Shown one piece after another: positions 1-64,000 of a stretch of DNA of 64,000 bases (position 1 is its first letter; every line of letters starts with the position of its first letter). Source of the DNA: Polyangiaceae bacterium (lineage in GTDB: Bacteria; Myxococcota_A; Polyangia; Polyangiales; Polyangiaceae); the NCBI GenBank assembly GCA_022842465.1, contig JALHPN010000001.1, positions 1-64,000 of the forward strand, read 5' to 3'. The notes under the pieces are model-generated. The model was not told the origin of the DNA. It searched no databases and saw only the letters and a list, made by a program, of their open reading frames with translations. A program made the translations under genes and the position numbers.

Positions 1-138
<138 letters not shown>

Positions 139-153
139 GCCAAAAGGCCGGCA

Positions 154-185
154 GCATCTGCAGAGTGGCAGAGCTCTGCAGATGC
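154..185 (+). terminator. Perfect 12-bp hairpin between tuf and rpsJ
   Basis: The arms GCATCTGCAGAG (154-165) and CTCTGCAGATGC (174-185) pair perfectly around an 8-nt loop, 15 nt after the tuf stop. A short GATTT follows instead of a long U-run. It probably terminates or attenuates tuf transcription before the rpsJ promoter. A second, weaker inverted repeat (GGGGCCG at 200-206, CGGCCCC at 221-227) follows in the rpsJ leader. Confidence 0.7.
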
Positions 186-188
186 GAT

Positions 189-216
189 TTGCAAGTCCTG
201 GGGCCGTGAGCTAAAA
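189..216 (+). promoter_or_regulatory. Candidate promoter of the rpsJ operon
   Basis: TTGCAA (189-194), a 16-nt spacer and CTAAAA (211-216) resemble a sigma-70 promoter placed just after the tuf hairpin, about 45 nt upstream of rpsJ. The same two hexamers with a 15-nt spacer recur upstream of rpsD (53533-53559), which supports a shared promoter type. No start site has been mapped. Confidence 0.45.
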
Positions 217-260
217 CGCGCGGCCCCGCGTAGTCCCGAGATTCCGAGGTCAAGAGAGAC

Positions 261-578
261 ATGGCATCCGCCACCACGATTCGCATCCGCCTCCGGGCGT
301 TCGACCACCAGCTCCTCGACAAGTCGGCCAACGACATCGTCGAGACCGCGAAGCGCACGGGCGCGCGCGTGGCCGGTCCGATCCCGCTCCCCACCCACAT
401 CTCGCGCTACACGGTCCTCCGCGGTCCGCACGTCGACAAGAAGTCGCGCGAACAGTTCGAGATCCGCACGCACAAGCGGCTCCTCGACATCCTCGAGCCG
501 ACGCAGCAGACGCTCGACGCGCTCATGAAGCTCGACCTGTCGGCGGGTGTCGACGTCGAGATCAAGTCGCCCCGCTGA
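261..578 (+). CDS. rpsJ: 30S ribosomal protein S10
   Basis: S10 of the 30S head, 105 aa, the usual length. It is recognised by the N-terminal [16 protein letters not shown], the central GPIPLPT loop and [12 protein letters not shown]. It starts the first fragment of the ribosomal operon. Only 26 nt separate its stop from rplD, so there is no room for the rplC (L3) gene that normally lies here. Confidence 0.97.
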
Positions 579-604
579 CCGGCGCTTCAGATCAGAGGCT
601 CATC

Positions 605-1252
605 ATGGCAACCATCGACGTATTCAATCTGAAGCGCGAGAAGGTCGGCACCGTCGACCTCGCGGACGAGGTCTTCGCAGGCGAGGTCAAGGAGCACCTC
701 TTCTACGAAGTCGTGAAGGCGCAGCTCGCGAGCAAGCGCCAGGGCACCGCGGCGGCGAAGAACCGTTCGGCCGTCAGCGGGTCCACGAAGAAGATGTACA
801 AGCAGAAGGGCACCGGCAACGCGCGCCACGGCTCGAAGCGTGCGCCCGTGTACGTCGGCGGTGGCCAGGCGCACCCGCCGCGTCCGCGCGAGTGGGCGTA
901 CCGTCCGCCGCGTCAGGTCCGGCTCGGCGCGCTCCGGAGCGCGCTCTCGAAGTTCAACAAGGAAGGCCGCCTCGTCGTGGTCGACCGGTTCGAGCTCGCC
1001 GAGATCAAGACGAAGGGCGTCATGAGCGCGCTCGCCTCGCTGAAGACGCAGAAGTCGACCCTCGTGGTCGATGCGGCCTCGAACGAGAACCTCAAGCTCT
1101 CCATCCGCAACTGCAAGGACCACCAGTTCCTGCCGCCGGAAGGCGTCAACGTCTACGACCTGCTCCGCTTCGACACGCTCGTCCTCTCCAAGGACGCGGC
1201 GAAGCAGCTCGAGCAGCGTCTGCTCGCCGACAAGGCGGGAGGTGCGAAGTGA
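605..1252 (+). CDS. rplD: 50S ribosomal protein L4
   Basis: L4 binds 23S rRNA early in assembly and lines the exit tunnel; 215 aa. The extended-loop signature MYKQKGTGNARHGS is present, followed by GGGQAHPPRPREW where many L4 proteins have a GG-x-FGPxPR segment. The start ATG directly follows rpsJ. The stop overlaps the GTG start of rplW (GTGA), showing translational coupling. In some bacteria L4 represses the S10 operon, but nothing here shows that directly. Confidence 0.97.
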   Translation: MATIDVFNLKREKVGTVDLADEVFAGEVKEHLFYEVVKAQLASKRQGTAAAKNRSAVSGSTKKMYKQKGTGNARHGSKRAPVYVGGGQAHPPRPREWAYRPPRQVRLGALRSALSKFNKEGRLVVVDRFELAEIKTKGVMSALASLKTQKSTLVVDAASNENLKLSIRNCKDHQFLPPEGVNVYDLLRFDTLVLSKDAAKQLEQRLLADKAGGAK

Positions 1253-1551
1253 CCCCCGAATCGATCATCAGGAAGCCCATCTTCCTCACGGAAAAGTCGA
1301 ACGCCCAGCGTACGGCCGGTAACCAGTTCGTGTTCGAGGTCCTGCGGGGCGCGAACAAGATCCAGATCAAGGAAGCCGTCCAGAAGCTCTTCAACGTGAA
1401 GGTGGAGAGCGTCAACACGATGGTCTACCGCGGCAAGGACCGCCGGATGGGCCGCGGCTACGCCAAGATGCAGAACTGGAAGAAGGCGGTCGTCACCCTC
1501 AAGGAAGGTGACAACATCGACTTCTTCGCCGACGCGCAGAGCGAGGGCTGA
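1249..1551 (+). CDS. rplW: 50S ribosomal protein L23
   Basis: L23 sits at the tunnel exit and docks trigger factor and SRP; 100 aa. Recognised from [12 protein letters not shown] near the N-terminus, the basic helix around [16 protein letters not shown] and the MGRGYAKM segment. It starts with GTG inside the rplD stop codon. Four bases separate its stop from the rplB ATG. Confidence 0.96.
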
Positions 1552-1555
1552 GACC

Positions 1556-2389
1556 ATGGGTGTCAAGACGTACAAGCCGACGTCCCCGGCGCGGCGCTAC
1601 TACACGGGGTACGACTTCAAGGAGCTCACCAAGGGCAAGGAGCCCGAGAAGAGCCTCCTCGAGCACCAGACGAAGTCGGGTGGTCGTAACGCGCACGGGC
1701 GCATCACCAGCCGCTTCCGCGGCGGTGGACACAAGCAGCGCTACCGCATCATCGATTGGAAGCGGAACAAGATCGGCGTGCCGGCCACGGTCGCCTCGAT
1801 CGAGTACGATCCCAACCGCACGGCGCGCATCGCGCTCCTTCACTACGCGGACGGCGAGAAGACCTACATCCTCGCGCCGGACGGCCTGAAGGAAGGCGAC
1901 AAGATCGTCTCCAGCCGCAACGCCGACATCAAGCCGGGCAACTCGATGCCGCTCCGGCACATCCCCCTCGGCACGAGCATCCACAACATCGAGATGCGCA
2001 AGGGCAAGGGCGGCCAGCTCGTGCGCTCTGCCGGCGTCTCGGCGGTGCTCATGGCCAAGGACGGCGACTACGCGCAGGTGCGCCTCCCCTCGGGCGAGGT
2101 CCGCCAGATCCACCAGGACTGCCGCGCGACGGTCGGCCAGGTCTCGAACATCGACCACGCCAACATCTCCATCGGCAAGGCCGGTCGTACCCGTTGGCTC
2201 GGTCGTCGCCCGCACCAGCGCGGCGTCACGATGAACCCGGTCGATCACCCGATGGGCGGCGGCGAGGGTCGTACGTCCGGTGGCCGTCACCCATGCTCGC
2301 CGTGGGGTCAGCTCGCCAAGGGTCTCAAGACGCGCAACAACAAGCGCACGGACGGCATGATCGTCAAGCGCCGCGGTCAGAAGGGTTAG
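1556..2389 (+). CDS. rplB: 50S ribosomal protein L2
   Basis: L2 is a primary 23S-binding protein needed for subunit association and peptidyl transfer; 277 aa, the normal size. The start [14 protein letters not shown] is the canonical L2 N-terminus. HPMGGGEGR near the C-terminus is the highly conserved loop whose histidine lies near the peptidyl-transferase centre. Twelve bases separate it from rpsS. Confidence 0.98.
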
Positions 2390-2401
2390 TAGGAGCTTCC
2401 C

Positions 2402-2692
2402 ATGCCTCGTTCAGTGAAGAAGGGCGCGTTCGTCGACGGTCATCTCATGGAGAAGATCGCGGCGGCGCAGGCGACGCAGTCCAAGAAGGTCATCAAGACC
2501 TGGTCGCGCCGCAGCACCATCACCCCGGAGGCCATCGGCCTCACGTTCGCGGTCCACAACGGCCGCAAGTTCGTCCCGGTCTTCGTCACCGAGAACATGG
2601 TCGGTCACAAGCTCGGCGAGTTCGCGCCGACGCGCACCTACCACGGTCACTCGGGCGACAAGAAGGCGAAGGTCGGGCCGGGCAAGAAGTGA
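2402..2692 (+). CDS. rpsS: 30S ribosomal protein S19
   Basis: S19 of the 30S head, 96 aa. [12 protein letters not shown] and [12 protein letters not shown], then [18 protein letters not shown] and the [10 protein letters not shown] tail, are diagnostic. It is normally followed at once by rplV. Here a terminator and 39 kb of unrelated genes follow, so this is the end of the first ribosomal transcript. Confidence 0.98.
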
Positions 2693-2724
2693 CCTGACGG
2701 TCACGCGAGCCCTCTCGCGAGAGG

Positions 2725-2757
2725 AAGGCCTCTCGGTCCACGCGACCGGGAGGCCTT
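2725..2757 (+). terminator. Rho-independent-type terminator after rpsS
   Basis: A 14-bp stem (AAGGCCTCTCGGTC at 2725-2738 with GACCGGGAGGCCTT at 2744-2757, one G-U pair) closes on a 5-nt loop. It lies 33 nt after the rpsS stop. A C/T-rich CGTCGTTCTG follows rather than a pure U-run, as also seen at other terminators here. A closely related stem follows fusA at 24659-24692. It shows that the operon break after rpsS is an established transcription boundary. Confidence 0.85.
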
Positions 2758-2918
2758 CGTCGTTCTGTCGAGGGATCTCTTCCTCGGCGCGTCCGCGGGG
2801 GAACGGGAGTGCCCTTCGCGTCACGGTAGACGTGACCCCGAGGTCATGGCGAGCGACGAGCGCGACGCGGATCCGCTCGCGATCTCGGCTTGGCATCGGA
2901 GGTGCTGACGCTCGGCGC

Positions 2919-4379
2919 ATGAACGGGCGACGCTTCCTTGCCTTCCTCCTCTCCTCGGCGTCGCTCGGCGCAGTGGCCTGCACGACGAGCCCTCCGGATG
3001 CGAGTCCCGACGTGCGCCCCGGGCATGTCCGGAGCGCCATCATCGGGGGCATCCTCGACAAGGCGCACCCGGCGGTCGTGGCGCTCGTCCTCGGGAAGGA
3101 CGCGCCGGCAGGGGGAAACTGCTCGGGCACGATCGTGAAGACCGACCCCGCGACGCGCGTCGGCTGGGTCGCGACGGCCGCACACTGCGTCGACGGCGGC
3201 GTCCGGCGCGTCGTGCTCGCGGAGGACATGGGGGCTCCGGATGCCGTCTCCTTTCCGGTTCTCGACTACGAAGCGGACCCTCGCTACGGGGAGGACTGGG
3301 ACGCCGACTTCGCGATGGTGCGCATCCTCGGCGTCGATGCCACGACGCCCGTCCTGCCGCTCGCGGGGCCGTCCGACGGTCTCGCCGTCGGAGCCGTCGT
3401 CACGAGCGTGGGGTACGGCACGACCGAGGCGACCTCGGCGAACACGAGCAGGCGATCCATCGTGAAGGAGGTCGCGAGCCTCACGACCGAGCTCGTCGGC
3501 TACGAGCAGTCCGACGGCGGGGTGTGCTTCGGCGACAGCGGCGGGCCCGTGGTCGCCGGGGCGTCGGGCGCCGCTCGCGTCGTCGCGATCCACGCGTTCG
3601 TCGCCGGCGGCTGCACGGGGGAGGGCTACAGCGCGCGCGTGACGAACGGCCGAGCGTTCTTCGACACGCAGCTCTCGAAGACCCCTCCGGCACGGACCTG
3701 CGCGCTGTGTCGCGCGTCCGCGCGTGCGGGGAACGGGGCGTGCGCCTCCCTCCACAACGCCTGTCGCGAGAACGATGCCTGTCGGGGCTCCGAGGACTGC
3801 ATCGCGAGCGGGAAGGACCCGGCTGGCTGCGCGGCCGAGCACCCGCTGGCGACGGGGCCGTTGCTCGCCGTCGCGAGCTGCTCCTGCGGCGTCTGCGCGG
3901 ACGTCTGCGGGGACGAGCCGGCGTGCGTCGGGGCAGGACGGTGCGGGACGACGATCGACGAGCCCGCCGCGTGTGCCTCCTGCATCGAGGGCGCGTGCTG
4001 CGAGGCACACGCTGCGTGCACCGCCGACGGCAGGTGCCACGACTGCGTCGAGCGCGACTCCGCGTCCACGTTCTGCCAGAAGAACGCTCCGCGCCAGGCG
4101 CTTGCGGTGTGCGTGCAGGACAAGTGCGCGACCGCGTGCGCAGGCTCGCGCATCGCGACCGTCGGTCCGGACGCTCCGGCCCCCGCGCCCGACGTCATCG
4201 ATCAGGCCCCGGCGTCGGAGGAGGAAGAGGAGGGGGGCTGCCGCATGGCTCCTGCGGGTCGCTCGTCCCCGTGGCTCACGCTGGGAACGTTCGCGGCGCT
4301 CGTCGCGATGCGGGCGAGGAGGAGGCGAATCGAAATCGTGCGACGGCCGGCTGCGCCCTGGCTCTACGAAGCACCATGA
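2919..4379 (+). CDS. Secreted trypsin-like serine protease, Cys-rich, MYXO-CTERM-like tail
   Basis: 486 aa chymotrypsin-fold (S1) protease. A lipoprotein-type signal ends at Cys21 (GAVAC). The domain opens with IIGG (41-44), the usual activation site. The triad is visible: His89 in TAAHC, Asp130 in DADFAMV and Ser207 in GDSGGP. Residues from about 270 to 405 are rich in cysteine. The end has an acidic run, GGC, a hydrophobic helix and an arginine cluster, like the MYXO-CTERM surface-sorting tail. ATG 2919 was chosen because the signal peptide follows at once. The stop overlaps the next ATG (ATGA). The substrate is unknown. Confidence 0.88.
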   Translation: MNGRRFLAFLLSSASLGAVACTTSPPDASPDVRPGHVRSAIIGGILDKAHPAVVALVLGKDAPAGGNCSGTIVKTDPATRVGWVATAAHCVDGGVRRVVLAEDMGAPDAVSFPVLDYEADPRYGEDWDADFAMVRILGVDATTPVLPLAGPSDGLAVGAVVTSVGYGTTEATSANTSRRSIVKEVASLTTELVGYEQSDGGVCFGDSGGPVVAGASGAARVVAIHAFVAGGCTGEGYSARVTNGRAFFDTQLSKTPPARTCALCRASARAGNGACASLHNACRENDACRGSEDCIASGKDPAGCAAEHPLATGPLLAVASCSCGVCADVCGDEPACVGAGRCGTTIDEPAACASCIEGACCEAHAACTADGRCHDCVERDSASTFCQKNAPRQALAVCVQDKCATACAGSRIATVGPDAPAPAPDVIDQAPASEEEEEGGCRMAPAGRSSPWLTLGTFAALVAMRARRRRIEIVRRPAAPWLYEAP

Positions 4380-4804
4380 CACGCTGCGAATTCTGCGGGA
4401 CCCGGGCTCCCGTCACGTCGGTCGTCTTCCGCCAGAACACGGGCATGATCGTCTTCCGCCAGACCCGAGCCTGGGAGGGGCACGCGTGCCGGGACTGCGG
4501 ACGGGCGATTTTCCGCCGCGCGACGCTCCACACGGCTCTCTTCGGCTGGTGGGGGACGATCTCGCTGTTCGTCACGCCGGTGTTCCTCGTGCTCAACGTC
4601 GTCCACCTCGCGAGGGTCCTCAGGATGCCCTCCGTGGAGGTCGTGCGCCGCGCCCAGCTCGCGGCGCACGAGGCCTACGCGCAGAACCTCCTCGCGACGA
4701 AGGACCGGAGGACGGTGGCCGAAGTGCTCCAGCGCGAGTCCGGCGCATCCCGCTCCGAGGTGGAAGCGTTCCTCGACGGGCTCGTCGCCGCGCGCGCGGC
4801 CTGA
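4376..4804 (+). CDS. Small zinc-ribbon membrane protein, unknown function
   Basis: 142 aa. Two CxxC pairs (CEFC at 4-7 and CRDC near 38-41) look like a zinc ribbon. They are followed by a hydrophobic segment (about 50-80) that could be one or two membrane helices, then a charged helical tail. It overlaps the protease stop by four bases and is probably co-transcribed with it. The architecture resembles the protein encoded at 28289-28879 (Cys pairs followed by a membrane segment). No specific function is recognised. Confidence 0.72.
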   Translation: MTRCEFCGTRAPVTSVVFRQNTGMIVFRQTRAWEGHACRDCGRAIFRRATLHTALFGWWGTISLFVTPVFLVLNVVHLARVLRMPSVEVVRRAQLAAHEAYAQNLLATKDRRTVAEVLQRESGASRSEVEAFLDGLVAARAA

Positions 4805-4822
4805 CGAGTCCGCGCGGCGGCC

Positions 4823-6010
4823 TCAGAACGCGCCCGTCACCGTCGTGTGCGCCACCAGCAGGAAGCTGAAGGGCAGGGTGTCGAGCGATAGGTTCAGCCC
4901 TGTCGCCACGGCCAGCCCCATCCACGACGCCAGCTCGGCCGATCCGGCCGGCCGCCGCACGCGCAGGCCGCCCCGCAGGATCAGACCCAGCGTCAGGATC
5001 GCGGCGACCGACACCTGGATGGACAGCCAACGCCCCCAGTCGAAGCCGACCGGATAGAGCAGGGAAAGCGGCAGGACTGCCGCCGCGATCGCCAGGACGC
5101 TCGCGCGGGGCGCGCCGCAGAGCGCCAGCAGACGCACCACCGGCACGACCGCCGCGGCCATCGACGGCAGCGTGACCGCCAGCCGTCCGCCTCGGGCGCG
5201 CAGGGCCCCCGCCACCTGTGCCGCGCCGCTGTCGCCGCGCGCCAGCCAGGCGATGGCCCCATCACAGATATCCGGGGCCACCGGGCCTCCGGCACGGATC
5301 GCGGCGCACATCGCGTCGATCCGAGGCGCCGTCGGGTGGCGCAGCGTGTGGACCGCGGCCCAGATCACCGCCAGCACCGTGGCTCCCGCAAGCACCCGGC
5401 CTGCATTCGCCGCCAGCATCTCGGGGCGCAGCAGGTGCAGTGCAACCAGCCAGGCCGGCAGCAGCAGCACCCCCACCTCGTGCCCGGCCGCGCAGGTTGC
5501 AGCCAGCGAGGCCGACAGCCCCACCCGCCCCAGCCCGCCGCCGGGCAGCGCCACGAGCAGCAGCGCCACGAGCCCGATGATCTCCTTGCGCAGCCCCGAG
5601 GATGGGGACGCGCCGTAGACGAAGGCGAAGAACGCCGCGCTGAGCACCGCCAGCAGGACCGTCTCCCTCTGCACCCGCCAGGCCCGCCAGACCAGCACCC
5701 CCGTCAGCCCGTAGAGGGCCACGACGAGCAGGCCCTGCAACGCACCCAGAAGCGTCATCACCGGCACCCCGGCTGCCCCGGCCAGCGCCAGGAGCGCGCT
5801 GCCGAAGGGCCCGCGCCGGACCGGTCCGCCTGCCGAATTGATCAGCCAGTCGCCCTGCGTCCAGGGACGCCCCCCCAGATCGAGCCAGTGGCGCAGATGC
5901 CGGATCTGGCCCAGCCCGCTGAGCGCGAAAAGGCCCAGCGCGGCCAGCAGCCAGGCCAAGCTGGCGGTACGGCGGGTGCCGGACGGACCGTGGGACATGG
6001 GGCGCATCAT
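4823..6010 (-). CDS. Polytopic membrane protein of foreign composition, unknown function
   Basis: 395 aa, mostly hydrophobic, with about ten candidate membrane helices and few charged residues. No family was recognised with certainty; the layout recalls polytopic glycosyltransferase or polysaccharide membrane proteins, which is a weak guess. Codon use differs from the surroundings: leucine is mostly CTG and alanine mostly GCC or GCG, while flanking genes prefer CTC. It is convergent with the gene ending at 4804. This suggests recent acquisition from another lineage. The start could also be the ATG at 5998. Confidence 0.7.
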   Translation of the reverse strand: MMRPMSHGPSGTRRTASLAWLLAALGLFALSGLGQIRHLRHWLDLGGRPWTQGDWLINSAGGPVRRGPFGSALLALAGAAGVPVMTLLGALQGLLVVALYGLTGVLVWRAWRVQRETVLLAVLSAAFFAFVYGASPSSGLRKEIIGLVALLLVALPGGGLGRVGLSASLAATCAAGHEVGVLLLPAWLVALHLLRPEMLAANAGRVLAGATVLAVIWAAVHTLRHPTAPRIDAMCAAIRAGGPVAPDICDGAIAWLARGDSGAAQVAGALRARGGRLAVTLPSMAAAVVPVVRLLALCGAPRASVLAIAAAVLPLSLLYPVGFDWGRWLSIQVSVAAILTLGLILRGGLRVRRPAGSAELASWMGLAVATGLNLSLDTLPFSFLLVAHTTVTGAF

Positions 6011-6022
6011 ACCGAGCGGCCG

Positions 6023-7306
6023 TCAGCCTCGACGTGCGGCGAGCCAGGTGACGGCATCGTCCGGGGAGAGGTGCGCCGTCTCGACGCCGTCGCCGACCCG
6101 CACCGTGGCGACACCGTTCGCCGCGACCTCCACCGACGCCATGAGTCGGATCCCCAGCGAGCGCGCGAGGCCGAGCGCAGATCGGAGCGAGTCGCCGTCC
6201 GCGCCGTCGAAGACGGAGAGCCCGGCGTGACGGAGGGCCTCGCAGAGCGCCTCACGGATCCGGCGACACGCGGACGTGTCGGTGACGACCTGGCAGAGCA
6301 CGTCGGCGGCGCCGTCGCGCTCGGCGGGCTCGAGCCGCGCGGCCCACTCGAGCCCGAAGGCGGCGCTCCACAGCTCGATGTCGGGGCCGATGGCCCTCTG
6401 CGCGTACCGCGAGAAGTCACCCCCGTCCGCGACGACACGCGCGCTGGCGACATCACGGAGCTGGAAGCTCGCGCCGCCGCCGAACTCGCGGCCGTGGAGC
6501 GACGCCGTCGCGATCACGGTGTCGCCGTGCGCGCGGCGCTCGAGCTCCGCGCCGAGATCGACGAGGGCGAGGAACGCGGCGCGCGTCGCGGGCGTCTCCT
6601 CTTCCGACCACTCCGCGAGCACGCCGCGCGCGCGCGACACCGACAAGGGACCGAGGCGCGCGAGCCCCGCGAGCCGCCGGATCGCGGCGGTGGTGGCTCC
6701 GAGGCCGTCGAGGACCTCGGACCACGACTCCACGGGCGCCTTCCCGAGCGCCTGGAGCACGACGTCGTCGGCGCTCGGTCCGAGCTCGACGAGCGCGCTC
6801 CGCCAGAGCGCGAGATCGTTGACCCAGAGGCGCGCGTCTCCACGCGCGAGGAAGGTGCAGACGAGGGACGCGAGGCGCACGACCCGCGCGTCCGACGCAG
6901 CCTTCGTGCCGGGCCGTCGTGACGCTTCCATCGCCCCGATCTGCGTCCAGTACGTCGAGCGGCCGTGTCGACACCGGAAGATCGGGCAGGCGAACGCGAT
7001 GCGCGTCTCCGGGGCGCTCGACGTCGAGACGAACCGCATCCCCGCGGCGAGGCTGTCCGAGCTCAGGCAGAGCTCGCGCCCACCGCCACGGTCCACCACC
7101 TTGTAGAGGCTGTCACCGGCCGCGCTGTGGCCGATGGTGAACGTGGAGCGATAGCCGAACGGCGCGAGGCGCGTCTCGCGGTACGCGGCGAGCCTCGCGT
7201 GTTCCATCCACGCGTGGTGGACGCGCGCGACCTGCGGGGCGCGGTCTGGCCCGAGGTCGCGCACGCCGGGCGGGAGACGTAGGTGCTCGGGCTGCTCTCG
7301 CTTCAT
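6023..7306 (-). CDS. Histidyl-tRNA synthetase-like paralogue (HisZ-like), catalytically diverged
   Basis: 427 aa. The N-terminus (LPPGVRDLGPD), the DRGGREL stretch and a motif-2-like FRCRHGRSTYWTQIGAMEA align by eye with class II HisRS. However, the HisRS signature LDYYTG is replaced by HGREFGGGAS and the GGRYD box by ADGGDFSRYA, so charging of tRNA-His is doubtful. A C-terminal anticodon-binding-like domain seems present. It is divergent from a complete hisS 68 bp away. It may be a HisZ-type regulatory subunit or an amino-acid-activating enzyme of the neighbouring pathway. ATG 7306 was preferred over 7363 because homology starts there and it leaves room for promoters. Confidence 0.65.
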   Translation of the reverse strand: MKREQPEHLRLPPGVRDLGPDRAPQVARVHHAWMEHARLAAYRETRLAPFGYRSTFTIGHSAAGDSLYKVVDRGGGRELCLSSDSLAAGMRFVSTSSAPETRIAFACPIFRCRHGRSTYWTQIGAMEASRRPGTKAASDARVVRLASLVCTFLARGDARLWVNDLALWRSALVELGPSADDVVLQALGKAPVESWSEVLDGLGATTAAIRRLAGLARLGPLSVSRARGVLAEWSEEETPATRAAFLALVDLGAELERRAHGDTVIATASLHGREFGGGASFQLRDVASARVVADGGDFSRYAQRAIGPDIELWSAAFGLEWAARLEPAERDGAADVLCQVVTDTSACRRIREALCEALRHAGLSVFDGADGDSLRSALGLARSLGIRLMASVEVAANGVATVRVGDGVETAHLSPDDAVTWLAARRG

Positions 7307-7374
7307 GGCGCGTCCCCGCTCGCGACGAAAGCGGGTGAATTGTTCGTGTCCTGCGCATACCATCCGCGAAAATC

Positions 7375-8688
7375 ATGGCCGACGTACTCAGCGGTTTCCC
7401 CGAGTGGCTCCCCGAGGAAGAGCTCTTCCAGCGGCGCTTGATCGACACCGTGCGCCAGCAGTTCGAGCTCCACGGGTTCACGCCGCTCCAGACGCGCTCG
7501 ATCGAGCTCGCCACCGATCTCGTCGGCGAGGGAGGGGACACCGACAAGGAGATCTACGGCGTACATCGCCTCGCGGCGGAGCCTACGCCCGACGCGAAGC
7601 TCGCGCTCCACTTCGACCTCACCGTTCCGTTCGCGAGGTACGTCGTCGAGCGCCGTAGCGCGCTCACGTTCCCGTTCCGGCGCTACCAGATCCAGCAGGC
7701 GTGGCGCGGCGAGCGCCCTCAGCTCGGGCGCTACCGCGAGTTCATGCAGGCGGACGCAGACGTGATCGCGTCGGGCACGATGGACGTTCGCTTCGATCGC
7801 GAGATGGTCGCGCTCCTTCGCACGACGCTCGACGTGCTCCCGATCCCGCGCGTGAAGCTCCTCCTGAACAACCGGAAGCTCCTGGAAGGCTTCTACCGCG
7901 GCCTCGGGATCGAGGACATCATCGGGACGCTCCGCATCGTCGACAAGATCGCGAAGATCGGCCCCAAGGCCGTGGAAGAGCGCCTCGTCGCGCGCGGCCT
8001 CTCCGCTCACCAGGCCGAGCGCTGCGTCGCGATCACGACAGTCGAGATCCGAGGCGACGAGGACGCTGCGCGCGTGAAGGAGCTCGGCGTGGAGCATCCG
8101 CTCCTCACCGAGGGGCTCTCGGAGCTGCTCTTCGTGCTCGGCGCGGCGAAGGACGCGGCGCGCCCCGACTCGATCGTCGGCGCGCTCTCCATCGCACGCG
8201 GGCTCGACTACTACACGGGCACCGTCGTCGAAGGCGTCTTCGAAGAGCATCCGCAGCTCTCGGCGGTGTGCTCCGGCGGCCGTTACGACAACCTCGCCTC
8301 CGGAAAGACGAAGGAGCCGCTCCCCGGGGTCGGCGTCTCGATCGGCATCAGCCGCATCATGGGCTACTGCGCGCACCTGGGCCTCCTGAAGCAAGAGCGA
8401 CCGCGGCGCTCGCCGGCCGTCGTGTATGTGCTCGTCCACGCCGACACGGAGCGCGAGGCCTCCGAGCTCGTCGCGCGGACGCTCCGACGCCGTGGGATCG
8501 CCGCTCTCGTCTCCGATTCGTCCGCCGCTTACGGAAAGCAGATCCGCGCGGCGAATCAGCTCGGCGTTCCCTACATCTGGTTCCCCGCGCGAGGAGACGG
8601 GCCCCACGAGGTGAAGGACCTCGTCTCCGCCCAGCAGGAGCCCGCGGATCCCGCGACCTGGTCGCCGGCGCCCGTCTCGCCCTCCTGA
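7375..8688 (+). CDS. hisS: Histidyl-tRNA synthetase
   Basis: 437 aa class II aminoacyl-tRNA synthetase that charges tRNA-His. Visible are motif 2 (WRGERPQLGRYREFMQAD), the histidine-binding signature ARGLDYYTGTV, the GGRYDNLASG box, motif 3 (GVGVSIGISR) and a C-terminal anticodon-binding domain beginning near VYVLVHAD. The N-terminus is short (MADVLSGFPEW) and the usual PxGxxD opening is modified, as in the HisS2-type group. It is divergent from the HisRS-like gene and converges on the glycosyltransferase gene after 11 bp. Confidence 0.9.
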   Translation: MADVLSGFPEWLPEEELFQRRLIDTVRQQFELHGFTPLQTRSIELATDLVGEGGDTDKEIYGVHRLAAEPTPDAKLALHFDLTVPFARYVVERRSALTFPFRRYQIQQAWRGERPQLGRYREFMQADADVIASGTMDVRFDREMVALLRTTLDVLPIPRVKLLLNNRKLLEGFYRGLGIEDIIGTLRIVDKIAKIGPKAVEERLVARGLSAHQAERCVAITTVEIRGDEDAARVKELGVEHPLLTEGLSELLFVLGAAKDAARPDSIVGALSIARGLDYYTGTVVEGVFEEHPQLSAVCSGGRYDNLASGKTKEPLPGVGVSIGISRIMGYCAHLGLLKQERPRRSPAVVYVLVHADTEREASELVARTLRRRGIAALVSDSSAAYGKQIRAANQLGVPYIWFPARGDGPHEVKDLVSAQQEPADPATWSPAPVSPS

Positions 8689-8699
8689 CGCCCAAGACA

Positions 8700-9827
8700 T
8701 CACGCGCCTCCGTGATCGGAGGCGAAGCGATCGGCGAAGTGCCTCCAGTCGAGCTCGCGGACGACGCTGCTCGGCGCTCTGGCCATCGCCTCGAAGCGCT
8801 CCGGCGCCCTCGCGCATGCAAGGATCGCCTCCGTCAACGCCGCCACGTCGCCTGGGGTGACGAGGGTCCCCGACACGCCGTCCTCGACGAGCTCGGGTAG
8901 GGCGCCCACGCGCGTCGCGACGACGGGAATCTTCGCCGCACATGCCTCCGCGACGGAGAGCCCGAAGCTCTCCATTCCCGTCGGGAACACGGCGAGCCGC
9001 GCGCGACGACACTCGTCCTGGATGCGCTCCGCAGAGGCGCGGCCGCCCCAGACGACGGAGTCGCCGAGTCCGAGCGCGTCGGCGCGTCCGCGCAGCTCGC
9101 CGTCGAGCGGTCCGGTGCCGAAGATGGTGAGGGTCGCGTCGGGCACGACTCCACGCACGCGACCGAACGCGTCCAGGAGGACGTCGACGTTCTTCGGGTG
9201 TGCGAGACGGCCCCAATGCACGATCCGGAAGTCGCCGCCGGGCTCGCGCGGTGTGGAGAACCAGCTCGGCTCGACGCCGGGGCGCCTCAGCCGGATCGAC
9301 GCCGGGCTCCGTCCCGCGTTCTCGGCGACCGTCCGTCGTGACCAGTCGCTGAACACCACGACGTCGTCCGCCTCGCGGAGGGCGCGGCGGACGAGGTGGT
9401 AGTCGAGGTCGATCGCCGCGCTCCGGAGGCACCGCCTCACGCCGCCCCGCACGTCGAGCGGTGCGGGGAGCCAGATCCCGTGGAACACGTAGACGAAGCG
9501 GACTCCGAGTCTCCTGCAGACGTCAGGGAGGAACACGGCGTTCACGGAGTGACCCACCACCACGTCGAACGGATGCCGGCGATGGAGCCGTCGGACCGCG
9601 GCCGCGTGCTCGAAGGCCTCGAGCCTCCAGTTGCCGAGAGCGCGGTTCGGCGTCCAGTGGACCTCATAGGAGGCGCTGCTCGCCGGCAAGGGGCCGCTCC
9701 GCGTGTAGAGGGCGTGCACCTCGTCGCCTCGTGCACGCATCGCTTCGGCCATGGCGTGCACCGCGAGCTGGCCACCGCCGGAGAACGGCGCCCAGGGCGA
9801 GGAGAAGATGGCATGGCAGACGCGCAT
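8700..9827 (-). CDS. GT4-family glycosyltransferase
   Basis: 375 aa GT-B glycosyltransferase. The N-terminal domain begins MRVCHAIFSSPWAPFSGGG, a typical acceptor-side glycine loop. The C-terminal domain has HWGRLAHPKNVDVLLDAF and the donor-binding E-x7-E region around ESFGLSVAEACAAKIPVVAT. It is the last gene of the minus-strand biosynthetic operon, 13 bp after the PanE-like gene. It would attach a sugar to the pathway product or an envelope glycan; the acceptor is unknown. Confidence 0.85.
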   Translation of the reverse strand: MRVCHAIFSSPWAPFSGGGQLAVHAMAEAMRARGDEVHALYTRSGPLPASSASYEVHWTPNRALGNWRLEAFEHAAAVRRLHRRHPFDVVVGHSVNAVFLPDVCRRLGVRFVYVFHGIWLPAPLDVRGGVRRCLRSAAIDLDYHLVRRALREADDVVVFSDWSRRTVAENAGRSPASIRLRRPGVEPSWFSTPREPGGDFRIVHWGRLAHPKNVDVLLDAFGRVRGVVPDATLTIFGTGPLDGELRGRADALGLGDSVVWGGRASAERIQDECRRARLAVFPTGMESFGLSVAEACAAKIPVVATRVGALPELVEDGVSGTLVTPGDVAALTEAILACARAPERFEAMARAPSSVVRELDWRHFADRFASDHGGA

Positions 9828-9840
9828 CGGGACCTTCGGC

Positions 9841-10665
9841 TCAGGAGCGGCTCAGATCGGTGAGGAGCGAGGCGACGGCTCGCCTCGGGAGATCGTGCGC
9901 GGTCAGGGCACGGAGCGGGGCGCCGAGCACCGCGTCGAGCTCCATGGGGGCGCCGCGTCGACGGTCTTGGAGCATCGACGGCTCGAAGTCGCCCATCGCC
10001 TCGGCAGCGCGGCGGACGACGTCGTCGGGCGCGGGGACGAGATGGCCGCGGAGCTCGGCGAGCGCCGCGATCTCCCCGGCCACGTCGCACGCGCGACGGA
10101 GAAGAATAGGATCGGCGAGGACCGCCCGGGGGGCGACGCGATGGAGCGCGGCGACGGCGTTCAGCCCCGCGCTGACGAGGAGCTTCTCGTAGCGGAGGGC
10201 GTCCATGCGTGCGACGGGCTCGAGGGTCACGGCGACGTCCGCCGAGCCCGCGAAGACGTCCGCGAGCGCGTCTCCCGCGGGGCCCGCCGAGGCGACCAGC
10301 CTGACCGGACCGCGCCAGATCGCACGTCCGTCGCCCGCGCGCGAGGCGCACGCCCACGCGAGCGCGAGGCAGACGGGAGACGGCGTCTGCGGGAGGCCGT
10401 TCGACACGACGATGACCCGTGACGGGGCCCCGACGGCCGCGAGCGCGCCGTCGAGATCATGAGCCTTCACCGTCACGATCGCGATCGGGGCATGCTCCGC
10501 TCTCGCGAGATCGACCGCGTCTTCGCCCAGCGCCGCGCGCGCGAGCGGCCCTTGCCGCCCCAGGCACGCGACGACGAGCCCGCGCTGCGCGGCGCGGACG
10601 GCGAGGCCGAGCCCGAGGCTCCCGGCGCCGATGACGACGACGTCGGCCGAGGGCGGACGGCTCAT
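9841..10665 (-). CDS. Ketopantoate-reductase-like dehydrogenase (PanE family)
   Basis: 274 aa. The NAD(P)-binding Rossmann motif VIGAGSLGLGLA lies near the N-terminus. The conserved VTVKAHDL segment follows where PanE has VKaxq. The C-terminal helical domain has YEKLLVSAGLNAVAAL, close to the PanE signature K-x-x-x-N. In PanE these residues bind ketopantoate. Its ATG overlaps the PurD-like stop (ATGA). Because a PanC-like gene is two genes upstream, it may reduce a 2-keto acid in a pantoate-like branch; the true substrate is not known. Confidence 0.75.
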   Translation of the reverse strand: MSRPPSADVVVIGAGSLGLGLAVRAAQRGLVVACLGRQGPLARAALGEDAVDLARAEHAPIAIVTVKAHDLDGALAAVGAPSRVIVVSNGLPQTPSPVCLALAWACASRAGDGRAIWRGPVRLVASAGPAGDALADVFAGSADVAVTLEPVARMDALRYEKLLVSAGLNAVAALHRVAPRAVLADPILLRRACDVAGEIAALAELRGHLVPAPDDVVRRAAEAMGDFEPSMLQDRRRGAPMELDAVLGAPLRALTAHDLPRRAVASLLTDLSRS

Positions 10666-11924
10666 CGAGCCTCGTGCCGGGCGCCGATGTCCGTCCGGTA
10701 GTGCATGCCCGGGAACGCAAGCGTCGACAGTCCGCGATAGAGCCGCGCTCGCATGTCGTCGCTCGAGGCGCCCTCGGCGCGGACGCAGAGCGAGCGCCCT
10801 TCGCCGGCGAGGAGCACGTCGTCGCCGCGCACACCTTCGCCGAAGATCTCGACGTCGGACGGCACGGCGTCGAATCCACGGATCCTGTTCTTGTGGTCGT
10901 GGCGGACGAGCGGATAGCCCGGCACGGTGCAGAACGCGCAGCCGACGACGAGGTCCTTCCGCCACCGCGGTGGCGTCCTCCCGCGGAGGACGTCTCCCAG
11001 CGGCACGTCGAGGAGCGGGAGGAGCGCGACCCACTCGGGGTTTCCCGGACGGACGTTGTACTCGAGGGCGACCGGGCCCTCGTCCGTCCACATGACGCCG
11101 ACGTAGAGCACGCCGCGGTAGGTGCGTCCTTCCGCGACGAGCCCGCGGCGGGTCGGTGCGAGGACTCGCTCTTCGAGTCGGGCTTCGTCCTCCGGCGAGA
11201 GCTCGCCTCCAGCGAGGGCACCCATGCCGTGCGTGTTGGGGCCGGCGTCGCCGTCGAAGAGCGCCTTGTAGTCGCGGACCGGCGGCGCGACGGAGAACAC
11301 CCCGTCGTCGAGGAGGACGTGAACGGACGACTCGCGGCCCTCGATCCGCCGCTCGACGAGGATCGCGGAGCCGCGCGCCTCGGGGGCGCTCGCGAGGCGT
11401 CTCACGGCAGCGGCCGCCTCGTCGAGGTCGCGAGGCACGGCGGTCCGGAGCGCTGCGTCCGACAGATAGCGATCGGATTTCACGACGTAGCGATGCCCGG
11501 CCGGTCCGTCGCTCCATGCATCGCGGAGGAACGTGATCGCCTGCTCCGCGCTCGTGAAGGACGCTGCCTCCGGGGTCATGACGCCGTGACGACGCATGAA
11601 GTCCTTCGCAAGGACCTTGCTCAGCTCGAGCTCTGCGGAGGGGAGATCGGGACCGACGACGCGCACACCGGCCCGGGCGAGAAGCGAGGCCGCGCCGGCG
11701 AAGAGGAGCTCGGGGCGCTGGATCACCACGGTGTCGACGTCACCGCGCGCGACGCGCTCGCGAACGTCGTCGAGCCCGGACATGCGGTGGACGCCTGGGC
11801 TCCGCGCGAGGAGCGCGTTGGCGCCGAGGAGGGCGACCTCCGCCTCGGTCCCCTCGGCGCGGAGCCGCGCGTAGACCGCGTGATCGCGTGCGTCTCCCGC
11901 ACCGACGACGAGGATGCGGCTCAC
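10662..11924 (-). CDS. PurD-like ATP-grasp ligase
   Basis: 420 aa, the length of glycinamide ribonucleotide synthetase. The start MSRILVVGAGDARDHA resembles PurD's GxGGREHA. The ATP-grasp region has GRESSVHVLL, GDAGPNTHGMGA (PurD: GDxGPNTGGMGA) and LEYNVRPGNPE (PurD: EFNxRxGDPE). The changes at key glycine and Asp positions suggest a different amine or carboxylate substrate. It starts with GTG inside the PanC-like stop (GTGA). Likely role: amide bond formation through an acyl phosphate. It is probably not the housekeeping purD, judging by its context. Confidence 0.8.
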   Translation of the reverse strand: MSRILVVGAGDARDHAVYARLRAEGTEAEVALLGANALLARSPGVHRMSGLDDVRERVARGDVDTVVIQRPELLFAGAASLLARAGVRVVGPDLPSAELELSKVLAKDFMRRHGVMTPEAASFTSAEQAITFLRDAWSDGPAGHRYVVKSDRYLSDAALRTAVPRDLDEAAAAVRRLASAPEARGSAILVERRIEGRESSVHVLLDDGVFSVAPPVRDYKALFDGDAGPNTHGMGALAGGELSPEDEARLEERVLAPTRRGLVAEGRTYRGVLYVGVMWTDEGPVALEYNVRPGNPEWVALLPLLDVPLGDVLRGRTPPRWRKDLVVGCAFCTVPGYPLVRHDHKNRIRGFDAVPSDVEIFGEGVRGDDVLLAGEGRSLCVRAEGASSDDMRARLYRGLSTLAFPGMHYRTDIGARHEAR

Positions 11925-12826
11925 GCGGCGTCTCCCGGGAACCGCTGCTCGAGCCAGATCGTCGGCGGGCCCTTCTCGATGTCCTCGTCCGTGCGGAGGA
12001 GGAAGCCGTCGAAGTGGTTGATGACGCCGTTCGTGACGACGAAGTGGACGATGAGGCCTCCGCGGTCCGGCACGCGCTCGGGCTCGGTGAGCTCCGCCGG
12101 CTCGGCGAGCTTCGCGTAGCAGAGGCGGAACGTCCGGAGCCTGAGCTCTTCGCGCGCGCGTGCGAGGACGACGTCGGAGCGGCGTTCGCCGGCGGCGACC
12201 GCGGTCCGCGCAGCCTCGAGCGCCCGATGGACGCTCGCGATCTCCTCGAGGGCGCCGCGATCGAGCTTCAGGAGCCGCGACGAGATCGGTATGCCGCTGC
12301 GGTATCGCACGCACGGGACCTCGCGGATCTCGGTGTCGATCATGAGGTCCGTGACGGCGCGCCTCACGAGGAGAGTCTGCCCGATGTCCTTCAGGCCCCA
12401 GTACGTGCGCGTCGGGCGCACGAACGAGATCCACCGGATGCACATCGTGATCATCCCGCGGAAGAGGAACGGGACGACCGTGCCGTCGAGCCGCTTCGTC
12501 TTCTCGCCCTGGTCGAGGAACGTCCCGTAGTCCGGCGGGTACATCTCGTCGTCCGTAGCGTGGATCACGTGCGTCGCGCCGCTCGCGCTGGCGAGCGCGA
12601 GGTCGCGATCGAGGTCGTACGCGTAGCGGGTGCCGGGCGCGAGCTGCGCCTTGTTCGGGTAGACGGACACGACGACGTGGTCGTTCTCCTTCGCCGCCAG
12701 CTCGATGACGCGCGCGTGCCCTTCGTGGAGGGCCCCGAGCGTGTGCACGGACCCGATGCTCCCGCCGCCTCGATGGAGATCTCGGAGGACGAGGCGGGCT
12801 TCGTTCAGAGAGAGCAGGTGGGTCAT
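11921..12826 (-). CDS. Pantothenate-synthetase-like ligase (PanC family)
   Basis: 301 aa nucleotidyltransferase-fold ligase. SVHTLGALHEGH (residues 26-37) contains the HxGH nucleotide-binding motif of PanC. SGIPISSRLLKL corresponds to PanC's DGLAMSSRN box, but the Asn is Leu. The C-terminal 60 residues do not look like PanC. PanC joins pantoate and beta-alanine through an acyl adenylate. With the adjacent PurD-like and PanE-like enzymes, it may activate another acid. It lies 15 bp after asnB and overlaps the next gene by four bases. Confidence 0.78.
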   Translation of the reverse strand: MTHLLSLNEARLVLRDLHRGGGSIGSVHTLGALHEGHARVIELAAKENDHVVVSVYPNKAQLAPGTRYAYDLDRDLALASASGATHVIHATDDEMYPPDYGTFLDQGEKTKRLDGTVVPFLFRGMITMCIRWISFVRPTRTYWGLKDIGQTLLVRRAVTDLMIDTEIREVPCVRYRSGIPISSRLLKLDRGALEEIASVHRALEAARTAVAAGERRSDVVLARAREELRLRTFRLCYAKLAEPAELTEPERVPDRGGLIVHFVVTNGVINHFDGFLLRTDEDIEKGPPTIWLEQRFPGDAA

Positions 12827-12841
12827 GTCGCGTATCCCGAT

Positions 12842-14407
12842 TCAGCGAGAGGTGAGCGCCGTGGTGTTGAGCTGGGGCCGCGGGAGGTCGAGGACGAGGT
12901 TGTGGAACCCGTGCTCGACCCAGCGCGCGAAGTCGAAGACCTCCTCGAGGTTCTCTCCGTCGACGCCATGGGCGGCGCCGAGCGCGGCGACGGAACCGCG
13001 GTCGCGCGCGAGGCGCTCTGGCGACGTCTCGTAGAGCGAGCGCACGGCGCGGTAGTAGATGCCGTCGCCGGGGTCGTTCGATCCGAAGCCGGCGCCGGCG
13101 TTCATGCCGATCTTCGCGCGCTCGCGGTTGGCGGCCGGGATGGCGGGGAAGGCCTCACGGAGCGCGACCTTGTTCCGTCCCGGCTCGCTTCGCGCCCACG
13201 GCGGGAGCGTCGCGGCGTGGTCCACGAACGTCGCGTCGAGGAAGGGGACGCGCACCTCCAGCGTCGCGGCCATCGACGCCCGGTCGGCCATCTGGAGGTA
13301 GGTCCGGTGGACGTCGACGAGCGAGCGACGTATGGCGCGATCGCGGTCCTCGGCGCGGAGTCGGTCGAGATACGCGTAGCCGCCGAACACCTCGTCGGCT
13401 CCTTCGCCGCTGAGGCAGAGGGCGTGGCCCGCCCGTCGGACCTCGCGACAGAGGACGTGATAGCTCACCGCGTTCCGTACGAGCGCCGGCTCCCACGTCT
13501 CGGTCATCCAGACACCGCGCTCGAGGTAGATGCGCGTGAGCTCCTGCTCCGTGGGGCTCACGACGTGGAGCGGGATGTCCAGCGTCCGGCAGAGCGCCTC
13601 GGCGGCGTCCCGGTCCTCCGACCGTCCGTCGCCGATCGCGAGCGTCCACGCCTCGACGGGGCCCTCGTGGAGCGCGTGGGCGAGATGGGTGACGGTGGAG
13701 CTGTCGACGCCGCCGCTGAGGAGACACGCGAGCGGGCGCCCGGGCTCGGGGAGGTGCGCACGGACGGCCTCCGTGAGGGCCTCGGCGACGCCGGCGAGCA
13801 CGGTCCGGCGATCGCGCGCGTCCGAGGCGCCGAAGGCAGGGACCTGCCAGAACGGTCGGCTCCTCCCTGCCACGTGGACCGAGCCGGGCGCCACCTGGGC
13901 GATGCGCAGCGAAGGCTCGACCGCGAGCGCCTTCACCTCCGACGCGAACCACGTCGATCCTTCGTGCTCGGCGACGTAGAGCGGCTTGATGCCCAGCGGA
14001 TCGCGAGCGAGGACGACGCGGCGTCCGTCCTCGACGATCGCGACCGCGAACATGCCTCGAAGGCGCGCGAAGCTCGCCTCGCCCCAGCGGAGGTAGCTCG
14101 CGAGGACCACCTCCGTGTCGCACGTCGTCCGGAACGACCAGAAGCCGGCGAGCTCACGGCGGAGCGCAGGCGCGTTGTAGATCTCCCCGTTCGCGATGCA
14201 CACGACGGTGCCGTCCGGCGTCGCGAACGGCTGCGCGCCTCCGGCGGGGTCGACGATCGCGAGCCGGTTCGTTCCCACCGCGAAGAGGTCGCCCGCGAGG
14301 CGCTCCGCCTGTCGCGACGTCTCTCCGCGGTGAGCGATGCGGGCGAGCATCTTCACGAGCGTCGCCTCGACGGCTGCGGGGCCCACGATCCCAGCGATGC
14401 CGCACAT
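12842..14407 (-). CDS. Asparagine synthetase (glutamine-hydrolysing) family
   Basis: 521 aa. The glutaminase domain starts at MCGIAGIVGP, giving the N-terminal nucleophile Cys2 after Met removal; this fixes the start at 14407. The synthetase domain contains the PP-loop LLSGGVDSS, LSGEGADEVFGGY and a region of aspartate/arginine pairs typical of AsnB. In peptide clusters AsnB homologues make amides or lactams. The start lies one base after the SHMT-like stop, so it is co-translated with that operon. A housekeeping asparagine role is possible but less likely in this setting. Confidence 0.9.
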   Translation of the reverse strand: MCGIAGIVGPAAVEATLVKMLARIAHRGETSRQAERLAGDLFAVGTNRLAIVDPAGGAQPFATPDGTVVCIANGEIYNAPALRRELAGFWSFRTTCDTEVVLASYLRWGEASFARLRGMFAVAIVEDGRRVVLARDPLGIKPLYVAEHEGSTWFASEVKALAVEPSLRIAQVAPGSVHVAGRSRPFWQVPAFGASDARDRRTVLAGVAEALTEAVRAHLPEPGRPLACLLSGGVDSSTVTHLAHALHEGPVEAWTLAIGDGRSEDRDAAEALCRTLDIPLHVVSPTEQELTRIYLERGVWMTETWEPALVRNAVSYHVLCREVRRAGHALCLSGEGADEVFGGYAYLDRLRAEDRDRAIRRSLVDVHRTYLQMADRASMAATLEVRVPFLDATFVDHAATLPPWARSEPGRNKVALREAFPAIPAANRERAKIGMNAGAGFGSNDPGDGIYYRAVRSLYETSPERLARDRGSVAALGAAHGVDGENLEEVFDFARWVEHGFHNLVLDLPRPQLNTTALTSR

Positions 14408-14408
14408 C

Positions 14409-15656
14409 TCAGACCTCGTCCGCCGGGTGGCAGTAGGCGAGACCGCGGAACTCGCCCGAGAGAGCGGCGACACGTGGAGCGACACGCGCGGAGACGTCGA
14501 CCGCGCTCGCGTCGCGCGCGGCCGCGAAGAGGTCGGCGACGGCGCGCATCGCAGCCGGGCCCATCCCACGTCGAGCGGCCTCGGCGACGCCGATCCGGAA
14601 GCCGAACGCGCCGCGACGGTACGGGACCGAGACGAGGTTCACGAACAGGCCCGCCTCGTCCAGCCTCGCGAAGAGCCGGACGGCGTCGCTCTTCGCTCCG
14701 ACGACGCACACGATCTGGTGCGAGCTCGTGAACTCCCTCTCCGGGAAGAGGATGTCGAAGCCGTGGTCGGTGAGCCCGGCGCCGAGGGCGCGCGCGTTCT
14801 CGACGACGCGGTCGGCGTAGGCGCGGCCGAACTCGGCCGTCTCCGCGAGCGCGACGGCCAGCGCGAGGACGTGGTGCGCGTGCACGTTCGAGACGAAGAG
14901 CGGGATCGTCGCCTCGAGCACCCGCTCGGCGAGCTCGCCGCCACGGCGGAAGACGAAGAGCCCCTTCTGCGGCCCGAAGAGCGACTTGTGGGTGCTCCCC
15001 TGGAGCGCGTCCGCGCCTTCGGCGAGCGGATCCTGGAACCTTCCGGAAGCGATGAGCCCCATCGTGTGGGAGGCGTCGTAGACGATCGCCGTGCGATCCG
15101 GCAGCGCCGCGCGGAGCTCGGCGACGGGGTGCGGGAAGAGCTGCGTGCTCGCGTCGAGGAAGACGAGGTCGACGCGCTCCGCCGCGCAGAGCGCCGCGGC
15201 CGCGCCGACGTCGATGCGCCCGGCGGCGTCGTCGTAGGGCAGGTCGAAGCGAGGATGCCCGAACCGCCGGCAGAGCGCGTCGGTCGCGAAGTGTCCCCCG
15301 CAGTACGCGGGGATGGACGCCACGCGGCCTCCCGCGGGGAGCCCGCACGTGAGGAGGATCGCGGCGGCGTTGTTGCCGGAGAGAGGGCGTACGTCCGCGA
15401 CCTCGCCGCCGAAGCGCTCGCAGGCGAGGGCCTCGGCGCGAGCGAGGAGCGACCGCATCGAGGACTGGTTCGGGTAGTCCCACATCCCCGGTGGCCGCGC
15501 GTCCTCGGGCGGCATCACGTAGCGGTTGCCGACGTCGCTCGCGAGCGCGCGGCGGCACGCGGGCGACACGCGGTTCTCACTCGCGACGAGGCTGATCGTG
15601 CGCCCGCGACGCGCCTCGTGCTCGTCGAGGATGGAGAGCAAGGACCGCACGCTCAT
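14409..15656 (-). CDS. SHMT-like PLP-dependent enzyme (GlyA fold)
   Basis: 415 aa, fold type I. The N-terminal ISLVASENRVSP is the serine hydroxymethyltransferase signature. DASHTMG (195-201) is the PLP aspartate/histidine region, and Lys224 in GSTHKSLFGP is the Schiff-base lysine (GlyA: STTHKTLRGPRGG). GPQKG replaces GPRGG, and the C-terminal part is diverged. It could catalyse aldol addition or hydroxymethyl transfer on an amino-acid-like substrate. It overlaps the radical SAM gene by four bases (ATGA). Confidence 0.85.
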   Translation of the reverse strand: MSVRSLLSILDEHEARRGRTISLVASENRVSPACRRALASDVGNRYVMPPEDARPPGMWDYPNQSSMRSLLARAEALACERFGGEVADVRPLSGNNAAAILLTCGLPAGGRVASIPAYCGGHFATDALCRRFGHPRFDLPYDDAAGRIDVGAAAALCAAERVDLVFLDASTQLFPHPVAELRAALPDRTAIVYDASHTMGLIASGRFQDPLAEGADALQGSTHKSLFGPQKGLFVFRRGGELAERVLEATIPLFVSNVHAHHVLALAVALAETAEFGRAYADRVVENARALGAGLTDHGFDILFPEREFTSSHQIVCVVGAKSDAVRLFARLDEAGLFVNLVSVPYRRGAFGFRIGVAEAARRGMGPAAMRAVADLFAAARDASAVDVSARVAPRVAALSGEFRGLAYCHPADEV

Positions 15657-17620
15657 GCCGTCGTCTCCATCGCGAGGGGAGCTCGCGCGCGTTCGCCGAT
15701 CGCCTCGCGTCGGACGACGCGGCCGTTCCACGAGCCCGTCAGGTCGCAGTTCTTGTCCTGCAGCTTCGCGAGGCCGCCCCGGTGCGCGATCGTGAGCCGG
15801 GTGGGCCGCGCGGACAGAAGCCAGCTCCGCCATCCGTCCCCCGGGACGAGGAGACGGCGTGAGAGCTCGACGGGGTCGAACGCGAAGTCGCAGGTGCTCT
15901 CGACGAGGCCGCTCTCTGCGAGCTCGGAGCGAGGCAGGAGCGCGCAGTCGAAGCGCAGGAGGTCCCTGAGCACGGGGACGATCGGGTCCTCCGCGGTCGA
16001 CTCGGCGAAGTAGCTCTCCATGAGAGCGTTCGTGTCCGCTCGCGACCGGAAGAGGAGGTCGCGCTTGCGAGCCCGCAGCGCTCGCTCGAAGTAGCAGGCG
16101 CGCCGGATCCGGGCGAAGAGCGCGTGTAGCTCGGCCGCGAGCGGAAGCTCGGAGCGCCTCAGGAACGGCTCGAGTCCGGCGATGACGTCCGCGACGCTCC
16201 TGCCGTCGTGTCGCGCGAGCAACCTGAGGGTGTTCCGCGCCGGTCCGAGCAGGCTGAGCATCGAATGCCCGAGCAGGAAAGCCAGGCCGTCGGCCATGTC
16301 GTCCATCGTCATGTCGGCGTGTGCGATGACGGCCTCGTAGTCCGAGGACGGATCGGGGCTTATCGTGCGGATGCCGAGCTCGTCGCGGCGGTCGTGGTAG
16401 TCGGTGTTCGGGAGCAGCCACAGCGGGTGGATGCGGAGGTTCGGGAACGTCGCGTGGAGCTCGTCGTAGTGCACCTTGAACTGCGCGAAGGACTCGCCGG
16501 GCATCCCGAAGATCAGCTCGCAGTAGATGTCGCTCCGCTCCGCCGCGAGGTCACGCGCGAGCTCGATCATCTCCGCTCGCCCACGCTCCGTACGGCCGGC
16601 GATCTCGAGCGCGCGGAGGGACAGCGTCTGGAGCGGGACGTTGATCGGGACGTGGATCCCCGCGTCGCGCAGGATGCGGATGAAGTCGCCGACCGCGCGG
16701 GCGTTGTTCTTCGCCCAGTTGATGTTCACCTCCGCGGGCGCGCCGTACTTGCGATACGTGCTCGCGATCGCGCGCGCGACGTCGATGTCCTCGGGGAGCA
16801 TCCCCACGTTCGCGTCGCACAAGAAGAGCGTCGCGATGCCCGCTCGGCCGATGACCTCGAGGTCCGCCTCCGCGCGGGCGACCTCGCCGCGTCCGATCTT
16901 CTGACCGATCCGCCCGCCCCAGTAGCAGAAGCCGCAGCGATAGGGGCAGCCGCGATTGGTCTCGAGCAGAGCGATGTCGTACCGGCGGAAGTCGACGTCC
17001 GCGAGCATGTACGGCGAGGGGAGCTCGGTCATCGAGCGCGTACGATCACGGTCGGGCGTCGTCTCGATCTCCGCTCCGCGCCGGAACGAGAGGCCGCGGA
17101 CGGTCGCGAGGGGGGTGTCCTCGAGCAAGGCCGCGAGGAGATCGCAGAAGGTCCCCTCGCCCTCGCCGTTGACGACGACGTCGACCTCCGGGTGGGCGGG
17201 CAGGACGAGCGCCGACCGATGGGAGACGTGGTTGCCGCCGAGCACCATGAGCGATGCGGGCAAGAACTGGCGGATAGGCGAGAACGTGGCGGCGAGCTGG
17301 CGAATGTTCCATCCCTGGCAGGACATCGCGACGACGTGCGGCGCGCTCCTGGACACCGCCTTCACGATCTCGGCCGACGTGTTCGATTGCGTGAACTCGG
17401 CGACCTCGATCTCGACGCGGCCCGTCAAGCGAGGATCCGCCAGCGCCGCAGCGCGGAGGGAGAGCGCCGCGAGCGGTGTGTAGAGGATGTTGGTCTCGCC
17501 CGAGAGATCGACGACGACCACGCGGAGGACCTCTCCGTCGGGGGCGCGGCCGCGGCGTGCGGGCGGAGCAGCGCTCTTCGCCGGCGCTTCGTGCTGGTGG
17601 ACGACGAGTGCCCGTTTCAT
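15653..17620 (-). CDS. Cobalamin-binding-domain radical SAM enzyme
   Basis: 655 aa. Residues about 30-170 form a B12-binding-like Rossmann domain (VVVVDLSGETN, LMVLGGNHVS, VDVVVNGEGE). The radical SAM domain follows with the [4Fe-4S] ligands Cys225, Cys229 and Cys232 in CPYRCGFCYWGG, then the iron-sulphur-side GELIFGMPGES-type region. The last 200 residues are an unassigned helical domain. Such enzymes methylate unactivated carbons or make ring systems in RiPP and other pathways. ATG 17620 overlaps the stop of the gene upstream. The substrate could be the short peptides at 21155-21935, but that is inference. Confidence 0.88.
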   Translation of the reverse strand: MKRALVVHQHEAPAKSAAPPARRGRAPDGEVLRVVVVDLSGETNILYTPLAALSLRAAALADPRLTGRVEIEVAEFTQSNTSAEIVKAVSRSAPHVVAMSCQGWNIRQLAATFSPIRQFLPASLMVLGGNHVSHRSALVLPAHPEVDVVVNGEGEGTFCDLLAALLEDTPLATVRGLSFRRGAEIETTPDRDRTRSMTELPSPYMLADVDFRRYDIALLETNRGCPYRCGFCYWGGRIGQKIGRGEVARAEADLEVIGRAGIATLFLCDANVGMLPEDIDVARAIASTYRKYGAPAEVNINWAKNNARAVGDFIRILRDAGIHVPINVPLQTLSLRALEIAGRTERGRAEMIELARDLAAERSDIYCELIFGMPGESFAQFKVHYDELHATFPNLRIHPLWLLPNTDYHDRRDELGIRTISPDPSSDYEAVIAHADMTMDDMADGLAFLLGHSMLSLLGPARNTLRLLARHDGRSVADVIAGLEPFLRRSELPLAAELHALFARIRRACYFERALRARKRDLLFRSRADTNALMESYFAESTAEDPIVPVLRDLLRFDCALLPRSELAESGLVESTCDFAFDPVELSRRLLVPGDGWRSWLLSARPTRLTIAHRGGLAKLQDKNCDLTGSWNGRVVRREAIGERARAPLAMETTA

Positions 17621-19536
17621 TTCCAAACCTCCGACGTGACAGGGGTGCAATCGCTGCGCCGGGCGGGGCCGTCCGGTCCGCGGGGCGCGTTCCAGGCCTC
17701 GCCTCGCACGAAGCGGCCGGCGACGCCGAGCTCGCCGGTCGGCCACAGCACGAGGAGCGCGGCTCGGCACGGGGTCGCCGACCAGGCCTCGCGGCACGCG
17801 AGCTCGGGCTCGGCCGCTCCGCCTTCGCCGGCGGGCCACGCGAACGTCCGCCGGTAACGCGCCATCGGCACGTCGAGCACGAAGCGGACGTCGGCCGCGC
17901 GCACCGGGAGGTCGCCGCGCGGTCGCACGACGGGGCCCACGTCGAGATCGAGGACCAGGCGTCGACCGACGGGGACGTCCTCGACGATCCCGCAGTTCGC
18001 GCACAGGGCGACCCGGCGCGCGGCGATCGGGAGCACATGGTCGACGTGGAGGACCTGGAGGCTCCGGTCGCAGTAGCTGCAGCGCTCGGTGGGCTGAACG
18101 TGGATTCGCCCGCGGAGCGCGGTGGCGACCCCGGTCGGATTCGTCCATCGCGCGGCGAGGAAGTCGAGCATGGCCGTCCGCATCGCGGGCCCGGGCGCGT
18201 CGTCGCCCCCTTCGAGCGGGGCCTGTCGGAGGAGGGCGAGCTCGTAGCGCGCGAGCGCGGCCAGGACGGGCGCTCGGTCGTCCGCGCCCTCGCCGCGCGC
18301 GCCCCCTTCGCGCTCGGCGGGTGCGAGCGTCGCGAGCGCGCGGAGGAAGCCGAGCTGCGCGAAGCGAGTCGTCGCCAGCGTGGCGTCGTCCGGCGGGACG
18401 GAGATCGTCGCGAGCTCGAGCCGCGGCGCGCGCGTCGAGGGCGTGCAGCGGGGGTCGCCGACGAGCGCCATGCGGAACAGACGGTCTGCGGCCTGCCGTC
18501 GATTGTGGCGCCCGAGGGCGATCCCCACCGCTTCGCCCGCGCTGAGGTCCGCGGTGAGCACGTCCGTCGCGAGGTGTGTCCCGGTGACGATCTCCCAGCC
18601 CGCGACGAGGGCACCGACTCGGAGGTCCTCGACGAAGCGTCGGCTCAGCGACCAGAGCGGAGCGTTCGTCGACGGCGGCGGTCGCAGACCGAAGCAGATA
18701 CCCGCCACGAGGACACGAGCGCGGAGCTCGCTCGGGGCGAGGAGCTGGCCGCTCGCGAGCGCTTCCCGGATGTCGACCTTCTTCCGGAAGCAGTAGCCGT
18801 TCGTCTTGCACGTCGGGGCGAGCGCCCGGTCCCACGCATCGCCGACGTCCTGATCCATCGGGCAGAGGACGACCTCTTCGCTGAGGAAGGCGTCCACACC
18901 GTTCGAGTGCGTCACCACGGAGAGGACGCCGACGGCGTCGGCGAGGGCGTCGCGGACCGCGGGCGCCGAGCTCTTGCCGCCGACGAGGCGCCAGTCGGGC
19001 GCGATGTCCGTCACCGCGACGCCGGCCGACGCCACCATGTCGAGACGGCGGATCGCGATCGGGGTGGCGATCACGGCCGCGGCGGAGCGGGCGAGGACCT
19101 GGACACGGAGCTTCGACGCATCCTCTGCGAAGACCAGGCCTACGGCGGGGCGATCCTCGTCGCCGGAGTAGAGTCGCTCGAGCAGGGCGTCGTCGATGTG
19201 CTCGCGCAGGGTCACGATCACGTCGACGTTGCCGAGGCCGATGACCTCGGCAGCATCTCGGACGATGCCACCGTCGCGCCGCCCCGTGAGGTGGGCGTAG
19301 AGCCGAGCTTCCTCCTGGAGGCCCGGGCCGAGGGCGACGACGCGCCGCTCGAGGTCGAGCGCAGGCGGCGCCGTCGTCGTCGCGTCCACGACGGCGAGAC
19401 GACCGCCCATGAGCTCCGTCATGCGCCGGAGCGCGAGCGCTTCGCCGTCGTCGCGGATCGGCCAGACGGGGCGCCCCTCGAACCAGAGCAGCTCGCCCTC
19501 GATCGCGGGGGCGCAGGGCACGATCGCCGACGTCAT
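17617..19536 (-). CDS. Putative caspase-like (CHAT/C25-type) peptidase with C-terminal HNH-like zinc module
   Basis: 639 aa. Residues about 200-365 show the order of motifs seen in CHAT and C25 peptidases: His210 in VVTHSNG, Cys281 in ARVLVAGICFG, an AxGA-type helix region (VGALVAGWEIV), an LSAGEAVGIALGRH helix and LVGDP (358-362). A possible His210-Cys281 dyad follows. Residues 486-515 contain CSYC, HVDHVLP and CANC, like the zinc-braced HNH fold but without the later Asn. It overlaps both neighbours by four bases. A protease role in maturing the upstream peptides is attractive; a nuclease role is the alternative. Family assignment is by eye only. Confidence 0.5.
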   Translation of the reverse strand: MTSAIVPCAPAIEGELLWFEGRPVWPIRDDGEALALRRMTELMGGRLAVVDATTTAPPALDLERRVVALGPGLQEEARLYAHLTGRRDGGIVRDAAEVIGLGNVDVIVTLREHIDDALLERLYSGDEDRPAVGLVFAEDASKLRVQVLARSAAAVIATPIAIRRLDMVASAGVAVTDIAPDWRLVGGKSSAPAVRDALADAVGVLSVVTHSNGVDAFLSEEVVLCPMDQDVGDAWDRALAPTCKTNGYCFRKKVDIREALASGQLLAPSELRARVLVAGICFGLRPPPSTNAPLWSLSRRFVEDLRVGALVAGWEIVTGTHLATDVLTADLSAGEAVGIALGRHNRRQAADRLFRMALVGDPRCTPSTRAPRLELATISVPPDDATLATTRFAQLGFLRALATLAPAEREGGARGEGADDRAPVLAALARYELALLRQAPLEGGDDAPGPAMRTAMLDFLAARWTNPTGVATALRGRIHVQPTERCSYCDRSLQVLHVDHVLPIAARRVALCANCGIVEDVPVGRRLVLDLDVGPVVRPRGDLPVRAADVRFVLDVPMARYRRTFAWPAGEGGAAEPELACREAWSATPCRAALLVLWPTGELGVAGRFVRGEAWNAPRGPDGPARRSDCTPVTSEVWK

Positions 19537-21014
19537 GTCGAGCCCTTCTTCGTGAGGTCGACGAGGAGCCGCTCGAGGTCGCCGACGAAGCGTCGCGTGG
19601 CGGCGTCGTGCTCCGTGCTCTCGAGCGCCTCCTTCATGCCGCGGCACCGGTCGGCGAAGAACGGGGCACGCACCCCGCGGAGTCGCGACTCCGTGAAGTC
19701 CACCTTCACGAGGCTGGCCTCGTAGAGGGCTACCCCGCTGAGGTCCGCGCCTTCGAGGACCGACTGGTTCAGGCGCGCGTAGGTGAGGTTCGCGCTCCGG
19801 AGGTTCGCGCTCCGGAGGTCGGCCGCGACGTAGGCCTGCACGAGGTTCGCGTTCTCGAGCTTCGCCTCGAAGAGCGACATCGCCCGGGGCGGATCTCCCG
19901 TGAGGACGGCGCGATAGAGGTAGGCACTGCTCAGGTCGGCCCCCCCGAGGTCGCAGTCGCGGAAGAGGGCGCACCGCGCCGTCAACCGTCGCATGTCGGC
20001 GCGAGGCATCGTCGTCTCGACGAACCTCGCGTTCTCGGCGTTCGCGCCCTCGAGCACGACGCCCGGCAGGCGGCAGTCGACGAACGACGCGCCGTCGAGC
20101 TTCGCGGCGCGAAGAACCGCCCGTTCGATCGAGCACTGGTGGAAACGTGCGTCGTCGAGCGTCGCGCTCGCGAAGTCGGCAGAGGACAGCATGCAGTCGA
20201 GGAAGTCCCCGAGCGGGGCGCGCAGCCCGGCGCCGAGGACCGAGCCTCGCAGACCGTCGCATCGCAGCGCGGGCAAGTCGGCTTGCTCCAGCACGAGGTC
20301 GCCCGAGGCGGTAGGACGCTGGATGACGAGCGCACGTCCCGAGACGCGCGCGAGCCTCGTGCGGCTCATCCTGCACTTCGTGATGGTGACGCTTCCGACG
20401 GCGGACCCGTCGAAGTCGGCCTCGTCGAGGATGCACTCGTTGAACGTCGACCCCTGGAGGATCGCCTGCCCGAAGCGCGCCGTCGCGAGGTCGCACTGGT
20501 AGAAGGTCGTCCCCGCGAGCATGGCCCGGTCGAAGGTTGCGGACGTGAGCTTGCAGCCGTGGAAGAGGGCGCCCGTCGCGTCGACGAGGTCTCGGAGGTC
20601 GGCGTCGCTGAAGTTGCAGACCTGAGCGGCGAGCGCATGGACGTAGGCGCCGCGGAGGTTCGCTCCGGAGAGGTCCGTGCGCTCCATCCCCGGGCAGACG
20701 AGGGAGGCCTCCGAGAGGTTCGCTCCGGCGAGTCGCGTCCGGTGGAGACAGGCCCGGTTCAGCGACGCGCGGCGGAGGTCGAAGCCCGCGAGGTCCAGCC
20801 CCGCGAGGTCGGTGTCGTCGAGGACGAGACCGCGCCCGGTCGCGTTCAGGAGCGCCGTCGTGAGGGCCGCTACGCGCGCGCACGCCTCGCTCCGGGGCGC
20901 GAGCTTCGACCACTCCCGGAGGAGCGCGTCGTGCGGACGCTCTGGAGCGGCGGCTCCCGCCGTCGCGACGGGGAGAGAGCCATCGATGGCGTGAGGATGT
21001 CGAGCTTCGATCAT
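19533..21014 (-). CDS. Pentapeptide-repeat protein
   Basis: 493 aa made mainly of A(D/N)LxX pentapeptides from residue 70 to about 450 (for example DLAGLDLAGFDLRRASL, LRSANLRSANLTYARL), which fold as a right-handed quadrilateral beta-helix. About 55 non-repeat residues precede it. Some family members (Qnr, McbG) protect DNA gyrase from toxins or peptide antibiotics; others are of unknown role. ATG 21014 is used since upstream residues look like untranslated leader. It is the first gene of the overlapping operon, just after the hairpin at 21061-21097. A self-immunity role is a guess. Confidence 0.85.
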   Translation of the reverse strand: MIEARHPHAIDGSLPVATAGAAAPERPHDALLREWSKLAPRSEACARVAALTTALLNATGRGLVLDDTDLAGLDLAGFDLRRASLNRACLHRTRLAGANLSEASLVCPGMERTDLSGANLRGAYVHALAAQVCNFSDADLRDLVDATGALFHGCKLTSATFDRAMLAGTTFYQCDLATARFGQAILQGSTFNECILDEADFDGSAVGSVTITKCRMSRTRLARVSGRALVIQRPTASGDLVLEQADLPALRCDGLRGSVLGAGLRAPLGDFLDCMLSSADFASATLDDARFHQCSIERAVLRAAKLDGASFVDCRLPGVVLEGANAENARFVETTMPRADMRRLTARCALFRDCDLGGADLSSAYLYRAVLTGDPPRAMSLFEAKLENANLVQAYVAADLRSANLRSANLTYARLNQSVLEGADLSGVALYEASLVKVDFTESRLRGVRAPFFADRCRGMKEALESTEHDAATRRFVGDLERLLVDLTKKGST

Positions 21015-21060
21015 GACGACTGTCCGGGAATGAGGGGCGCGAGGAGAAGTAGGCCAGAGG

Positions 21061-21097
21061 CCCGCGGTGGTGGCGCCTTGCGGGCCACCACCGCGGG
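21061..21097 (-). terminator. Perfect 14-bp hairpin after peptide gene A
   Basis: The arms CCCGCGGTGGTGGC (21061-21074) and GCCACCACCGCGGG (21084-21097) are exact inverted repeats around a 9-nt loop. It lies 58 nt downstream of the peptide A stop and 47 nt upstream of the pentapeptide-repeat gene. No U-run is present. It may terminate the abundant peptide transcript partially, letting a fraction read into the enzyme operon, the arrangement common in peptide antibiotic loci. Confidence 0.7.
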
Positions 21098-21154
21098 TCA
21101 CGGCAAGCGCGAGGCGAGCGCGTCACGCAGCAGGTGTGCGTGTCGCGCGCGCGC

Positions 21155-21388
21155 TCACCAGCAGAAGGCTCCGCACTTGATGTTCACGCCGAAGGAGTGC
21201 AGGGCCACGCACGCCTTCTCGTCGAGCTCGGAGCTGCGCCCCGAGTCGTCGCTCGACGTGCCTTCGCCGGCCTTCCGGTCGCCGCCCAGGACCTGGACCT
21301 TGACGTCCTCGGTCTGCGTCGGCTCCGCCTCTGCGGCGCAGCCGACGAGGCCGAGCCCGAGGAGTGTCACGAGAGTGTTCTTGTTCAT
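21155..21388 (-). CDS. Short lipobox-leader Cys-rich peptide A (candidate precursor)
   Basis: 77 aa. The first 17 residues are a lipoprotein-type signal ending LVGC (Cys17). An acidic, Ser/Gly/Thr-rich middle contains VQVLGGD (31-37), which resembles a double-glycine site. The C-terminus is hydrophobic with Cys60, Cys72 and Cys76, ending SFGVNIKCGAFCW. A GGAG Shine-Dalgarno lies 5 nt before ATG 21388. It is paralogous to peptide B, with both ends conserved and the middle diverged, as in precursor families. It could instead be a plain small lipoprotein. No known RiPP family was recognised. Confidence 0.7.
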   Translation of the reverse strand: MNKNTLVTLLGLGLVGCAAEAEPTQTEDVKVQVLGGDRKAGEGTSSDDSGRSSELDEKACVALHSFGVNIKCGAFCW

Positions 21389-21608
21389 GTCGTCTCCAGA
21401 AAAGAGGTGCATGCGCACCAGTCCAACCGTCGCGATCACGCGGCACCGAGGGCGCCGAGCGAAGGCGAGCGATGACGATGCCTCTTGCACGCGACGGGCC
21501 GGTCGGACGTCCCGTAGATCTCCGCTCCCGCGTGTGCGGGTTGCTCACTTCACGATCTCGCGACGCGCGATGTGGGATCGAAGCGACGAGCGGCGGGGAA
21601 GGGCCGTG

Positions 21609-21650
21609 GGCCCGTGGCGGTGGCGCCTCGCGGGCCACCCGCCACGGGCC
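21609..21650 (-). terminator. Hairpin after peptide gene B
   Basis: GGCCCGTGGCGGTGGC (21609-21624) pairs with GCCACCCGCCACGGGCC (21634-21650) with one bulged base. It is at the equivalent place, about 55 nt after the peptide B stop, and belongs to the same duplicated block as the hairpin at 21061-21097. Confidence 0.65.
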
Positions 21651-21704
21651 ACGGCGAGCGCGAGGCGGTGCGTCACGCAGCGGGTATGCGTGTCGCGCGC
21701 GCTC

Positions 21705-21935
21705 TCACCAGCACCAAGCTCCGCACTTGATGTTCACGCCGAAGGACTGCAGCATGCAGGCCTTCTCGTCGAGCTCGGAGCTCCGAGCCGACTCGTCGCC
21801 CGACGAGGCTTCGTCGGTCTGCTGATCGCCGCCGAGGACCTGGACCTTGACGTCGTCGGTCTGCGTCGGCTCCGTCTCGGCAGCGCAGCCGACGAGGCCG
21901 AGCCCGAGGAGGGTCACGAGAGTGTTCTTGTTCAT
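21705..21935 (-). CDS. Short lipobox-leader Cys-rich peptide B (candidate precursor)
   Basis: 76 aa paralogue of the gene at 21155-21388. The first 17 residues are identical (lipobox LVGC, Cys17) and VQVLGGD is kept. The C-terminus has Cys60, Cys71 and Cys75 and ends SFGVNIKCGAWCW. The middle (residues 38-50) differs most. A GGAG ribosome site lies 12 nt upstream of the ATG. Paired GTGATCAC palindromes lie about 170 nt upstream. It is the first gene in the minus-strand series leading to the enzyme operon. Confidence 0.7.
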   Translation of the reverse strand: MNKNTLVTLLGLGLVGCAAETEPTQTDDVKVQVLGGDQQTDEASSGDESARSSELDEKACMLQSFGVNIKCGAWCW

Positions 21936-22102
21936 GTGTGTCGTCGTCTCCTGAAAGAGGTGCAGGCGCACCGGTCCACCCGTCGCGCTCACGCGGCGAT
22001 GCGCCGAGCGAAGGCGAGCGAGAACCGTGCGCTCTGCACGCGATGGGCCCTTCGGTCGCGCAGCGATCTTTCGAGCGCGCGCTCGACCGGCCGTCCCAGA
22101 TC

Positions 22103-22131
22103 GTGATCACGCTCGCACGAACCGTGATCAC
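22103..22131. promoter_or_regulatory. Paired GTGATCAC palindromes, possible operator
   Basis: Two exact 8-bp palindromes GTGATCAC occur at 22103-22110 and 22124-22131, start to start 21 bp, that is two helical turns, so both face the same side of DNA. They lie between peptide gene B (minus strand, start 21935) and fusA (plus strand, start 22497). A dimeric regulator could bind here. The rest of the 561-bp gap (21936-22496) shows no gene; a clear fusA promoter was not found. Confidence 0.4.
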
Positions 22132-22496
22132 ATCGCGCGCCTGCTCGGAGCGACGACGTGTCTCGCGCGGTGTGAACTCTGTTGCACCTCGAGCGCACGC
22201 TTGCGCTCATCTGGTCGCCTTGCACGCTCCGCGCCGCACGGGGGGCGGTCCAGCCCAGGACCGCCTCGGGCCCCGCCGCGGCGAGCCGTCGACGCCGGCC
22301 AGCCCGACCGTGGGACCGAGGAAAACGCTCGGCGCGCCGCTGCCGTAGGCCCCGCGGGGGCGCCGAGCAGGCGGCTCCTCTCGGGGAAACGCCCGGCCTC
22401 GAAGACGGATGTCGCGGAAAACGCGTCGCCGTGGTACCCGGTGCGCCGAACCCGAGGCCACTCCGGCCCGGCCGTACTCACGAAGAGAGAGACCCC

Positions 22497-24632
22497 TTGG
22501 CCGCTCGCATCCCCCTCGAACGCATTCGCAACATCGGTATCTCGGCCCACATCGACTCGGGCAAGACGACGCTCACCGAGCGCATCTTGTTCTATACGGG
22601 CCGCATCCACGCCATCCACGAGGTCCGCGGCAAGGACGGCGTCGGCGCGAAGATGGACTCGATGGACCTGGAACGTGAGAAGGGCATCACGATCCAGTCC
22701 GCCGCGACGTACTGCGTGTGGAACGGCTCGCAGACGCAGCTGACCCCGCACAACATCAACATCATCGACACGCCAGGCCACGTCGACTTCACGATCGAGG
22801 TCGAGCGCGCCCTCCGCGTCCTCGACGGCGCCGTCCTCGTGCTCGACTCGGGCAAGGGCGTGCAGAGCCAGTCGATCACCGTCGACAAGCAGATGAAGCG
22901 GTACAAGGTCCCGCGCATCGCGTTCGTCAACAAGATGGACAACCCCGGCGCGAACTACGACCGCGTCGCGGCGATGCTGAAGGAGAAGCTCGGGCACCAC
23001 CCGGTCAAGCTCCAGGTGCCGATGGGCGCCGAGCAGGACTTCAAGGGCATCATCGACCCGATCCTCGGCCGCGCGTACTTCTTCGACGGCAAGGACGGCG
23101 AGAAGGTCCGCGACGAGGACATCCCTGCCGAGTTCGCGGACGCGGCCAAGGCGGCGCGCGAGCAGATCATCGAAGGTGTCGCCGACGTCGACGACGAGCT
23201 CGCGGAGAAGTTCCTCGGCGGCGAGGAGATCTCGGTGGAGCAGCTCCGCGCCGCGATCCGGCGGGCGACGCTCGCGCTCAAGATGACGCCGGTCATGTGC
23301 GGCTCGGCGATCAAGAACAAGGGCGTCCAGCTCCTGCTCGACGGCGTCGTGCACTACCTCCCGAACCCGAAGGAGGTCGTCAACGAGGCGCACGATCAGG
23401 CGAACGGCGAGGCGAAGGTCACGGTCGAGTCCGACCCGACGAAGCCGTTCGTCGGCCTCGCCTTCAAGCTCCAGCAGGACAAGTACGGCCAACTCACCTA
23501 CTTCCGCGTCTACCAGGGCACGGTCAAGGCGGGCGACACCATCTTCAACACCTCGAACGAGATGCGAAAGGTGCGCGTCCCGCGCATGTTCCGTATGCAC
23601 TCCGAGGACCGTGAAGAGGTGGAATCGGCCGAGTCCGGCGACATCGTCGCGTTCTACGGCGTCGAGGCGAGCTCCGGCGAGACGTTCACCGACGGGAAGG
23701 TCAACTGGACCCTCACGTCCATGCACGTCCCCGCGGCCGTCATCTCCCTCGCGGTGGCCCCGAAGGACCGCGCGGCCGAGGCGAACTTCTCGAAGGCGCT
23801 GAACCGCTTCACGAAGGAAGACCCGACGTTCCGCGTCCACCAGGACGAGGAGTCCCAGCAGACGATCATCTCCGGGATGGGCGAGCTCCACCTCGACATC
23901 TACATGGAGCGCATGCGGCGCGAGTACAACTGCCCGGTCATCGCCGGTCAGCCGCAGGTCGCCTACCGCGAGTCGGTCACCCGTCGCGCGGAGATCAACT
24001 ACACGCACAAGAAGCAGACGGGCGGCTCCGGCCAGTACGCGAAGGTCCTGGGGTACATCGAGCCCCTCCCGGCCGACGCGGTCGAGGCCTACGAGTTCGT
24101 CGACGACGTCACGGGCGGCGCCATCCCGCGCGAGTTCATCTCGTCGTGTGACAAGGGCTTCCGCGACGGCGTGAAGAAGGGGACGCTCATCGGCTTCCCC
24201 GTCGTCGGCGTCCGCGTGGCGGTCAACGACGGCGCTTCGCACGCGGTCGACTCGTCCGAGATGGCGTTCAAGACGGCGGCCCTCATGGGCTTCCGCGAGG
24301 CCTACCAGCAGGCGGGTCCGACCATCCTCGAGCCGATCATGAAGGTCGAGATCGAGGCGCCGACCGAGTTCCAGGGCTCGGTCGTCGGTCAGGTCAACCA
24401 GCGGCGCGGCGTCATCATGGAGACGCGCGCCGGCGACGACAGCGTGAGCATCACGGCCGAGGTCCCGCTGAACGCGATGTTCGGCTACTCGACCGACCTC
24501 CGCTCTGCGACGCAGGGCAAGGGCACGTTCACGATGGAGTTCGCCAAGTACGCCATCGTCCCGCGCCAGGAGCAGGACGAGATGATCAAGAAGTACAAGG
24601 AGAAGCTCGCGGCGGAGCAGAAGGCGAAGTAG
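22497..24632 (+). CDS. fusA: Elongation factor G, spdEFG1/mitochondrial-like type
   Basis: 711 aa translocation GTPase. The P-loop is AHIDSGKT (17-24) rather than the AHIDAGKT of standard [40 protein letters not shown] and the [11 protein letters not shown] box match the mitochondrial EF-G1/spdEFG1 group known from spirochaetes, planctomycetes and delta-proteobacteria. The start is TTG at 22497, giving [15 protein letters not shown], which matches the family N-terminus; GAAGAGAGAG precedes it. It sits alone, away from rpsL, rpsG and tuf, and ends at a strong terminator. Confidence 0.93.
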
Positions 24633-24658
24633 TCGCCTCGGAGCTCACAGCGACGACG

Positions 24659-24692
24659 AAGGCCTCTCGGTCCGGATGGATCGAGGGGCCTT
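24659..24692 (+). terminator. Terminator after fusA
   Basis: AAGGCCTCTCGGTCC (24659-24673) pairs with GGATCGAGGGGCCTT (24678-24692) around a 4-nt loop, followed by CGTGTTAG. It begins 27 nt after the fusA stop. The left arm is the same sequence as that of the terminator after rpsS. Confidence 0.8.
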
Positions 24693-24712
24693 CGTGTTAG
24701 AGGGGAGAAGCG

Positions 24713-25549
24713 ATGAACGGCTCGACCTTGGCCTGCCTCGTCCTCGTCCTCGTCGCCGCGACGCTCGGCTGCTCCAGGCCGTCGCCGCGTCCGGGCGAGG
24801 CCGCGCCGGCGTCGTCCGCGCCGGCGGTGTCCGCGCCGGCGTTGTCTGCCCCCGCCCCCTCGCGGGACGCCCCCGTCGTGACCATGGACGAGATCGAGAG
24901 TGACTTCGCGATCGTGTTTCCCTCCGCGGCGCACCTTCGCGAGAAACGCGTGCGCGAGGTGGTCGCCTCGACGTCCTCCGGCGTGGGCTCGGTCACGCGC
25001 CAGGAGACGCGTCGCTACGACGATGCCGGGCGGTGCGTCTTCGAGCAGGTGCGCGAGGGAGCGAAGCAACTCTACACGCGGGAGACGAAGGCTCTCCCCG
25101 ACGGGAGGTGGCGCACGTTCACGAAGGACGACGTCTGGAACACCGAGCACGAGACGCTCTCCACGCACGACGCCGCAGGACGGACGACGTCGCGGACGAC
25201 GGAGCATGGCGTCGAGCGCGCGACGTACGAGCTCCGCGGCGCGGTCGTCGCGAAGACGACGTACGAGGGGAAAGAAGGCGTCTTCCGCGTCGACGTCCAC
25301 GAGCGCGACGGCTCCGGCCGCGAGATACGGCGCGTCGTCCGACGCGGCGAGGCGGTCGTCGAGCTGAGACCCGCCTACGACGGCGCGGGGAACCTCGCGC
25401 GAGTCTCCGTGATCGAGGGGGAGCGCCCGATCCTCGATCGCATCTTCGTCATCGAAGGCGGGCGGCTCGTCGAAGAGCGGGTGGCCTCGCATGTCCCTGC
25501 CGTCGCCAGCGAACGAACGACGTTCACGTATCGCTCGGAGGCACCATGA
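24713..25549 (+). CDS. Lipoprotein of unknown function
   Basis: 278 aa. A lipoprotein signal ends at TLGC (Cys20). A low-complexity Ala/Pro/Ser linker follows, coded by three nearly identical 15-nt repeats (about 24807-24851). The mature part is rich in beta-strand-like segments with YDxxGR motifs (YDDAGR, HDAAGR, YDGAGN) spaced along it, recalling YD/RHS-type repeats. The stop overlaps the next start by four bases (ATGA). Function unknown; probably on the outer envelope. Confidence 0.75.
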   Translation: MNGSTLACLVLVLVAATLGCSRPSPRPGEAAPASSAPAVSAPALSAPAPSRDAPVVTMDEIESDFAIVFPSAAHLREKRVREVVASTSSGVGSVTRQETRRYDDAGRCVFEQVREGAKQLYTRETKALPDGRWRTFTKDDVWNTEHETLSTHDAAGRTTSRTTEHGVERATYELRGAVVAKTTYEGKEGVFRVDVHERDGSGREIRRVVRRGEAVVELRPAYDGAGNLARVSVIEGERPILDRIFVIEGGRLVEERVASHVPAVASERTTFTYRSEAP

Positions 25550-25947
25550 GCGTACGGGAAGGGGTGCCCCTCGCGCTCGCGGCCGCGCTCACGATCGCGA
25601 TCGTACCCGCGAGCAGCGGATGCGACGACCCGCTCGGAGGGTGCCGGTCGACGAGCACGCAGGCGGCTGACCGCATCATCAACGCGTGGTGCGAGCGCTG
25701 GGTCGCGTGCGACACGACGCGAGGCACCGTGGCCGACTGCAAGACGCAGCGCATCGGCACCGCCGCCGTGAGCGACGAGACAGGATGCGCGTCGGACTGC
25801 TCGCGCGACTCGTTCTGCGCCCGGTCCACATGCACGGAGGAGCGGATCGTCCAGTGCGAGGACCTCTCGCGCGCGATGGTCTGCGGCGAGATGAGCAAGG
25901 GCGCGGTCGTCTCGTACCCTGACGTCTGTGACAGCTGCTTCCGCTGA
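25546..25947 (+). CDS. Small Cys-rich lipoprotein, unknown function
   Basis: 133 aa. A hydrophobic N-terminus ends SSGC (Cys26). Twelve further cysteines are spread through the mature part (for example CERWVAC, CASDC, CARSTC), suggesting several disulphides in the periplasm or at the surface. It is coupled by an ATGA overlap to the lipoprotein upstream. Cys-rich lipoproteins of this kind are common in myxobacteria; no function is recognised. Confidence 0.75.
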   Translation: MSVREGVPLALAAALTIAIVPASSGCDDPLGGCRSTSTQAADRIINAWCERWVACDTTRGTVADCKTQRIGTAAVSDETGCASDCSRDSFCARSTCTEERIVQCEDLSRAMVCGEMSKGAVVSYPDVCDSCFR

Positions 25948-26013
25948 CGCGGCAGACCGCCCCTTTCGCGCGCCGCGTCGTCGTGCGCTGATCGGCGCGA
26001 TGGTGGTCGGGCC

Positions 26014-27117
26014 GTGAAAGGAGGGCTAGGGAACGGGATCGCGGTCCTCGCTCTCCTCGGGAGCATGGCCACGTCACGCGTCGCTCGCGGCGACGACGCG
26101 GGGGCGGCGGTCTCGCCCGTGCCTCGATCGCCTCTCGCCGTCGGGGCGGCGTTCGTGCCCGGCCTCGCGCTCCACGGGAGCGGGAGCTGGGTGGCAGGGC
26201 GGTGCTCGACGGCGCTCCGTCTCCTCGCGGCGGAGGGGATCGGCCTCGGCCTCCTGGGCGGCGGTCTCGCGGGGCTCGCCGCCTCCGGAGCCTCCCGGCG
26301 GCTCGTCGCGCCGCTCGCGCTCGTGTCGATCACGGGCGCCGCGCTCTTCACCGTCAGCGCGCTCGCCGATCTGTACGCCGTGCTCGGGCCGCGCGGGGAG
26401 GGGGGGCCGGCGCCCCTCCGGACGCTGCCGTGGCTCGAGACGCGCGCCGGGCTCTTCGGCGTGAACGATCCGACGATGCGGAGCGACATGTTCACGATGG
26501 TCGGGAGCGACGTTCGGCACGGGCCGTTCCGTCTCTCGCCGAGCGCCTGGTTCGGCGGCGGGGACGCGACGCGGCGGCTCCGTCTCGAAGGGGCGTATCG
26601 ATTCGCCGGACCGACGACCGTCCGTGCGCCGGCCCTCGCCCCGGAGCCGTCGTCCGTCGAGCTGGAGCTCGCGCTGACGAATCACGATCTCCGCCGCGAG
26701 GACGTCTCGCGCACCACCGGCGAGATCTGGGTGGCGGGTCGCTACGCGATGGCGAACGTCGCGCGCGAGCTGCGCGGCTCCTTCGCCGAGGGCGCCGCCG
26801 GACTCGGGCTGGCCTCCGTCCGGCACGTTCGGTCGACGGACACCGACACGCTCCTCCTCGCGCGCTTCGGGTACGGCTTCTTCCTCGGCTCGCCGTCGCT
26901 CTCCCGCGGTGACGTGACGGCCTTCTACGAGCACCGCCGCGACGGACTCGTCGGCGGAATGAAGATCCCGGGCATCGGCGCCGGCTATCTCGGCTCCGTC
27001 GGTGCACGCGCGCGCGTCTACCTCGACGATCGCTTCGGCGTCGCGGTCGAGGCGCACGCGGGCGCCGCGACGATGGCGGGCGCGTCGCTCGTCTTCCGAG
27101 AGGGGGCGGCGCCGTGA
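26014..27117 (+). CDS. Secreted or outer-membrane protein of unknown function
   Basis: 367 aa from a GTG start. A signal peptide runs to about residue 25. Hydrophobic helices follow (about 40-125), then about 240 residues with alternating short strands and many Gly/aromatic positions, as in outer-membrane beta-barrels. A GGAG-like site is not evident, and GTG 26014 is chosen for the signal peptide that follows. Its stop overlaps the start of the metallophosphoesterase gene (ATGA-type overlap), so the two are coupled. Confidence 0.65.
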   Translation: MKGGLGNGIAVLALLGSMATSRVARGDDAGAAVSPVPRSPLAVGAAFVPGLALHGSGSWVAGRCSTALRLLAAEGIGLGLLGGGLAGLAASGASRRLVAPLALVSITGAALFTVSALADLYAVLGPRGEGGPAPLRTLPWLETRAGLFGVNDPTMRSDMFTMVGSDVRHGPFRLSPSAWFGGGDATRRLRLEGAYRFAGPTTVRAPALAPEPSSVELELALTNHDLRREDVSRTTGEIWVAGRYAMANVARELRGSFAEGAAGLGLASVRHVRSTDTDTLLLARFGYGFFLGSPSLSRGDVTAFYEHRRDGLVGGMKIPGIGAGYLGSVGARARVYLDDRFGVAVEAHAGAATMAGASLVFREGAAP

Positions 27118-28225
27118 GCCCGAGGCCAGCGAGAGCGGGCGTTCTCCTCGTCGCGCTGCTCGGCTCGTGCATCGACGTGGCCGACGAGCGTGTCGTCCGC
27201 GATCTCGCGGTCGGGCACGCGGAGAGCGGCGCGATCCGCGTCGACGTCGACGAGGGCGCAGCCGTGGTCCGCGCCCTCGCGCCGGGCGCGCTCCACCTCC
27301 GCGCGAACGCGCCCGAGCTGCGCGCTTCGGTGGCAGGCCTCGGTGGAGGGGCCGTCGTCCGGATCCAGAACGTGCTCCCTGACGCGGAGCTCGTCGTGAA
27401 CGACGAGGCCGGCGCACCGGTCGCCGTCACGCGTCTCCCCGGCGCCGTCGCCACCGACCGCTCCTGGTCGCTCCCCGCCCTCGACACGTCGCGTCTCGTG
27501 CTGCGGCTCGTCGCCCCGGACGCCGCGCAGGTGAGTCCCTTCCGCTTCGCGGTCTACGGCGACGTGCAGGACGCGATCGATCGCGTGCAGGACATCTACG
27601 GGCGGATGAACGAGGAGCCCGACGTGCGCTTCGCGCTCCTCGTCGGCGACCTCACCGAGCGCGGAGGGGACGACGAGCTCGAACGCTTCGCGCGCGAGCT
27701 CGAGCCCCTTCGTCTCCCCGTCTACACGACCCTCGGCAACCACGAGCTCGGCAAGAGCAACGGCGATCCGGGCTATCACCGCTGGTTCGGTCGCGGCAGC
27801 TTCCGCTTCGTCTTCCGCGGCGTGCAGTTCACGATGCTCGACTCGGCGAGCGCGACGCTCGCGCCGCAGGTCTACGACTGGCTCGACGGCTGGCTCGCCG
27901 AGGGGGCCGCACGAGCCCACGTCGTGGGGATGCACATCCCGCCCGTCGATCCGGTGGGCGTCCGGAGCGGATCGTTCGCGAGCCGTGCCGAGGCCGACAA
28001 GCTCCTCGCCAGGCTCTCCCGCGGCAACGTCGACCTCACGGTCTACGGACACGTGCACTCCTACTACGCGTTCGCGAACGCCGGGGGATTCCCGCCTTCA
28101 TCACGGGCGGCGGCGGCGCGATCCCCGAGCGGATGGATGGCGTCGGGCGCCACTTCCTCGTCTTCGACGTCGATCCCGCGACGCAGCGCCTGACGTCCAC
28201 GCTCGTCCGCGTCGACGTGGACTAG
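27114..28225 (+). pseudogene. Calcineurin-like metallophosphoesterase lipoprotein with a 1-base frameshift
   Basis: A lipoprotein signal ends LGSC. The metal-binding motifs are in order: [29 protein letters not shown] and YGHVHSYY. After FANAGG the frame slips in a run of five G at 28083-28087. The next frame continues as [18 protein letters not shown] and ends [11 protein letters not shown] at TAG 28223-28225, the expected family end. Without correction the protein stops at 28193 with an unrelated tail. A missing G is a likely sequencing error, but a real mutation cannot be excluded. All catalytic residues lie before the slip. Confidence 0.8.
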
Positions 28226-28288
28226 TCCAGGAGGTCGGCCCTGGCGGGAAGGTTTCGGGGCACGCAGCCGTACGCTACGCGGCCTGCC

Positions 28289-28879
28289 ATGAGCCAGATT
28301 CCATCCCACGAAGCCTATCGTCACGGCGCGCCGCGGCCGGCCTGCAGCAGCTGCGGTGGCGAGCCCGGCGCCGCGCCTCACGTCGCGCCGCAAGGACACG
28401 CGTTCTGCGCCCCGTGCTTTCACGCGATCCAGCAGCGTGCCGCGAACGCGAGAGCCGCCGCTGCAGGTCCGCAGACGGCCTTCTACCTCGGCGACCAGTC
28501 CTCGCTCGACGCGGGCGCACAGCGTGACGTCGACGCGCGCCTTCTCCGGCGGTGTGCCGCCTGTCGTGCCCACGCCGTGGAGGTCGTCCACGTCACCTTC
28601 CACTACGTGAACGCCATCACGTCGGGGCGCACCTACGAGCATCGCTGCGCGGCGTGCTCGACGACGTTCTACACGGAGAGCCTCTGGCGCTCGATGCTGG
28701 AGGTCGGGTCGGGGTGCTTCGCGGCCGTGGCCGGCGCGGTCATGCTCGTCTCCCATCCCTCGACCTGGATCGGCTGGGTCATCGTGCTCCTGCTCCCCGT
28801 GGGCCTCTGGATGATGGGCTCCTCGGCCAAACGGATCGTCGCTCGGTTGAGGAACCCGCCGGTCCCGCGGCTCGGCTGA
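28289..28879 (+). CDS. Zinc-ribbon membrane protein, unknown function
   Basis: 196 aa. Four Cys pairs (CSSC, CAPC, CAAC, CAAC) could bind two zinc ions in the first 140 residues. Two adjacent hydrophobic segments (about 148-180) then span the membrane, and a short basic tail follows. Architecture resembles the smaller protein at 4376-4804. No enzyme motif is seen. Confidence 0.72.
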   Translation: MSQIPSHEAYRHGAPRPACSSCGGEPGAAPHVAPQGHAFCAPCFHAIQQRAANARAAAAGPQTAFYLGDQSSLDAGAQRDVDARLLRRCAACRAHAVEVVHVTFHYVNAITSGRTYEHRCAACSTTFYTESLWRSMLEVGSGCFAAVAGAVMLVSHPSTWIGWVIVLLLPVGLWMMGSSAKRIVARLRNPPVPRLG

Positions 28880-29022
28880 CGCGACGTTCGCTCGGATCGA
28901 TCCCGTCTCGCGTTTCCCCTCTCGGTCTGCGAACGAACCTCGCGCCGGTCTCGCCGGAAGCCACGGTCGACCTCGCGGGGTGGCCTCGGTTTCGCACATC
29001 GGTCCGCTCGGAGGCCGACATC

Positions 29023-29616
29023 ATGGCGAAGCTCGACGGGAAGAAGGTCGCGATCGTGGTCACGGACGGGTTCGAGCAGGTGGAGCTCACCGGCCCCAGG
29101 ACGGCGCTCGAAGAGGAGGGGGCGGAGACGGTCATCGTGTCGCCGAAGGCCGACCACGTGAAGGGCTGGAACCACACCGAGTGGGGCGAGAGATTCGACG
29201 TGGATGTCGTGATCGGCGAGGCGGACCCGAGCGACTACGACGCGCTCGTCCTGCCCGGCGGGCAGATGAATCCGGACAAGCTCCGCCTCGAACCCGAGGT
29301 GATCGCCTTCGTGAAGAGCTTCTTCGACGAGGGGAAGCCCGTCGGTGCGATCTGCCACGGCCCGTGGCTGCTCATCGACGCGGGGGTCGCGGAGGGCCGG
29401 CGGATGACGGCCTGGCCGTCGATCCGGATCGACCTCCGCAACGCCGGCGCAGAGGTCGTCGACGAGGAGGTCGTGGTCGATCGCGGTCTCGTCACGAGCA
29501 GGAACCCCGATGACATCCCGGCGTTCTCGGCGAAGCTCATCGAAGAGATCGCGGAGGGCGGCCACGACGAGCCTCGTGTCAGCCGTGGGTCTCGGAGCGG
29601 ACTCGGCGCGCCGTGA
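29023..29616 (+). CDS. PfpI/DJ-1-family class I glutamine-amidotransferase-like protein
   Basis: 197 aa. The nucleophile elbow GAICHGPW gives Cys111-His112, and Glu18 in GFEQVEL is the family acid. YDALVLPGG (72-80) precedes them. Members of this group (PfpI, YhbO, YfkM) act as stress proteins, with reported glyoxalase/deglycase or peptidase activity. The last 38 bases overlap the 3' end of rnhB on the other strand, so the final 12 residues are probably dispensable. Confidence 0.88.
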
Positions 29617-30457
29617 TCGGCAGCGGGACTCCGAGCTCTTCTGGACCTGCGACCGCGGCGTGGCCTCCATCGGCGTGCAGCGGCGGAAGGCCGAGCGCCT
29701 CGCGGACGGGCCCGAACGAGCGCCTGTGGACGTCGCACGCGCCGTGCTCGCGGAGCGCGGCGAGGTGCGCCTTGACCGGATAGCCCTTGTGCTTGGCGAA
29801 GCCGTAGGCAGGGTGGCGCGCGTCGAGCTCGCGCATGACCGCGTCGCGTGACGTCTTGGCGAGGATCGACGCCGCGGCGATGGAGAGGCTCCGCGCGTCA
29901 CCCTTCACGATGCGCTCCTGGGGACAGGGGATCTCCGGGATCTTCCTCGCGTCGACGAGGACCTTCTCCGGGGCGACGCCGAGGCCCTCGACCGCGCGGC
30001 GCATGGCGAGGAGGCCCGCCCAGTAGATGTTGATCGCGTCGATCTCCTCGACCGCGGCCCATCCGACCGCCCAGGCCACCGCCTCCCTCCGGATGACCTC
30101 GGCGAGGCGCTCTCGCTCGCGCGCGTCGAGCTTCTTCGAGTCGTCGACCCCGACGAGCCGCGTCCCCGGCGCGAGCACGACCGCGCCGGCGTAGACGGGA
30201 CCGGCGAGCGGGCTCATGCCCGCCTCGTCCACGCCGGCGACGTGCACGAGGCCCTGGGACCAGCACGCCTGCTCGAAGCGCAGCATCTTGCGCAGGCGCT
30301 GCCCCTCGGACCGGTTCTCCGTGCGGCGCTTCGTGACGGCGACGAGGATCGCCTTCGCGCCAGAGCGCGGATCGCGGCGAAGCTCCGCTTCGACCTCGGC
30401 CGGGAGCGCCCTTCTGCCCTCCACGTAGCGCTTGCGGATCTCGTCGAGCGTCGGCAC
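29579..30457 (-). CDS. rnhB: Ribonuclease HII with N-terminal extension
   Basis: 292 aa; the catalytic domain begins near residue 70. [24 protein letters not shown] has the first Asp-Glu pair, [13 protein letters not shown] follows, and DARKIPEIP and [21 protein letters not shown] supply the later acidic residues. It removes ribonucleotides from DNA. The roughly 70-residue basic N-terminal extension is unusual. The start is GTG 30457, preceded by [15 protein letters not shown] replaces the common GVDEAGRGP, which may alter the 5'-side contact. Confidence 0.9.
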
Positions 30458-30583
30458 CCCTCCCGAGTACCGTTGGCAGAGAGGATCCGCAAGCCGTCGA
30501 CCGGCGTCGCCTCCGATCCACCTTGCTCTCCTTCGTGACCGGGAGCGTCGTCGCCGCGGCCGGCGTCCGCTACGGTGCGGCGC

Positions 30584-32503
30584 ATGCGCGAAGGCCTCCG
30601 AGAGACGCTCGCCCGCTTCGGCTTCGACGGGCTCCGCCCCGGCCAGGAGCCCGTCATCGACGCGCTGCTCGAAGGCCGGAGCGCGCTCGCCGTCTTCCCG
30701 ACGGGGGGAGGGAAGTCGCTCTGTTACCAGCTCCCGGCGCTCCTCCTCGACGGAGTCACCGTGGTCGTCTCGCCGCTGCTCGCGCTGATGAAGGATCAGA
30801 TCGATTTCCTCGGCGCGCGGGGGATCCCGGCGGCGCGTCTCGACTCGTCCTTGTCCCTGGAGGACGCGCGCGAGGCGCAGCGGCGACTCCGCTCGGGGGA
30901 GACGAAGCTCCTCTACGTCGCGCCCGAGCGCTTCGCGAACGAGCGCTTCCTCACGCTCCTGCGCGAGCTCCCGATCGCGCTCTTCACGGTAGACGAAGCG
31001 CACTGCATCTCGGAGTGGGGGCACAACTTTCGACCCGACTATCTGAAGCTCGCCGAGACGGCGCGGTCGCTCGGCGCCGCGCGCGTGCTGGCCCTCACCG
31101 CCACCGCCACGCCGTCCGTCGCGAAGGACATCCAGCGCGCCTTCGCGATCGCCGACGAAGACGTCGTCGTGACGGGCTTTCATCGCCCGAACCTCGAGAC
31201 GTGGATGACGCCGGTACCGGCCGCCGAGCGTGACGAGCTCCTCGTGGCCAGACTGCGCGCGCGCTCACCGGGCCCGACGATCGCGTACGTCACGCTCCAG
31301 CGGACGGCGGAGGAGATCGCCCGTCTCCTGACCGAGGCCGGCTCGCCCGCGAGCGCCTACCACGCGGGGATGGAGCCCGAGGCTCGTGTCTCCGTCCAGG
31401 AGGCGTGGATGAAGAGCGATCGTGGCATCGTCGTCGCGACGATCGCGTTCGGGATGGGGATCGACAAGGCGAACGTCCGCTACGTGTACCACTACAACCT
31501 CGCGAAGAGCCTCGAGAGCTACAGCCAGGAGATCGGCCGCGCGGGGCGCGACGGAGAGCCGTCCATCGTGGAGATGTTCGCGAGCGAGGAGGACGTCCCC
31601 GTCCTCCAGAACTTCGCCTACGGCGATACGCCGACGGACGAGGCGCTCCGCGGTCTCGTGACCGAGATGCTCGCGGCGCCCGAGGTCGAGGTTAGCCTCT
31701 TCTCGCTCGGTGGGCGCCACGACGTGCGCCCGCTCGTCCTCCGGACCGTCCTCACGTACCTCGAGCTCGCTTGCGCGCTCCGTCAAGCGACGCCACGCTA
31801 CCGCGGCTACGAGGTGAAGCTCGCGCGGCCGCTCGACGCGATCCTCTCGGAGCTCCCCGCCGCGAGCGCGCGCTTCCTAGGTGATCTCCTCTCGGCGCGT
31901 GTCGCGAAGAAGGGTCGCGTCTGGTACGCGCTGGATCCGGACGTCGCGGCACAGAAGCTCGCGGAGCCGCGTGACCGTGTCCTCCGCGCCCTCGAGTACA
32001 TCGAGGAGAAGGGGTGGGCCGAGGTCCGGCCGAGCGATCTCGTCTACCGCTTCACCCGTCTCGTGCCCGAGGCGGACGCCGAGCGGCTCGCGACGATGCT
32101 CTCCGAACGGTTCGCTGCGCGCGAGGCGGCGGAGATCGCGCGGCTGGAGCAGGTGCTCTCCCTGGTTCACGCGACGGCGTGTCAGGGCGCCGCGCTCGCG
32201 CGTCACTTCGGCGAAGAGCTCCCCGGACCCTGCGGCCGCTGCTCCTTCTGTCGCACGGGCGTCACCCCCGCCCGCGCCCCCTCGCTCGCCACCAGCGCGG
32301 TCACGGACCCGGTCGATCGCGCGGCCTTCGCGGCCCTGCGCGACGCGCATCCGAGAGCGCTCGGGCACCCGCGCCAAGCCGCGCGCTTCCTCTGCGGTCT
32401 CCCGAGCCCGGCGACGACGCAAGCCAAGCTCGGACGCCATCGCCTGTTCGGCGCCGCGAGCACACGGCCCTTCGGCGGTGTCCTCGCGTGGTGCACGGCC
32501 TGA
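30584..32503 (+). CDS. recQ: RecQ-family ATP-dependent DNA helicase
   Basis: 639 aa. The RecQ order is complete: motif 0 ([13 protein letters not shown]), Walker A FPTGGGKS near residue 42, [27 protein letters not shown] (DEAH box and aromatic loop), TATATP, and motifs V-VI ([25 protein letters not shown]). The zinc region has [12 protein letters not shown] and CGRCSFC. The C-terminal 90 residues are not an obvious HRDC domain. A GTG at 30575 is an alternative start. RecQ unwinds forks and recombination intermediates. Confidence 0.92.
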
Positions 32504-32510
32504 CCGACGA

Positions 32511-34376
32511 CTACCTCTTCCTCGAGGGCGGCGGGGCTGCCTTGGGGGCGGGCTTCGAGGAGGCGCCGGATTTGCCGACCTTCTTGCACGCGTCCTTGTC
32601 CTCGTACTCCTCGCAGGCCTTCTTCCAGATCTCGCGCGCCTTCTGCGGGTCCTTCGCCGTGCCGCGCCCAGCTGCGTAGTGGTCGGCGAGGATCTCGCAA
32701 CTGTTCCACGAGCCGCCGCCGTCGCAGTCGGCCTTGTAGAGCGTGAAGACGAGCTTGTCGTCCTTGCCCATCGCCTTCGCGGTCTCGGCGGCGAGGAAGC
32801 AGCCGTCGATGACGACGCCTGGCCTGCAGAGGCGCGAGGCGATCGCCAGCGCACGTGCGTCGTCCTTCGGTGAACCGTCGTGCCCCTCGTGGAGGACGTC
32901 GGCGAGGTCCAGACAGTTGTCCGTGACCCCTCCATCGCAGGAGCGCTCGAGGAGCGCGAGCGACGTCGCGAAGTCCTGCTTCACGCCGTGGCCGCTTCGC
33001 AGGTTGTACGACGCGCTCGAGCAGCCCTCCGCGCTCCCGAGCTTGCAGGCTCGAACGTAGGCGCGGTGGGAGGCGGCGAGGTCCTGGAAGTGCGGGAACT
33101 CTACGGAGGTGTCGAGGATGCTCCCGAGCTGCTCGCAGCTCTCGGCCGAGCCGTTGTCGCAACCCTTCGTCGCCGCGGCGAGCGACTCGCGCCAGAGCGG
33201 CTCGAACTTCGCCGTGAATTGCGCGTCCGCCTCTCGCTCGGTCTTCGCGTCCTGCGCGAGCGGGCTCGTGTAGAGCGCCTGCGCGCCGCAGCCGTCGGCG
33301 AAGCCGAGGTCGCACGCCTTCTTGTAGACGGCGGCGCGCTCGAGCGGCAGCGTCGACTTGCCGAGCCGCGTCGCGACGTTGTAGCAGGACTCGGCGCTAC
33401 CCTTCTCGCACTGTTCCGCGCACTCCGCGCGGTTCTTCGGGTCGCAGACGTGAGGGAGATCGGACTGCCGCGTGCACGTCTCGTTCGCGAACACGAACCC
33501 CTCGGGGCACGGGTTTTCGACCTCGGCCGCGACGGCGTCCTTGTCTCTCGCTCTATCCTTCGCCTTGCCGTGATCGGCGCTCTTCTTGGGCGTCTTGTGC
33601 GCGAGCGCCTCCGCCGGCGTGTCCCCCCCCTTCAGCGGCTGGAGCTCCAGGCGGAGCGGCGCGTGGCACTCCTCCGGCGGCTTCTCCGAATCGGCCCGTG
33701 ACGTGAGGCAGGCCGCGAGCGAGCCGTCGCTCGCGTTGTCGAGCCTCTCGCTCTCGCTCTTGGCGCTCGCGCCCATCTTGAACATCTCGGCGACCGCGGC
33801 CACCTTCCCGAGCGAGCCCCGCCGCATCGAGAACGCGCCGAGGGAGGCGCTGGCGACGTAGTGCGTCGCGCCCTCGCAAGGGCCTTCGAGCTCCTTTCGA
33901 TCCGGGTTCGTGAGGACGACGGAGCTCTGGCCGATCGTGACGGTCGCGAGGTCGATCGTGCGCCCGCTCGTCAGCTCGCCAGAGACCTTGCCGCCGCTGA
34001 AGGGCAGATTGGCGGCGACGTCGTCGCGGCTCTTGAGCTGGATCACGCGCTCTTTCCGCTGGACTCCTGCGAACTCGTAAGCGCTGCTCGGCGCCTTGCA
34101 TCCGTTGAGGACCCGGATCGACGCACAGTCGTACGCGACGATGACGGCGCCCTTCTTCGCGAGGGCCGCCTCGAGCGAGCCGCGCGCGGCGTCGTCGAGG
34201 TCGACGATGTACGGCTGCGCGATGGCCGCCCTACCGCTGCACGAAGGAGCGGATCCGCCGAGCGCGTCCTTGCCCGTGAAGTCGGGCGGTCGGACCTTGT
34301 CGCCGACGCCGCCTCCACAGGCCGCGACGCCGATGCCGAGACCGAGCACGACTCCCCGCACGATGGCACGCCTCAT
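32511..34376 (-). CDS. Sel1-repeat, Cys-rich lipoprotein
   Basis: 621 aa. The lipoprotein signal ends VAAC (Cys19) and an AGGAGG site precedes ATG 34376. The N-terminal 200 residues contain a surface domain with no recognised family. From about residue 320 come Sel1/TPR-like repeats with paired cysteines (for example GSAESCYNVA, GFADGCGAQA, GSAESCEQLG, GSAEGCSSAS, DACKKVGK). Such repeats bind proteins, and Cys pairs brace adjacent helices. A Lys/Pro-rich tail ends it. It converges on recQ, 7 bp away. Confidence 0.85.
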   Translation of the reverse strand: MRRAIVRGVVLGLGIGVAACGGGVGDKVRPPDFTGKDALGGSAPSCSGRAAIAQPYIVDLDDAARGSLEAALAKKGAVIVAYDCASIRVLNGCKAPSSAYEFAGVQRKERVIQLKSRDDVAANLPFSGGKVSGELTSGRTIDLATVTIGQSSVVLTNPDRKELEGPCEGATHYVASASLGAFSMRRGSLGKVAAVAEMFKMGASAKSESERLDNASDGSLAACLTSRADSEKPPEECHAPLRLELQPLKGGDTPAEALAHKTPKKSADHGKAKDRARDKDAVAAEVENPCPEGFVFANETCTRQSDLPHVCDPKNRAECAEQCEKGSAESCYNVATRLGKSTLPLERAAVYKKACDLGFADGCGAQALYTSPLAQDAKTEREADAQFTAKFEPLWRESLAAATKGCDNGSAESCEQLGSILDTSVEFPHFQDLAASHRAYVRACKLGSAEGCSSASYNLRSGHGVKQDFATSLALLERSCDGGVTDNCLDLADVLHEGHDGSPKDDARALAIASRLCRPGVVIDGCFLAAETAKAMGKDDKLVFTLYKADCDGGGSWNSCEILADHYAAGRGTAKDPQKAREIWKKACEEYEDKDACKKVGKSGASSKPAPKAAPPPSRKR

Positions 34377-34510
34377 CCGGACCTCCTGGAGGACGCGCGG
34401 GTGCGCGTCCGTGTCGGGAGCCTCCAGCAAGGTCCGTACGCGGCTGCGCGCGCCGCGCCGGCGCGCAGATCTCACGCAGTTCCAGGCGGAGGGTTCGCCG
34501 ACGTGCTCGC

Positions 34511-34532
34511 GGTCACGGTCACGGTCACGGTC
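34511..34532. repeat. Short GGTCAC tandem repeat
   Basis: GGTCAC is repeated three times plus a partial unit, with further GGTCAC copies at about 34544-34560. It lies in the gap between the Sel1 lipoprotein gene (start 34376) and the membrane protein gene ending at 34558. No coding role is seen in 34377-34557. Confidence 0.6.
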
Positions 34533-34557
34533 GCGCGCGCCGCGGTCACACCCGCGG

Positions 34558-35241
34558 TCACGCCTTCCGGCGTCGTCGTTCGACGTCGGCGTCGGGCTCT
34601 TCGTCGACGAGCTCGTAGGCCGGCTCCTCGCCGGTCGTCTCTGCCGTCTCGACGCGCACGGGGCCCTCGACTCGGTGGCGGACGACCGCGTCCTCCTCGA
34701 TCGCGCCTTCGCTCGCCGTCGCCTCCGCGTCGCCGAGGACCTTTCGGTCGCGGAGGGCGAGGACGACCGCCGTGGCGGTGATGGCCGCGAGGGCGAGCCC
34801 GTGGCTCGCGTACCAGGTCGGCCGGAGGGCGGGGAGGTTCCAGAAGAGCCAGGGCGCGAACATCTTCCACGCGAGGGCGAGCCCGGCGCCCGCGGAGCTC
34901 GCCACGCCCGCCGCGACGACGGCGGCTCCCCGGTCGAACTTCGCGAGGGCGCTCCACGACTTGAAGAGGGGCATCGCGCCGAGGAGGGCGAAGACGACGA
35001 AGAACGGCGGCGCCATGCCGAGCGCGAACGCCGACGCGAACCACGACGAGGCCGCCAGCGCGACCAGCAGGCCCCACGTCTTCTGGCGCATGGCCGCCCG
35101 CGCGCCGACGATCAGCGCGAGAGAGACGCCAATCGTGAGGACGCGATCGAAGGCCACGCTCCTGAGCAGCATCAGGAAGCCCACGAGCTGGGCCGTCCAG
35201 AGCGAAGAGCCGAGCCACGGGGGGAGCGGACGTCGAGCCAA
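34558..35241 (-). CDS. Membrane protein of unknown function
   Basis: About 227 aa. Five candidate membrane helices lie between residues 10 and 165 (such as LVGFLMLLRSV and FFVVFALLGA), followed by a roughly 60-residue acidic cytoplasmic tail ending in RRRR. The start is uncertain: TTG 35241 is used since it is preceded by GGTGG and lies just before the first helix. Upstream frame extension to 35547 reads through Arg-rich sequence that does not look coding. Confidence 0.6.
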   Translation of the reverse strand: MARRPLPPWLGSSLWTAQLVGFLMLLRSVAFDRVLTIGVSLALIVGARAAMRQKTWGLLVALAASSWFASAFALGMAPPFFVVFALLGAMPLFKSWSALAKFDRGAAVVAAGVASSAGAGLALAWKMFAPWLFWNLPALRPTWYASHGLALAAITATAVVLALRDRKVLGDAEATASEGAIEEDAVVRHRVEGPVRVETAETTGEEPAYELVDEEPDADVERRRRKA

Positions 35242-35313
35242 CGAAGACCACCGTAGGACACCGGTCGCGCATCGCAACCCGGAGGGTGTCTCAGGTGGTA
35301 CAGGCCGGATGCG

Positions 35314-35396
35314 CCTGGCCCGGGCCAGGGACCGCGGCCGACCGGAGCGCGAGAGAACAGGGTTTTTTCGGCACGAGCGCTTGGCATCGCTCGTGC
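35314..35396. repeat. Two inverted repeats in the gap 35242-35409
   Basis: CCTGGCCCGGGCCAGG (35314-35329) is a perfect 16-bp palindrome. GCACGAGCG (35371-35379) and CGCTCGTGC (35388-35396) form a 9-bp stem preceded by six T. Neither has the U-run of a terminator for the adjacent genes. They may be regulatory sites for the membrane protein gene or for the small gene at 35410. Confidence 0.5.
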
Positions 35397-35409
35397 TCCA
35401 GCTCGGAGC

Positions 35410-35595
35410 ATGAGCACGACGACGCCCTCCTCGCCCGATCCCCAGACGGTGACCTCGTTCGACGGCCACGAGGAGCGATGGTTCGCGCGGGGCGCGACCG
35501 TGACGCGTCCGTCGATGCGTCCGGCGCCGATGCCGCTCGCCACGCAAGGGATCGGCGACCGCGTCGCGGACGTCTGGTTCAAGCGCTGCCCCTGA
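35410..35595 (+). CDS. Small hypothetical protein
   Basis: 61 aa. Third codon positions are almost all G or C in this frame, as in the confirmed genes around it, which supports real coding. It starts MSTTTPSSPDPQTVTSF and ends DVWFKRCP. It has no signal peptide or membrane helix, and no family is recognised. Confidence 0.5.
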   Translation: MSTTTPSSPDPQTVTSFDGHEERWFARGATVTRPSMRPAPMPLATQGIGDRVADVWFKRCP

Positions 35596-35668
35596 GGTCC
35601 AGCCCCCGCGAAAGGTCGCTACGACGTCTCACCGCGTCGCCTCGTTCGCGCCGAGGTGTCGAGCCGTG

Positions 35669-35686
35669 TTAGAGCCCTTGCTCTAA
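35669..35686. promoter_or_regulatory. TTAGAGC-GCTCTAA inverted repeat before the VWA gene
   Basis: A 7-bp perfect inverted repeat with a 4-nt spacer lies 13 nt before the start of the VWA lipoprotein gene. It may be an operator or a leader hairpin; its A+T content stands out in this GC-rich region, and its right half contains a TCTAAA that could serve as a -10 element. Confidence 0.4.
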
Positions 35687-35698
35687 ACGAGGGCACCC

Positions 35699-36664
35699 AT
35701 GTCGCGTACGACCGCACGTCTCGTCATCGGTTCGGTTCTCGCGCTCGTCGCGTGCGGGTCGTCGTCGGAGCGAGGTTACGCCAGCGACGACGCTCCGGCG
35801 ACGCCGGCCCCTGCAGGCTCCGGCGACGGGACGGGCACCTTGGGGCCGCGCGCCGACGGCGGCGCTCCGGCCGCGTCGGCGGGCGGCTGCGAGAAGATGG
35901 ACATCGTCTTCGTCGTCGACGACTCCGGCAGCATGGGCGAGGAGCAGGCGAACCTCGGCGCGAATTTCCCCAAGTTCGTGTCGGTGCTCGATCAGACGAA
36001 GGCCTCGAACGGCACCCCCATCGACTACCGCGTCGCGGTGACCACGACGGGGAAGAGCTTCAAGCGCATCGGGCCGTTCGGGATCGCCGACGACGAGAAG
36101 GGCGACGACGGCGCCTTCCGGAACAACTGCGGCGGGCAGAAGCGATGGCTCGAGCGCTCGGAGGCGGCGGCCTCGTTCCCCTGTCGCGCGCAGGTCGGCA
36201 CGGGCGGACCGGGGGACGAGATGCCGCTCGAGTGCATGCGCCTCGCGCTCACCGACCGCATGGCGGACGGCACGAACGCGGGCTTCCTCCGGGACGATGC
36301 CCTCCTCGCCGTCGTGATCCTCACGGACGAGGACGATTGCTCGTTCAAGGCCACGCAGCTGAACGAAGGATTCGGCGATCTCTGCGAGGGGAGCGGCGCC
36401 GAGGCGCCGGAGGCGTACGCCCTCACGCTCGACGTGATCAAGGGCGAACGCGCCCGGTGGGCGACCGCCGTCATCGCGGGCAAGACCTCGTGCCAGTCGA
36501 CGTTCGGGGCCGCAGCCGAGGCGAAGCGCCTCGGCCGCTTCGTGACCGCGACCGGCAAGAACGCCGTCTTCAGCAGCATCTGCGAGGGCGATCTCTCGAA
36601 GGCGCTCGAGGAGGCGATCGCGAAGTTCGGCGAAGCGTGCCGCTCGTTCCCGAGCCCGCGCTGA
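35699..36664 (+). CDS. von Willebrand factor A domain lipoprotein
   Basis: 321 aa. Lipobox LVAC gives Cys19. A Gly/Ala/Pro linker follows. The VWA domain starts at MDIVFVVDDSGSMGEEQ, with the metal-binding DxSxS at 74-78; a later ILTDEDDCS supplies the third MIDAS region. Several cysteines are present. Myxobacteria carry many such surface proteins, usually binding other proteins. No operon partner: the gene after it is on the other strand. Confidence 0.88.
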   Translation: MSRTTARLVIGSVLALVACGSSSERGYASDDAPATPAPAGSGDGTGTLGPRADGGAPAASAGGCEKMDIVFVVDDSGSMGEEQANLGANFPKFVSVLDQTKASNGTPIDYRVAVTTTGKSFKRIGPFGIADDEKGDDGAFRNNCGGQKRWLERSEAAASFPCRAQVGTGGPGDEMPLECMRLALTDRMADGTNAGFLRDDALLAVVILTDEDDCSFKATQLNEGFGDLCEGSGAEAPEAYALTLDVIKGERARWATAVIAGKTSCQSTFGAAAEAKRLGRFVTATGKNAVFSSICEGDLSKALEEAIAKFGEACRSFPSPR

Positions 36665-36714
36665 GCGCGCTCGGGATCCGCCCTGTGCTCTGCGGCCTTC
36701 CCCGCGAGCCCTGA

Positions 36715-37176
36715 TCAGAGCCCGAGATCGAGCCCGCGCTCGCGCATGCGCGCCCGGGCCTCCGCGAGCTTCCTCGCGGGCTCGAGCGCGATCGCGCTCG
36801 TCAGCGCGGCGCCGAGCGCGCACGGGACGCTCGCCCAGCTGAGGAGCGAGACCACGCCGCTCACGAGGATCGCGACGGCCCAGACTCCCAGCGCGAGCGC
36901 CCCGATCGCGCCCCCTGCGAGCGAGAGGAGCGTGCCAGAACGACCGCCGCGGAGCGCGCGGAAGCCGCCGACGAGCGCCATCGCCCCGAGGACCACCATC
37001 GTGAGGACGGCCGCAGCCGTCGTCCCCCGGACGCGGAAGACGAGGGCCGTCTGCGCCGCGAGCGCGAGCGCCACGCCTGCGAAGAGCAGGGAGGCCGCGC
37101 CGCCGAGCTTCATCGCGAACGGCACGTGGAGCGCTTCGATGTCGTCGTCGTGGAGCGGGATCGTCGCGGGCGTCAT
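36715..37176 (-). CDS. Small four-helix membrane protein, unknown function
   Basis: 153 aa. Four hydrophobic segments (around 27-48, 55-73, 80-103, 105-132) are followed by an arginine-rich tail. The N-terminus (MTPATIPLHDDD) is polar. It lies 53 bp downstream of the AmpG-like transporter gene, on the same strand, so co-transcription is possible. No family recognised. Confidence 0.68.
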   Translation of the reverse strand: MTPATIPLHDDDIEALHVPFAMKLGGAASLLFAGVALALAAQTALVFRVRGTTAAAVLTMVVLGAMALVGGFRALRGGRSGTLLSLAGGAIGALALGVWAVAILVSGVVSLLSWASVPCALGAALTSAIALEPARKLAEARARMRERGLDLGL

Positions 37177-37229
37177 GGGAGACCTCGTGCCAGGTTACGG
37201 CCCGAGCGGCAACACGCTTCCCTTCGAGC

Positions 37230-38492
37230 TCACGCGGCCTCGGGGCCGCGCGACGCTTCGCTCGAGTCCTTCCAGCGCGCGAGGAGCACGCCGGGCAGGA
37301 GGCAGACCGCGGTGGCGACCACGAACGCGACGAGGCGGCCGCCGTGATCGGCGACGAGGCCGCCGACGAGGCCTCCCACGCCGATGGCGACGGCGTTGGC
37401 GCTCGTGAGCACCGTGTAGTGGAGGCCTGCGTCGGCGGGGCGGGTCGCGCCCATCAGCGCCGCGAAGAGGACCGTGGTCCCGAGCCCGCTGCCGAAGTGC
37501 TCGACCCAGATCGCGCTCGCGAGCATGAAAGGAGATGCGCCGAGGAGCTCGACCAGGACGAGAGGCAGGCAGGACGCGGCCTGGACGACGAGCGAGATGC
37601 GGAGCGCGCGCGTCTCCCCCGCGCGACGATGGAGGACGCCGCCCACCCATGCGCCGCCGAGGGCGCCGATCGATCCGAAGAGCACGACGGCGTAGCCGAT
37701 CCGCTCCTTCGACCAGCCATGGTCGACCGCCATCGGCTTGAGGAGTGAGCTCGCCATGTGGAGCCCGAGCTTGAACGTGAGGGCCAGGAGGAGGACGGAC
37801 GCCGTCTCCCTGCGGAGCACGTGCGCGAACATCCGGAGCAGGGGGAGCGGAGCACGGGCCGGCGCGGCGACGTCGACCGCGCGCTCCTCGTCGTGACGCC
37901 CCGCGAAGGCGCCCACGCTCGCGATCGCGACGACGGCCGCGCAGGCGAGGAGCGTCGTCGTCTCGCCGAGGCGCGCGACGAGGAGGAGGAGCGCCGAGCC
38001 CCCGAGCAGCATGCCGACGCGGTAGCCGCCCACCTGGGCGGTGTTGCCGAGGCCGCGGTCCTCCGCGCGGAGCGACCGTACCGCGAAGGCGTCGACGAAC
38101 ACGTCCTGGGTGGCGGCGAGGGCGGCGGCGAGCGCCGTCAACGAGAACCAGAGGACGGGGGCGTCGCGGAGGGGGCGGATCGCGAAGGCGGCCACGTTCG
38201 CGGCGAGGGCGAGCTGGAGCGCGAAGAGGACGCTGCGTGCGCGGGGCCTCACCCTCGGGTGATCGGCGAGCTTCGCCCAGAAGACCTTGAGCTGCCAAGG
38301 CAGCTGGAGCCAGGCGAGCGCCGCGATCGCGGTGTACGAGTGGCCCTGCTCACGCAGGACGACGGGCAGGTAGTCGACGGCGAATCCGAACGGGATCCCC
38401 TGCGCCGTGTAGAGGCACGCGAGCGCCACGAGGAGCGTACGGTGCCGCTTCAGATCGCGTCCTCGGCCATCTGGACCGCTCCTAGGTAGCAT
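37230..38492 (-). CDS. AmpG-like MFS permease
   Basis: 420 aa with twelve likely membrane helices. The start of the transport domain, YTAQGIPFGFAVDYLPVVLREQG, then QLPWQLKVFWAKLAD and AATQDVFVDAFAV (TQD-x-x-DA), are the hallmarks of the AmpG/PAT branch, which imports anhydro-muropeptides or, in other members, acetyl-CoA and sugars. This makes murein recycling the likely role. ATG 38492 gives a 15-residue polar N-terminus; a start nearer the first helix is possible. Confidence 0.85.
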   Translation of the reverse strand: MLPRSGPDGRGRDLKRHRTLLVALACLYTAQGIPFGFAVDYLPVVLREQGHSYTAIAALAWLQLPWQLKVFWAKLADHPRVRPRARSVLFALQLALAANVAAFAIRPLRDAPVLWFSLTALAAALAATQDVFVDAFAVRSLRAEDRGLGNTAQVGGYRVGMLLGGSALLLLVARLGETTTLLACAAVVAIASVGAFAGRHDEERAVDVAAPARAPLPLLRMFAHVLRRETASVLLLALTFKLGLHMASSLLKPMAVDHGWSKERIGYAVVLFGSIGALGGAWVGGVLHRRAGETRALRISLVVQAASCLPLVLVELLGASPFMLASAIWVEHFGSGLGTTVLFAALMGATRPADAGLHYTVLTSANAVAIGVGGLVGGLVADHGGRLVAFVVATAVCLLPGVLLARWKDSSEASRGPEAA

Positions 38493-38560
38493 GGCCGGGG
38501 GGCGGGGCTCACGCGACCTCTTTCACCTTCGACGAACCCCCACTATAAGGTCCCCGAGCG

Positions 38561-39304
38561 ATGTCAGCCCCGAACGACTCGGCCCCGGCGCTCGTGCTCC
38601 TGCACGGGTTCGCCCTCGACGCGCGCATGTGGCGCCGTCAAGTCGAGGCCTTCGCCGACAGCTACCGCGTCATGACGGTCGATCTGCCGGGCTTCGGCCC
38701 TCAGGCCCGCGACGTGGGAGAGATCGAGCCGGCGGCAGAGCTCGCACGCGCGATGGATGCGAGCGGGCTCGTCGGAGCGCACCTGGTCGCCAACTCGTAC
38801 GGCGCAGCGGTGGCCATCGACTTCGCGCTCCAGAACCCGCGGCGGGTGCACTCGCTCACGCTGACGGGGCCGCTCCTGCTGGGGCGTCGCACGGGGTTCG
38901 AGACGTGGAGCCGCTGCGTCGCGCTCGCGAACGAGGGGGACCGCGCGACGGCCTGCGAGCTCTGGCTCGAGGACCCGCTCTTCGAGGGCGTCCGTCAGGA
39001 CGAGGAGCTCTACGAGGAGGTCCGTCAGATCGTCCTCGATTACGGCGCGGGCCACTGGACGGGGCGCATCACGTCCCACTGGCAGCACGCCGACCCGGTC
39101 CCCCACCTGGCGGCGCTCGACGTGCCGACCATGATCGTCTCGGGTGAGATGGACATCCCGTCCTTCGTCCTGATGGCCGAGGCGTATGCGAAGGCCCTCC
39201 CGAGGGTCCGGCGCGAGATCATCCAGGGCGCCGGGCACTTCGCGAACCTCGAACAGCCGGAGCTGTTCAACGAGGTCCTCCGCTACTTCCTCGAGAACCT
39301 CTGA
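38561..39304 (+). CDS. Alpha/beta-hydrolase
   Basis: 247 aa. The oxyanion motif LLHGFALD lies at 13-20. The nucleophile elbow ANSYGA places Ser79, in an NxSxG-like variant of GxSxG. Asp in SGEMDIPS and His in GAGHFANLEQP complete the triad. The cap domain is short. Family members hydrolyse esters, lactones or C-C bonds; substrate unknown. It is divergent from the transporter gene with 68 bp between starts. Confidence 0.87.
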   Translation: MSAPNDSAPALVLLHGFALDARMWRRQVEAFADSYRVMTVDLPGFGPQARDVGEIEPAAELARAMDASGLVGAHLVANSYGAAVAIDFALQNPRRVHSLTLTGPLLLGRRTGFETWSRCVALANEGDRATACELWLEDPLFEGVRQDEELYEEVRQIVLDYGAGHWTGRITSHWQHADPVPHLAALDVPTMIVSGEMDIPSFVLMAEAYAKALPRVRREIIQGAGHFANLEQPELFNEVLRYFLENL

Positions 39305-39440
39305 CTGGACGCGGGTCCCTCGCGGCGTCTCCGACGGGAGACAGCCGGACCGGGCGTGGGGTGGATGTGCGCTCCCCGTGATCCCGGGCGCTTCCTGGAT
39401 CGCCACCGTCGGGCACGGACGCTGCTCCTCTCGCCTCCGG

Positions 39441-41312
39441 ATGCAGCCCTCCCGCCGCGAGCTCGGAACCGTCACGTTCCCGGAGATCCACGTCGTGGAG
39501 AGCGACGTCGCCGCGTCGGGTGAGGTCGAGACCGCGCGGGACGATGCGGACGGACCCAGCCCGGCCCACGAGCTCGAGCGGTACACGCACCAGCGGCTCC
39601 TCGGTCGCGGAGGCATGGGCGCCGTGCACCTCGTGCGGGACGAGCGCATCGGCCGCGAGGTCGCGCTGAAGCAGCTCGGCGGCGGACGGAGGACCCATCG
39701 CATCGCGCGCGCGCGCTTCGCCCGCGAGATGTGTCTCCAGGGCCAGCTCGAGCATCCTGCGATCGTCCCCGTCTACGACGTCGGGTGCACGGAGGACGGC
39801 GATCCGTTCTTCACGATGAAGTGCGTGCGCGGGACGTCGCTCGCGGAGGTGCTCCACCAGCAGCGGACGACCACGGCGCGCGTCTCGCGTCGCAAGCTGC
39901 TCACCGCCTTCAGCCAGCTCTGCGCCGCCGTTCACTACGCGCACGAGCGCGGGGTCGTGCACCGCGACATCAAGCCGGCGAACATCATGCTCGGTGCATA
40001 CGGCGAGGTGTATCTCCTCGACTGGGGCGTGGCGAAGCTCACCGAGGCACGAGACGAGGAGCACGAGGTCCGTGTCCACGATCTGGAGCAGTCGGGTGAG
40101 CTCGACGTCGTGCAGACGGGCTACGGCGTCATCATGGGATCGCTCAGCACGATGTCGCCCGAGCAGGCCGTCGGCGGCGCGGTCGGCACCGCCGCGGACG
40201 TCTATTCGCTCGGAGCGATCCTCTTCGAGATCCTCACGCTCGAGCCCCTCCACCCTCGCGGGACGGCAGAGGACGTGATCGCCGCCATCGTGCGCGGCGT
40301 GGACGCGCGGACGAGCGTGCGCTGTCCCTCGGCCGACGTACCTCCCGAGCTCGAGGCGCTCTGTGTCGGCGCGACCCACCTCCACCCGGAGGACCGGATC
40401 GGCTCCGCGCTCGCCGTGCGCGATGCCCTCGAGAGCTACCTCGACGGTGATCGCGACCACGAGCTCCGTCGCGCCGCGGCGTCGCGTCACGCCGAGGCCG
40501 CGGCCCGGGCGGCCGAGGAGGCGCTCTGCGCGGACTCCGACGACGCGCACACGCGGGCAGGCGCGCTCCGCGAGGCGGGCCGGGCCCTCGCGCTCGACCC
40601 GGAGAACCCCGCCGCGCTCGGCGCCCTCGTGCGTCTGATGACCACGCCACCTCGGGTGCCGCCGCGCGAGGTGGAGGCGGAGAGCGAAAGGCTCCTCGCC
40701 GCGGACATTCGAACGGGTGCCATCGCCGGGAGCCTCGTGTACGGGGTCATCCTCGCCGCGGCCGCGCCGACGATGTGGCTCGTCGGGTGCCGCGACGTGC
40801 GCGCGTACGTCGTCGCGCACGTGCTCTGGGGGGTCGCCTTCGTGGCGTCGCTCGTGGCGGCGCGGCTTCCGACCTACAAAGCCGTCGTCGTGATGTACAC
40901 GGCGGGCCTCTGCGCGACGATGTACATCTCGACGATCTTCAGCCCGATCCTCGTCGTTCCCGGCGTGCTGACCGCGCACGCCGCGGCGTTCTCGACGTCG
41001 ACGCCGAAGGGCATCCAGCGCTACGTGATCGGGAGCGCGGCGCTCGCCTGCCTCGGCACGATCGGCGCGGAGCTCGCGGGGCTCGCCGGGGACACGATCC
41101 GGATCCAGGGCGGCGACCTCGTCCTCCACTCCGACGTCTTCGCGTGGACGGAGACCGCGGGGCTCGGCTACCTCGCCGCGCTCCTCGTCCTCACGGTCGT
41201 CGTGCCCGCGCTCGTCGTCGGGAAGATGGCGTGCGTCGCGCAGGACGTGTCGTATCGAACGCTCCTCCAGTCGTGGCACCTCCGCCTCCTGGTCGGCGGC
41301 GGGCCGAAGTGA
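39441..41312 (+). CDS. Membrane Ser/Thr protein kinase
   Basis: 623 aa. The kinase domain has the glycine loop GRGGMG (55-60), Lys77 in EVALKQL, HRDIKPAN (174-181) and DWG (194-196) in place of DFG, a common bacterial form. STMSPEQ is the activation-segment end. After the kinase (to about 340) come about 80 helical residues with TPR-like spacing, then six candidate membrane helices (about 430-600), so the kinase faces the cytoplasm. The gap 39305-39440 holds no recognised gene. Confidence 0.9.
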   Translation: MQPSRRELGTVTFPEIHVVESDVAASGEVETARDDADGPSPAHELERYTHQRLLGRGGMGAVHLVRDERIGREVALKQLGGGRRTHRIARARFAREMCLQGQLEHPAIVPVYDVGCTEDGDPFFTMKCVRGTSLAEVLHQQRTTTARVSRRKLLTAFSQLCAAVHYAHERGVVHRDIKPANIMLGAYGEVYLLDWGVAKLTEARDEEHEVRVHDLEQSGELDVVQTGYGVIMGSLSTMSPEQAVGGAVGTAADVYSLGAILFEILTLEPLHPRGTAEDVIAAIVRGVDARTSVRCPSADVPPELEALCVGATHLHPEDRIGSALAVRDALESYLDGDRDHELRRAAASRHAEAAARAAEEALCADSDDAHTRAGALREAGRALALDPENPAALGALVRLMTTPPRVPPREVEAESERLLAADIRTGAIAGSLVYGVILAAAAPTMWLVGCRDVRAYVVAHVLWGVAFVASLVAARLPTYKAVVVMYTAGLCATMYISTIFSPILVVPGVLTAHAAAFSTSTPKGIQRYVIGSAALACLGTIGAELAGLAGDTIRIQGGDLVLHSDVFAWTETAGLGYLAALLVLTVVVPALVVGKMACVAQDVSYRTLLQSWHLRLLVGGGPK

Positions 41313-41538
41313 GCGTCGTCGGGGGCGGGGGCGCCTCCGCCCGGCGTGCCGCCCCGAGCTGCCGCGCTAGCTCGAGCGTGCCGGTCCGAGCCACCGGCCG
41401 CCGTCGGTGGAGCCAGACGGTGCGAGACTGTGTCAGCCGGTGCCACCGGGGGCCTCGGTCGCCGGGGGCCGAGGCCCGTGGAGCGGCCGCGCTCGGCGCG
41501 AAGATGGAAGAAACGTCGCAGAATTCCATTCACGGGCC

Positions 41539-41566
41539 TTGCCAAACGCTTCGCGCTAGGTAGAGT
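41539..41566 (+). promoter_or_regulatory. Candidate promoter of the rplV operon
   Basis: TTGCCA (41539-41544), a 16-nt spacer and TAGAGT (41561-41566) form a reasonable sigma-70 promoter, about 250 nt before rplV. A promoter is needed here because the rpsS transcript ends 39 kb upstream. The surrounding gap 41313-41816 has no gene. Confidence 0.45.
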
Positions 41567-41600
41567 GCGCCTCCCTTCGGGTCCCCAGGGACTCGCAGGG

Positions 41601-41797
41601 GTTCGGGTTTTCCCGAACGTTCCCGTTTCTCCCGCTCTCTCCCCGTCTCTGGACGGCCGTAACGGGTCTCGACTTTCTCAACGCTCGCTCGCTGCGCTCG
41701 CTCGCCCTGCCTCGTAGAGGCGTGCCGCGCACGGCGACCCTGGAAAGTCGGGTCTACGACGGCGTCCTGGAACAGCCGGTGGGAGAAATCTCACCGG
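41601..41797 (+). promoter_or_regulatory. Leader region of rplV with two hairpins
   Basis: GTTCGGG (41601-41607) pairs with CCCGAAC (41612-41618) around TTTT, followed by a pyrimidine-rich run. A second hairpin, CCGGTG (41776-41781) with CACCGG (41792-41797), ends 19 nt before the rplV start. Such a long leader before ribosomal genes often carries a protein-binding site for autoregulation; which protein would bind is unknown. Confidence 0.45.
41686..41703. repeat. CGCTCGCT-type repeat, copy 1
   Basis: This 18-bp element in the rplV leader matches, in inverted orientation, the element at 48171-48188 before secY at 17 of 18 positions. It may be a member of a dispersed short palindromic repeat family or a binding site common to ribosomal leaders. 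Confidence 0.45.
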
Positions 41798-41816
41798 TAA
41801 GAAGAAGGTCCGTCCC

Positions 41817-42161
41817 ATGGTGTCGAAGGCGATCGCTCGCTTCGCGCGCATCAGCCCGCGCAAGGCTCGTGTCGTGGTCAACCTCGTTCGCGGCCGTGCG
41901 GCCGGCGAGGCCCTCCAGCTCCTCGAGTTCACCCAGAAGAGCGGCGCGCCCGTTCTCAAGAAGCTCATCGAGAGCGCGGTCGCCAACGCCCGCACCGTCA
42001 GCCCGGGTACGGACCTCGACAACCTGTTCGTCGAGACCGCCTTCGTGGACAAGGCTCCGAACAAGCACATGCGCCGCTGGCGCCCGCGCGCCATGGGCCG
42101 CGCGACGCGGATCCAGAAGGGCATGAGCCACATCACGATCCACCTCGGCTCGCGCGACTGA
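41817..42161 (+). CDS. rplV: 50S ribosomal protein L22
   Basis: L22 lines the exit tunnel; 114 aa. [17 protein letters not shown] is the classic N-terminal signature, and [21 protein letters not shown] is the tunnel beta-hairpin and end. It is the first gene of the second ribosomal fragment, separated from its usual neighbour rpsS. Start ATG follows an AGAAGAAGG-type purine stretch. Confidence 0.98.
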
Positions 42162-42198
42162 CGCGGAACCAGCCAGAACCTCAGGACAAGAGCAAGCG

Positions 42199-42900
42199 AT
42201 GGGTCAGAAAGTTCATCCGTACGGCTTCCGCCTCGGCGTCATCAAGACGTGGAACTCGAAGTGGTTCGAGGACAAGAACTACGCGAAGTGGCTCCACGAG
42301 GACATGCGCATCAAGCGCGCGGTCAAGGAGTACCTCATGAACGCGAACATCGCGTCCGTCGAGGTCGAGCGCGCCGCGAACAAGGCCAAGGTCATCGTCT
42401 TCACGGCGCGGCCGGGCATGGTCATCGGCAAGGGCGGCAAGGGGATCGAGATCCTCAAGATCGGCAACCTCAAGACCGCCGCCAAGGGCGAGACGAAGTT
42501 CGCCGGCGTCCAGTCGTACACGGACAACGAGGTCTTCATCGACGTGCAGGAGATCCGCAAGGCGGAGACCTCCGCGCAGCTCGTCGCGGAGAACGTCGCG
42601 ATGCAGCTCGAGCGCCGCGTGGCGTTCCGCCGCGCGATGAAGAAGGCCCTCTCGACGGCGATGAAGTTCGGCGCCAAGGGCATCCGCATCCGCTGCTCCG
42701 GCCGCCTCGGCGGCAGCGAGATGAGCCGCGTCGAGACGTACCGCGAGGGACGCGTCCCCCTTCACACGCTCCGCGCCGACATCGAGTTCGGCACGCACGA
42801 GGCGCGCACGAAGTACGGCATCATCGGCGTCAAGTGCTGGGTCTTCAAGGGCGAGGTCCTCGCCCGCCGCCAGCGTCGTCCGCAGATCGCGGGCCAGTGA
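42199..42900 (+). CDS. rpsC: 30S ribosomal protein S3
   Basis: S3 of the 30S head and mRNA entry, 233 aa. [13 protein letters not shown] starts it. The KH domain has [10 protein letters not shown], and the C-terminal domain has [15 protein letters not shown] and [12 protein letters not shown]. It is 37 nt after rplV, with 50 nt to rplP. Confidence 0.98.
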
Positions 42901-42950
42901 CCCGGATCCACGCGATCTACGCGACAAGAGAGCGTTCACGGAGATAAGTC

Positions 42951-43445
42951 ATGCTGGTCCCGAAGCGAACCAAGTTCCGCAAGATGCAGAAGGGCAACAA
43001 CAAGGGCACCGCGTACCGCGGGTCCGACGTGTCCTTCGGCGACTTCGCGATGCAGGCGACCGAGCCCGGTCGCGTCACCGCCCGTCAGATCGAAGCCGCG
43101 CGTATGGCGATCACCCGCCACGTGAAGCGCGCCGGCAAGCTCTGGATCCGTCTCTTCCCGCACCGCCCCGTCACGAAGAAGCCCCTCGAGGTCCGAATGG
43201 GCGGAGGCAAGGGCGGCGTGGAGGAATGGGCCGCCGACGTGCAGCCCGGCCGCGTGATGTACGAGATCTCGGGCGTCGACGAGGTCACCGCGCGTGAGGC
43301 CTTCCGCCTCGCCGGTCACAAGCTCCCCATCGGTTTCAAGTTCCTCCGCCGCGGCACGATCGAGTCTCTCCCGGTCGCCGCGATGGCGCGGGGCGCGAAG
43401 GCCGAGGCCGCGAAGAAGAACGACGAGAAGGCGGTGACGAAATGA
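42951..43445 (+). CDS. rplP: 50S ribosomal protein L16 with C-terminal tail
   Basis: L16, at the A-site end of the 50S; 164 aa against a usual 137. [15 protein letters not shown] and [15 protein letters not shown] mark the family. Residues after about 138 form an Ala/Lys-rich tail not needed in most bacteria. ATGA overlap couples it to rpmC. Confidence 0.97.
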
Positions 43446-43660
43446 AGTCCAAGGATCTGCGCGAGCGCAGCGTGGAGGACCTGAAGGAGCTCGAGAAGAG
43501 CCTTCAGCGTGACACCTTCACGCACCGCTTCAAGAACTTCACCAACCGCCTCGACGACACGAGCGCGATGAACAAGACGCGCAAGGACCTCGCGCGCGTC
43601 AAGACCATCCTCCGCGAGCGCGCGCTCGTGGACGCCACGAAGAAGAGCGAGAGCAAGTGA
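43442..43660 (+). CDS. rpmC: 50S ribosomal protein L29
   Basis: 72 aa helical-hairpin protein near the tunnel exit. [20 protein letters not shown] at the start and the [16 protein letters not shown] region are typical. It overlaps rplP and rpsQ at both ends by four bases. Confidence 0.95.
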
Positions 43661-43983
43661 TGAGCAGCACCGCAAAGGTCCCCGCTGCGGCGCCGTCGAG
43701 CGCGACGCCGAAGGCCGAGAAGACCGCCCACGGCTTCCGCCGGAAGATGGTCGGCAAGGTCATCCGAGACAAGATGGACAAGACCGTCGTGGTCGAGTGC
43801 GTGAACTCCACGCGCGATCGGCTCTACGGCAAGTACGTCCGCGCGCGCACCCGCTACAAGGCGCACGACGAGACGAACCAGTACAAGATCGGCGACCAGG
43901 TCGAGATCCAGGAGCACCGCCCGATCTCGCGCGACAAGCGGTTCATCGTGGTGCGCCTCGTCAAGAAGTTCGTGCAGGAGTGA
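43657..43983 (+). CDS. rpsQ: 30S ribosomal protein S17 with N-terminal extension
   Basis: 108 aa, about 25 longer than usual because of an Ala/Ser/Pro/Lys-rich N-terminal extension. The core [21 protein letters not shown] and the [16 protein letters not shown] end identify S17. Start ATG 43657 overlaps the rpmC stop. Confidence 0.96.
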
Positions 43984-43990
43984 TGCGGCC

Positions 43991-44359
43991 ATGATCCAGA
44001 TGCGCACCATCCTCGAGGTCGCCGACAACTCCGGCGCGAAGCGTGTCCAGTGCATCAAGGTGCTGGGCGGCTCGCGGCGTCGTTACGCGCGCCTCGGCGA
44101 CGTCATCGTCGTCTCCATCAAGGAGGCGCTCCCGGGCACGAAGGTGAAGAAGGGTGACACGGCGAAGGCCGTCGTCGTCCGCGTCAAGGACGACACCCCG
44201 CGCCCCGACGGCAGCTACATCCGTTTCGACGAGAACAGCGCCGTCCTCATCAACGCTCAGCAGGAGCCGGTCGGCACCCGAATCTTCGGACCGGTCGCCC
44301 GCGAGCTCCGTGGCAAGAAGTTCATGAAGATCATCTCGCTCGCGCCGGAGGTGCTGTGA
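43991..44359 (+). CDS. rplN: 50S ribosomal protein L14
   Basis: 122 aa, the standard length. [20 protein letters not shown] is the conserved start, with [11 protein letters not shown] and [18 protein letters not shown] at the end. Its last base is the first base of the rplX start codon (TGATG). Confidence 0.98.
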
Positions 44360-44712
44360 TGGCTCTCTCCCGTCTCCAGAAGGGTGACGAAGTCATCGTC
44401 ATCGCCGGTAAGGACAAGGGCAAGAAGGGCAAGGTCATGCGCTTCTTCGCCGAGAACGACCGCGTGCTCGTCGAGGGGGTGAACCTCGTCAAGCGCCACA
44501 TGCGCCCGAACCCCCGCATGCAGCAGGGCGGGATCCTCGAGCGCGAGCAGCCGCTGGCGGCGAGCAACGTGATGCTGGTCGACCCGTCGACCGGCAAGGG
44601 CACCCGCGTCCGCGTCAAGTCGGACGACAAGGGCACCAAGGTCCGCGTCGCCGTGAAGAGCGGTGAAGAGATCCCGTCGCCCCGCAAGGCCGACGCCGCT
44701 GCGAAGGCCTGA
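44359..44712 (+). CDS. rplX: 50S ribosomal protein L24
   Basis: L24 starts 50S assembly; 117 aa. The KOW segment [18 protein letters not shown] and [12 protein letters not shown] are clear. ATG 44359 overlaps the rplN stop by one base; a GTG at 44356 is possible but less likely. Confidence 0.96.
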
Positions 44713-44723
44713 GGAGCTGAGTC

Positions 44724-45368
44724 ATGGCTGACGAGAAGAAGGAAAAGAAGGCCCCCCGCAAGGGCAAGGGCGACGACGGCTCGAAGGGGCCGGCGCAGAA
44801 GGTCGTGTCGACGGCGGAAGCCGTCTCCCCGCGCTTCGCGGAGAAGTACACGAAGGACGTCATCCCGGCTCTCACCAAGCAGTTCGGTTACACGAACCCG
44901 AACCAGGTGCCGAAGCTCGAGAAGGTCGTCATCAACATGGGTCTCGGTCAGGCCGTGACCAACCCGAAGATCATCGACAGCGCCGTCGACGAGCTCCGCG
45001 CCATCACCGGTCAGAAGCCGGTCGTGACGCGCTCGAAGAAGGCGATCGCGGCGTTCAAGCTCCGCCAGGGCCTCGCGATCGGCGCGATGGTCACGCTGCG
45101 CAAGCAGAAGATGTGGGAGTTCCTCGACCGCCTCATCTCGCTCGGACTCCCGCGTACGCGTGACTTCCGCGGTGTGTCGCGGAAGGCGTTCGACGGCAAG
45201 GGGAACTACACGCTCGGCCTCAAGGAGCAGATCATCTTCCCCGAGATCAACTACGACCGCATCGACGTCATCAAGGGGATGAACATCTCCTTCGTGACTT
45301 CGGCGAAGACCGACGAGGAGGGGCGCGCGCTCCTCCAGCACCTCGGAATGCCCTTCCGGCAGGCGTAA
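44724..45368 (+). CDS. rplE: 50S ribosomal protein L5 with N-terminal extension
   Basis: L5 binds 5S rRNA; 214 aa compared with about 180. The first 35 residues are a Lys/Ala-rich extension ([16 protein letters not shown]). The core has [33 protein letters not shown] and the ending MPFRQA. The ATG follows an AGGAG-type site 11 nt after rplX. Confidence 0.97.
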
Positions 45369-45379
45369 CGGAGACGACG

Positions 45380-45565
45380 ATGGCCCGTGCCTCACAGTTT
45401 GCGAAGCTCAATCGCGCTCCCAAGTTCGCGGTGCGCCACAAGAACCGCTGCAAGGTTTGTGGTCGTGCGCGTGCGTATTACCGGAAGTTCGAGCTCTGCC
45501 GAGTCTGCCTCCGCATGTACGCGCTCCGCGGCGAAATCCCCGGCGTGATCAAGGCGAGCTGGTGA
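45380..45565 (+). CDS. rpsN: 30S ribosomal protein S14, zinc-binding type
   Basis: 61 aa short form. CKVCGR and CRVCLRM give the four zinc ligands of the C+ type, and the end is [12 protein letters not shown]. It lies between rplE and rpsH as usual. Confidence 0.97.
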
Positions 45566-45569
45566 TCCC

Positions 45570-45965
45570 ATGATGACCGACCCCATTTCCGACATGCTCG
45601 CGCGCATCCGTAACGCGTCGTTGGCTCGCCACGACCGCACGGAGATGCCGCACTCGAACCTCAAGCAGCACCTCGCGCAGGTGCTGAAGCAGGAGGGCTT
45701 CCTCGACGACGTCCGCGTCAGCGAGGGCGAGGGTCCCAAGACCCTCACGCTGGTCCTCCGTTACGGCCGCGACCGCTCCAGCGCCATCGACGGCGTCCGT
45801 CGCGTCTCGGCCCCTGGTCGCCGTGTCTACGTCCGCTACGACCGCATCCCGCGCGTCCGTTCGGGCATGGGCATCTCGATCCTCTCCACGAGCCGCGGGG
45901 TCATGACCGACCGCCAGGCGCGTGAGCAGCGGGTCGGCGGCGAGCTCCTCTGCGAGATTTGGTGA
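45570..45965 (+). CDS. rpsH: 30S ribosomal protein S8
   Basis: 131 aa central-domain protein. [21 protein letters not shown] is diagnostic, with the [21 protein letters not shown]-terminal block. In E. coli S8 represses this operon; no such site was identified here. Four bases separate it from rpsN. Confidence 0.97.
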
Positions 45966-45970
45966 TCGCC

Positions 45971-46579
45971 ATGGCAGCTCAGACTTCCTCTGCAAACGCA
46001 TCCGGTGTTCCGGCGGACCTCCGACAGTCTCGCGTGGGCAAGCGCCCCGTGGCGCTGCCGAAGGGCGTCACGGTCACCGTCTCGAACGGCAAGTTCGAGG
46101 TCAAGGGCCCGAAGGGGACGCTCACGCGCCCCGCGACGCCCAACGTGTCGCTCAAGGTCGAGGGCACCGAGCTCCAGGTCATGCCGACGGTCGGCGGCCG
46201 CGACGGCGCTCGCTTCCAGGGCCTCGCCCGCTCGCTCCTCAACGGCATGGTGACGGGCGTGAGCGCGGGGTACGTGAAGACCCTCCAGCTCGTCGGCACC
46301 GGTTACCGCGCCGAGCTCAAGGGCAAGATCCTGAACCTCGCCCTCGGGTTCTCGCACCCGGTGAACTTTCCGATCCCGGACGGCGTCACGGTGGTGATCC
46401 CCGGCGACTCGAAGGGCACCCTCATCGTCCTGTCCGGCTCGGACAAGGAAGTGATGGGCCAGACGGCCGCCAAGATCCGCGGGTTCCGCCCGCCGGAGCC
46501 GTACGGCGGCAAGGGCGTTCGCTACCAGGGCGAGAAGGTCCGCGAGAAGGCCGGCAAGGCCGCGAAGGGTGGTAAGTAG
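45971..46579 (+). CDS. rplF: 50S ribosomal protein L6
   Basis: 202 aa, a little longer at the N-terminus than usual because of about 15 polar residues. [20 protein letters not shown] and the C-terminal [20 protein letters not shown] box are the L6 signatures. ATG 45971 lies 5 nt after the rpsH stop. Confidence 0.97.
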
Positions 46580-46581
46580 TC

Positions 46582-46941
46582 ATGGGGTCTGCACTCCAGG
46601 GGCGTGAGCGCCGCAAGCTCCGCATCCGTTCCAACGTCTCCGGCACGACCGAGCGTCCGCGCCTCACGGTCTTCCGTAGCCTCAAGCACATCTACGCCCA
46701 GGTGATCGACGACACCGAAGGCAAGACGCTCGCGCACGTCTCCACGCTCTCCAAGGACCTCAAGGGGCCCGCGGACGAAGCGGCGAAGAAGGACGCGGCC
46801 ACCCTCGTCGGCAAGGCCATCGCTGCCCAGCTCAAGGCCAAGGGCATCACCAAGGTCGTCTTCGACCGCAATGGCTACATGTACCACGGTCGCATCAAGG
46901 CTCTCGCCGACGGCGCCCGCGAAGCTGGCCTCGAGTTCTGA
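46582..46941 (+). CDS. rplR: 50S ribosomal protein L18
   Basis: 119 aa 5S-binding protein. [19 protein letters not shown] and [18 protein letters not shown] with [11 protein letters not shown] at the end are typical. Two bases follow rplF. Confidence 0.97.
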
Positions 46942-46954
46942 AGGACATCTGATC

Positions 46955-47509
46955 ATGGCTATCGAACAGATCGACGAGGACAAGCTCAAGGAGCGCATCA
47001 TCCACATCAACCGCGTCGCGAAGGTCGTCAAGGGCGGCCGTCGCTTCTCGTTCGCGGCCCTCGTGGTCGTCGGTGACGAGAGCGGTCACGTGGGTGTCGG
47101 GCTCGGCAAGGCCAACGAGGTGCCGGAGGCGATCCGCAAGGGCAACGACCAGGCTCGCAAGAACCTGTTCAAGGTCCCCCTCGACGGCGTCACCATCCCG
47201 CACGAGGCGCACGGTCACTTCGGCGCAGGCCGCGTGTTCCTCCGCCCCGCCTCGCAGGGAACGGGCGTCATCGCCGGCGGCGCGGTCCGCGCCGTCGTCG
47301 AGTCGGCCGGCATCCACGACATCCTGACGAAGTGCATCGGCAGCGCGAACCCGCACAACGTGGTCCGCGCGACGATCCAGGCGCTCCGCCAGCTGAAGAA
47401 CGTCGACATGGTCGCCGGCAAGCGCGGGAAGCAAGCGGCTGACGTGCTTGCTAACCAGACCGTGAAGAAGGCGAAGAAGAAGGCCGTCCAGCCGGAGGCG
47501 ACGTCGTGA
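46955..47509 (+). CDS. rpsE: 30S ribosomal protein S5
   Basis: 184 aa decoding-fidelity protein. [20 protein letters not shown] and [18 protein letters not shown] mark it; the C-terminal [16 protein letters not shown] block is complete. A Lys-rich tail ends it. It overlaps the rpmD GTG by four bases. Confidence 0.97.
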
Positions 47510-47697
47510 AGGCCAAGCTCCGCGTGAAGCAGATCCGCAGCACGATCGGCGTCGATGCGCGCCAGCGCGAGAACCTGAAGGGTCTCGGGCTCGGGCGCAT
47601 CGGCAAGGTCGTCGTCGTCAACAACACCCCGTCCTTCCGTGGCGCCATCAAGCGCGTGCTCCACCTGGTCACGGTCGAAGAGGTCGACAATGGCTGA
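47506..47697 (+). CDS. rpmD: 50S ribosomal protein L30
   Basis: 63 aa. [20 protein letters not shown] and [19 protein letters not shown] are the family pattern. The start is GTG inside the rpsE stop. The stop lies 8 bases inside the rplO coding start. Confidence 0.96.
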
Positions 47698-48154
47698 CAC
47701 GCTCTCCAAGCTCGCGAAGCCCGCGGGTTCCACCGAGAAGAAGATCCGCAAGGGCCGTGGCGTCGGCTCCGGTATCGGCAAGACGGCCGGCCGCGGTCAG
47801 AAGGGCCAGTACGCTCGCCGCAGTCGCGGCGTGAAGCGTGGCTTCGAAGGCGGTCAGACCCCGCTCGCGCGTCGTCTCCCGAAGCGTGGCTTCACGAACA
47901 AGTTCGCCGACAAGGTCGCCGAAGTGAACGTGTGCCAGCTCGAGGCGTTCGCCGCCGGTGCGAAGGTCGACGAGGCGGCGCTCCGCGCGGCCGGGCTCGT
48001 CAAGGGCGCCTGCGACAAGATCAAGGTGCTGGGCAAGGGCGACCTCACGAAGGCCGTCACCGTCACGGCGCACGCGTTCTCGAAGTCGGCCCAGGAGAAG
48101 ATCGCCAAGGCCGGCGGCAAGACGCTCCTCGTGTCCGCCGCGGCCGGTGAGTGA
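47690..48154 (+). CDS. rplO: 50S ribosomal protein L15
   Basis: 154 aa. GRGVGSGIGKTAGRGQKGQ and GFEGGQTPLARRLPKRGF are the glycine-rich N-terminal signature. The C-terminal globular part ends KTLLVSAAAGE. ATG 47690 overlaps rpmD. Confidence 0.97.
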   Translation: MADTLSKLAKPAGSTEKKIRKGRGVGSGIGKTAGRGQKGQYARRSRGVKRGFEGGQTPLARRLPKRGFTNKFADKVAEVNVCQLEAFAAGAKVDEAALRAAGLVKGACDKIKVLGKGDLTKAVTVTAHAFSKSAQEKIAKAGGKTLLVSAAAGE

Positions 48155-48170
48155 CGTCGGTGCCTGAGAT

Positions 48171-48188
48171 GAGCGAGCGTAGCGAGCG
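48171..48188. repeat. GAGCGAGCG-type repeat, copy 2
   Basis: GAGCGAGCG-TA-GCGAGCG lies between rplO and secY and is the inverted counterpart of the element in the rplV leader (41686-41703), 17 of 18 bases. It ends 6 nt before the secY start, so it would cover the ribosome-binding region. Confidence 0.45.
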
Positions 48189-48194
48189 TCTAGG

Positions 48195-49534
<1,340 letters not shown>

Positions 49535-49538
<4 letters not shown>

Positions 49539-50161
49539 GGCTGATCTTCGTCGGCCCGCCGGGCGCCGGGAAGGGCACCCAGGCCAAGATCATCTGCGCG
49601 AAGTGGAAGATCCCGCAGATCTCCACCGGCGACATGCTCCGCGAGGCCAAGGCGTCCGGGAAGCTTCCGCAGGAGCTCGTGCAGAAGATGGCCTCGGGCG
49701 GCCTCGTGCCCGACGAGGTCGTCATCGACCTCATCCGCCAGCGCACCGAGCAGGCCGACGCCCAGAGCGGCTTCCTCCTCGACGGGTTCCCGCGCACGGT
49801 CCCGCAGGCCGAGGCGCTCGACAAGCTCCTCGCGACCCGCGCCGAGAAGCTGAACGTCGTCGTCGCCCTCCAGGTCGCCAAGGATCTGCTCGTCGAGCGT
49901 GCCACGCTCCGGCGGACCGACAAACGCACTGGACAGATCTACCACTTGAAGTATAAGCCTCCGCCCCCGGATGCCGAGTTGGAGCATCGGGCGGACGACC
50001 AAGAAGAAGTCGTCCGGAATCGCATCGAGACGTACGAGAAGATGACGGCGGATCTGCTCCCCTTCTACGAGAAGACGGGGCTCCTCCGGCGGATCGATGG
50101 GGTCGGCGAGGTCGAGGAAATCACCCGCCGGGTGATGGCAGCGCTCGAAGCTGCGAAGTGA
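49535..50161 (+). CDS. adk: Adenylate kinase
   Basis: 208 aa. P-loop GPPGAGKGTQ (7-16), STGDMLR, GFLLDGFPRTVPQAE and the lid start LRRTDKRTGQIYHLKYKPP are present. The lid lacks the Cys4 zinc site. It interconverts AMP, ADP and ATP. It lies in the usual secY-adk-infA order. Confidence 0.97.
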
Positions 50162-50209
50162 ACCGAAGAGAGTGGTTTCTAGCTTTCGTGAGGGTGAAAG
50201 GCCGAGTGG

Positions 50210-50452
50210 ATGAGTGAACGTCGTGAGCGGAAAGAGCCGAAGGGCGACAAGCTCGAGTTCGATGGCGTCGTACAAGAGGCGCTGCCGAACGCGATGTTCC
50301 GCGTCAAGTGCGACAACGGGCTGATCGTCCTCGCGACGATCAGCGGCAGGATGCGGCAGTTCTACATCCGCATCCTCCCCGGTGACCGCGTCACCGTCGA
50401 GGTCAGCCCCTATGACCCCAGCCGCGGTCGCATCACCTATCGTCACAAGTGA
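50210..50452 (+). CDS. infA: Translation initiation factor IF-1
   Basis: 80 aa OB-fold factor that blocks the A site during initiation. The core is [23 protein letters not shown] and ends [10 protein letters not shown]; the first 12 residues are a charged extension. Confidence 0.95.
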
Positions 50453-50470
50453 ACGTTTCGGGAGCGAGTC

Positions 50471-50587
50471 ATGAAGGTCCGTCCGTCCGTCAAGAAGATT
50501 TGCGACAAGTGCAAGGTGGTCCGGCGCAAGGGCGTCGTTCGCATCATCTGTGAGAACCCGCGCCACAAGCAGCGGCAAGGCAACTAA
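50471..50587 (+). CDS. rpmJ: 50S ribosomal protein L36
   Basis: 38 aa: starts [14 protein letters not shown] and ends HKQRQGN. Three Cys and one His (CDKC, IC, RH) form the zinc site of the C+ type. It lies between infA and rpsM and is too short to stand out by length alone; codon use and position support it. Confidence 0.96.
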
Positions 50588-50599
50588 GGAAGCACCGTC

Positions 50600-50986
50600 A
50601 TGGCTCGTATCGCAGGCGTCGACCTCCCCCGCCACAAGCACATCGCCTACGCGCTCCCGTACCTCTACGGTATCGGCAAGACGCTCGCGGCCGAGATCTG
50701 CCGGAAGGCGAACATCCCGCTCGATCGCAAGACCGAGGAGCTCACCGAGGGTGACATCAAGCGCATCCGCGAGCTGCTCGAGACCGAGTACCGCGTGGAG
50801 GGCGATCTCCGCCGCGAGGTGCAGATGAACATCAAGCGCCTGATGGACCTCGGCTGCTATCGCGGCCTCCGTCACCGCAAGGGCCTGCCCGTCAACGGAC
50901 AGCGCACGCACACCAACGCGCGTACCCGCAAGGGCCCGCGTAAGGGCGTCCTCTCGCGCGCCGGCGCGTCCCGCAAGCCTGGCTGA
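50600..50986 (+). CDS. rpsM: 30S ribosomal protein S13
   Basis: 128 aa head protein that contacts P-site t[18 protein letters not shown] and [21 protein letters not shown] are diagnostic. Forty bases follow to rpsK. Confidence 0.98.
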
Positions 50987-51026
50987 TCGCCGGCCCACCC
51001 AGTCTCAAAAGGATCCGGAGTAAGTC

Positions 51027-51455
51027 ATGGCCAGCACGAAGCAGTCATCCGCGCAGGGCGGAGCCGCCGCCGCGAAGGCGAAGGGTGGCAAGAAGAAGGT
51101 CAAGAAGAACGTCGCGACGGGCATCGCCCACATCCAGTCGACGTTCAACAACACCGTCGTCACGATCACGGACGTCAACGGGAACACCGTGTCCTGGTCG
51201 AGCGCCGGCTCGCGCGGCTTCAAGGGCTCGCGCAAGTCGACGCCCTTCGCCGCGCAGCTCGCCGCCGAAGAGGCGGGGCGCAAGGCGATGGAGCACGGCA
51301 TGCGCTCGATCGCGATCTTCGTGAAGGGCCCCGGCGCCGGGCGCGAGTCCGCGCTCCGCGCGCTCCAGACGGCCGGCTTCAAGGTCACGCTCATCCGTGA
51401 CGTCACGCCGGTCCCGCACAACGGATGCCGGCCGCCGAAGCGGCGCCGCGTCTGA
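51027..51455 (+). CDS. rpsK: 30S ribosomal protein S11
   Basis: 142 aa platform protein. [19 protein letters not shown] and [14 protein letters not shown], ending [10 protein letters not shown], are the S11 signature. The first 25 residues are a Ser/Ala/Lys-rich extension. In most bacteria rpsD follows; here a terminator and two unrelated genes follow. Confidence 0.98.
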
Positions 51456-51494
51456 GGATCGAGGCGCGGGGCTGAACGCCCCCGCCGCTCGTCG

Positions 51495-51525
51495 AGCGCT
51501 GCTCTCCGGAAAGGGAGCGGCGCTT
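51495..51525 (+). terminator. Terminator after rpsK
   Basis: AGCGCTGCTCTC pairs with GGGAGCGGCGCT over 12 bp with two wobble pairs; the loop is about six bases. It follows the rpsK stop by 39 nt. It ends the second ribosomal transcript. Confidence 0.75.
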
Positions 51526-51659
51526 CGCGCATTTGGGGCCCCGTTCGCGAGTGGGACGGTCCGTGCGTCAGTCTGCGCACGCCCCCGGGGGTAGCGCGGT
51601 GGATGGCCCCTCGTATCGGCGGTCGATTCGTCGGCACGAGGAGTGCTCCATGGGGACGC

Positions 51660-52571
51660 ATGCGCTCTTCTGGCCAGCGGCTGGCTCTCCTCGCGTCGCT
51701 GTCGTTCCTCGCGTGTGGAGGACGCCTCGAGAGCGATGACGGCGTCTCGCGTGGTCCCGAGTCGCCGCGGACGTTCGACGCGCAGCCGCCCACCGCCGTC
51801 GGCCCGGGCCCGGATGCGCCGCGCGCTGCGCCCCTACCGCCGCCGACCACGAGGGTGTCCCGAGGATACGTCCGCCTCGTGAGTCCCGCTCTCGGCGAAC
51901 CGAGCCAACCCGGGCTCGTCCCGGCCGACGCCCACTTCCACGAGGCGGTCACGACGACCATCACATGGGGGTGCACCGAGCGTGACCGCGACGCCGCGGC
52001 GTCACCGGTCTTCCTCGCGTCGCATGACGCGGGGACGGTTACCCTCGCGTTCGCGCCCGCGCAGCGGCTCGAGCCGCTCGACCTCGTCAGGCTCACGGCC
52101 GCGACGCGGTACTACCCCGCGCGCGAGGACTGGGCCGACGGGTGGAAGGCCCGGAGCGAGGGGGTCGACGCGCCGATGACCGTCAGCGCGAGTGGAGGAA
52201 CGGACGTGCCCGCGTTCTCTGTCGTCGCGCGGTCGGCGGAGACGACCTCCTTCCGAGGCGTCCCGGACGACGAAGCGGTGCTCCCCTCGGGCGACCTGGT
52301 CTTGACCTGGCCGGACACCCGCAACGACGAGGTCGAAGCCATCCTCTACAGCGGCGCACGCATCGTGTGGTGCAAGATGCCGGCGAGCGCCATGACCCTC
52401 CGCATCCCGGCGAGCATGGTGGAGAGCGTCCGCACGCACGCGGGGGACTACGAGAATTTTCGCGGGCTCGTCGTCACGGCCGCGCGCAGGACGCTCGTCG
52501 ACGTCGAGGGCGTGGCCGTCGAGGTCCTCAGCGAAGAGCGCCGCGATCGGAGTCTCCGCGCGAGGAACTGA
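51660..52571 (+). CDS. Lipoprotein of unknown function
   Basis: 303 aa. The lipobox LSFLAC gives Cys19. A Pro-rich linker (to about 65) precedes a beta-rich domain with no recognised family. ATG 51660, preceded by TGGGGACG, is chosen over an ATG at 51603 because the signal peptide follows it at once. It and the next gene split rpsK from rpsD. Confidence 0.72.
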
Positions 52572-52661
52572 CGGGGAACGGCGGGCTCGAGCTCGACGGT
52601 TCGTGGAGCGACGCGCGACTCGTCACGAACGCGTCCGGCGTGCGATGGTTCGAGGTGAACC

Positions 52662-53522
52662 ATGTCGCGCCTGCATGCCGCCGTCCTCGTCGCGACCGTC
52701 ATCCTCGTCGCTTGCCGCGCGCGCCGTGGCGACGTCGTCACGGACGCGGCGCCTCGCGATCCCGCGCCGGCGTCGTCGGCCCCCGACGCGTCGGACGTGC
52801 GACCGACGCTGCCGCCCCTCGGGGGCGTCCCGTGGATGACGACCGTCGAGCTCGAGGACGGAAGCTACGCGCACGTGGCGGTTCCGCTCGGGGCGACGCG
52901 GGCGATGCCGATCGTCGTCGGCGTCCACGGGGCGGCGGACCACGCCGACTGGGCGTGCTCGGAGTGGCGCGCGACCGTCGGCGGCGGGGCGTGGGTGGTC
53001 TGCCCGCGCGGAACGCCGGATCCGCGCGCGGAGGGGGCGCTCGTCTGGAGCTCCGCGGCGCAGATCACCCGCAATGCGGCGCGCGCCGTCGCGGCCGTGC
53101 GCGCGCGGTTCGGGCTGTACGTCGCGGACGGGCCCGCTGTGTACGGCGCCTGGTCCCAGGGCGCGACCCTCGCCGGTGAGGTCATGGCCGGCGCGGCGCG
53201 CGACGCGCACGACGGGGTAGGGCTCGCCTATGACCGCGTCGTCCTCGTGGAGGGCGGGTACGGCGGCGTGGACGCACGGGCCATGGCGCGCTCGTTCGCG
53301 AAGGGTGGCGTCGGCCGCGCGCTCGTCTGCTGCGCCAGCACGGCGTGCCGCAAGCTCGCGGTCGACCTCCGCGGCGCCGGCCCTGCGGTCGGTCTCGAGG
53401 TCCACGTCGTGGACGTCGGGCTCCGGGGGCACGTCTTCGACAAGCCCGTCTTCGAGGCGATCGCGGGGGAGCTCCCCTGGCTCCTCGCCGGCGACGCGCG
53501 CTGGACCGGGCTCCTGCGGTGA
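52662..53522 (+). CDS. Alpha/beta-hydrolase-like lipoprotein
   Basis: 286 aa. Lipobox LVAC (Cys18), then an Ala/Pro/Asp linker. The fold has VGVHGAADHADW as the oxyanion region, YGAWSQGATLAG as a nucleophile elbow (Ser in AWSQG) and GLRGHVFDKP for the His. The Asp is not clear. It would hydrolyse an unknown substrate in the periplasm. Same strand as the lipoprotein before it, with 90 bp between. Confidence 0.68.
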   Translation: MSRLHAAVLVATVILVACRARRGDVVTDAAPRDPAPASSAPDASDVRPTLPPLGGVPWMTTVELEDGSYAHVAVPLGATRAMPIVVGVHGAADHADWACSEWRATVGGGAWVVCPRGTPDPRAEGALVWSSAAQITRNAARAVAAVRARFGLYVADGPAVYGAWSQGATLAGEVMAGAARDAHDGVGLAYDRVVLVEGGYGGVDARAMARSFAKGGVGRALVCCASTACRKLAVDLRGAGPAVGLEVHVVDVGLRGHVFDKPVFEAIAGELPWLLAGDARWTGLLR

Positions 53523-53532
53523 GCCGCGCGGC

Positions 53533-53559
53533 TTGCAATTTGCCGCGGTTCGTCTAAAA
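53533..53559 (+). promoter_or_regulatory. Candidate promoter of rpsD
   Basis: TTGCAA (53533-53538), 15 nt, then CTAAAA (53554-53559). These are the same hexamers as in the rpsJ promoter (189-216). About 150 nt of leader follow before rpsD; no gene lies in it. Confidence 0.45.
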
Positions 53560-53708
53560 AGCGCTTCCCCCGCCCGAACCTCACGGATCTCCGTGGGAAG
53601 AGGGCAAGCCGGGACGAAGCCAGGTCTCGAGGGATCGCCCTCGGAGCTGCGTGTAAACCGGTCGATTTTCTCCTGGGGCTGCCCGGGAATCACGAGGAAG
53701 AAGAGAGA

Positions 53709-54338
53709 ATGGCTCGTTACATCGGTCCCGTCTGCAAGCTCTGCCGCCGCGAGGGCATGAAGCTCTTTCTGAAGGGCGAGCGCTGCTACACGGACAAGTG
53801 CGCCGTCACGCGTCGTCCCTACCCGCCGGGCCAGCACGGCCAGGGCCGCATCAAGCTGACGGAGTACGCGGTGCGTCTCCGCGAGAAGCAGAAGACTCGC
53901 CGCATCTACGGCGTCCTCGAGCGCCAGTTCCGCGACTACTACTTCGATGCGACGCGGCGCAAGGGCCGCACGGGCGAGCAGATGCTCGGCCTCATCGAGA
54001 GCCGCCTCGACAACGTCGTGCACCGGCTCGGCTTCGCCTCGTCGCGCAACGAGGGCCGCCAGCTCGTGAAGCACGGCCACATCCTCATCAACGGCAAGCG
54101 CGTCGACATCCCCTCGTACCTCCTCAAGGCGGGCGACAAGGTGGAGGTCCGTGAGAAGAGCCGCGGCATCAAGTACATCGCCGCGTCCCTCGCGCAGGTG
54201 GAGCGTCGTCCGACCCTGTCGTGGCTCGAGCTCGACAAGGCGAACTTCGCCGGCACGTTCAAGGGCTTCCCCGTCCGCGAGGAGCTGAACGAGCCCCCCA
54301 TCCGCGAGCAGTACATCGTCGAATATTACTCCCGCTGA
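53709..54338 (+). CDS. rpsD: 30S ribosomal protein S4, zinc-binding type
   Basis: 209 aa primary 16S-binding protein. The C+ zinc knuckle is CKLCRREG with CYTDKC. The S4 domain has [17 protein letters not shown] and [18 protein letters not shown]; it ends VEYYSR. It is its own transcription unit here, 2.2 kb after rpsK. Confidence 0.98.
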
Positions 54339-54400
54339 CGCGGCCATCCGCGGCGGATCCCTTCGCCGTGCCTTCGTCGCCTCGCTGCGACGTACTGGGG

Positions 54401-54607
54401 CCCCACGTACTCGTGGGGATGTCACAGACGTCTCGCTCGGCTCCTCGGCACGGCTCGGTCTCCACCGCGGCTGACCACGTCAGGTGGTCATCACATGTCA
54501 TCGCAACAAACACGGGCAGGCGACGGGGGGATCCGCGAAGCGGGTTTCAGAGATTTCCCGGGATCGCCGCGTGAAACACGAGAAGGGGTCCCACGTCCTT
54601 CGTGGGG
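54401..54607 (+). promoter_or_regulatory. Leader of rpoA with duplicated hairpins
   Basis: CCCCACG-TACT-CGTGGGG (54401-54418) and TCCCACG-TCCTT-CGTGGGG (54589-54607) are near-identical hairpins, each in a GGGG..GGGGAT context. Between them is a third, TGACCAC-GTGGTCA (54472-54490). The first follows rpsD by about 60 nt; the last ends 23 nt before rpoA. They may be a terminator, an operator and an attenuator, or a protein-binding pair. The gap 54339-54630 has no gene. Confidence 0.5.
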
Positions 54608-54630
54608 ATCCAGGAAAGTAGGAGCACTGC

Positions 54631-55653
54631 ATGAGCAACATCGTGACGCGTAACTGGCGTGACCTCATCCGTCCGCGCGGGATCCAGATCGAGCAGGAGA
54701 CGCTCACCGACTTCTACGGTCGCTTCTCGTGCGAGCCGCTCGAGCGCGGCTACGGCATCACGCTCGGCAACTCGCTCCGCCGCGTGCTCCTCTCGTCGCT
54801 CCAGGGCGCTGCCATCACGGCCGTCCGCGTCGAGGGCGCCCTCCACGAGTTCACCACGGTGAGCGACGTCGTCGAGGACGTGACGGACATCATCCTCAAC
54901 CTGAAGGAAGTCGTCCTCAAGGCCGCGACCGCGAAGACGTACACCGTTCGCATCGACAAGGAGGGCCCTGGCCCCGTCTACGCGAAGGACATCCAGCTCG
55001 TCGACGGCCTCACCGTCCTGAACCCCGACCACCTCATCGCGACCCTCGACAAGAAGGGTCCGCTCCAGATGGAGCTGACGGTGAACGTGGGCCGCGGCTA
55101 CGTCCCCGCCGAAAAGAACAAGACCCCGACGATGTCGATCGGCACCATCCCGATCGACGCGCTCTTCTCGCCCGTGCGCAAGGTGAACTACACGGTCACC
55201 AACGCCCGCGTCGGTCAGGTCACCGACTTCGACAAGCTCTCGCTCGAAGTCTGGACGAACGGCAGCGTGAAGCCCCAGGACGCCGTCGCGTACGCGGCGA
55301 AGATCCTGAAGGAGCAGCTCACGATCTTCATCAACTTCGAGGAGACCGAGGAGACGAGCTACGTCCAGGGAACGCCCGAGGACGAGCCGCTCAACGAGAA
55401 CCTCTTCCGCTCCGTCGACGAGCTCGAGCTCTCCGTGCGCTCGGCCAACTGCCTCCAGAACGCGAACATCACGCTCATCGGCGAGCTCGTTCAGCGGACG
55501 GAGCAGGACATGCTCAAGACGAAGAACTTCGGCCGCAAGAGCCTCAAGGAGATCAAGGAGATCCTTGCCAACATGGGTCTCTCGCTCGGCATGAAGATCG
55601 ACAACTGGCCCCAGATGCTCGAGCGCTGGAAGGCCCAGCAGGCGCAAAACTGA
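54631..55653 (+). CDS. rpoA: RNA polymerase alpha subunit
   Basis: 340 aa. The N-terminal domain has the dimer motif [20 protein letters not shown]. The C-terminal domain has [16 protein letters not shown] and [17 protein letters not shown], which contact activators and UP DNA. An AGGAG site precedes the ATG. Confidence 0.98.
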
Positions 55654-55751
55654 GTCCCACCAGACGGGGCGCGCCGACACGGGCGCCCCGTCGACCGTTC
55701 GCGCGTACCTGATCCGGCGCGCGGCGGGCCTCCGAAAGAAAGAAGACAGTC

Positions 55752-56285
55752 ATGAGGCATCAGAACTCCGGTCGTAAGTTCGACCGCAACAGCGAGAGCC
55801 GTCGCGCCATGTTCCGCAACATGGCGGCCAACCTCATCCTCAACGAGAGGATCGAGACGACCGACGCGAAGGCCAAGGAGCTCCGTCGCGTGGCGGAGAA
55901 GCTCATCACCAAGGCGCGTCGCCTCGGTGAGGTCGCCTACACCCAGAGCGATACGATGTCGGCCGGCGACAAGGCGAATCGCCTCGCGGTGAAGCGCCAG
56001 CTCCTCTCGTACCTCCCGCGCTTCGGCGTCCTCGTCTCCAAGGGCGGCGAGACGAAGAAGGTCGACCTCGTCGAGAAGCTCCTCCTCGATCTCGCGAAGC
56101 GCTTCAAGGATCGCCCGGGTGGCTACACGCGCATCATCAAGGTGGGCCTCCGCCGTGGTGACAACGCGCCGCTCTCGCTGATCGAGCTCGTCGACTCCGC
56201 GCCTGCCGCGGAAGGCGCGGCCGAAGGCGAGAAGCCGGCGAAGGCGAAGAAGGCGAAGAAGGCTGCCGCGGTCGCCGCAGGCTGA
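55752..56285 (+). CDS. rplQ: 50S ribosomal protein L17 with C-terminal tail
   Basis: 177 aa compared with about 120. MRHQNSGRKFDRNSESRRAMF and TTDAKAKELRRVAEKLIT identify L17. Some extra length is in the core and the rest is an Ala/Lys/Glu tail (KPAKAKKAKKAAAV). It follows rpoA by 98 nt, as usual in the alpha operon. Confidence 0.97.
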   Translation: MRHQNSGRKFDRNSESRRAMFRNMAANLILNERIETTDAKAKELRRVAEKLITKARRLGEVAYTQSDTMSAGDKANRLAVKRQLLSYLPRFGVLVSKGGETKKVDLVEKLLLDLAKRFKDRPGGYTRIIKVGLRRGDNAPLSLIELVDSAPAAEGAAEGEKPAKAKKAKKAAAVAAG

Positions 56286-56303
56286 TTCGTCCACGTGAGA
56301 CGA

Positions 56304-56332
56304 GGGCGGTCCTCCTTCGGGAGCGGCCGCCC
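56304..56332 (+). terminator. Terminator after rplQ
   Basis: A 12-bp stem (56304-56315 with 56320-56332, one bulge) closes on a stable TTCG tetraloop, 18 nt after the rplQ stop, followed by TTCGTCGTTTG. It also separates the alpha operon from the convergent gene ending at 56357. Confidence 0.85.
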
Positions 56333-56356
56333 TTCGTCGTTTGTCGCGGCGGCCGG

Positions 56357-57775
56357 TCAGGCCCGCGCGCGGGGTCGGCGTCGGAAGCCGCCGAAGAGGA
56401 TCGCCGCGATCACGCCGACGAGCAGCACGGCCGCCGCGCCGGCGAACGCGCGGACGCGGCTCGCGCGATCGGCGTGCCGCTCCTCGATCCGCGCGAGCTC
56501 GGCACGAGCGCCAGGGTGGCTCGGATCGCGCTCGAGCGCGCGGTGGAACGGCGCCTCGTCGACGATGCCGCGGGCGAGGAGATCCTTGCCGTCGAGGAAC
56601 GCGAGCTCGGCTTCGACCTGCGCGACGAACGCGCTCTCGGGCGCGAGGCGGCGCGCCTTCTCGAACAGCGCCCGCGCGGCGCTCGCGTCCGAATCCATCA
56701 CGGCGCGGCCTCTCGCGACGTAGGCCGGCGCCGCCTCCGCGCGACGGTCGAGCATCGGCTGACGGGCGAGGACCTTGTCGAACGTCGTGATCGCCTCGTC
56801 GAGCTTGCCCTCCTTCACCGCGCGGAGGCCCTCGTCGAAGAGGCCGTAGACCTCCTGGAGGCGCAGGCGGTCGTACGTCGCAAAGAGCTCCTTCGCGACG
56901 ACGTCGATCGGGGCGCCCTCGGGCGCGGGCTTCCCGGCGACGTTCGCGTATGCCTCGCGGACCTTCCAGATCGCCTCCGGGCCGTACGAGACGACCGCCT
57001 CGCGCGCCGCGGCGCGGACCTGCGCCTTGTCGGCGTTCACGAAGGAGAGGATGACGGGGAGCGCGTCGAGATCCCCGATGCGCGCGTAGGCGCGGAGGAC
57101 GTCGACGAGGACCTCGGGCTCCTTCGTCTGGACCGCGTCGGCAGGGATGCGCTTGCCCATCGCCTCGAGCTGCGCGTAGGCCCAGGCGCGGACGGCGGGC
57201 GTCCCGTCCTTCCGCGTCTCGAGGAGGGCCGGGATCGCGCGCTCGCCGAGGCGCTTCACGAGCCGCGCGAGCTCGGAGCGGTAGGCGCCGTTCGAGTCGC
57301 CGGCGACGCGGACGAGGGCACGCGCGGCCGGCGTCGTCGCGGCGCTCGCGAGCGCACGCGCGAGGGCGACGGTCGTCGCGGCATGGCGGAGCGCGCCGGG
57401 CTCGATCTTCGCGGTCGGCTCATCGCCGCGGCTCAACGAGACCAGCGCGTCGAGCAGGTCACCCTCGCGACCGGCCGCCTTCCGCGCCTGCTCGACGGCG
57501 GACGGGACGGAGGCGGGCGGCGCCTTGCGGAGCTCGGCCAGCTCGGCGGAGAGCGCCTCGACCGAGAGCGATCCGAGCCTCTCGAGCTCGAGGGCTGCCG
57601 CGAGGCGCTCCGCCTTCGGGCGCGACGACCCCACCCGGGCGGCGAGCCCCTGGACGTCGGCCGCCGAAAGGCCCCCGCCGTCGGCATGCGCCGGCAGAGT
57701 GGCCGCTCCCGCGACCGAGCTCACCGCGAGCCACGCAGAGGCCGCGAAGACGAACGGGATCCGCGTCACGGTCAT
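56357..57775 (-). CDS. HEAT/TPR-repeat protein with C-terminal membrane anchor
   Basis: 472 aa. A signal peptide runs to about residue 30. Residues 60-290 are helical and HEAT-like (for example GERAIPALLETRKDGTPAVRAWA, LDALPVILSFVN). Residues 310-430 have TPR-like spacing (EGKLDEAITTFDKVLARQP). A single helix (VLLVGVIAAILFGGF) and an Arg-rich end anchor it. It probably scaffolds envelope complexes; partner unknown. Confidence 0.78.
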   Translation of the reverse strand: MTVTRIPFVFAASAWLAVSSVAGAATLPAHADGGGLSAADVQGLAARVGSSRPKAERLAAALELERLGSLSVEALSAELAELRKAPPASVPSAVEQARKAAGREGDLLDALVSLSRGDEPTAKIEPGALRHAATTVALARALASAATTPAARALVRVAGDSNGAYRSELARLVKRLGERAIPALLETRKDGTPAVRAWAYAQLEAMGKRIPADAVQTKEPEVLVDVLRAYARIGDLDALPVILSFVNADKAQVRAAAREAVVSYGPEAIWKVREAYANVAGKPAPEGAPIDVVAKELFATYDRLRLQEVYGLFDEGLRAVKEGKLDEAITTFDKVLARQPMLDRRAEAAPAYVARGRAVMDSDASAARALFEKARRLAPESAFVAQVEAELAFLDGKDLLARGIVDEAPFHRALERDPSHPGARAELARIEERHADRASRVRAFAGAAAVLLVGVIAAILFGGFRRRPRARA

Positions 57776-57805
57776 GAGGAGGGGAACGCCCGGGGCCGGG
57801 GGCCC

Positions 57806-58084
57806 CTATTCCACGATCTGGAACTCGTAGAACTCGCCGGTGTACCCGCGCCACCGGATGTCGACGCTGTCGACCCGGGCAGCGGACGGACCGTGGTTCG
57901 CCCAGCTGGAGAGCTCCTTCACGGCATCTTCGTCGCCCTCGGCGAGGAGCTCGACGCCCCCGTCGGGCCGGTTCTTCACCCAGCCGGTGATGCCGAGACG
58001 CCGCGCCTCCCGCTGCGCTGCCGCCCGGAAGTACACGCCCTGCACGCGGCCTCGCACGATGAGATGGATGCGTTTCTGAGCCAT
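57806..58084 (-). CDS. acyP: Acylphosphatase
   Basis: 92 aa. VRGRVQGVYFRAAAQREA has the phosphate loop with catalytic Arg, and GWVKNRPDGGVEL has the catalytic Asn. It hydrolyses acyl phosphates. ATG 58084 gives the standard length. It is 30 bp upstream of the HEAT/TPR gene, same strand. Confidence 0.94.
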   Translation of the reverse strand: MAQKRIHLIVRGRVQGVYFRAAAQREARRLGITGWVKNRPDGGVELLAEGDEDAVKELSSWANHGPSAARVDSVDIRWRGYTGEFYEFQIVE

Positions 58085-58174
58085 CGCCCTACCCCCAAGG
58101 CCTACCGAAGGTGCGGCTCCCGGGCAAGGGAACCGCATGCCCGCCGGGCCTTTTTCGGACTAGAGTGCGCCGCC

Positions 58175-58815
58175 GTGACCCCCGAACCGCTCCCCTTCGT
58201 GACCCGGCTCTGGTTCGCCTGGGTGTGTTTCTTCCGCGTCCTCTTCGACGGAGCCTTCGCGGGCGCTGTCCATCTGGTCGCGGACGAGGGCCTCCCCGCG
58301 GCCCCCGAGCCGAAGCGCCTCGACGCCCCGAAGGACACCCCCGGGGACGCGACCGAGGTCATTTCCCTCCGCGAGGAGCTCGCCGCGACGAAGAGGAAGC
58401 TCGAGGCCGCCAAGAAGGCCGCGGACGCGAAGCCCGCGCCTACCCACGACGCCGCCCTCCAGCTCCTCGCGCTCCTCCAGCGCGAGGGGCGCCTCGTCGA
58501 CTTCCTCGAAGAAGACGTCGCGAGCTTCGCGGACGCGGACATCGGCGCCGCGGCGCGCGTCGTCCACACCGGATGCCGGAAGGCCCTCCGCGATCACGTG
58601 AAGCTCGCGCCGGTCCGCGACGAAGAGGAGGGCGCGAAGGTGACCCTCCCCGAGGGCTTCGACAAGGCCGCAGTGAAGCTCACCGGCAACGTGCAGGGCA
58701 AGGGGCCGTTCTCGGGGATCCTCCGTCACCGCGGGTGGCGGGCGACCGAGGTCTCGATGCCGGTCGCGATCGAGGGACACGACGCGCGCGTCGTCGCGCA
58801 GGCGGAGGTGGAGCT

Positions 58816-58819
<4 letters not shown>
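58175..58819 (+). CDS. DUF2760 family protein
   Basis: 214 aa from GTG. An N-terminal hydrophobic segment (about 5-35) is followed by a coiled-coil-like part (ISLREELAATKRKLEAAKK) and a C-terminal domain with LLALLQREGRLVDFLEEDV, GCRKAL and GPFSGILRHRGWRA, which match my memory of DUF2760. Such genes sit beside unusual Hsp70 genes in myxobacteria. The stop overlaps the TTG start of the first Hsp70 gene. TAGAGT at 58161-58166 may be a -10 box giving a very short leader. Confidence 0.8.
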
Positions 58820-60669
<1,850 letters not shown>

Positions 60670-60670
60670 C

Positions 60671-63436
60671 GTGACCGCGTCGTACGTCGTCGGCATCGAT
60701 CTGGGGACCACGCACACCGTGGTCGCCTACTCGGCCGTCGACGCGCGCCGGACGCGGACGGCGCCCGAGCCGATCGTCTTCGAGGTCCCGCAGCTCGTCG
60801 CGCCCCGCGAGCGCGAAGCGCGTCCGCTCCTCCCGTCGTGCCTCTACGCGCCGCTCCCCGGCGAAGTGGACGAGGACCCCGACTTCGTCGTCGGCGAGCT
60901 CGCGCGAAAGCGCGGGGGGGAGGTGCCCGCGCGGTTCGTCGCCTCGGCGAAGAGCTGGCTCTCGCACGGCGCCGTCGATCGCACGGCGCCGATCCTCCCC
61001 TGGGGCGCTCACGTCGACGGCGCGGCGCGGATCTCGCCCGTCGATGCGAGCGCGCGCGTCCTCGTCCACCTCCGCGAGGCGTGGGACGCGGCGCACCCCG
61101 AGGCGCCGCTCGCCGAGCAGGAGGTCGTCCTCACGTTGCCCGCGTCGTTCGACGACGTCGCGCGCACGCTCACCCTCCGCGCCGCGGAGATCGCAGGTCT
61201 TCATCCGATCCTCGTCGAGGAGCCGACCGCGGCGTTCTACGACGCGATGCGAGACGTGGAGTCGATGCGCGAGCACGCTGGTGCCGCCGGCGAGGAGAAG
61301 ACGGTCCTCGTCGTCGACATCGGCGGCGGGACGACCGATCTGTCGCTCATGGCGATCGCGGTCGCTCCGAAGGCGGCCGGCGGCTTCACGGTGCGTCGCG
61401 TCGCGGTCGGCCGCCACATCCTCCTCGGCGGCGACAACATGGATCTCGCGCTCGCCCACCTCGTCGAGCCGCAGATCGCCGGGGCCGCGTCGGGCGCCCG
61501 CCTCGATCCCCTCGAGCTCGGGCAGCTCGTCCTCGCGTGCCGCGACGCGAAGGAGCGTCTCCTCGCCGGTCGGGTGAAAGAGACCAAGGTCACCGTCCTC
61601 GGTCGCGGCGCGAAGCTCGTCGGCGCGTCGCGCTCGGCCGTCCTCACGAAGGAGGACGTGGAGAAGGTCGTGGTCGGCGGGTTCTTCCCGGCCGACGTGG
61701 AGCCGAGGGCCGCCGCGCGCTCCGGCATCGTCGCCTTCGGCCTCCCGTACGAGCGAGACCCCGCGATCACGCGTCACGTGCGCCAGTTCCTCGTCCGGCA
61801 CGCTGCCGAGCTCCCGCGCGGCGTGCCCGACACGGTGCTCCTGAACGGCGGCGTCTTCCACGCGCGCCCCATCGTCCGCGCGCTCCAGGCGGCGATGAAG
61901 AGCTGGGGCAAGGCGCCGGCGATCCTCCCCAACGACGACCCCGATCTCGCCGTCGCCCGCGGGGCCGTGCGCTACGGCTTCGCGCGCCGCGGCCTCGGCG
62001 TGAAGGTCGAGAGCGGCGCCGCACGCGGGTACTACGTCGCGCTCGCCCCCGAAGGCTCCAAGGAAATGCGTGCGGTATGCATCCTTCCTCGCGGCGCGCA
62101 GGAGGGCGTCCGCCATCAGGCCGAAGGTCGCACCTTCGAGCTCGTGGTCGGGCGGAGCGTCCGGTTCGATCTCTACGAGTCCGACGTCGCGAAGGACGAC
62201 GTCGGCGCGATCGTGAAGATCGAGGGCGACGCGTTCGAGCGGCTCCCGCCGGTCGTGACCCAGCTCCCGGCCCTCGGGAAGGAGGCCACGGTGAAGGTCG
62301 TCCTCGGCGGCGAGCTCCTCACGACCGGCCAGCTCGAGCTCGCCTGCGTCGAGGTCACCTCTGCGGGCGCATCGGGCCGGCGCTTCCGGCTCGAGTTCCA
62401 GCTCCGCGAGGGATCACGCGGGGCGAACGCTCCTCTGCCTCCCGCCTCGCTCGCGCCCCCGTCGATGGCGCCCGCGGCAGGCGGCAGCCTCGCGCCGCCC
62501 TCGAAGCTCGCGGACGCCGAGAAGATCCTCGATCACGTCTTCGGCAAGAAGAGCGACGCATCCCCTCGCGAGACGAAGGACGTCGTCCGCGATCTCGAGG
62601 GCGTCCTCGGCGACCGCCTCCGCTGGACGATGGAGACGACGCGGCTCCTCGCCGATCGCCTCCTCCAGAACCCGGGCGCCCGCCGCCGGACCGCGCAGCA
62701 CGAGCGCGCGTTCTGGATGCTCCTCGGCTTCTGCCTCCGGCCGGGCTTCGGCGATCCGGGGGATCCTGCGCGCATCGAGCGCGCGTGGCCGCTCTTCGAG
62801 GGGCGGCTCGGGTTCCCGAACGAGCCGCAGGGCTGGCAGCAGTTCTTCATCGCGTTCCGCCGGATGGCCGGGGGGCTCGGCGAGCCCAACCAGGTCGTCC
62901 TCCGCGACGCGTTCGACGGGGTCATCGCGCCGCCCGAAGCGGGGTTCAAGGCGCCGAAGCGGACCCCCGAGGCGATCGACGAGCTCACGGTCATGCTCGC
63001 CTCGCTCGAGCGAGTCCCGGTCGCACGACGCGTGCAGCTCGGCGACTGGCTCGCGGAGAAGACGTACGGGAGCCAGGATGCGCGCCTATGGTGGTCGCTC
63101 GGTCGCATCGGCGCGCGCGTGCCGCTCTACGCGAGCGTCCACCACGTCGTCCCGCCGAAGAGCGCCGAGGCGTGGATCGAGCGGCTCCTGAAGGTGGACT
63201 TCAAGAGCGTCGGCACGGCGAGCCATGCGGCCGTCCAGCTCGCGCGCGTCACCGGCGATCGCGCGCGCGACGTCTCCGAGCGCGTCCGCAAGGAGATCGA
63301 GAAGAAGCTCGTCTCGGCGCAGGCGAAGGAGGCGTGGGTCCGCGCGGTCCGCGAGCTCGCGTCCGTGGGAGAAGAGGAGCGAGCGGCGATGTTCGGCGAG
63401 GGCCTCCCCATCGGCCTCCGCCTCGCGGACGATTGA
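60671..63436 (+). CDS. Hsp70-family protein with long C-terminal domain (second of pair)
   Basis: 921 aa from GTG 60671, one base after the first Hsp70 gene. ATPase motifs: GIDLGTTHTVVAY, VVDIGGGTTDLSLMA, LVEEPTAAFYDAM and LNGGVFHARPIVR. From about 590 an Ala/Pro linker leads to about 320 residues like the C-terminal domain of DUF3731-type Hsp70 proteins (FWMLLGFCLRPGFGDPGD, WWSLGRIGARVPLYAS). The tail is likely to bind clients or partners. Confidence 0.87.
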   Translation: MTASYVVGIDLGTTHTVVAYSAVDARRTRTAPEPIVFEVPQLVAPREREARPLLPSCLYAPLPGEVDEDPDFVVGELARKRGGEVPARFVASAKSWLSHGAVDRTAPILPWGAHVDGAARISPVDASARVLVHLREAWDAAHPEAPLAEQEVVLTLPASFDDVARTLTLRAAEIAGLHPILVEEPTAAFYDAMRDVESMREHAGAAGEEKTVLVVDIGGGTTDLSLMAIAVAPKAAGGFTVRRVAVGRHILLGGDNMDLALAHLVEPQIAGAASGARLDPLELGQLVLACRDAKERLLAGRVKETKVTVLGRGAKLVGASRSAVLTKEDVEKVVVGGFFPADVEPRAAARSGIVAFGLPYERDPAITRHVRQFLVRHAAELPRGVPDTVLLNGGVFHARPIVRALQAAMKSWGKAPAILPNDDPDLAVARGAVRYGFARRGLGVKVESGAARGYYVALAPEGSKEMRAVCILPRGAQEGVRHQAEGRTFELVVGRSVRFDLYESDVAKDDVGAIVKIEGDAFERLPPVVTQLPALGKEATVKVVLGGELLTTGQLELACVEVTSAGASGRRFRLEFQLREGSRGANAPLPPASLAPPSMAPAAGGSLAPPSKLADAEKILDHVFGKKSDASPRETKDVVRDLEGVLGDRLRWTMETTRLLADRLLQNPGARRRTAQHERAFWMLLGFCLRPGFGDPGDPARIERAWPLFEGRLGFPNEPQGWQQFFIAFRRMAGGLGEPNQVVLRDAFDGVIAPPEAGFKAPKRTPEAIDELTVMLASLERVPVARRVQLGDWLAEKTYGSQDARLWWSLGRIGARVPLYASVHHVVPPKSAEAWIERLLKVDFKSVGTASHAAVQLARVTGDRARDVSERVRKEIEKKLVSAQAKEAWVRAVRELASVGEEERAAMFGEGLPIGLRLADD

Positions 63437-63448
63437 GGGGCTTTAGCG

Positions 63449-64000
63449 GTGAGAGGTCCTTCCGTCGACGAGGTCGTCCTCAGGGGCCGAGGGCTCCACT
63501 CGGCGTCCGCATCGGGCGTGCGCTTCGTCTCCGCGCCCGGCGAGCCTGTGGCCATCGCGAAGGGGGGACGTCGCGTGGCGATCGAGGAGCTACGCGTCGA
63601 GGCGAGCGAGCGGAACACGGTCGTGACCGACCTGGCGGGAGTCATCCGCGTCGCGACGGTCGAGCATCTCCTCGCCGCCTTCGCCGGCCTCTCCGTCCGC
63701 ACGGGCGTCGTCGTCGAGATCGAGGGGCCGGAGATCCCGCTCCTCGACGGCGGCGCGGGCGCGTTCGTCGCCGCGCTCCGGCGGCTCGAAGTGGCCGAGG
63801 ACGAGCCGTCGCCGATGCGCATCGTCCGCGCCGGCGAGGTAGAGGTCGGCCGCTCGCGCTACACGTTCACGCCGTCGGCCGCGCCGAGGATCGACGTGAG
63901 CCTGTCCTTCGACGAGCTCGCGCGCACGAGCGAGGCCTCGTGGGACGGCACGTCAGCGCAATTCGTGCGTGAGATCGCGACGGCCCGCACCTTCGGGCTC
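63449..64000 (+). CDS. lpxC: UDP-3-O-acyl-N-acetylglucosamine deacetylase LpxC (5' part)
   Basis: The first 184 codons of the committed enzyme of lipid A synthesis. VLRGRGLHS is the N-terminal motif. TVEHLLAAFAGLSV contains the first zinc His, and EIPLLDGGAGAFVAAL follows; ARTFG at the end is the conserved RTF region. GTG 63449 is preceded by GAGGGG. The gene runs past position 64000, so the second zinc site is not visible. It shows an outer membrane. Confidence 0.9.
   Translation, partial: MRGPSVDEVVLRGRGLHSASASGVRFVSAPGEPVAIAKGGRRVAIEELRVEASERNTVVTDLAGVIRVATVEHLLAAFAGLSVRTGVVVEIEGPEIPLLDGGAGAFVAALRRLEVAEDEPSPMRIVRAGEVEVGRSRYTFTPSAAPRIDVSLSFDELARTSEASWDGTSAQFVREIATARTFGL

Follow-up and report, generated by a model that had tools for sequence, protein, structure and literature searches.

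Our analysis leans toward reading the region from approximately 4823 to 21935 of a Polyangiaceae genome as a specialized-metabolite locus that would make a small pseudo-peptide without NRPS modules, with a borrowed pair of histidyl-tRNA synthetase (HisRS) genes. Positions refer to the window, that is, the whole 64,000-nucleotide stretch of DNA that was analyzed. From the gene families we infer a series of reactions, a product, and a target of that product. The SHMT/transaldolase-like enzyme would generate a beta-hydroxy amino acid, C-methylation would fall to the B12 radical SAM enzyme, and the PanE-like enzyme would reduce a keto acid. Amide bonds could form via the PanC-like enzyme (acyl-AMP), the PurD-like enzyme (acyl-phosphate), and AsnB (amidation), with glycosylation by the GT4 enzyme. 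By analogy with albomycin, HisRS and its paralog may supply activated histidine or a resistant copy of the target. The pentapeptide-repeat protein (PPR) would be a conserved partner of such ligases, as a protection factor or scaffold.

Layout and enzymes of the locus

The features of the locus are as follows.

4823 to 6010, minus strand: protein of membrane type (judged by eye) that follows the HisRS paralog after 12 nt; scans gave no family
6023 to 7363, minus strand: HisZ/HisRS paralog, degenerate; RGLDYYTG and some of the motif-2 region are absent
7375 to 8688, plus strand: HisRS, divergent but complete, carries RGLDYYTG and motif 2 (judged by eye); ends 11 nt past GT4
8700 to 9827, minus strand: GT4-type glycosyltransferase (family scans)
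9841 to 10665, minus strand: PanE/ApbA-like reductase (family scans)
10662 to 11924, minus strand: PurD-like ATP-grasp ligase (family scans)
11921 to 12826, minus strand: PanC-like protein, pantoate-beta-alanine ligase superfamily, of a subfamily common to Bradyrhizobium
12842 to 14407, minus strand: AsnB, glutamine-dependent asparagine synthase family, N-terminal MCGIAG (family scans)
14409 to 15656, minus strand: SHMT-fold PLP enzyme; fluorothreonine transaldolase is the best model
15653 to 17620, minus strand: B12-binding radical SAM protein; the KedN5 C-methyltransferase family is the best model by far
17617 to 19536, minus strand: casp, 639 aa, with a conserved CxxC...CxxC ribbon
19533 to 21014, minus strand: PPR, 493 aa, C-terminus GST (family scans, ortholog comparison)
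21051 to 21109, minus strand: hairpin downstream of pep2 (folded segment 21045-21115; -43.3 kcal/mol, z -4.46)
21155 to 21388, minus strand: pep2, 77 aa, a pep1 paralog (82% identical) ending CGAFCW
21600 to 21660, minus strand: hairpin downstream of pep1 (folded segment 21595-21665; -49.8 kcal/mol, z -4.37)
21705 to 21935, minus strand: pep1, 76 aa, with a lipobox-like LVGC, an acidic linker, and a C-terminal Cys-containing segment ending CGAWCW

The original prediction described two tandem genes of 76 and 77 codons followed by nine tight minus-strand genes, and the starts, stops, and junctions bear this out. The nine-gene run (PPR, casp, B12 radical SAM, SHMT-like, AsnB, PanC-like, PurD-like, PanE-like, GT4) has eight junctions, five with a 4-nt overlap and three with gaps of 1, 15, and 13 nt. 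Upstream, 316 nt separate pep1 from pep2, and 140 nt separate pep2 from PPR. Eight of the nine predicted gene names agree with Pfam and NCBIfam at the superfamily level, but "caspase-like" finds no support in family scans. In addition, a locus end at 8700 was too short, and HisRS and its paralog belong to the discussion. The claim that no described pathway has such a gene set is in agreement with the papers listed in our literature searches.

Both the tight operon and the enzyme families argue for a pseudo-peptide pathway. The radical SAM protein scored 379.9 bits against KedN5 model NF033712 (cutoff, 700), and the SHMT-like enzyme scored 236.3 bits against the threonine transaldolase model TIGR04506 (cutoff, 650) and 204.8 bits against the SHMT model (cutoff, 335). 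The PanC-like protein, in which HxGH, KD, and SSR are present by eye, reached 146.3 bits against TIGR00018 (cutoff, 212.75). These three proteins and the PurD- and PanE-like enzymes all fall below NCBIfam cutoffs, which counts against the reading and leaves their presumed substrates tentative. AsnB exceeded the cutoff of TIGR01536 (304.6 versus 267.1 bits). Pantothenate-type tools had been predicted, but PanC and PanE are represented here by diverged paralogs that score below the family cutoffs and are no evidence of a pantothenate pathway. Plasmid relatives of the radical SAM and SHMT-like enzymes are located in other clusters or contexts. In two plasmid loci that were fetched, KedN5-type radical SAM enzymes adjoin genes of NRPS or PKS type, and a Robbsia locus combines a relative of the PurD-like enzyme with a PGM1-type peptide ligase, both in keeping with pseudo-peptide synthesis.

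Our searches support a dedicated locus without close counterpart in the searched relatives at the thresholds used, as judged from casp, the peptides, PPR, and the HisRS paralog. Among 376 other genomes of the phylum, there was no match to PPR (E<=1e-70) or to the HisRS paralog (E<=1e-10), and casp gave one weak, 73-residue match among 281 other genomes. This pattern favors the pseudo-peptide reading. Two observations weigh against it: no full homologous operon was found elsewhere, and the locus does not stand out in base composition.

The pentapeptide-repeat protein and its tail

Orthologs of PPR (43 to 56% identity) are common to nodule bacteria (Bradyrhizobium), Streptomyces, and phages. In all 26 fetched Bradyrhizobium loci, the PPR ortholog adjoins a PanC-like ligase. 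These pairs resemble that of the window: the PanC-like proteins are 40.7 to 43.7% identical in 25 of the 26 loci (53% for the partial one in L043), and the PPRs are about 43 to 48% identical where unbroken, with the same subfamily motifs and tail. However, the pair contains the only window genes matched; an ABC transporter usually lies upstream, and no HisRS was found with the Streptomyces query. In soybean nodules of B. diazoefficiens, the differentially expressed genes include a pentapeptide-repeat gene whose USDA110 ortholog is blr1851 (PMC8632152, available text), and gene order suggests that it corresponds to the PPR described here.

On Streptomyces plasmids, PPR occurs at 49% identity in seven records. 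Out of 72,556 records, a Streptomyces HisZ-like query matched exactly those seven at E<=1e-3, and this co-occurrence argues for the pseudo-peptide reading. All three of the seven records that were fetched contain hisS. The cluster on plasmids of Streptomyces sp. Mg1, S. goshikiensis, and ADI95-16 resembles the window in its orthologous PPR with a GST tail, HisRS, and HisZ-like paralog. It also carries an M16 peptidase, an adenylate-forming enzyme, and sugar-tailoring genes, but has no significant match to the remaining window enzymes (L079/L080); we know of no product. Finally, two phage contigs carry PPR orthologs among head genes, and a second viral-contig scan gave the same two. The phage contexts include a PAPS-reductase-like gene, and viral contigs yielded no PanC-like protein.

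The tail G-S-T/S ends 30 of the 32 PPR genes examined (the other two have a shifted 3' frame), and its codons vary synonymously. Eight representative proteins, including four from Bradyrhizobium, share invariant residues at positions -2 and -3 and have T or S at -1, with no invariant position from -4 to -27 (the best is -6, G in seven of eight). Three outgroup PPRs lack the tail. Although TGA follows it in all 32 genes, we rejected readthrough because extensions past the stop are unconserved (16 genes) and all 13 listed window genes use TGA. These features would suit a PPR that acts as a carrier, with the product assembled by ligases on the tail and then released by a protease. Furthermore, each context holds a family that we take to be capable of adenylation (PanC-like in the window and Bradyrhizobium, the adenylate-forming enzyme in Streptomyces, PAPS-reductase-like in phages), and the M16 peptidase of the Streptomyces cluster would fit release. 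Amino-group carrier proteins and PEARL scaffold peptides offer an analogy. Against this role, there is to our knowledge no precedent for a PPR carrier, the conserved tail may serve dimerization or docking, and no amide ligase is evident in the phages; we consider a carrier function unlikely. Less likely still is an undescribed carrier route of wide distribution, in which stand-alone ligases (PanC-like, adenylate-forming, ATP-grasp) together with an aminoacyl-tRNA synthetase (aaRS) pair would load a PPR beta-helix with a Gly-Ser-Thr/Ser tail, with modification while bound and subsequent release, and in which the same carrier would serve different clusters of unrelated bacteria and be carried by phages. 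If the tail were a loading site, it would define a new kind of carrier protein.

Self-resistance, in which PPR would protect DNA gyrase from the cluster's own topoisomerase inhibitor as in cystobactamid-type clusters, is another improbable role. Such proteins mark topoisomerase-inhibitor clusters in myxobacteria (PMC9231227, available text), and PPR has distant matches to the gyrase-protecting Qnr (80.4 bits; cutoff, 240) and MfpA (62.5 bits; cutoff, 360) models. However, both scores are far under their cutoffs, the best NCBIfam model is HetL (118 bits; cutoff, 260), and no gyrase-inhibitor genes were recognized where orthologs adjoin PanC (Bradyrhizobium) or head genes (phages).

Short peptide genes and casp

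The original prediction took the two peptides to be substrates. They do look like real genes, since they form a tandem duplication with little change in codons 1 to 36 and with hairpins kept by two compensatory pair changes. A substrate role, though possible, is not supported, given that the PPR-PanC pair occurs without them in Bradyrhizobium, that the scanned locus proteins include no recognizable lanthipeptide, YcaO, or PEARL-type enzyme (LanB-like peptide aminoacyl-tRNA ligase), and that their N-termini resemble lipoprotein signals. A pattern scan called neither hairpin an intrinsic terminator and gave no promoter match.

It is rather unlikely that the locus makes a RiPP, with the Cys segment modified by the radical SAM enzyme, AsnB, and others and released by casp. 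The tandem paralogs do lie directly upstream of the run and are followed by hairpins, their N-terminal region and Cys segment are conserved around a relaxed linker (small counts), and the models matched by the radical SAM protein and AsnB include RiPP enzymes. However, AsnB scores as an asparagine synthase, far under the lasso/macrolactam cyclase cutoffs (NF033535, 104.7 of 525; NF033561, 51.4 of 300), the genomic company of KedN5-type enzymes in the two fetched loci is of NRPS or PKS type, no maturase acting on the peptides was recognized, family scans of the locus recognized no precursor-recognition element or transporter, and the protease role of casp is putative.

No similar peptide was found in the 376 other genomes, which would favor a RiPP. 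Weak matches in five of them (E 0.001 to 0.009) were rejected: four are lipoprotein-signal-like N-termini of proteins in 127- to 490-residue frames, the fifth is inside a 381-residue frame, and none ends like pep1 or pep2. Plasmid matches (seven Bradyrhizobium records, E 0.2) are located in an RraA-type gene, and Streptomyces L079/L080 gave no significant match. By eye, no short Cys-ended frame upstream of PPR is common to 23 Bradyrhizobium loci. Some such frames recur among close relatives.

For casp, neither NCBIfam nor Pfam (E<=0.01) gave a family. With the Pfam threshold relaxed to E<=10, the Cys region matched endonuclease VII (E 0.17), one PDB match was obtained (0.27), the single-sequence fold had a pLDDT of 37.5, and the sole match in a PADLOC scan was PtuB, for casp (0.056). 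The only clear homolog is on a Rhodococcus opacus plasmid (about 29%), the one plasmid record with a relative; viral contigs had none. It keeps Cys281 and the four Cys of the ribbon, with the presumed catalytic His of THSNG replaced, so that a conserved caspase/CHAT His-Cys dyad was not seen in this homolog.

The HisRS pair and comparison with known systems

The local HisRS just exceeds the family cutoff (287.5 versus 286.75 bits, TIGR00442). Typical HisRS proteins of 425 to 486 bits occur in 10 of 12 relatives, and this genome has only the 287-bit protein; such an atypical synthetase is in line with the pseudo-peptide reading. However, completeness is 88% and 83% in the two relatives that lack a typical HisRS and 97%, with 6% contamination, in the draft genome here; the assembly may therefore have missed a normal HisRS. 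A candidate second HisRS on contig C265 looks like a HisZ that is truncated where the contig ends.

It is plausible, although we lean against it, that HisRS and its paralog are unlinked neighbors and that the cluster is the minus-strand run only. HisRS lies on the strand opposite to the run, could be the sole HisRS that the genome encodes, and appears from its sequence not to be orthologous to that of the Streptomyces cluster (about 25% identity); its paralog, used as query, matched no plasmid. The strand, the apparent lack of orthology, and the lack of a plasmid match also weigh against the pseudo-peptide reading, as do two further results. The closest plasmid relative of HisRS, from Embleya (45.6%), has neighbors that match no other window gene, and the paralog is weakly similar to the Streptomyces HisZ-like protein (27% identity over 173 aa; two-locus database, E 5e-4). 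Against unlinked neighbors, the paralog lacks a counterpart in the phylum search, and HisRS and a HisZ-like gene recur with PPR in Streptomyces.

Cluster-finding programs look for assembly lines or known RiPP maturases. A locus of single-step ligases and housekeeping-looking enzymes can escape them, and the association of PPR with PanC, that of PPR with HisRS and HisZ, and the GS[T/S] terminus provide handles for searches. A HisRS next to the cluster is, in addition, a testable target.

Among known systems, the albomycin cluster provides a precedent for the pseudo-peptide reading, with SerRS AbmK and aaRS-like AbmF beside transaldolase AbmH and radical SAM AbmJ (PMC9032320, available text). 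The likeness extends to a PLP transaldolase, a radical SAM enzyme, a full aaRS, and an aaRS-like condensing enzyme; unlike here, the synthetase is SerRS rather than HisRS, and the available text does not name PanC, PurD, AsnB, a PPR, or short peptides. By analogy, the gene content of the window is compatible with an albomycin-type, aaRS-assisted pathway. The PEARL/3-thiaglutamate system shares the concept of a genetically encoded carrier extended at its C-terminus (PMC9303977 and PMC9016710, available text), but no PEARL enzyme was recognized in the locus, and PPR is a 493-residue repeat protein rather than a 50-residue peptide. Cystobactamid/pyxidicycline-type resistance likewise places a pentapeptide-repeat protein in a biosynthetic cluster (PMC9231227, available text), whereas the PPR of the window is far under the Qnr and MfpA models and is found with ligase partners.

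The gene run and the HisRS pair

Our gene calls and the junctions between genes bear out the run that the original prediction had claimed: the paralogous tandem genes pep1 and pep2 precede nine minus-strand genes that encode, in order, a pentapeptide-repeat protein of 493 aa (PPR), a 639-aa protein (casp), a B12-binding radical SAM enzyme, an SHMT-like enzyme, AsnB, PanC-like, PurD-like and PanE-like proteins, and a GT4 glycosyltransferase. Five of the eight junctions among the nine genes are 4-nt overlaps, and the remaining gaps are 1, 15, and 13 nt. The locus extends past the GT4 gene, as a complete HisRS gene on the opposite strand ends 11 nt beyond it.

Features flanking the nine-gene run
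21935-21705, minus strand: pep1, short gene, paralog of pep2
21388-21155, minus strand: pep2, short gene, paralog of pep1
7375-8688, strand opposite to GT4: HisRS, complete
6023-7363, divergent from HisRS: HisZ/HisRS paralog, a degenerate relative whose start lies 11 nt from the HisRS start

A membrane-type gene follows 12 nt after the HisZ/HisRS paralog. Separately, by eye, apparent S10-type ribosomal protein genes lie near the contig start (605-2692), with a serine-protease-like gene next in line in place of the genes that usually continue the series.

Family scans backed the names pentapeptide repeats, B12-binding radical SAM, SHMT fold, AsnB, PanC, PurD, PanE, and GT4. The radical SAM enzyme is nearest to the KedN5 C-methyltransferases (379.9 bits, under cut-off) and the SHMT-like enzyme to the fluorothreonine transaldolase model (236.3 bits, under cut-off), while AsnB exceeds the asparagine synthase cut-off. 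Because the PanC-, PurD-, and PanE-like proteins score below their respective family cut-offs, we treat them as diverged paralogs. A Robbsia locus encodes both a relative of the PurD-like protein (33.5%) and a PGM1-type peptide ligase. Assigning roles from family membership, the locus would contain three amide-forming families of differing chemistry, plus a single C-C bond former, methylase, reductase, and glycosyltransferase. No NRPS or PKS module was found among the genes scanned at the locus.

The HisRS clears the TIGR00442 cut-off by less than 1 bit. A HisRS of 425-486 bits occurs in 10 of 12 relatives (the two others being 88% and 83% complete), and none such occurs in the source assembly, which is 97% complete with 6% contamination. 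Another HisRS match in the source genome was set aside, as it reads as HisZ and is interrupted by a contig end. Among 376 other genomes of the phylum, there was no match to the HisRS paralog at E<=1e-10 or to PPR at E<=1e-70, and G+C and codon-position profiles did not mark the locus out.

The short genes and the casp protein

pep1 and pep2, which are 82% identical, are probably real genes. With the caution that all of the counts are small, nonsynonymous and synonymous differences between them were, respectively, 2 in 80 and 4 in 28 sites over codons 1-36, 9 in 34 and 3 in 11 in the linker, and 4 in 60 and 2 in 15 in the Cys segment. Each gene is followed by a hairpin (-49.8 kcal/mol for pep1 and -43.3 kcal/mol for pep2; z of about -4.4, with 0 of 200 shuffles equally stable), and compensatory double changes occur at two pairs. 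Their N-termini resemble lipoprotein signals: a lipobox can be made out by eye, and of the five weak matches in other genomes, four were N-termini of this kind belonging to other proteins. Divergent from the pep genes is an EF-G gene (22182-24632, plus strand, 950 bits), whose frame reaches back roughly 107 codons before the part that matches EF-G.

The original interpretation was partly supported. The cluster is undescribed within the searches made. The name caspase-like did not survive: the casp protein has no family, all matches being at E 0.056 or worse, and its single-sequence model was unusable (pLDDT 37.5). A single clear homolog, from a plasmid of Rhodococcus opacus, retains Cys281 and four cysteines of the ribbon, but the histidine presumed to be catalytic is not kept. 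A search of 281 other genomes of the phylum yielded a single weak 73-residue match. On the Rhodococcus plasmid (1334-4489 and 14962-16608), an isoleucyl-tRNA synthetase gene is found close to this homolog, as are short genes for condensation/AMP-binding domains, so that an aminoacyl-tRNA synthetase again occurs in the vicinity of the casp family.

The PPR family and its conserved tail

The distinctive handle of the cluster is the family of PPR, the PENTAPEPTIDE-repeat protein, and not the short peptides. A scan with a PanC alignment yielded 25 Bradyrhizobium loci (one, L025, interrupted by a contig end), which with the plasmid locus L016 makes 26. PPR and PanC-like genes are adjacent in all of them; since the loci had been collected via PanC, the independent observation is PPR. 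Unbroken PPR copies show about 43-48% identity, with an ungapped alignment of 438 residues for L016; interruptions or frame shifts affect the copies of L023, L039, and L043. In B. diazoefficiens, a gene whose USDA110 ortholog is blr1851 (pentapeptide repeats) is differentially expressed in soybean nodules, and is tabulated beside the P450 blr1853 among the orthologs of differentially expressed nodule genes (PMC8632152).

Eight Streptomyces plasmid records matched PPR, seven of them at 49% identity. In the three loci examined (Mg1, ADI95-16, and goshikiensis), PPR clusters with an adenylate-forming enzyme, an M16 peptidase, an ABC transporter, PLP enzymes, a HisZ-like gene, and hisS. As a query, the Streptomyces HisZ-like protein matched exactly those seven PPR plasmids and no other plasmid; the window's HisRS paralog had zero plasmid matches. 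The match between the two paralogs is weak, although by eye the same HisRS motifs are absent from both, and a D-S-L motif is common to them. Bordering a Streptomyces cluster (L079, 3012-3519) are two short hypothetical genes of 70 and 71 aa, candidates for peptide genes; the product of one ends in DIPLCC.

PPR also occurs at 47-56% in two IMG/VR contigs, adjoining a PAPS-reductase-like gene. One (L077) carries portal, protease, and major head genes, with a ParB-like gene between PPR and the PAPS-reductase-like gene; the other (L078) carries a terminase, and its PPR is without internal stretches. Both phage copies have a GST tail; the stretches that carry PPR and the PAPS-reductase-like gene are 8186-11398 in L077 and 8279-11176 in L078. 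In a tree, the Bradyrhizobium copies stood apart from a group made up of those of the window, Streptomyces, and the phages, a placement that is unsure given that long branches meet.

The conserved tail is the least expected result of our analysis. Among 32 genes (the window, 26 Bradyrhizobium, two phages, and three of seven Streptomyces records), 30 end in G-S-T (26) or G-S-S (4), and the 3' frame is shifted in both exceptions (L039 and L043). Tail codons vary synonymously, and therefore protein-level constraint is likely. Across eight representatives, positions -4 to -27 include zero invariant residues, the best being -6 (G in 7/8). No conserved sequence was found downstream of the stop, and three distant PPRs have other C-termini.

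A possible HisRS-assisted pathway

Protection of gyrase, described as a familiar role of pentapeptide-repeat proteins (PMC9231227), fits PPR poorly, being a poor match to its gene partners and model scores. A role as scaffold or carrier would fit better, as it agrees more closely with those partners and with the tail, and no precedent for it appeared among the titles and abstract openings listed. For the locus as a whole, we lean slightly toward an NRPS-free pathway to a pseudo-peptide, whose synthesis the HisRS pair would assist. The nearest worked example is albomycin, where the transaldolase AbmH, the aaRS-like AbmF, the SerRS AbmK, and the radical SAM enzyme AbmJ are reported to cooperate (PMC9032320).
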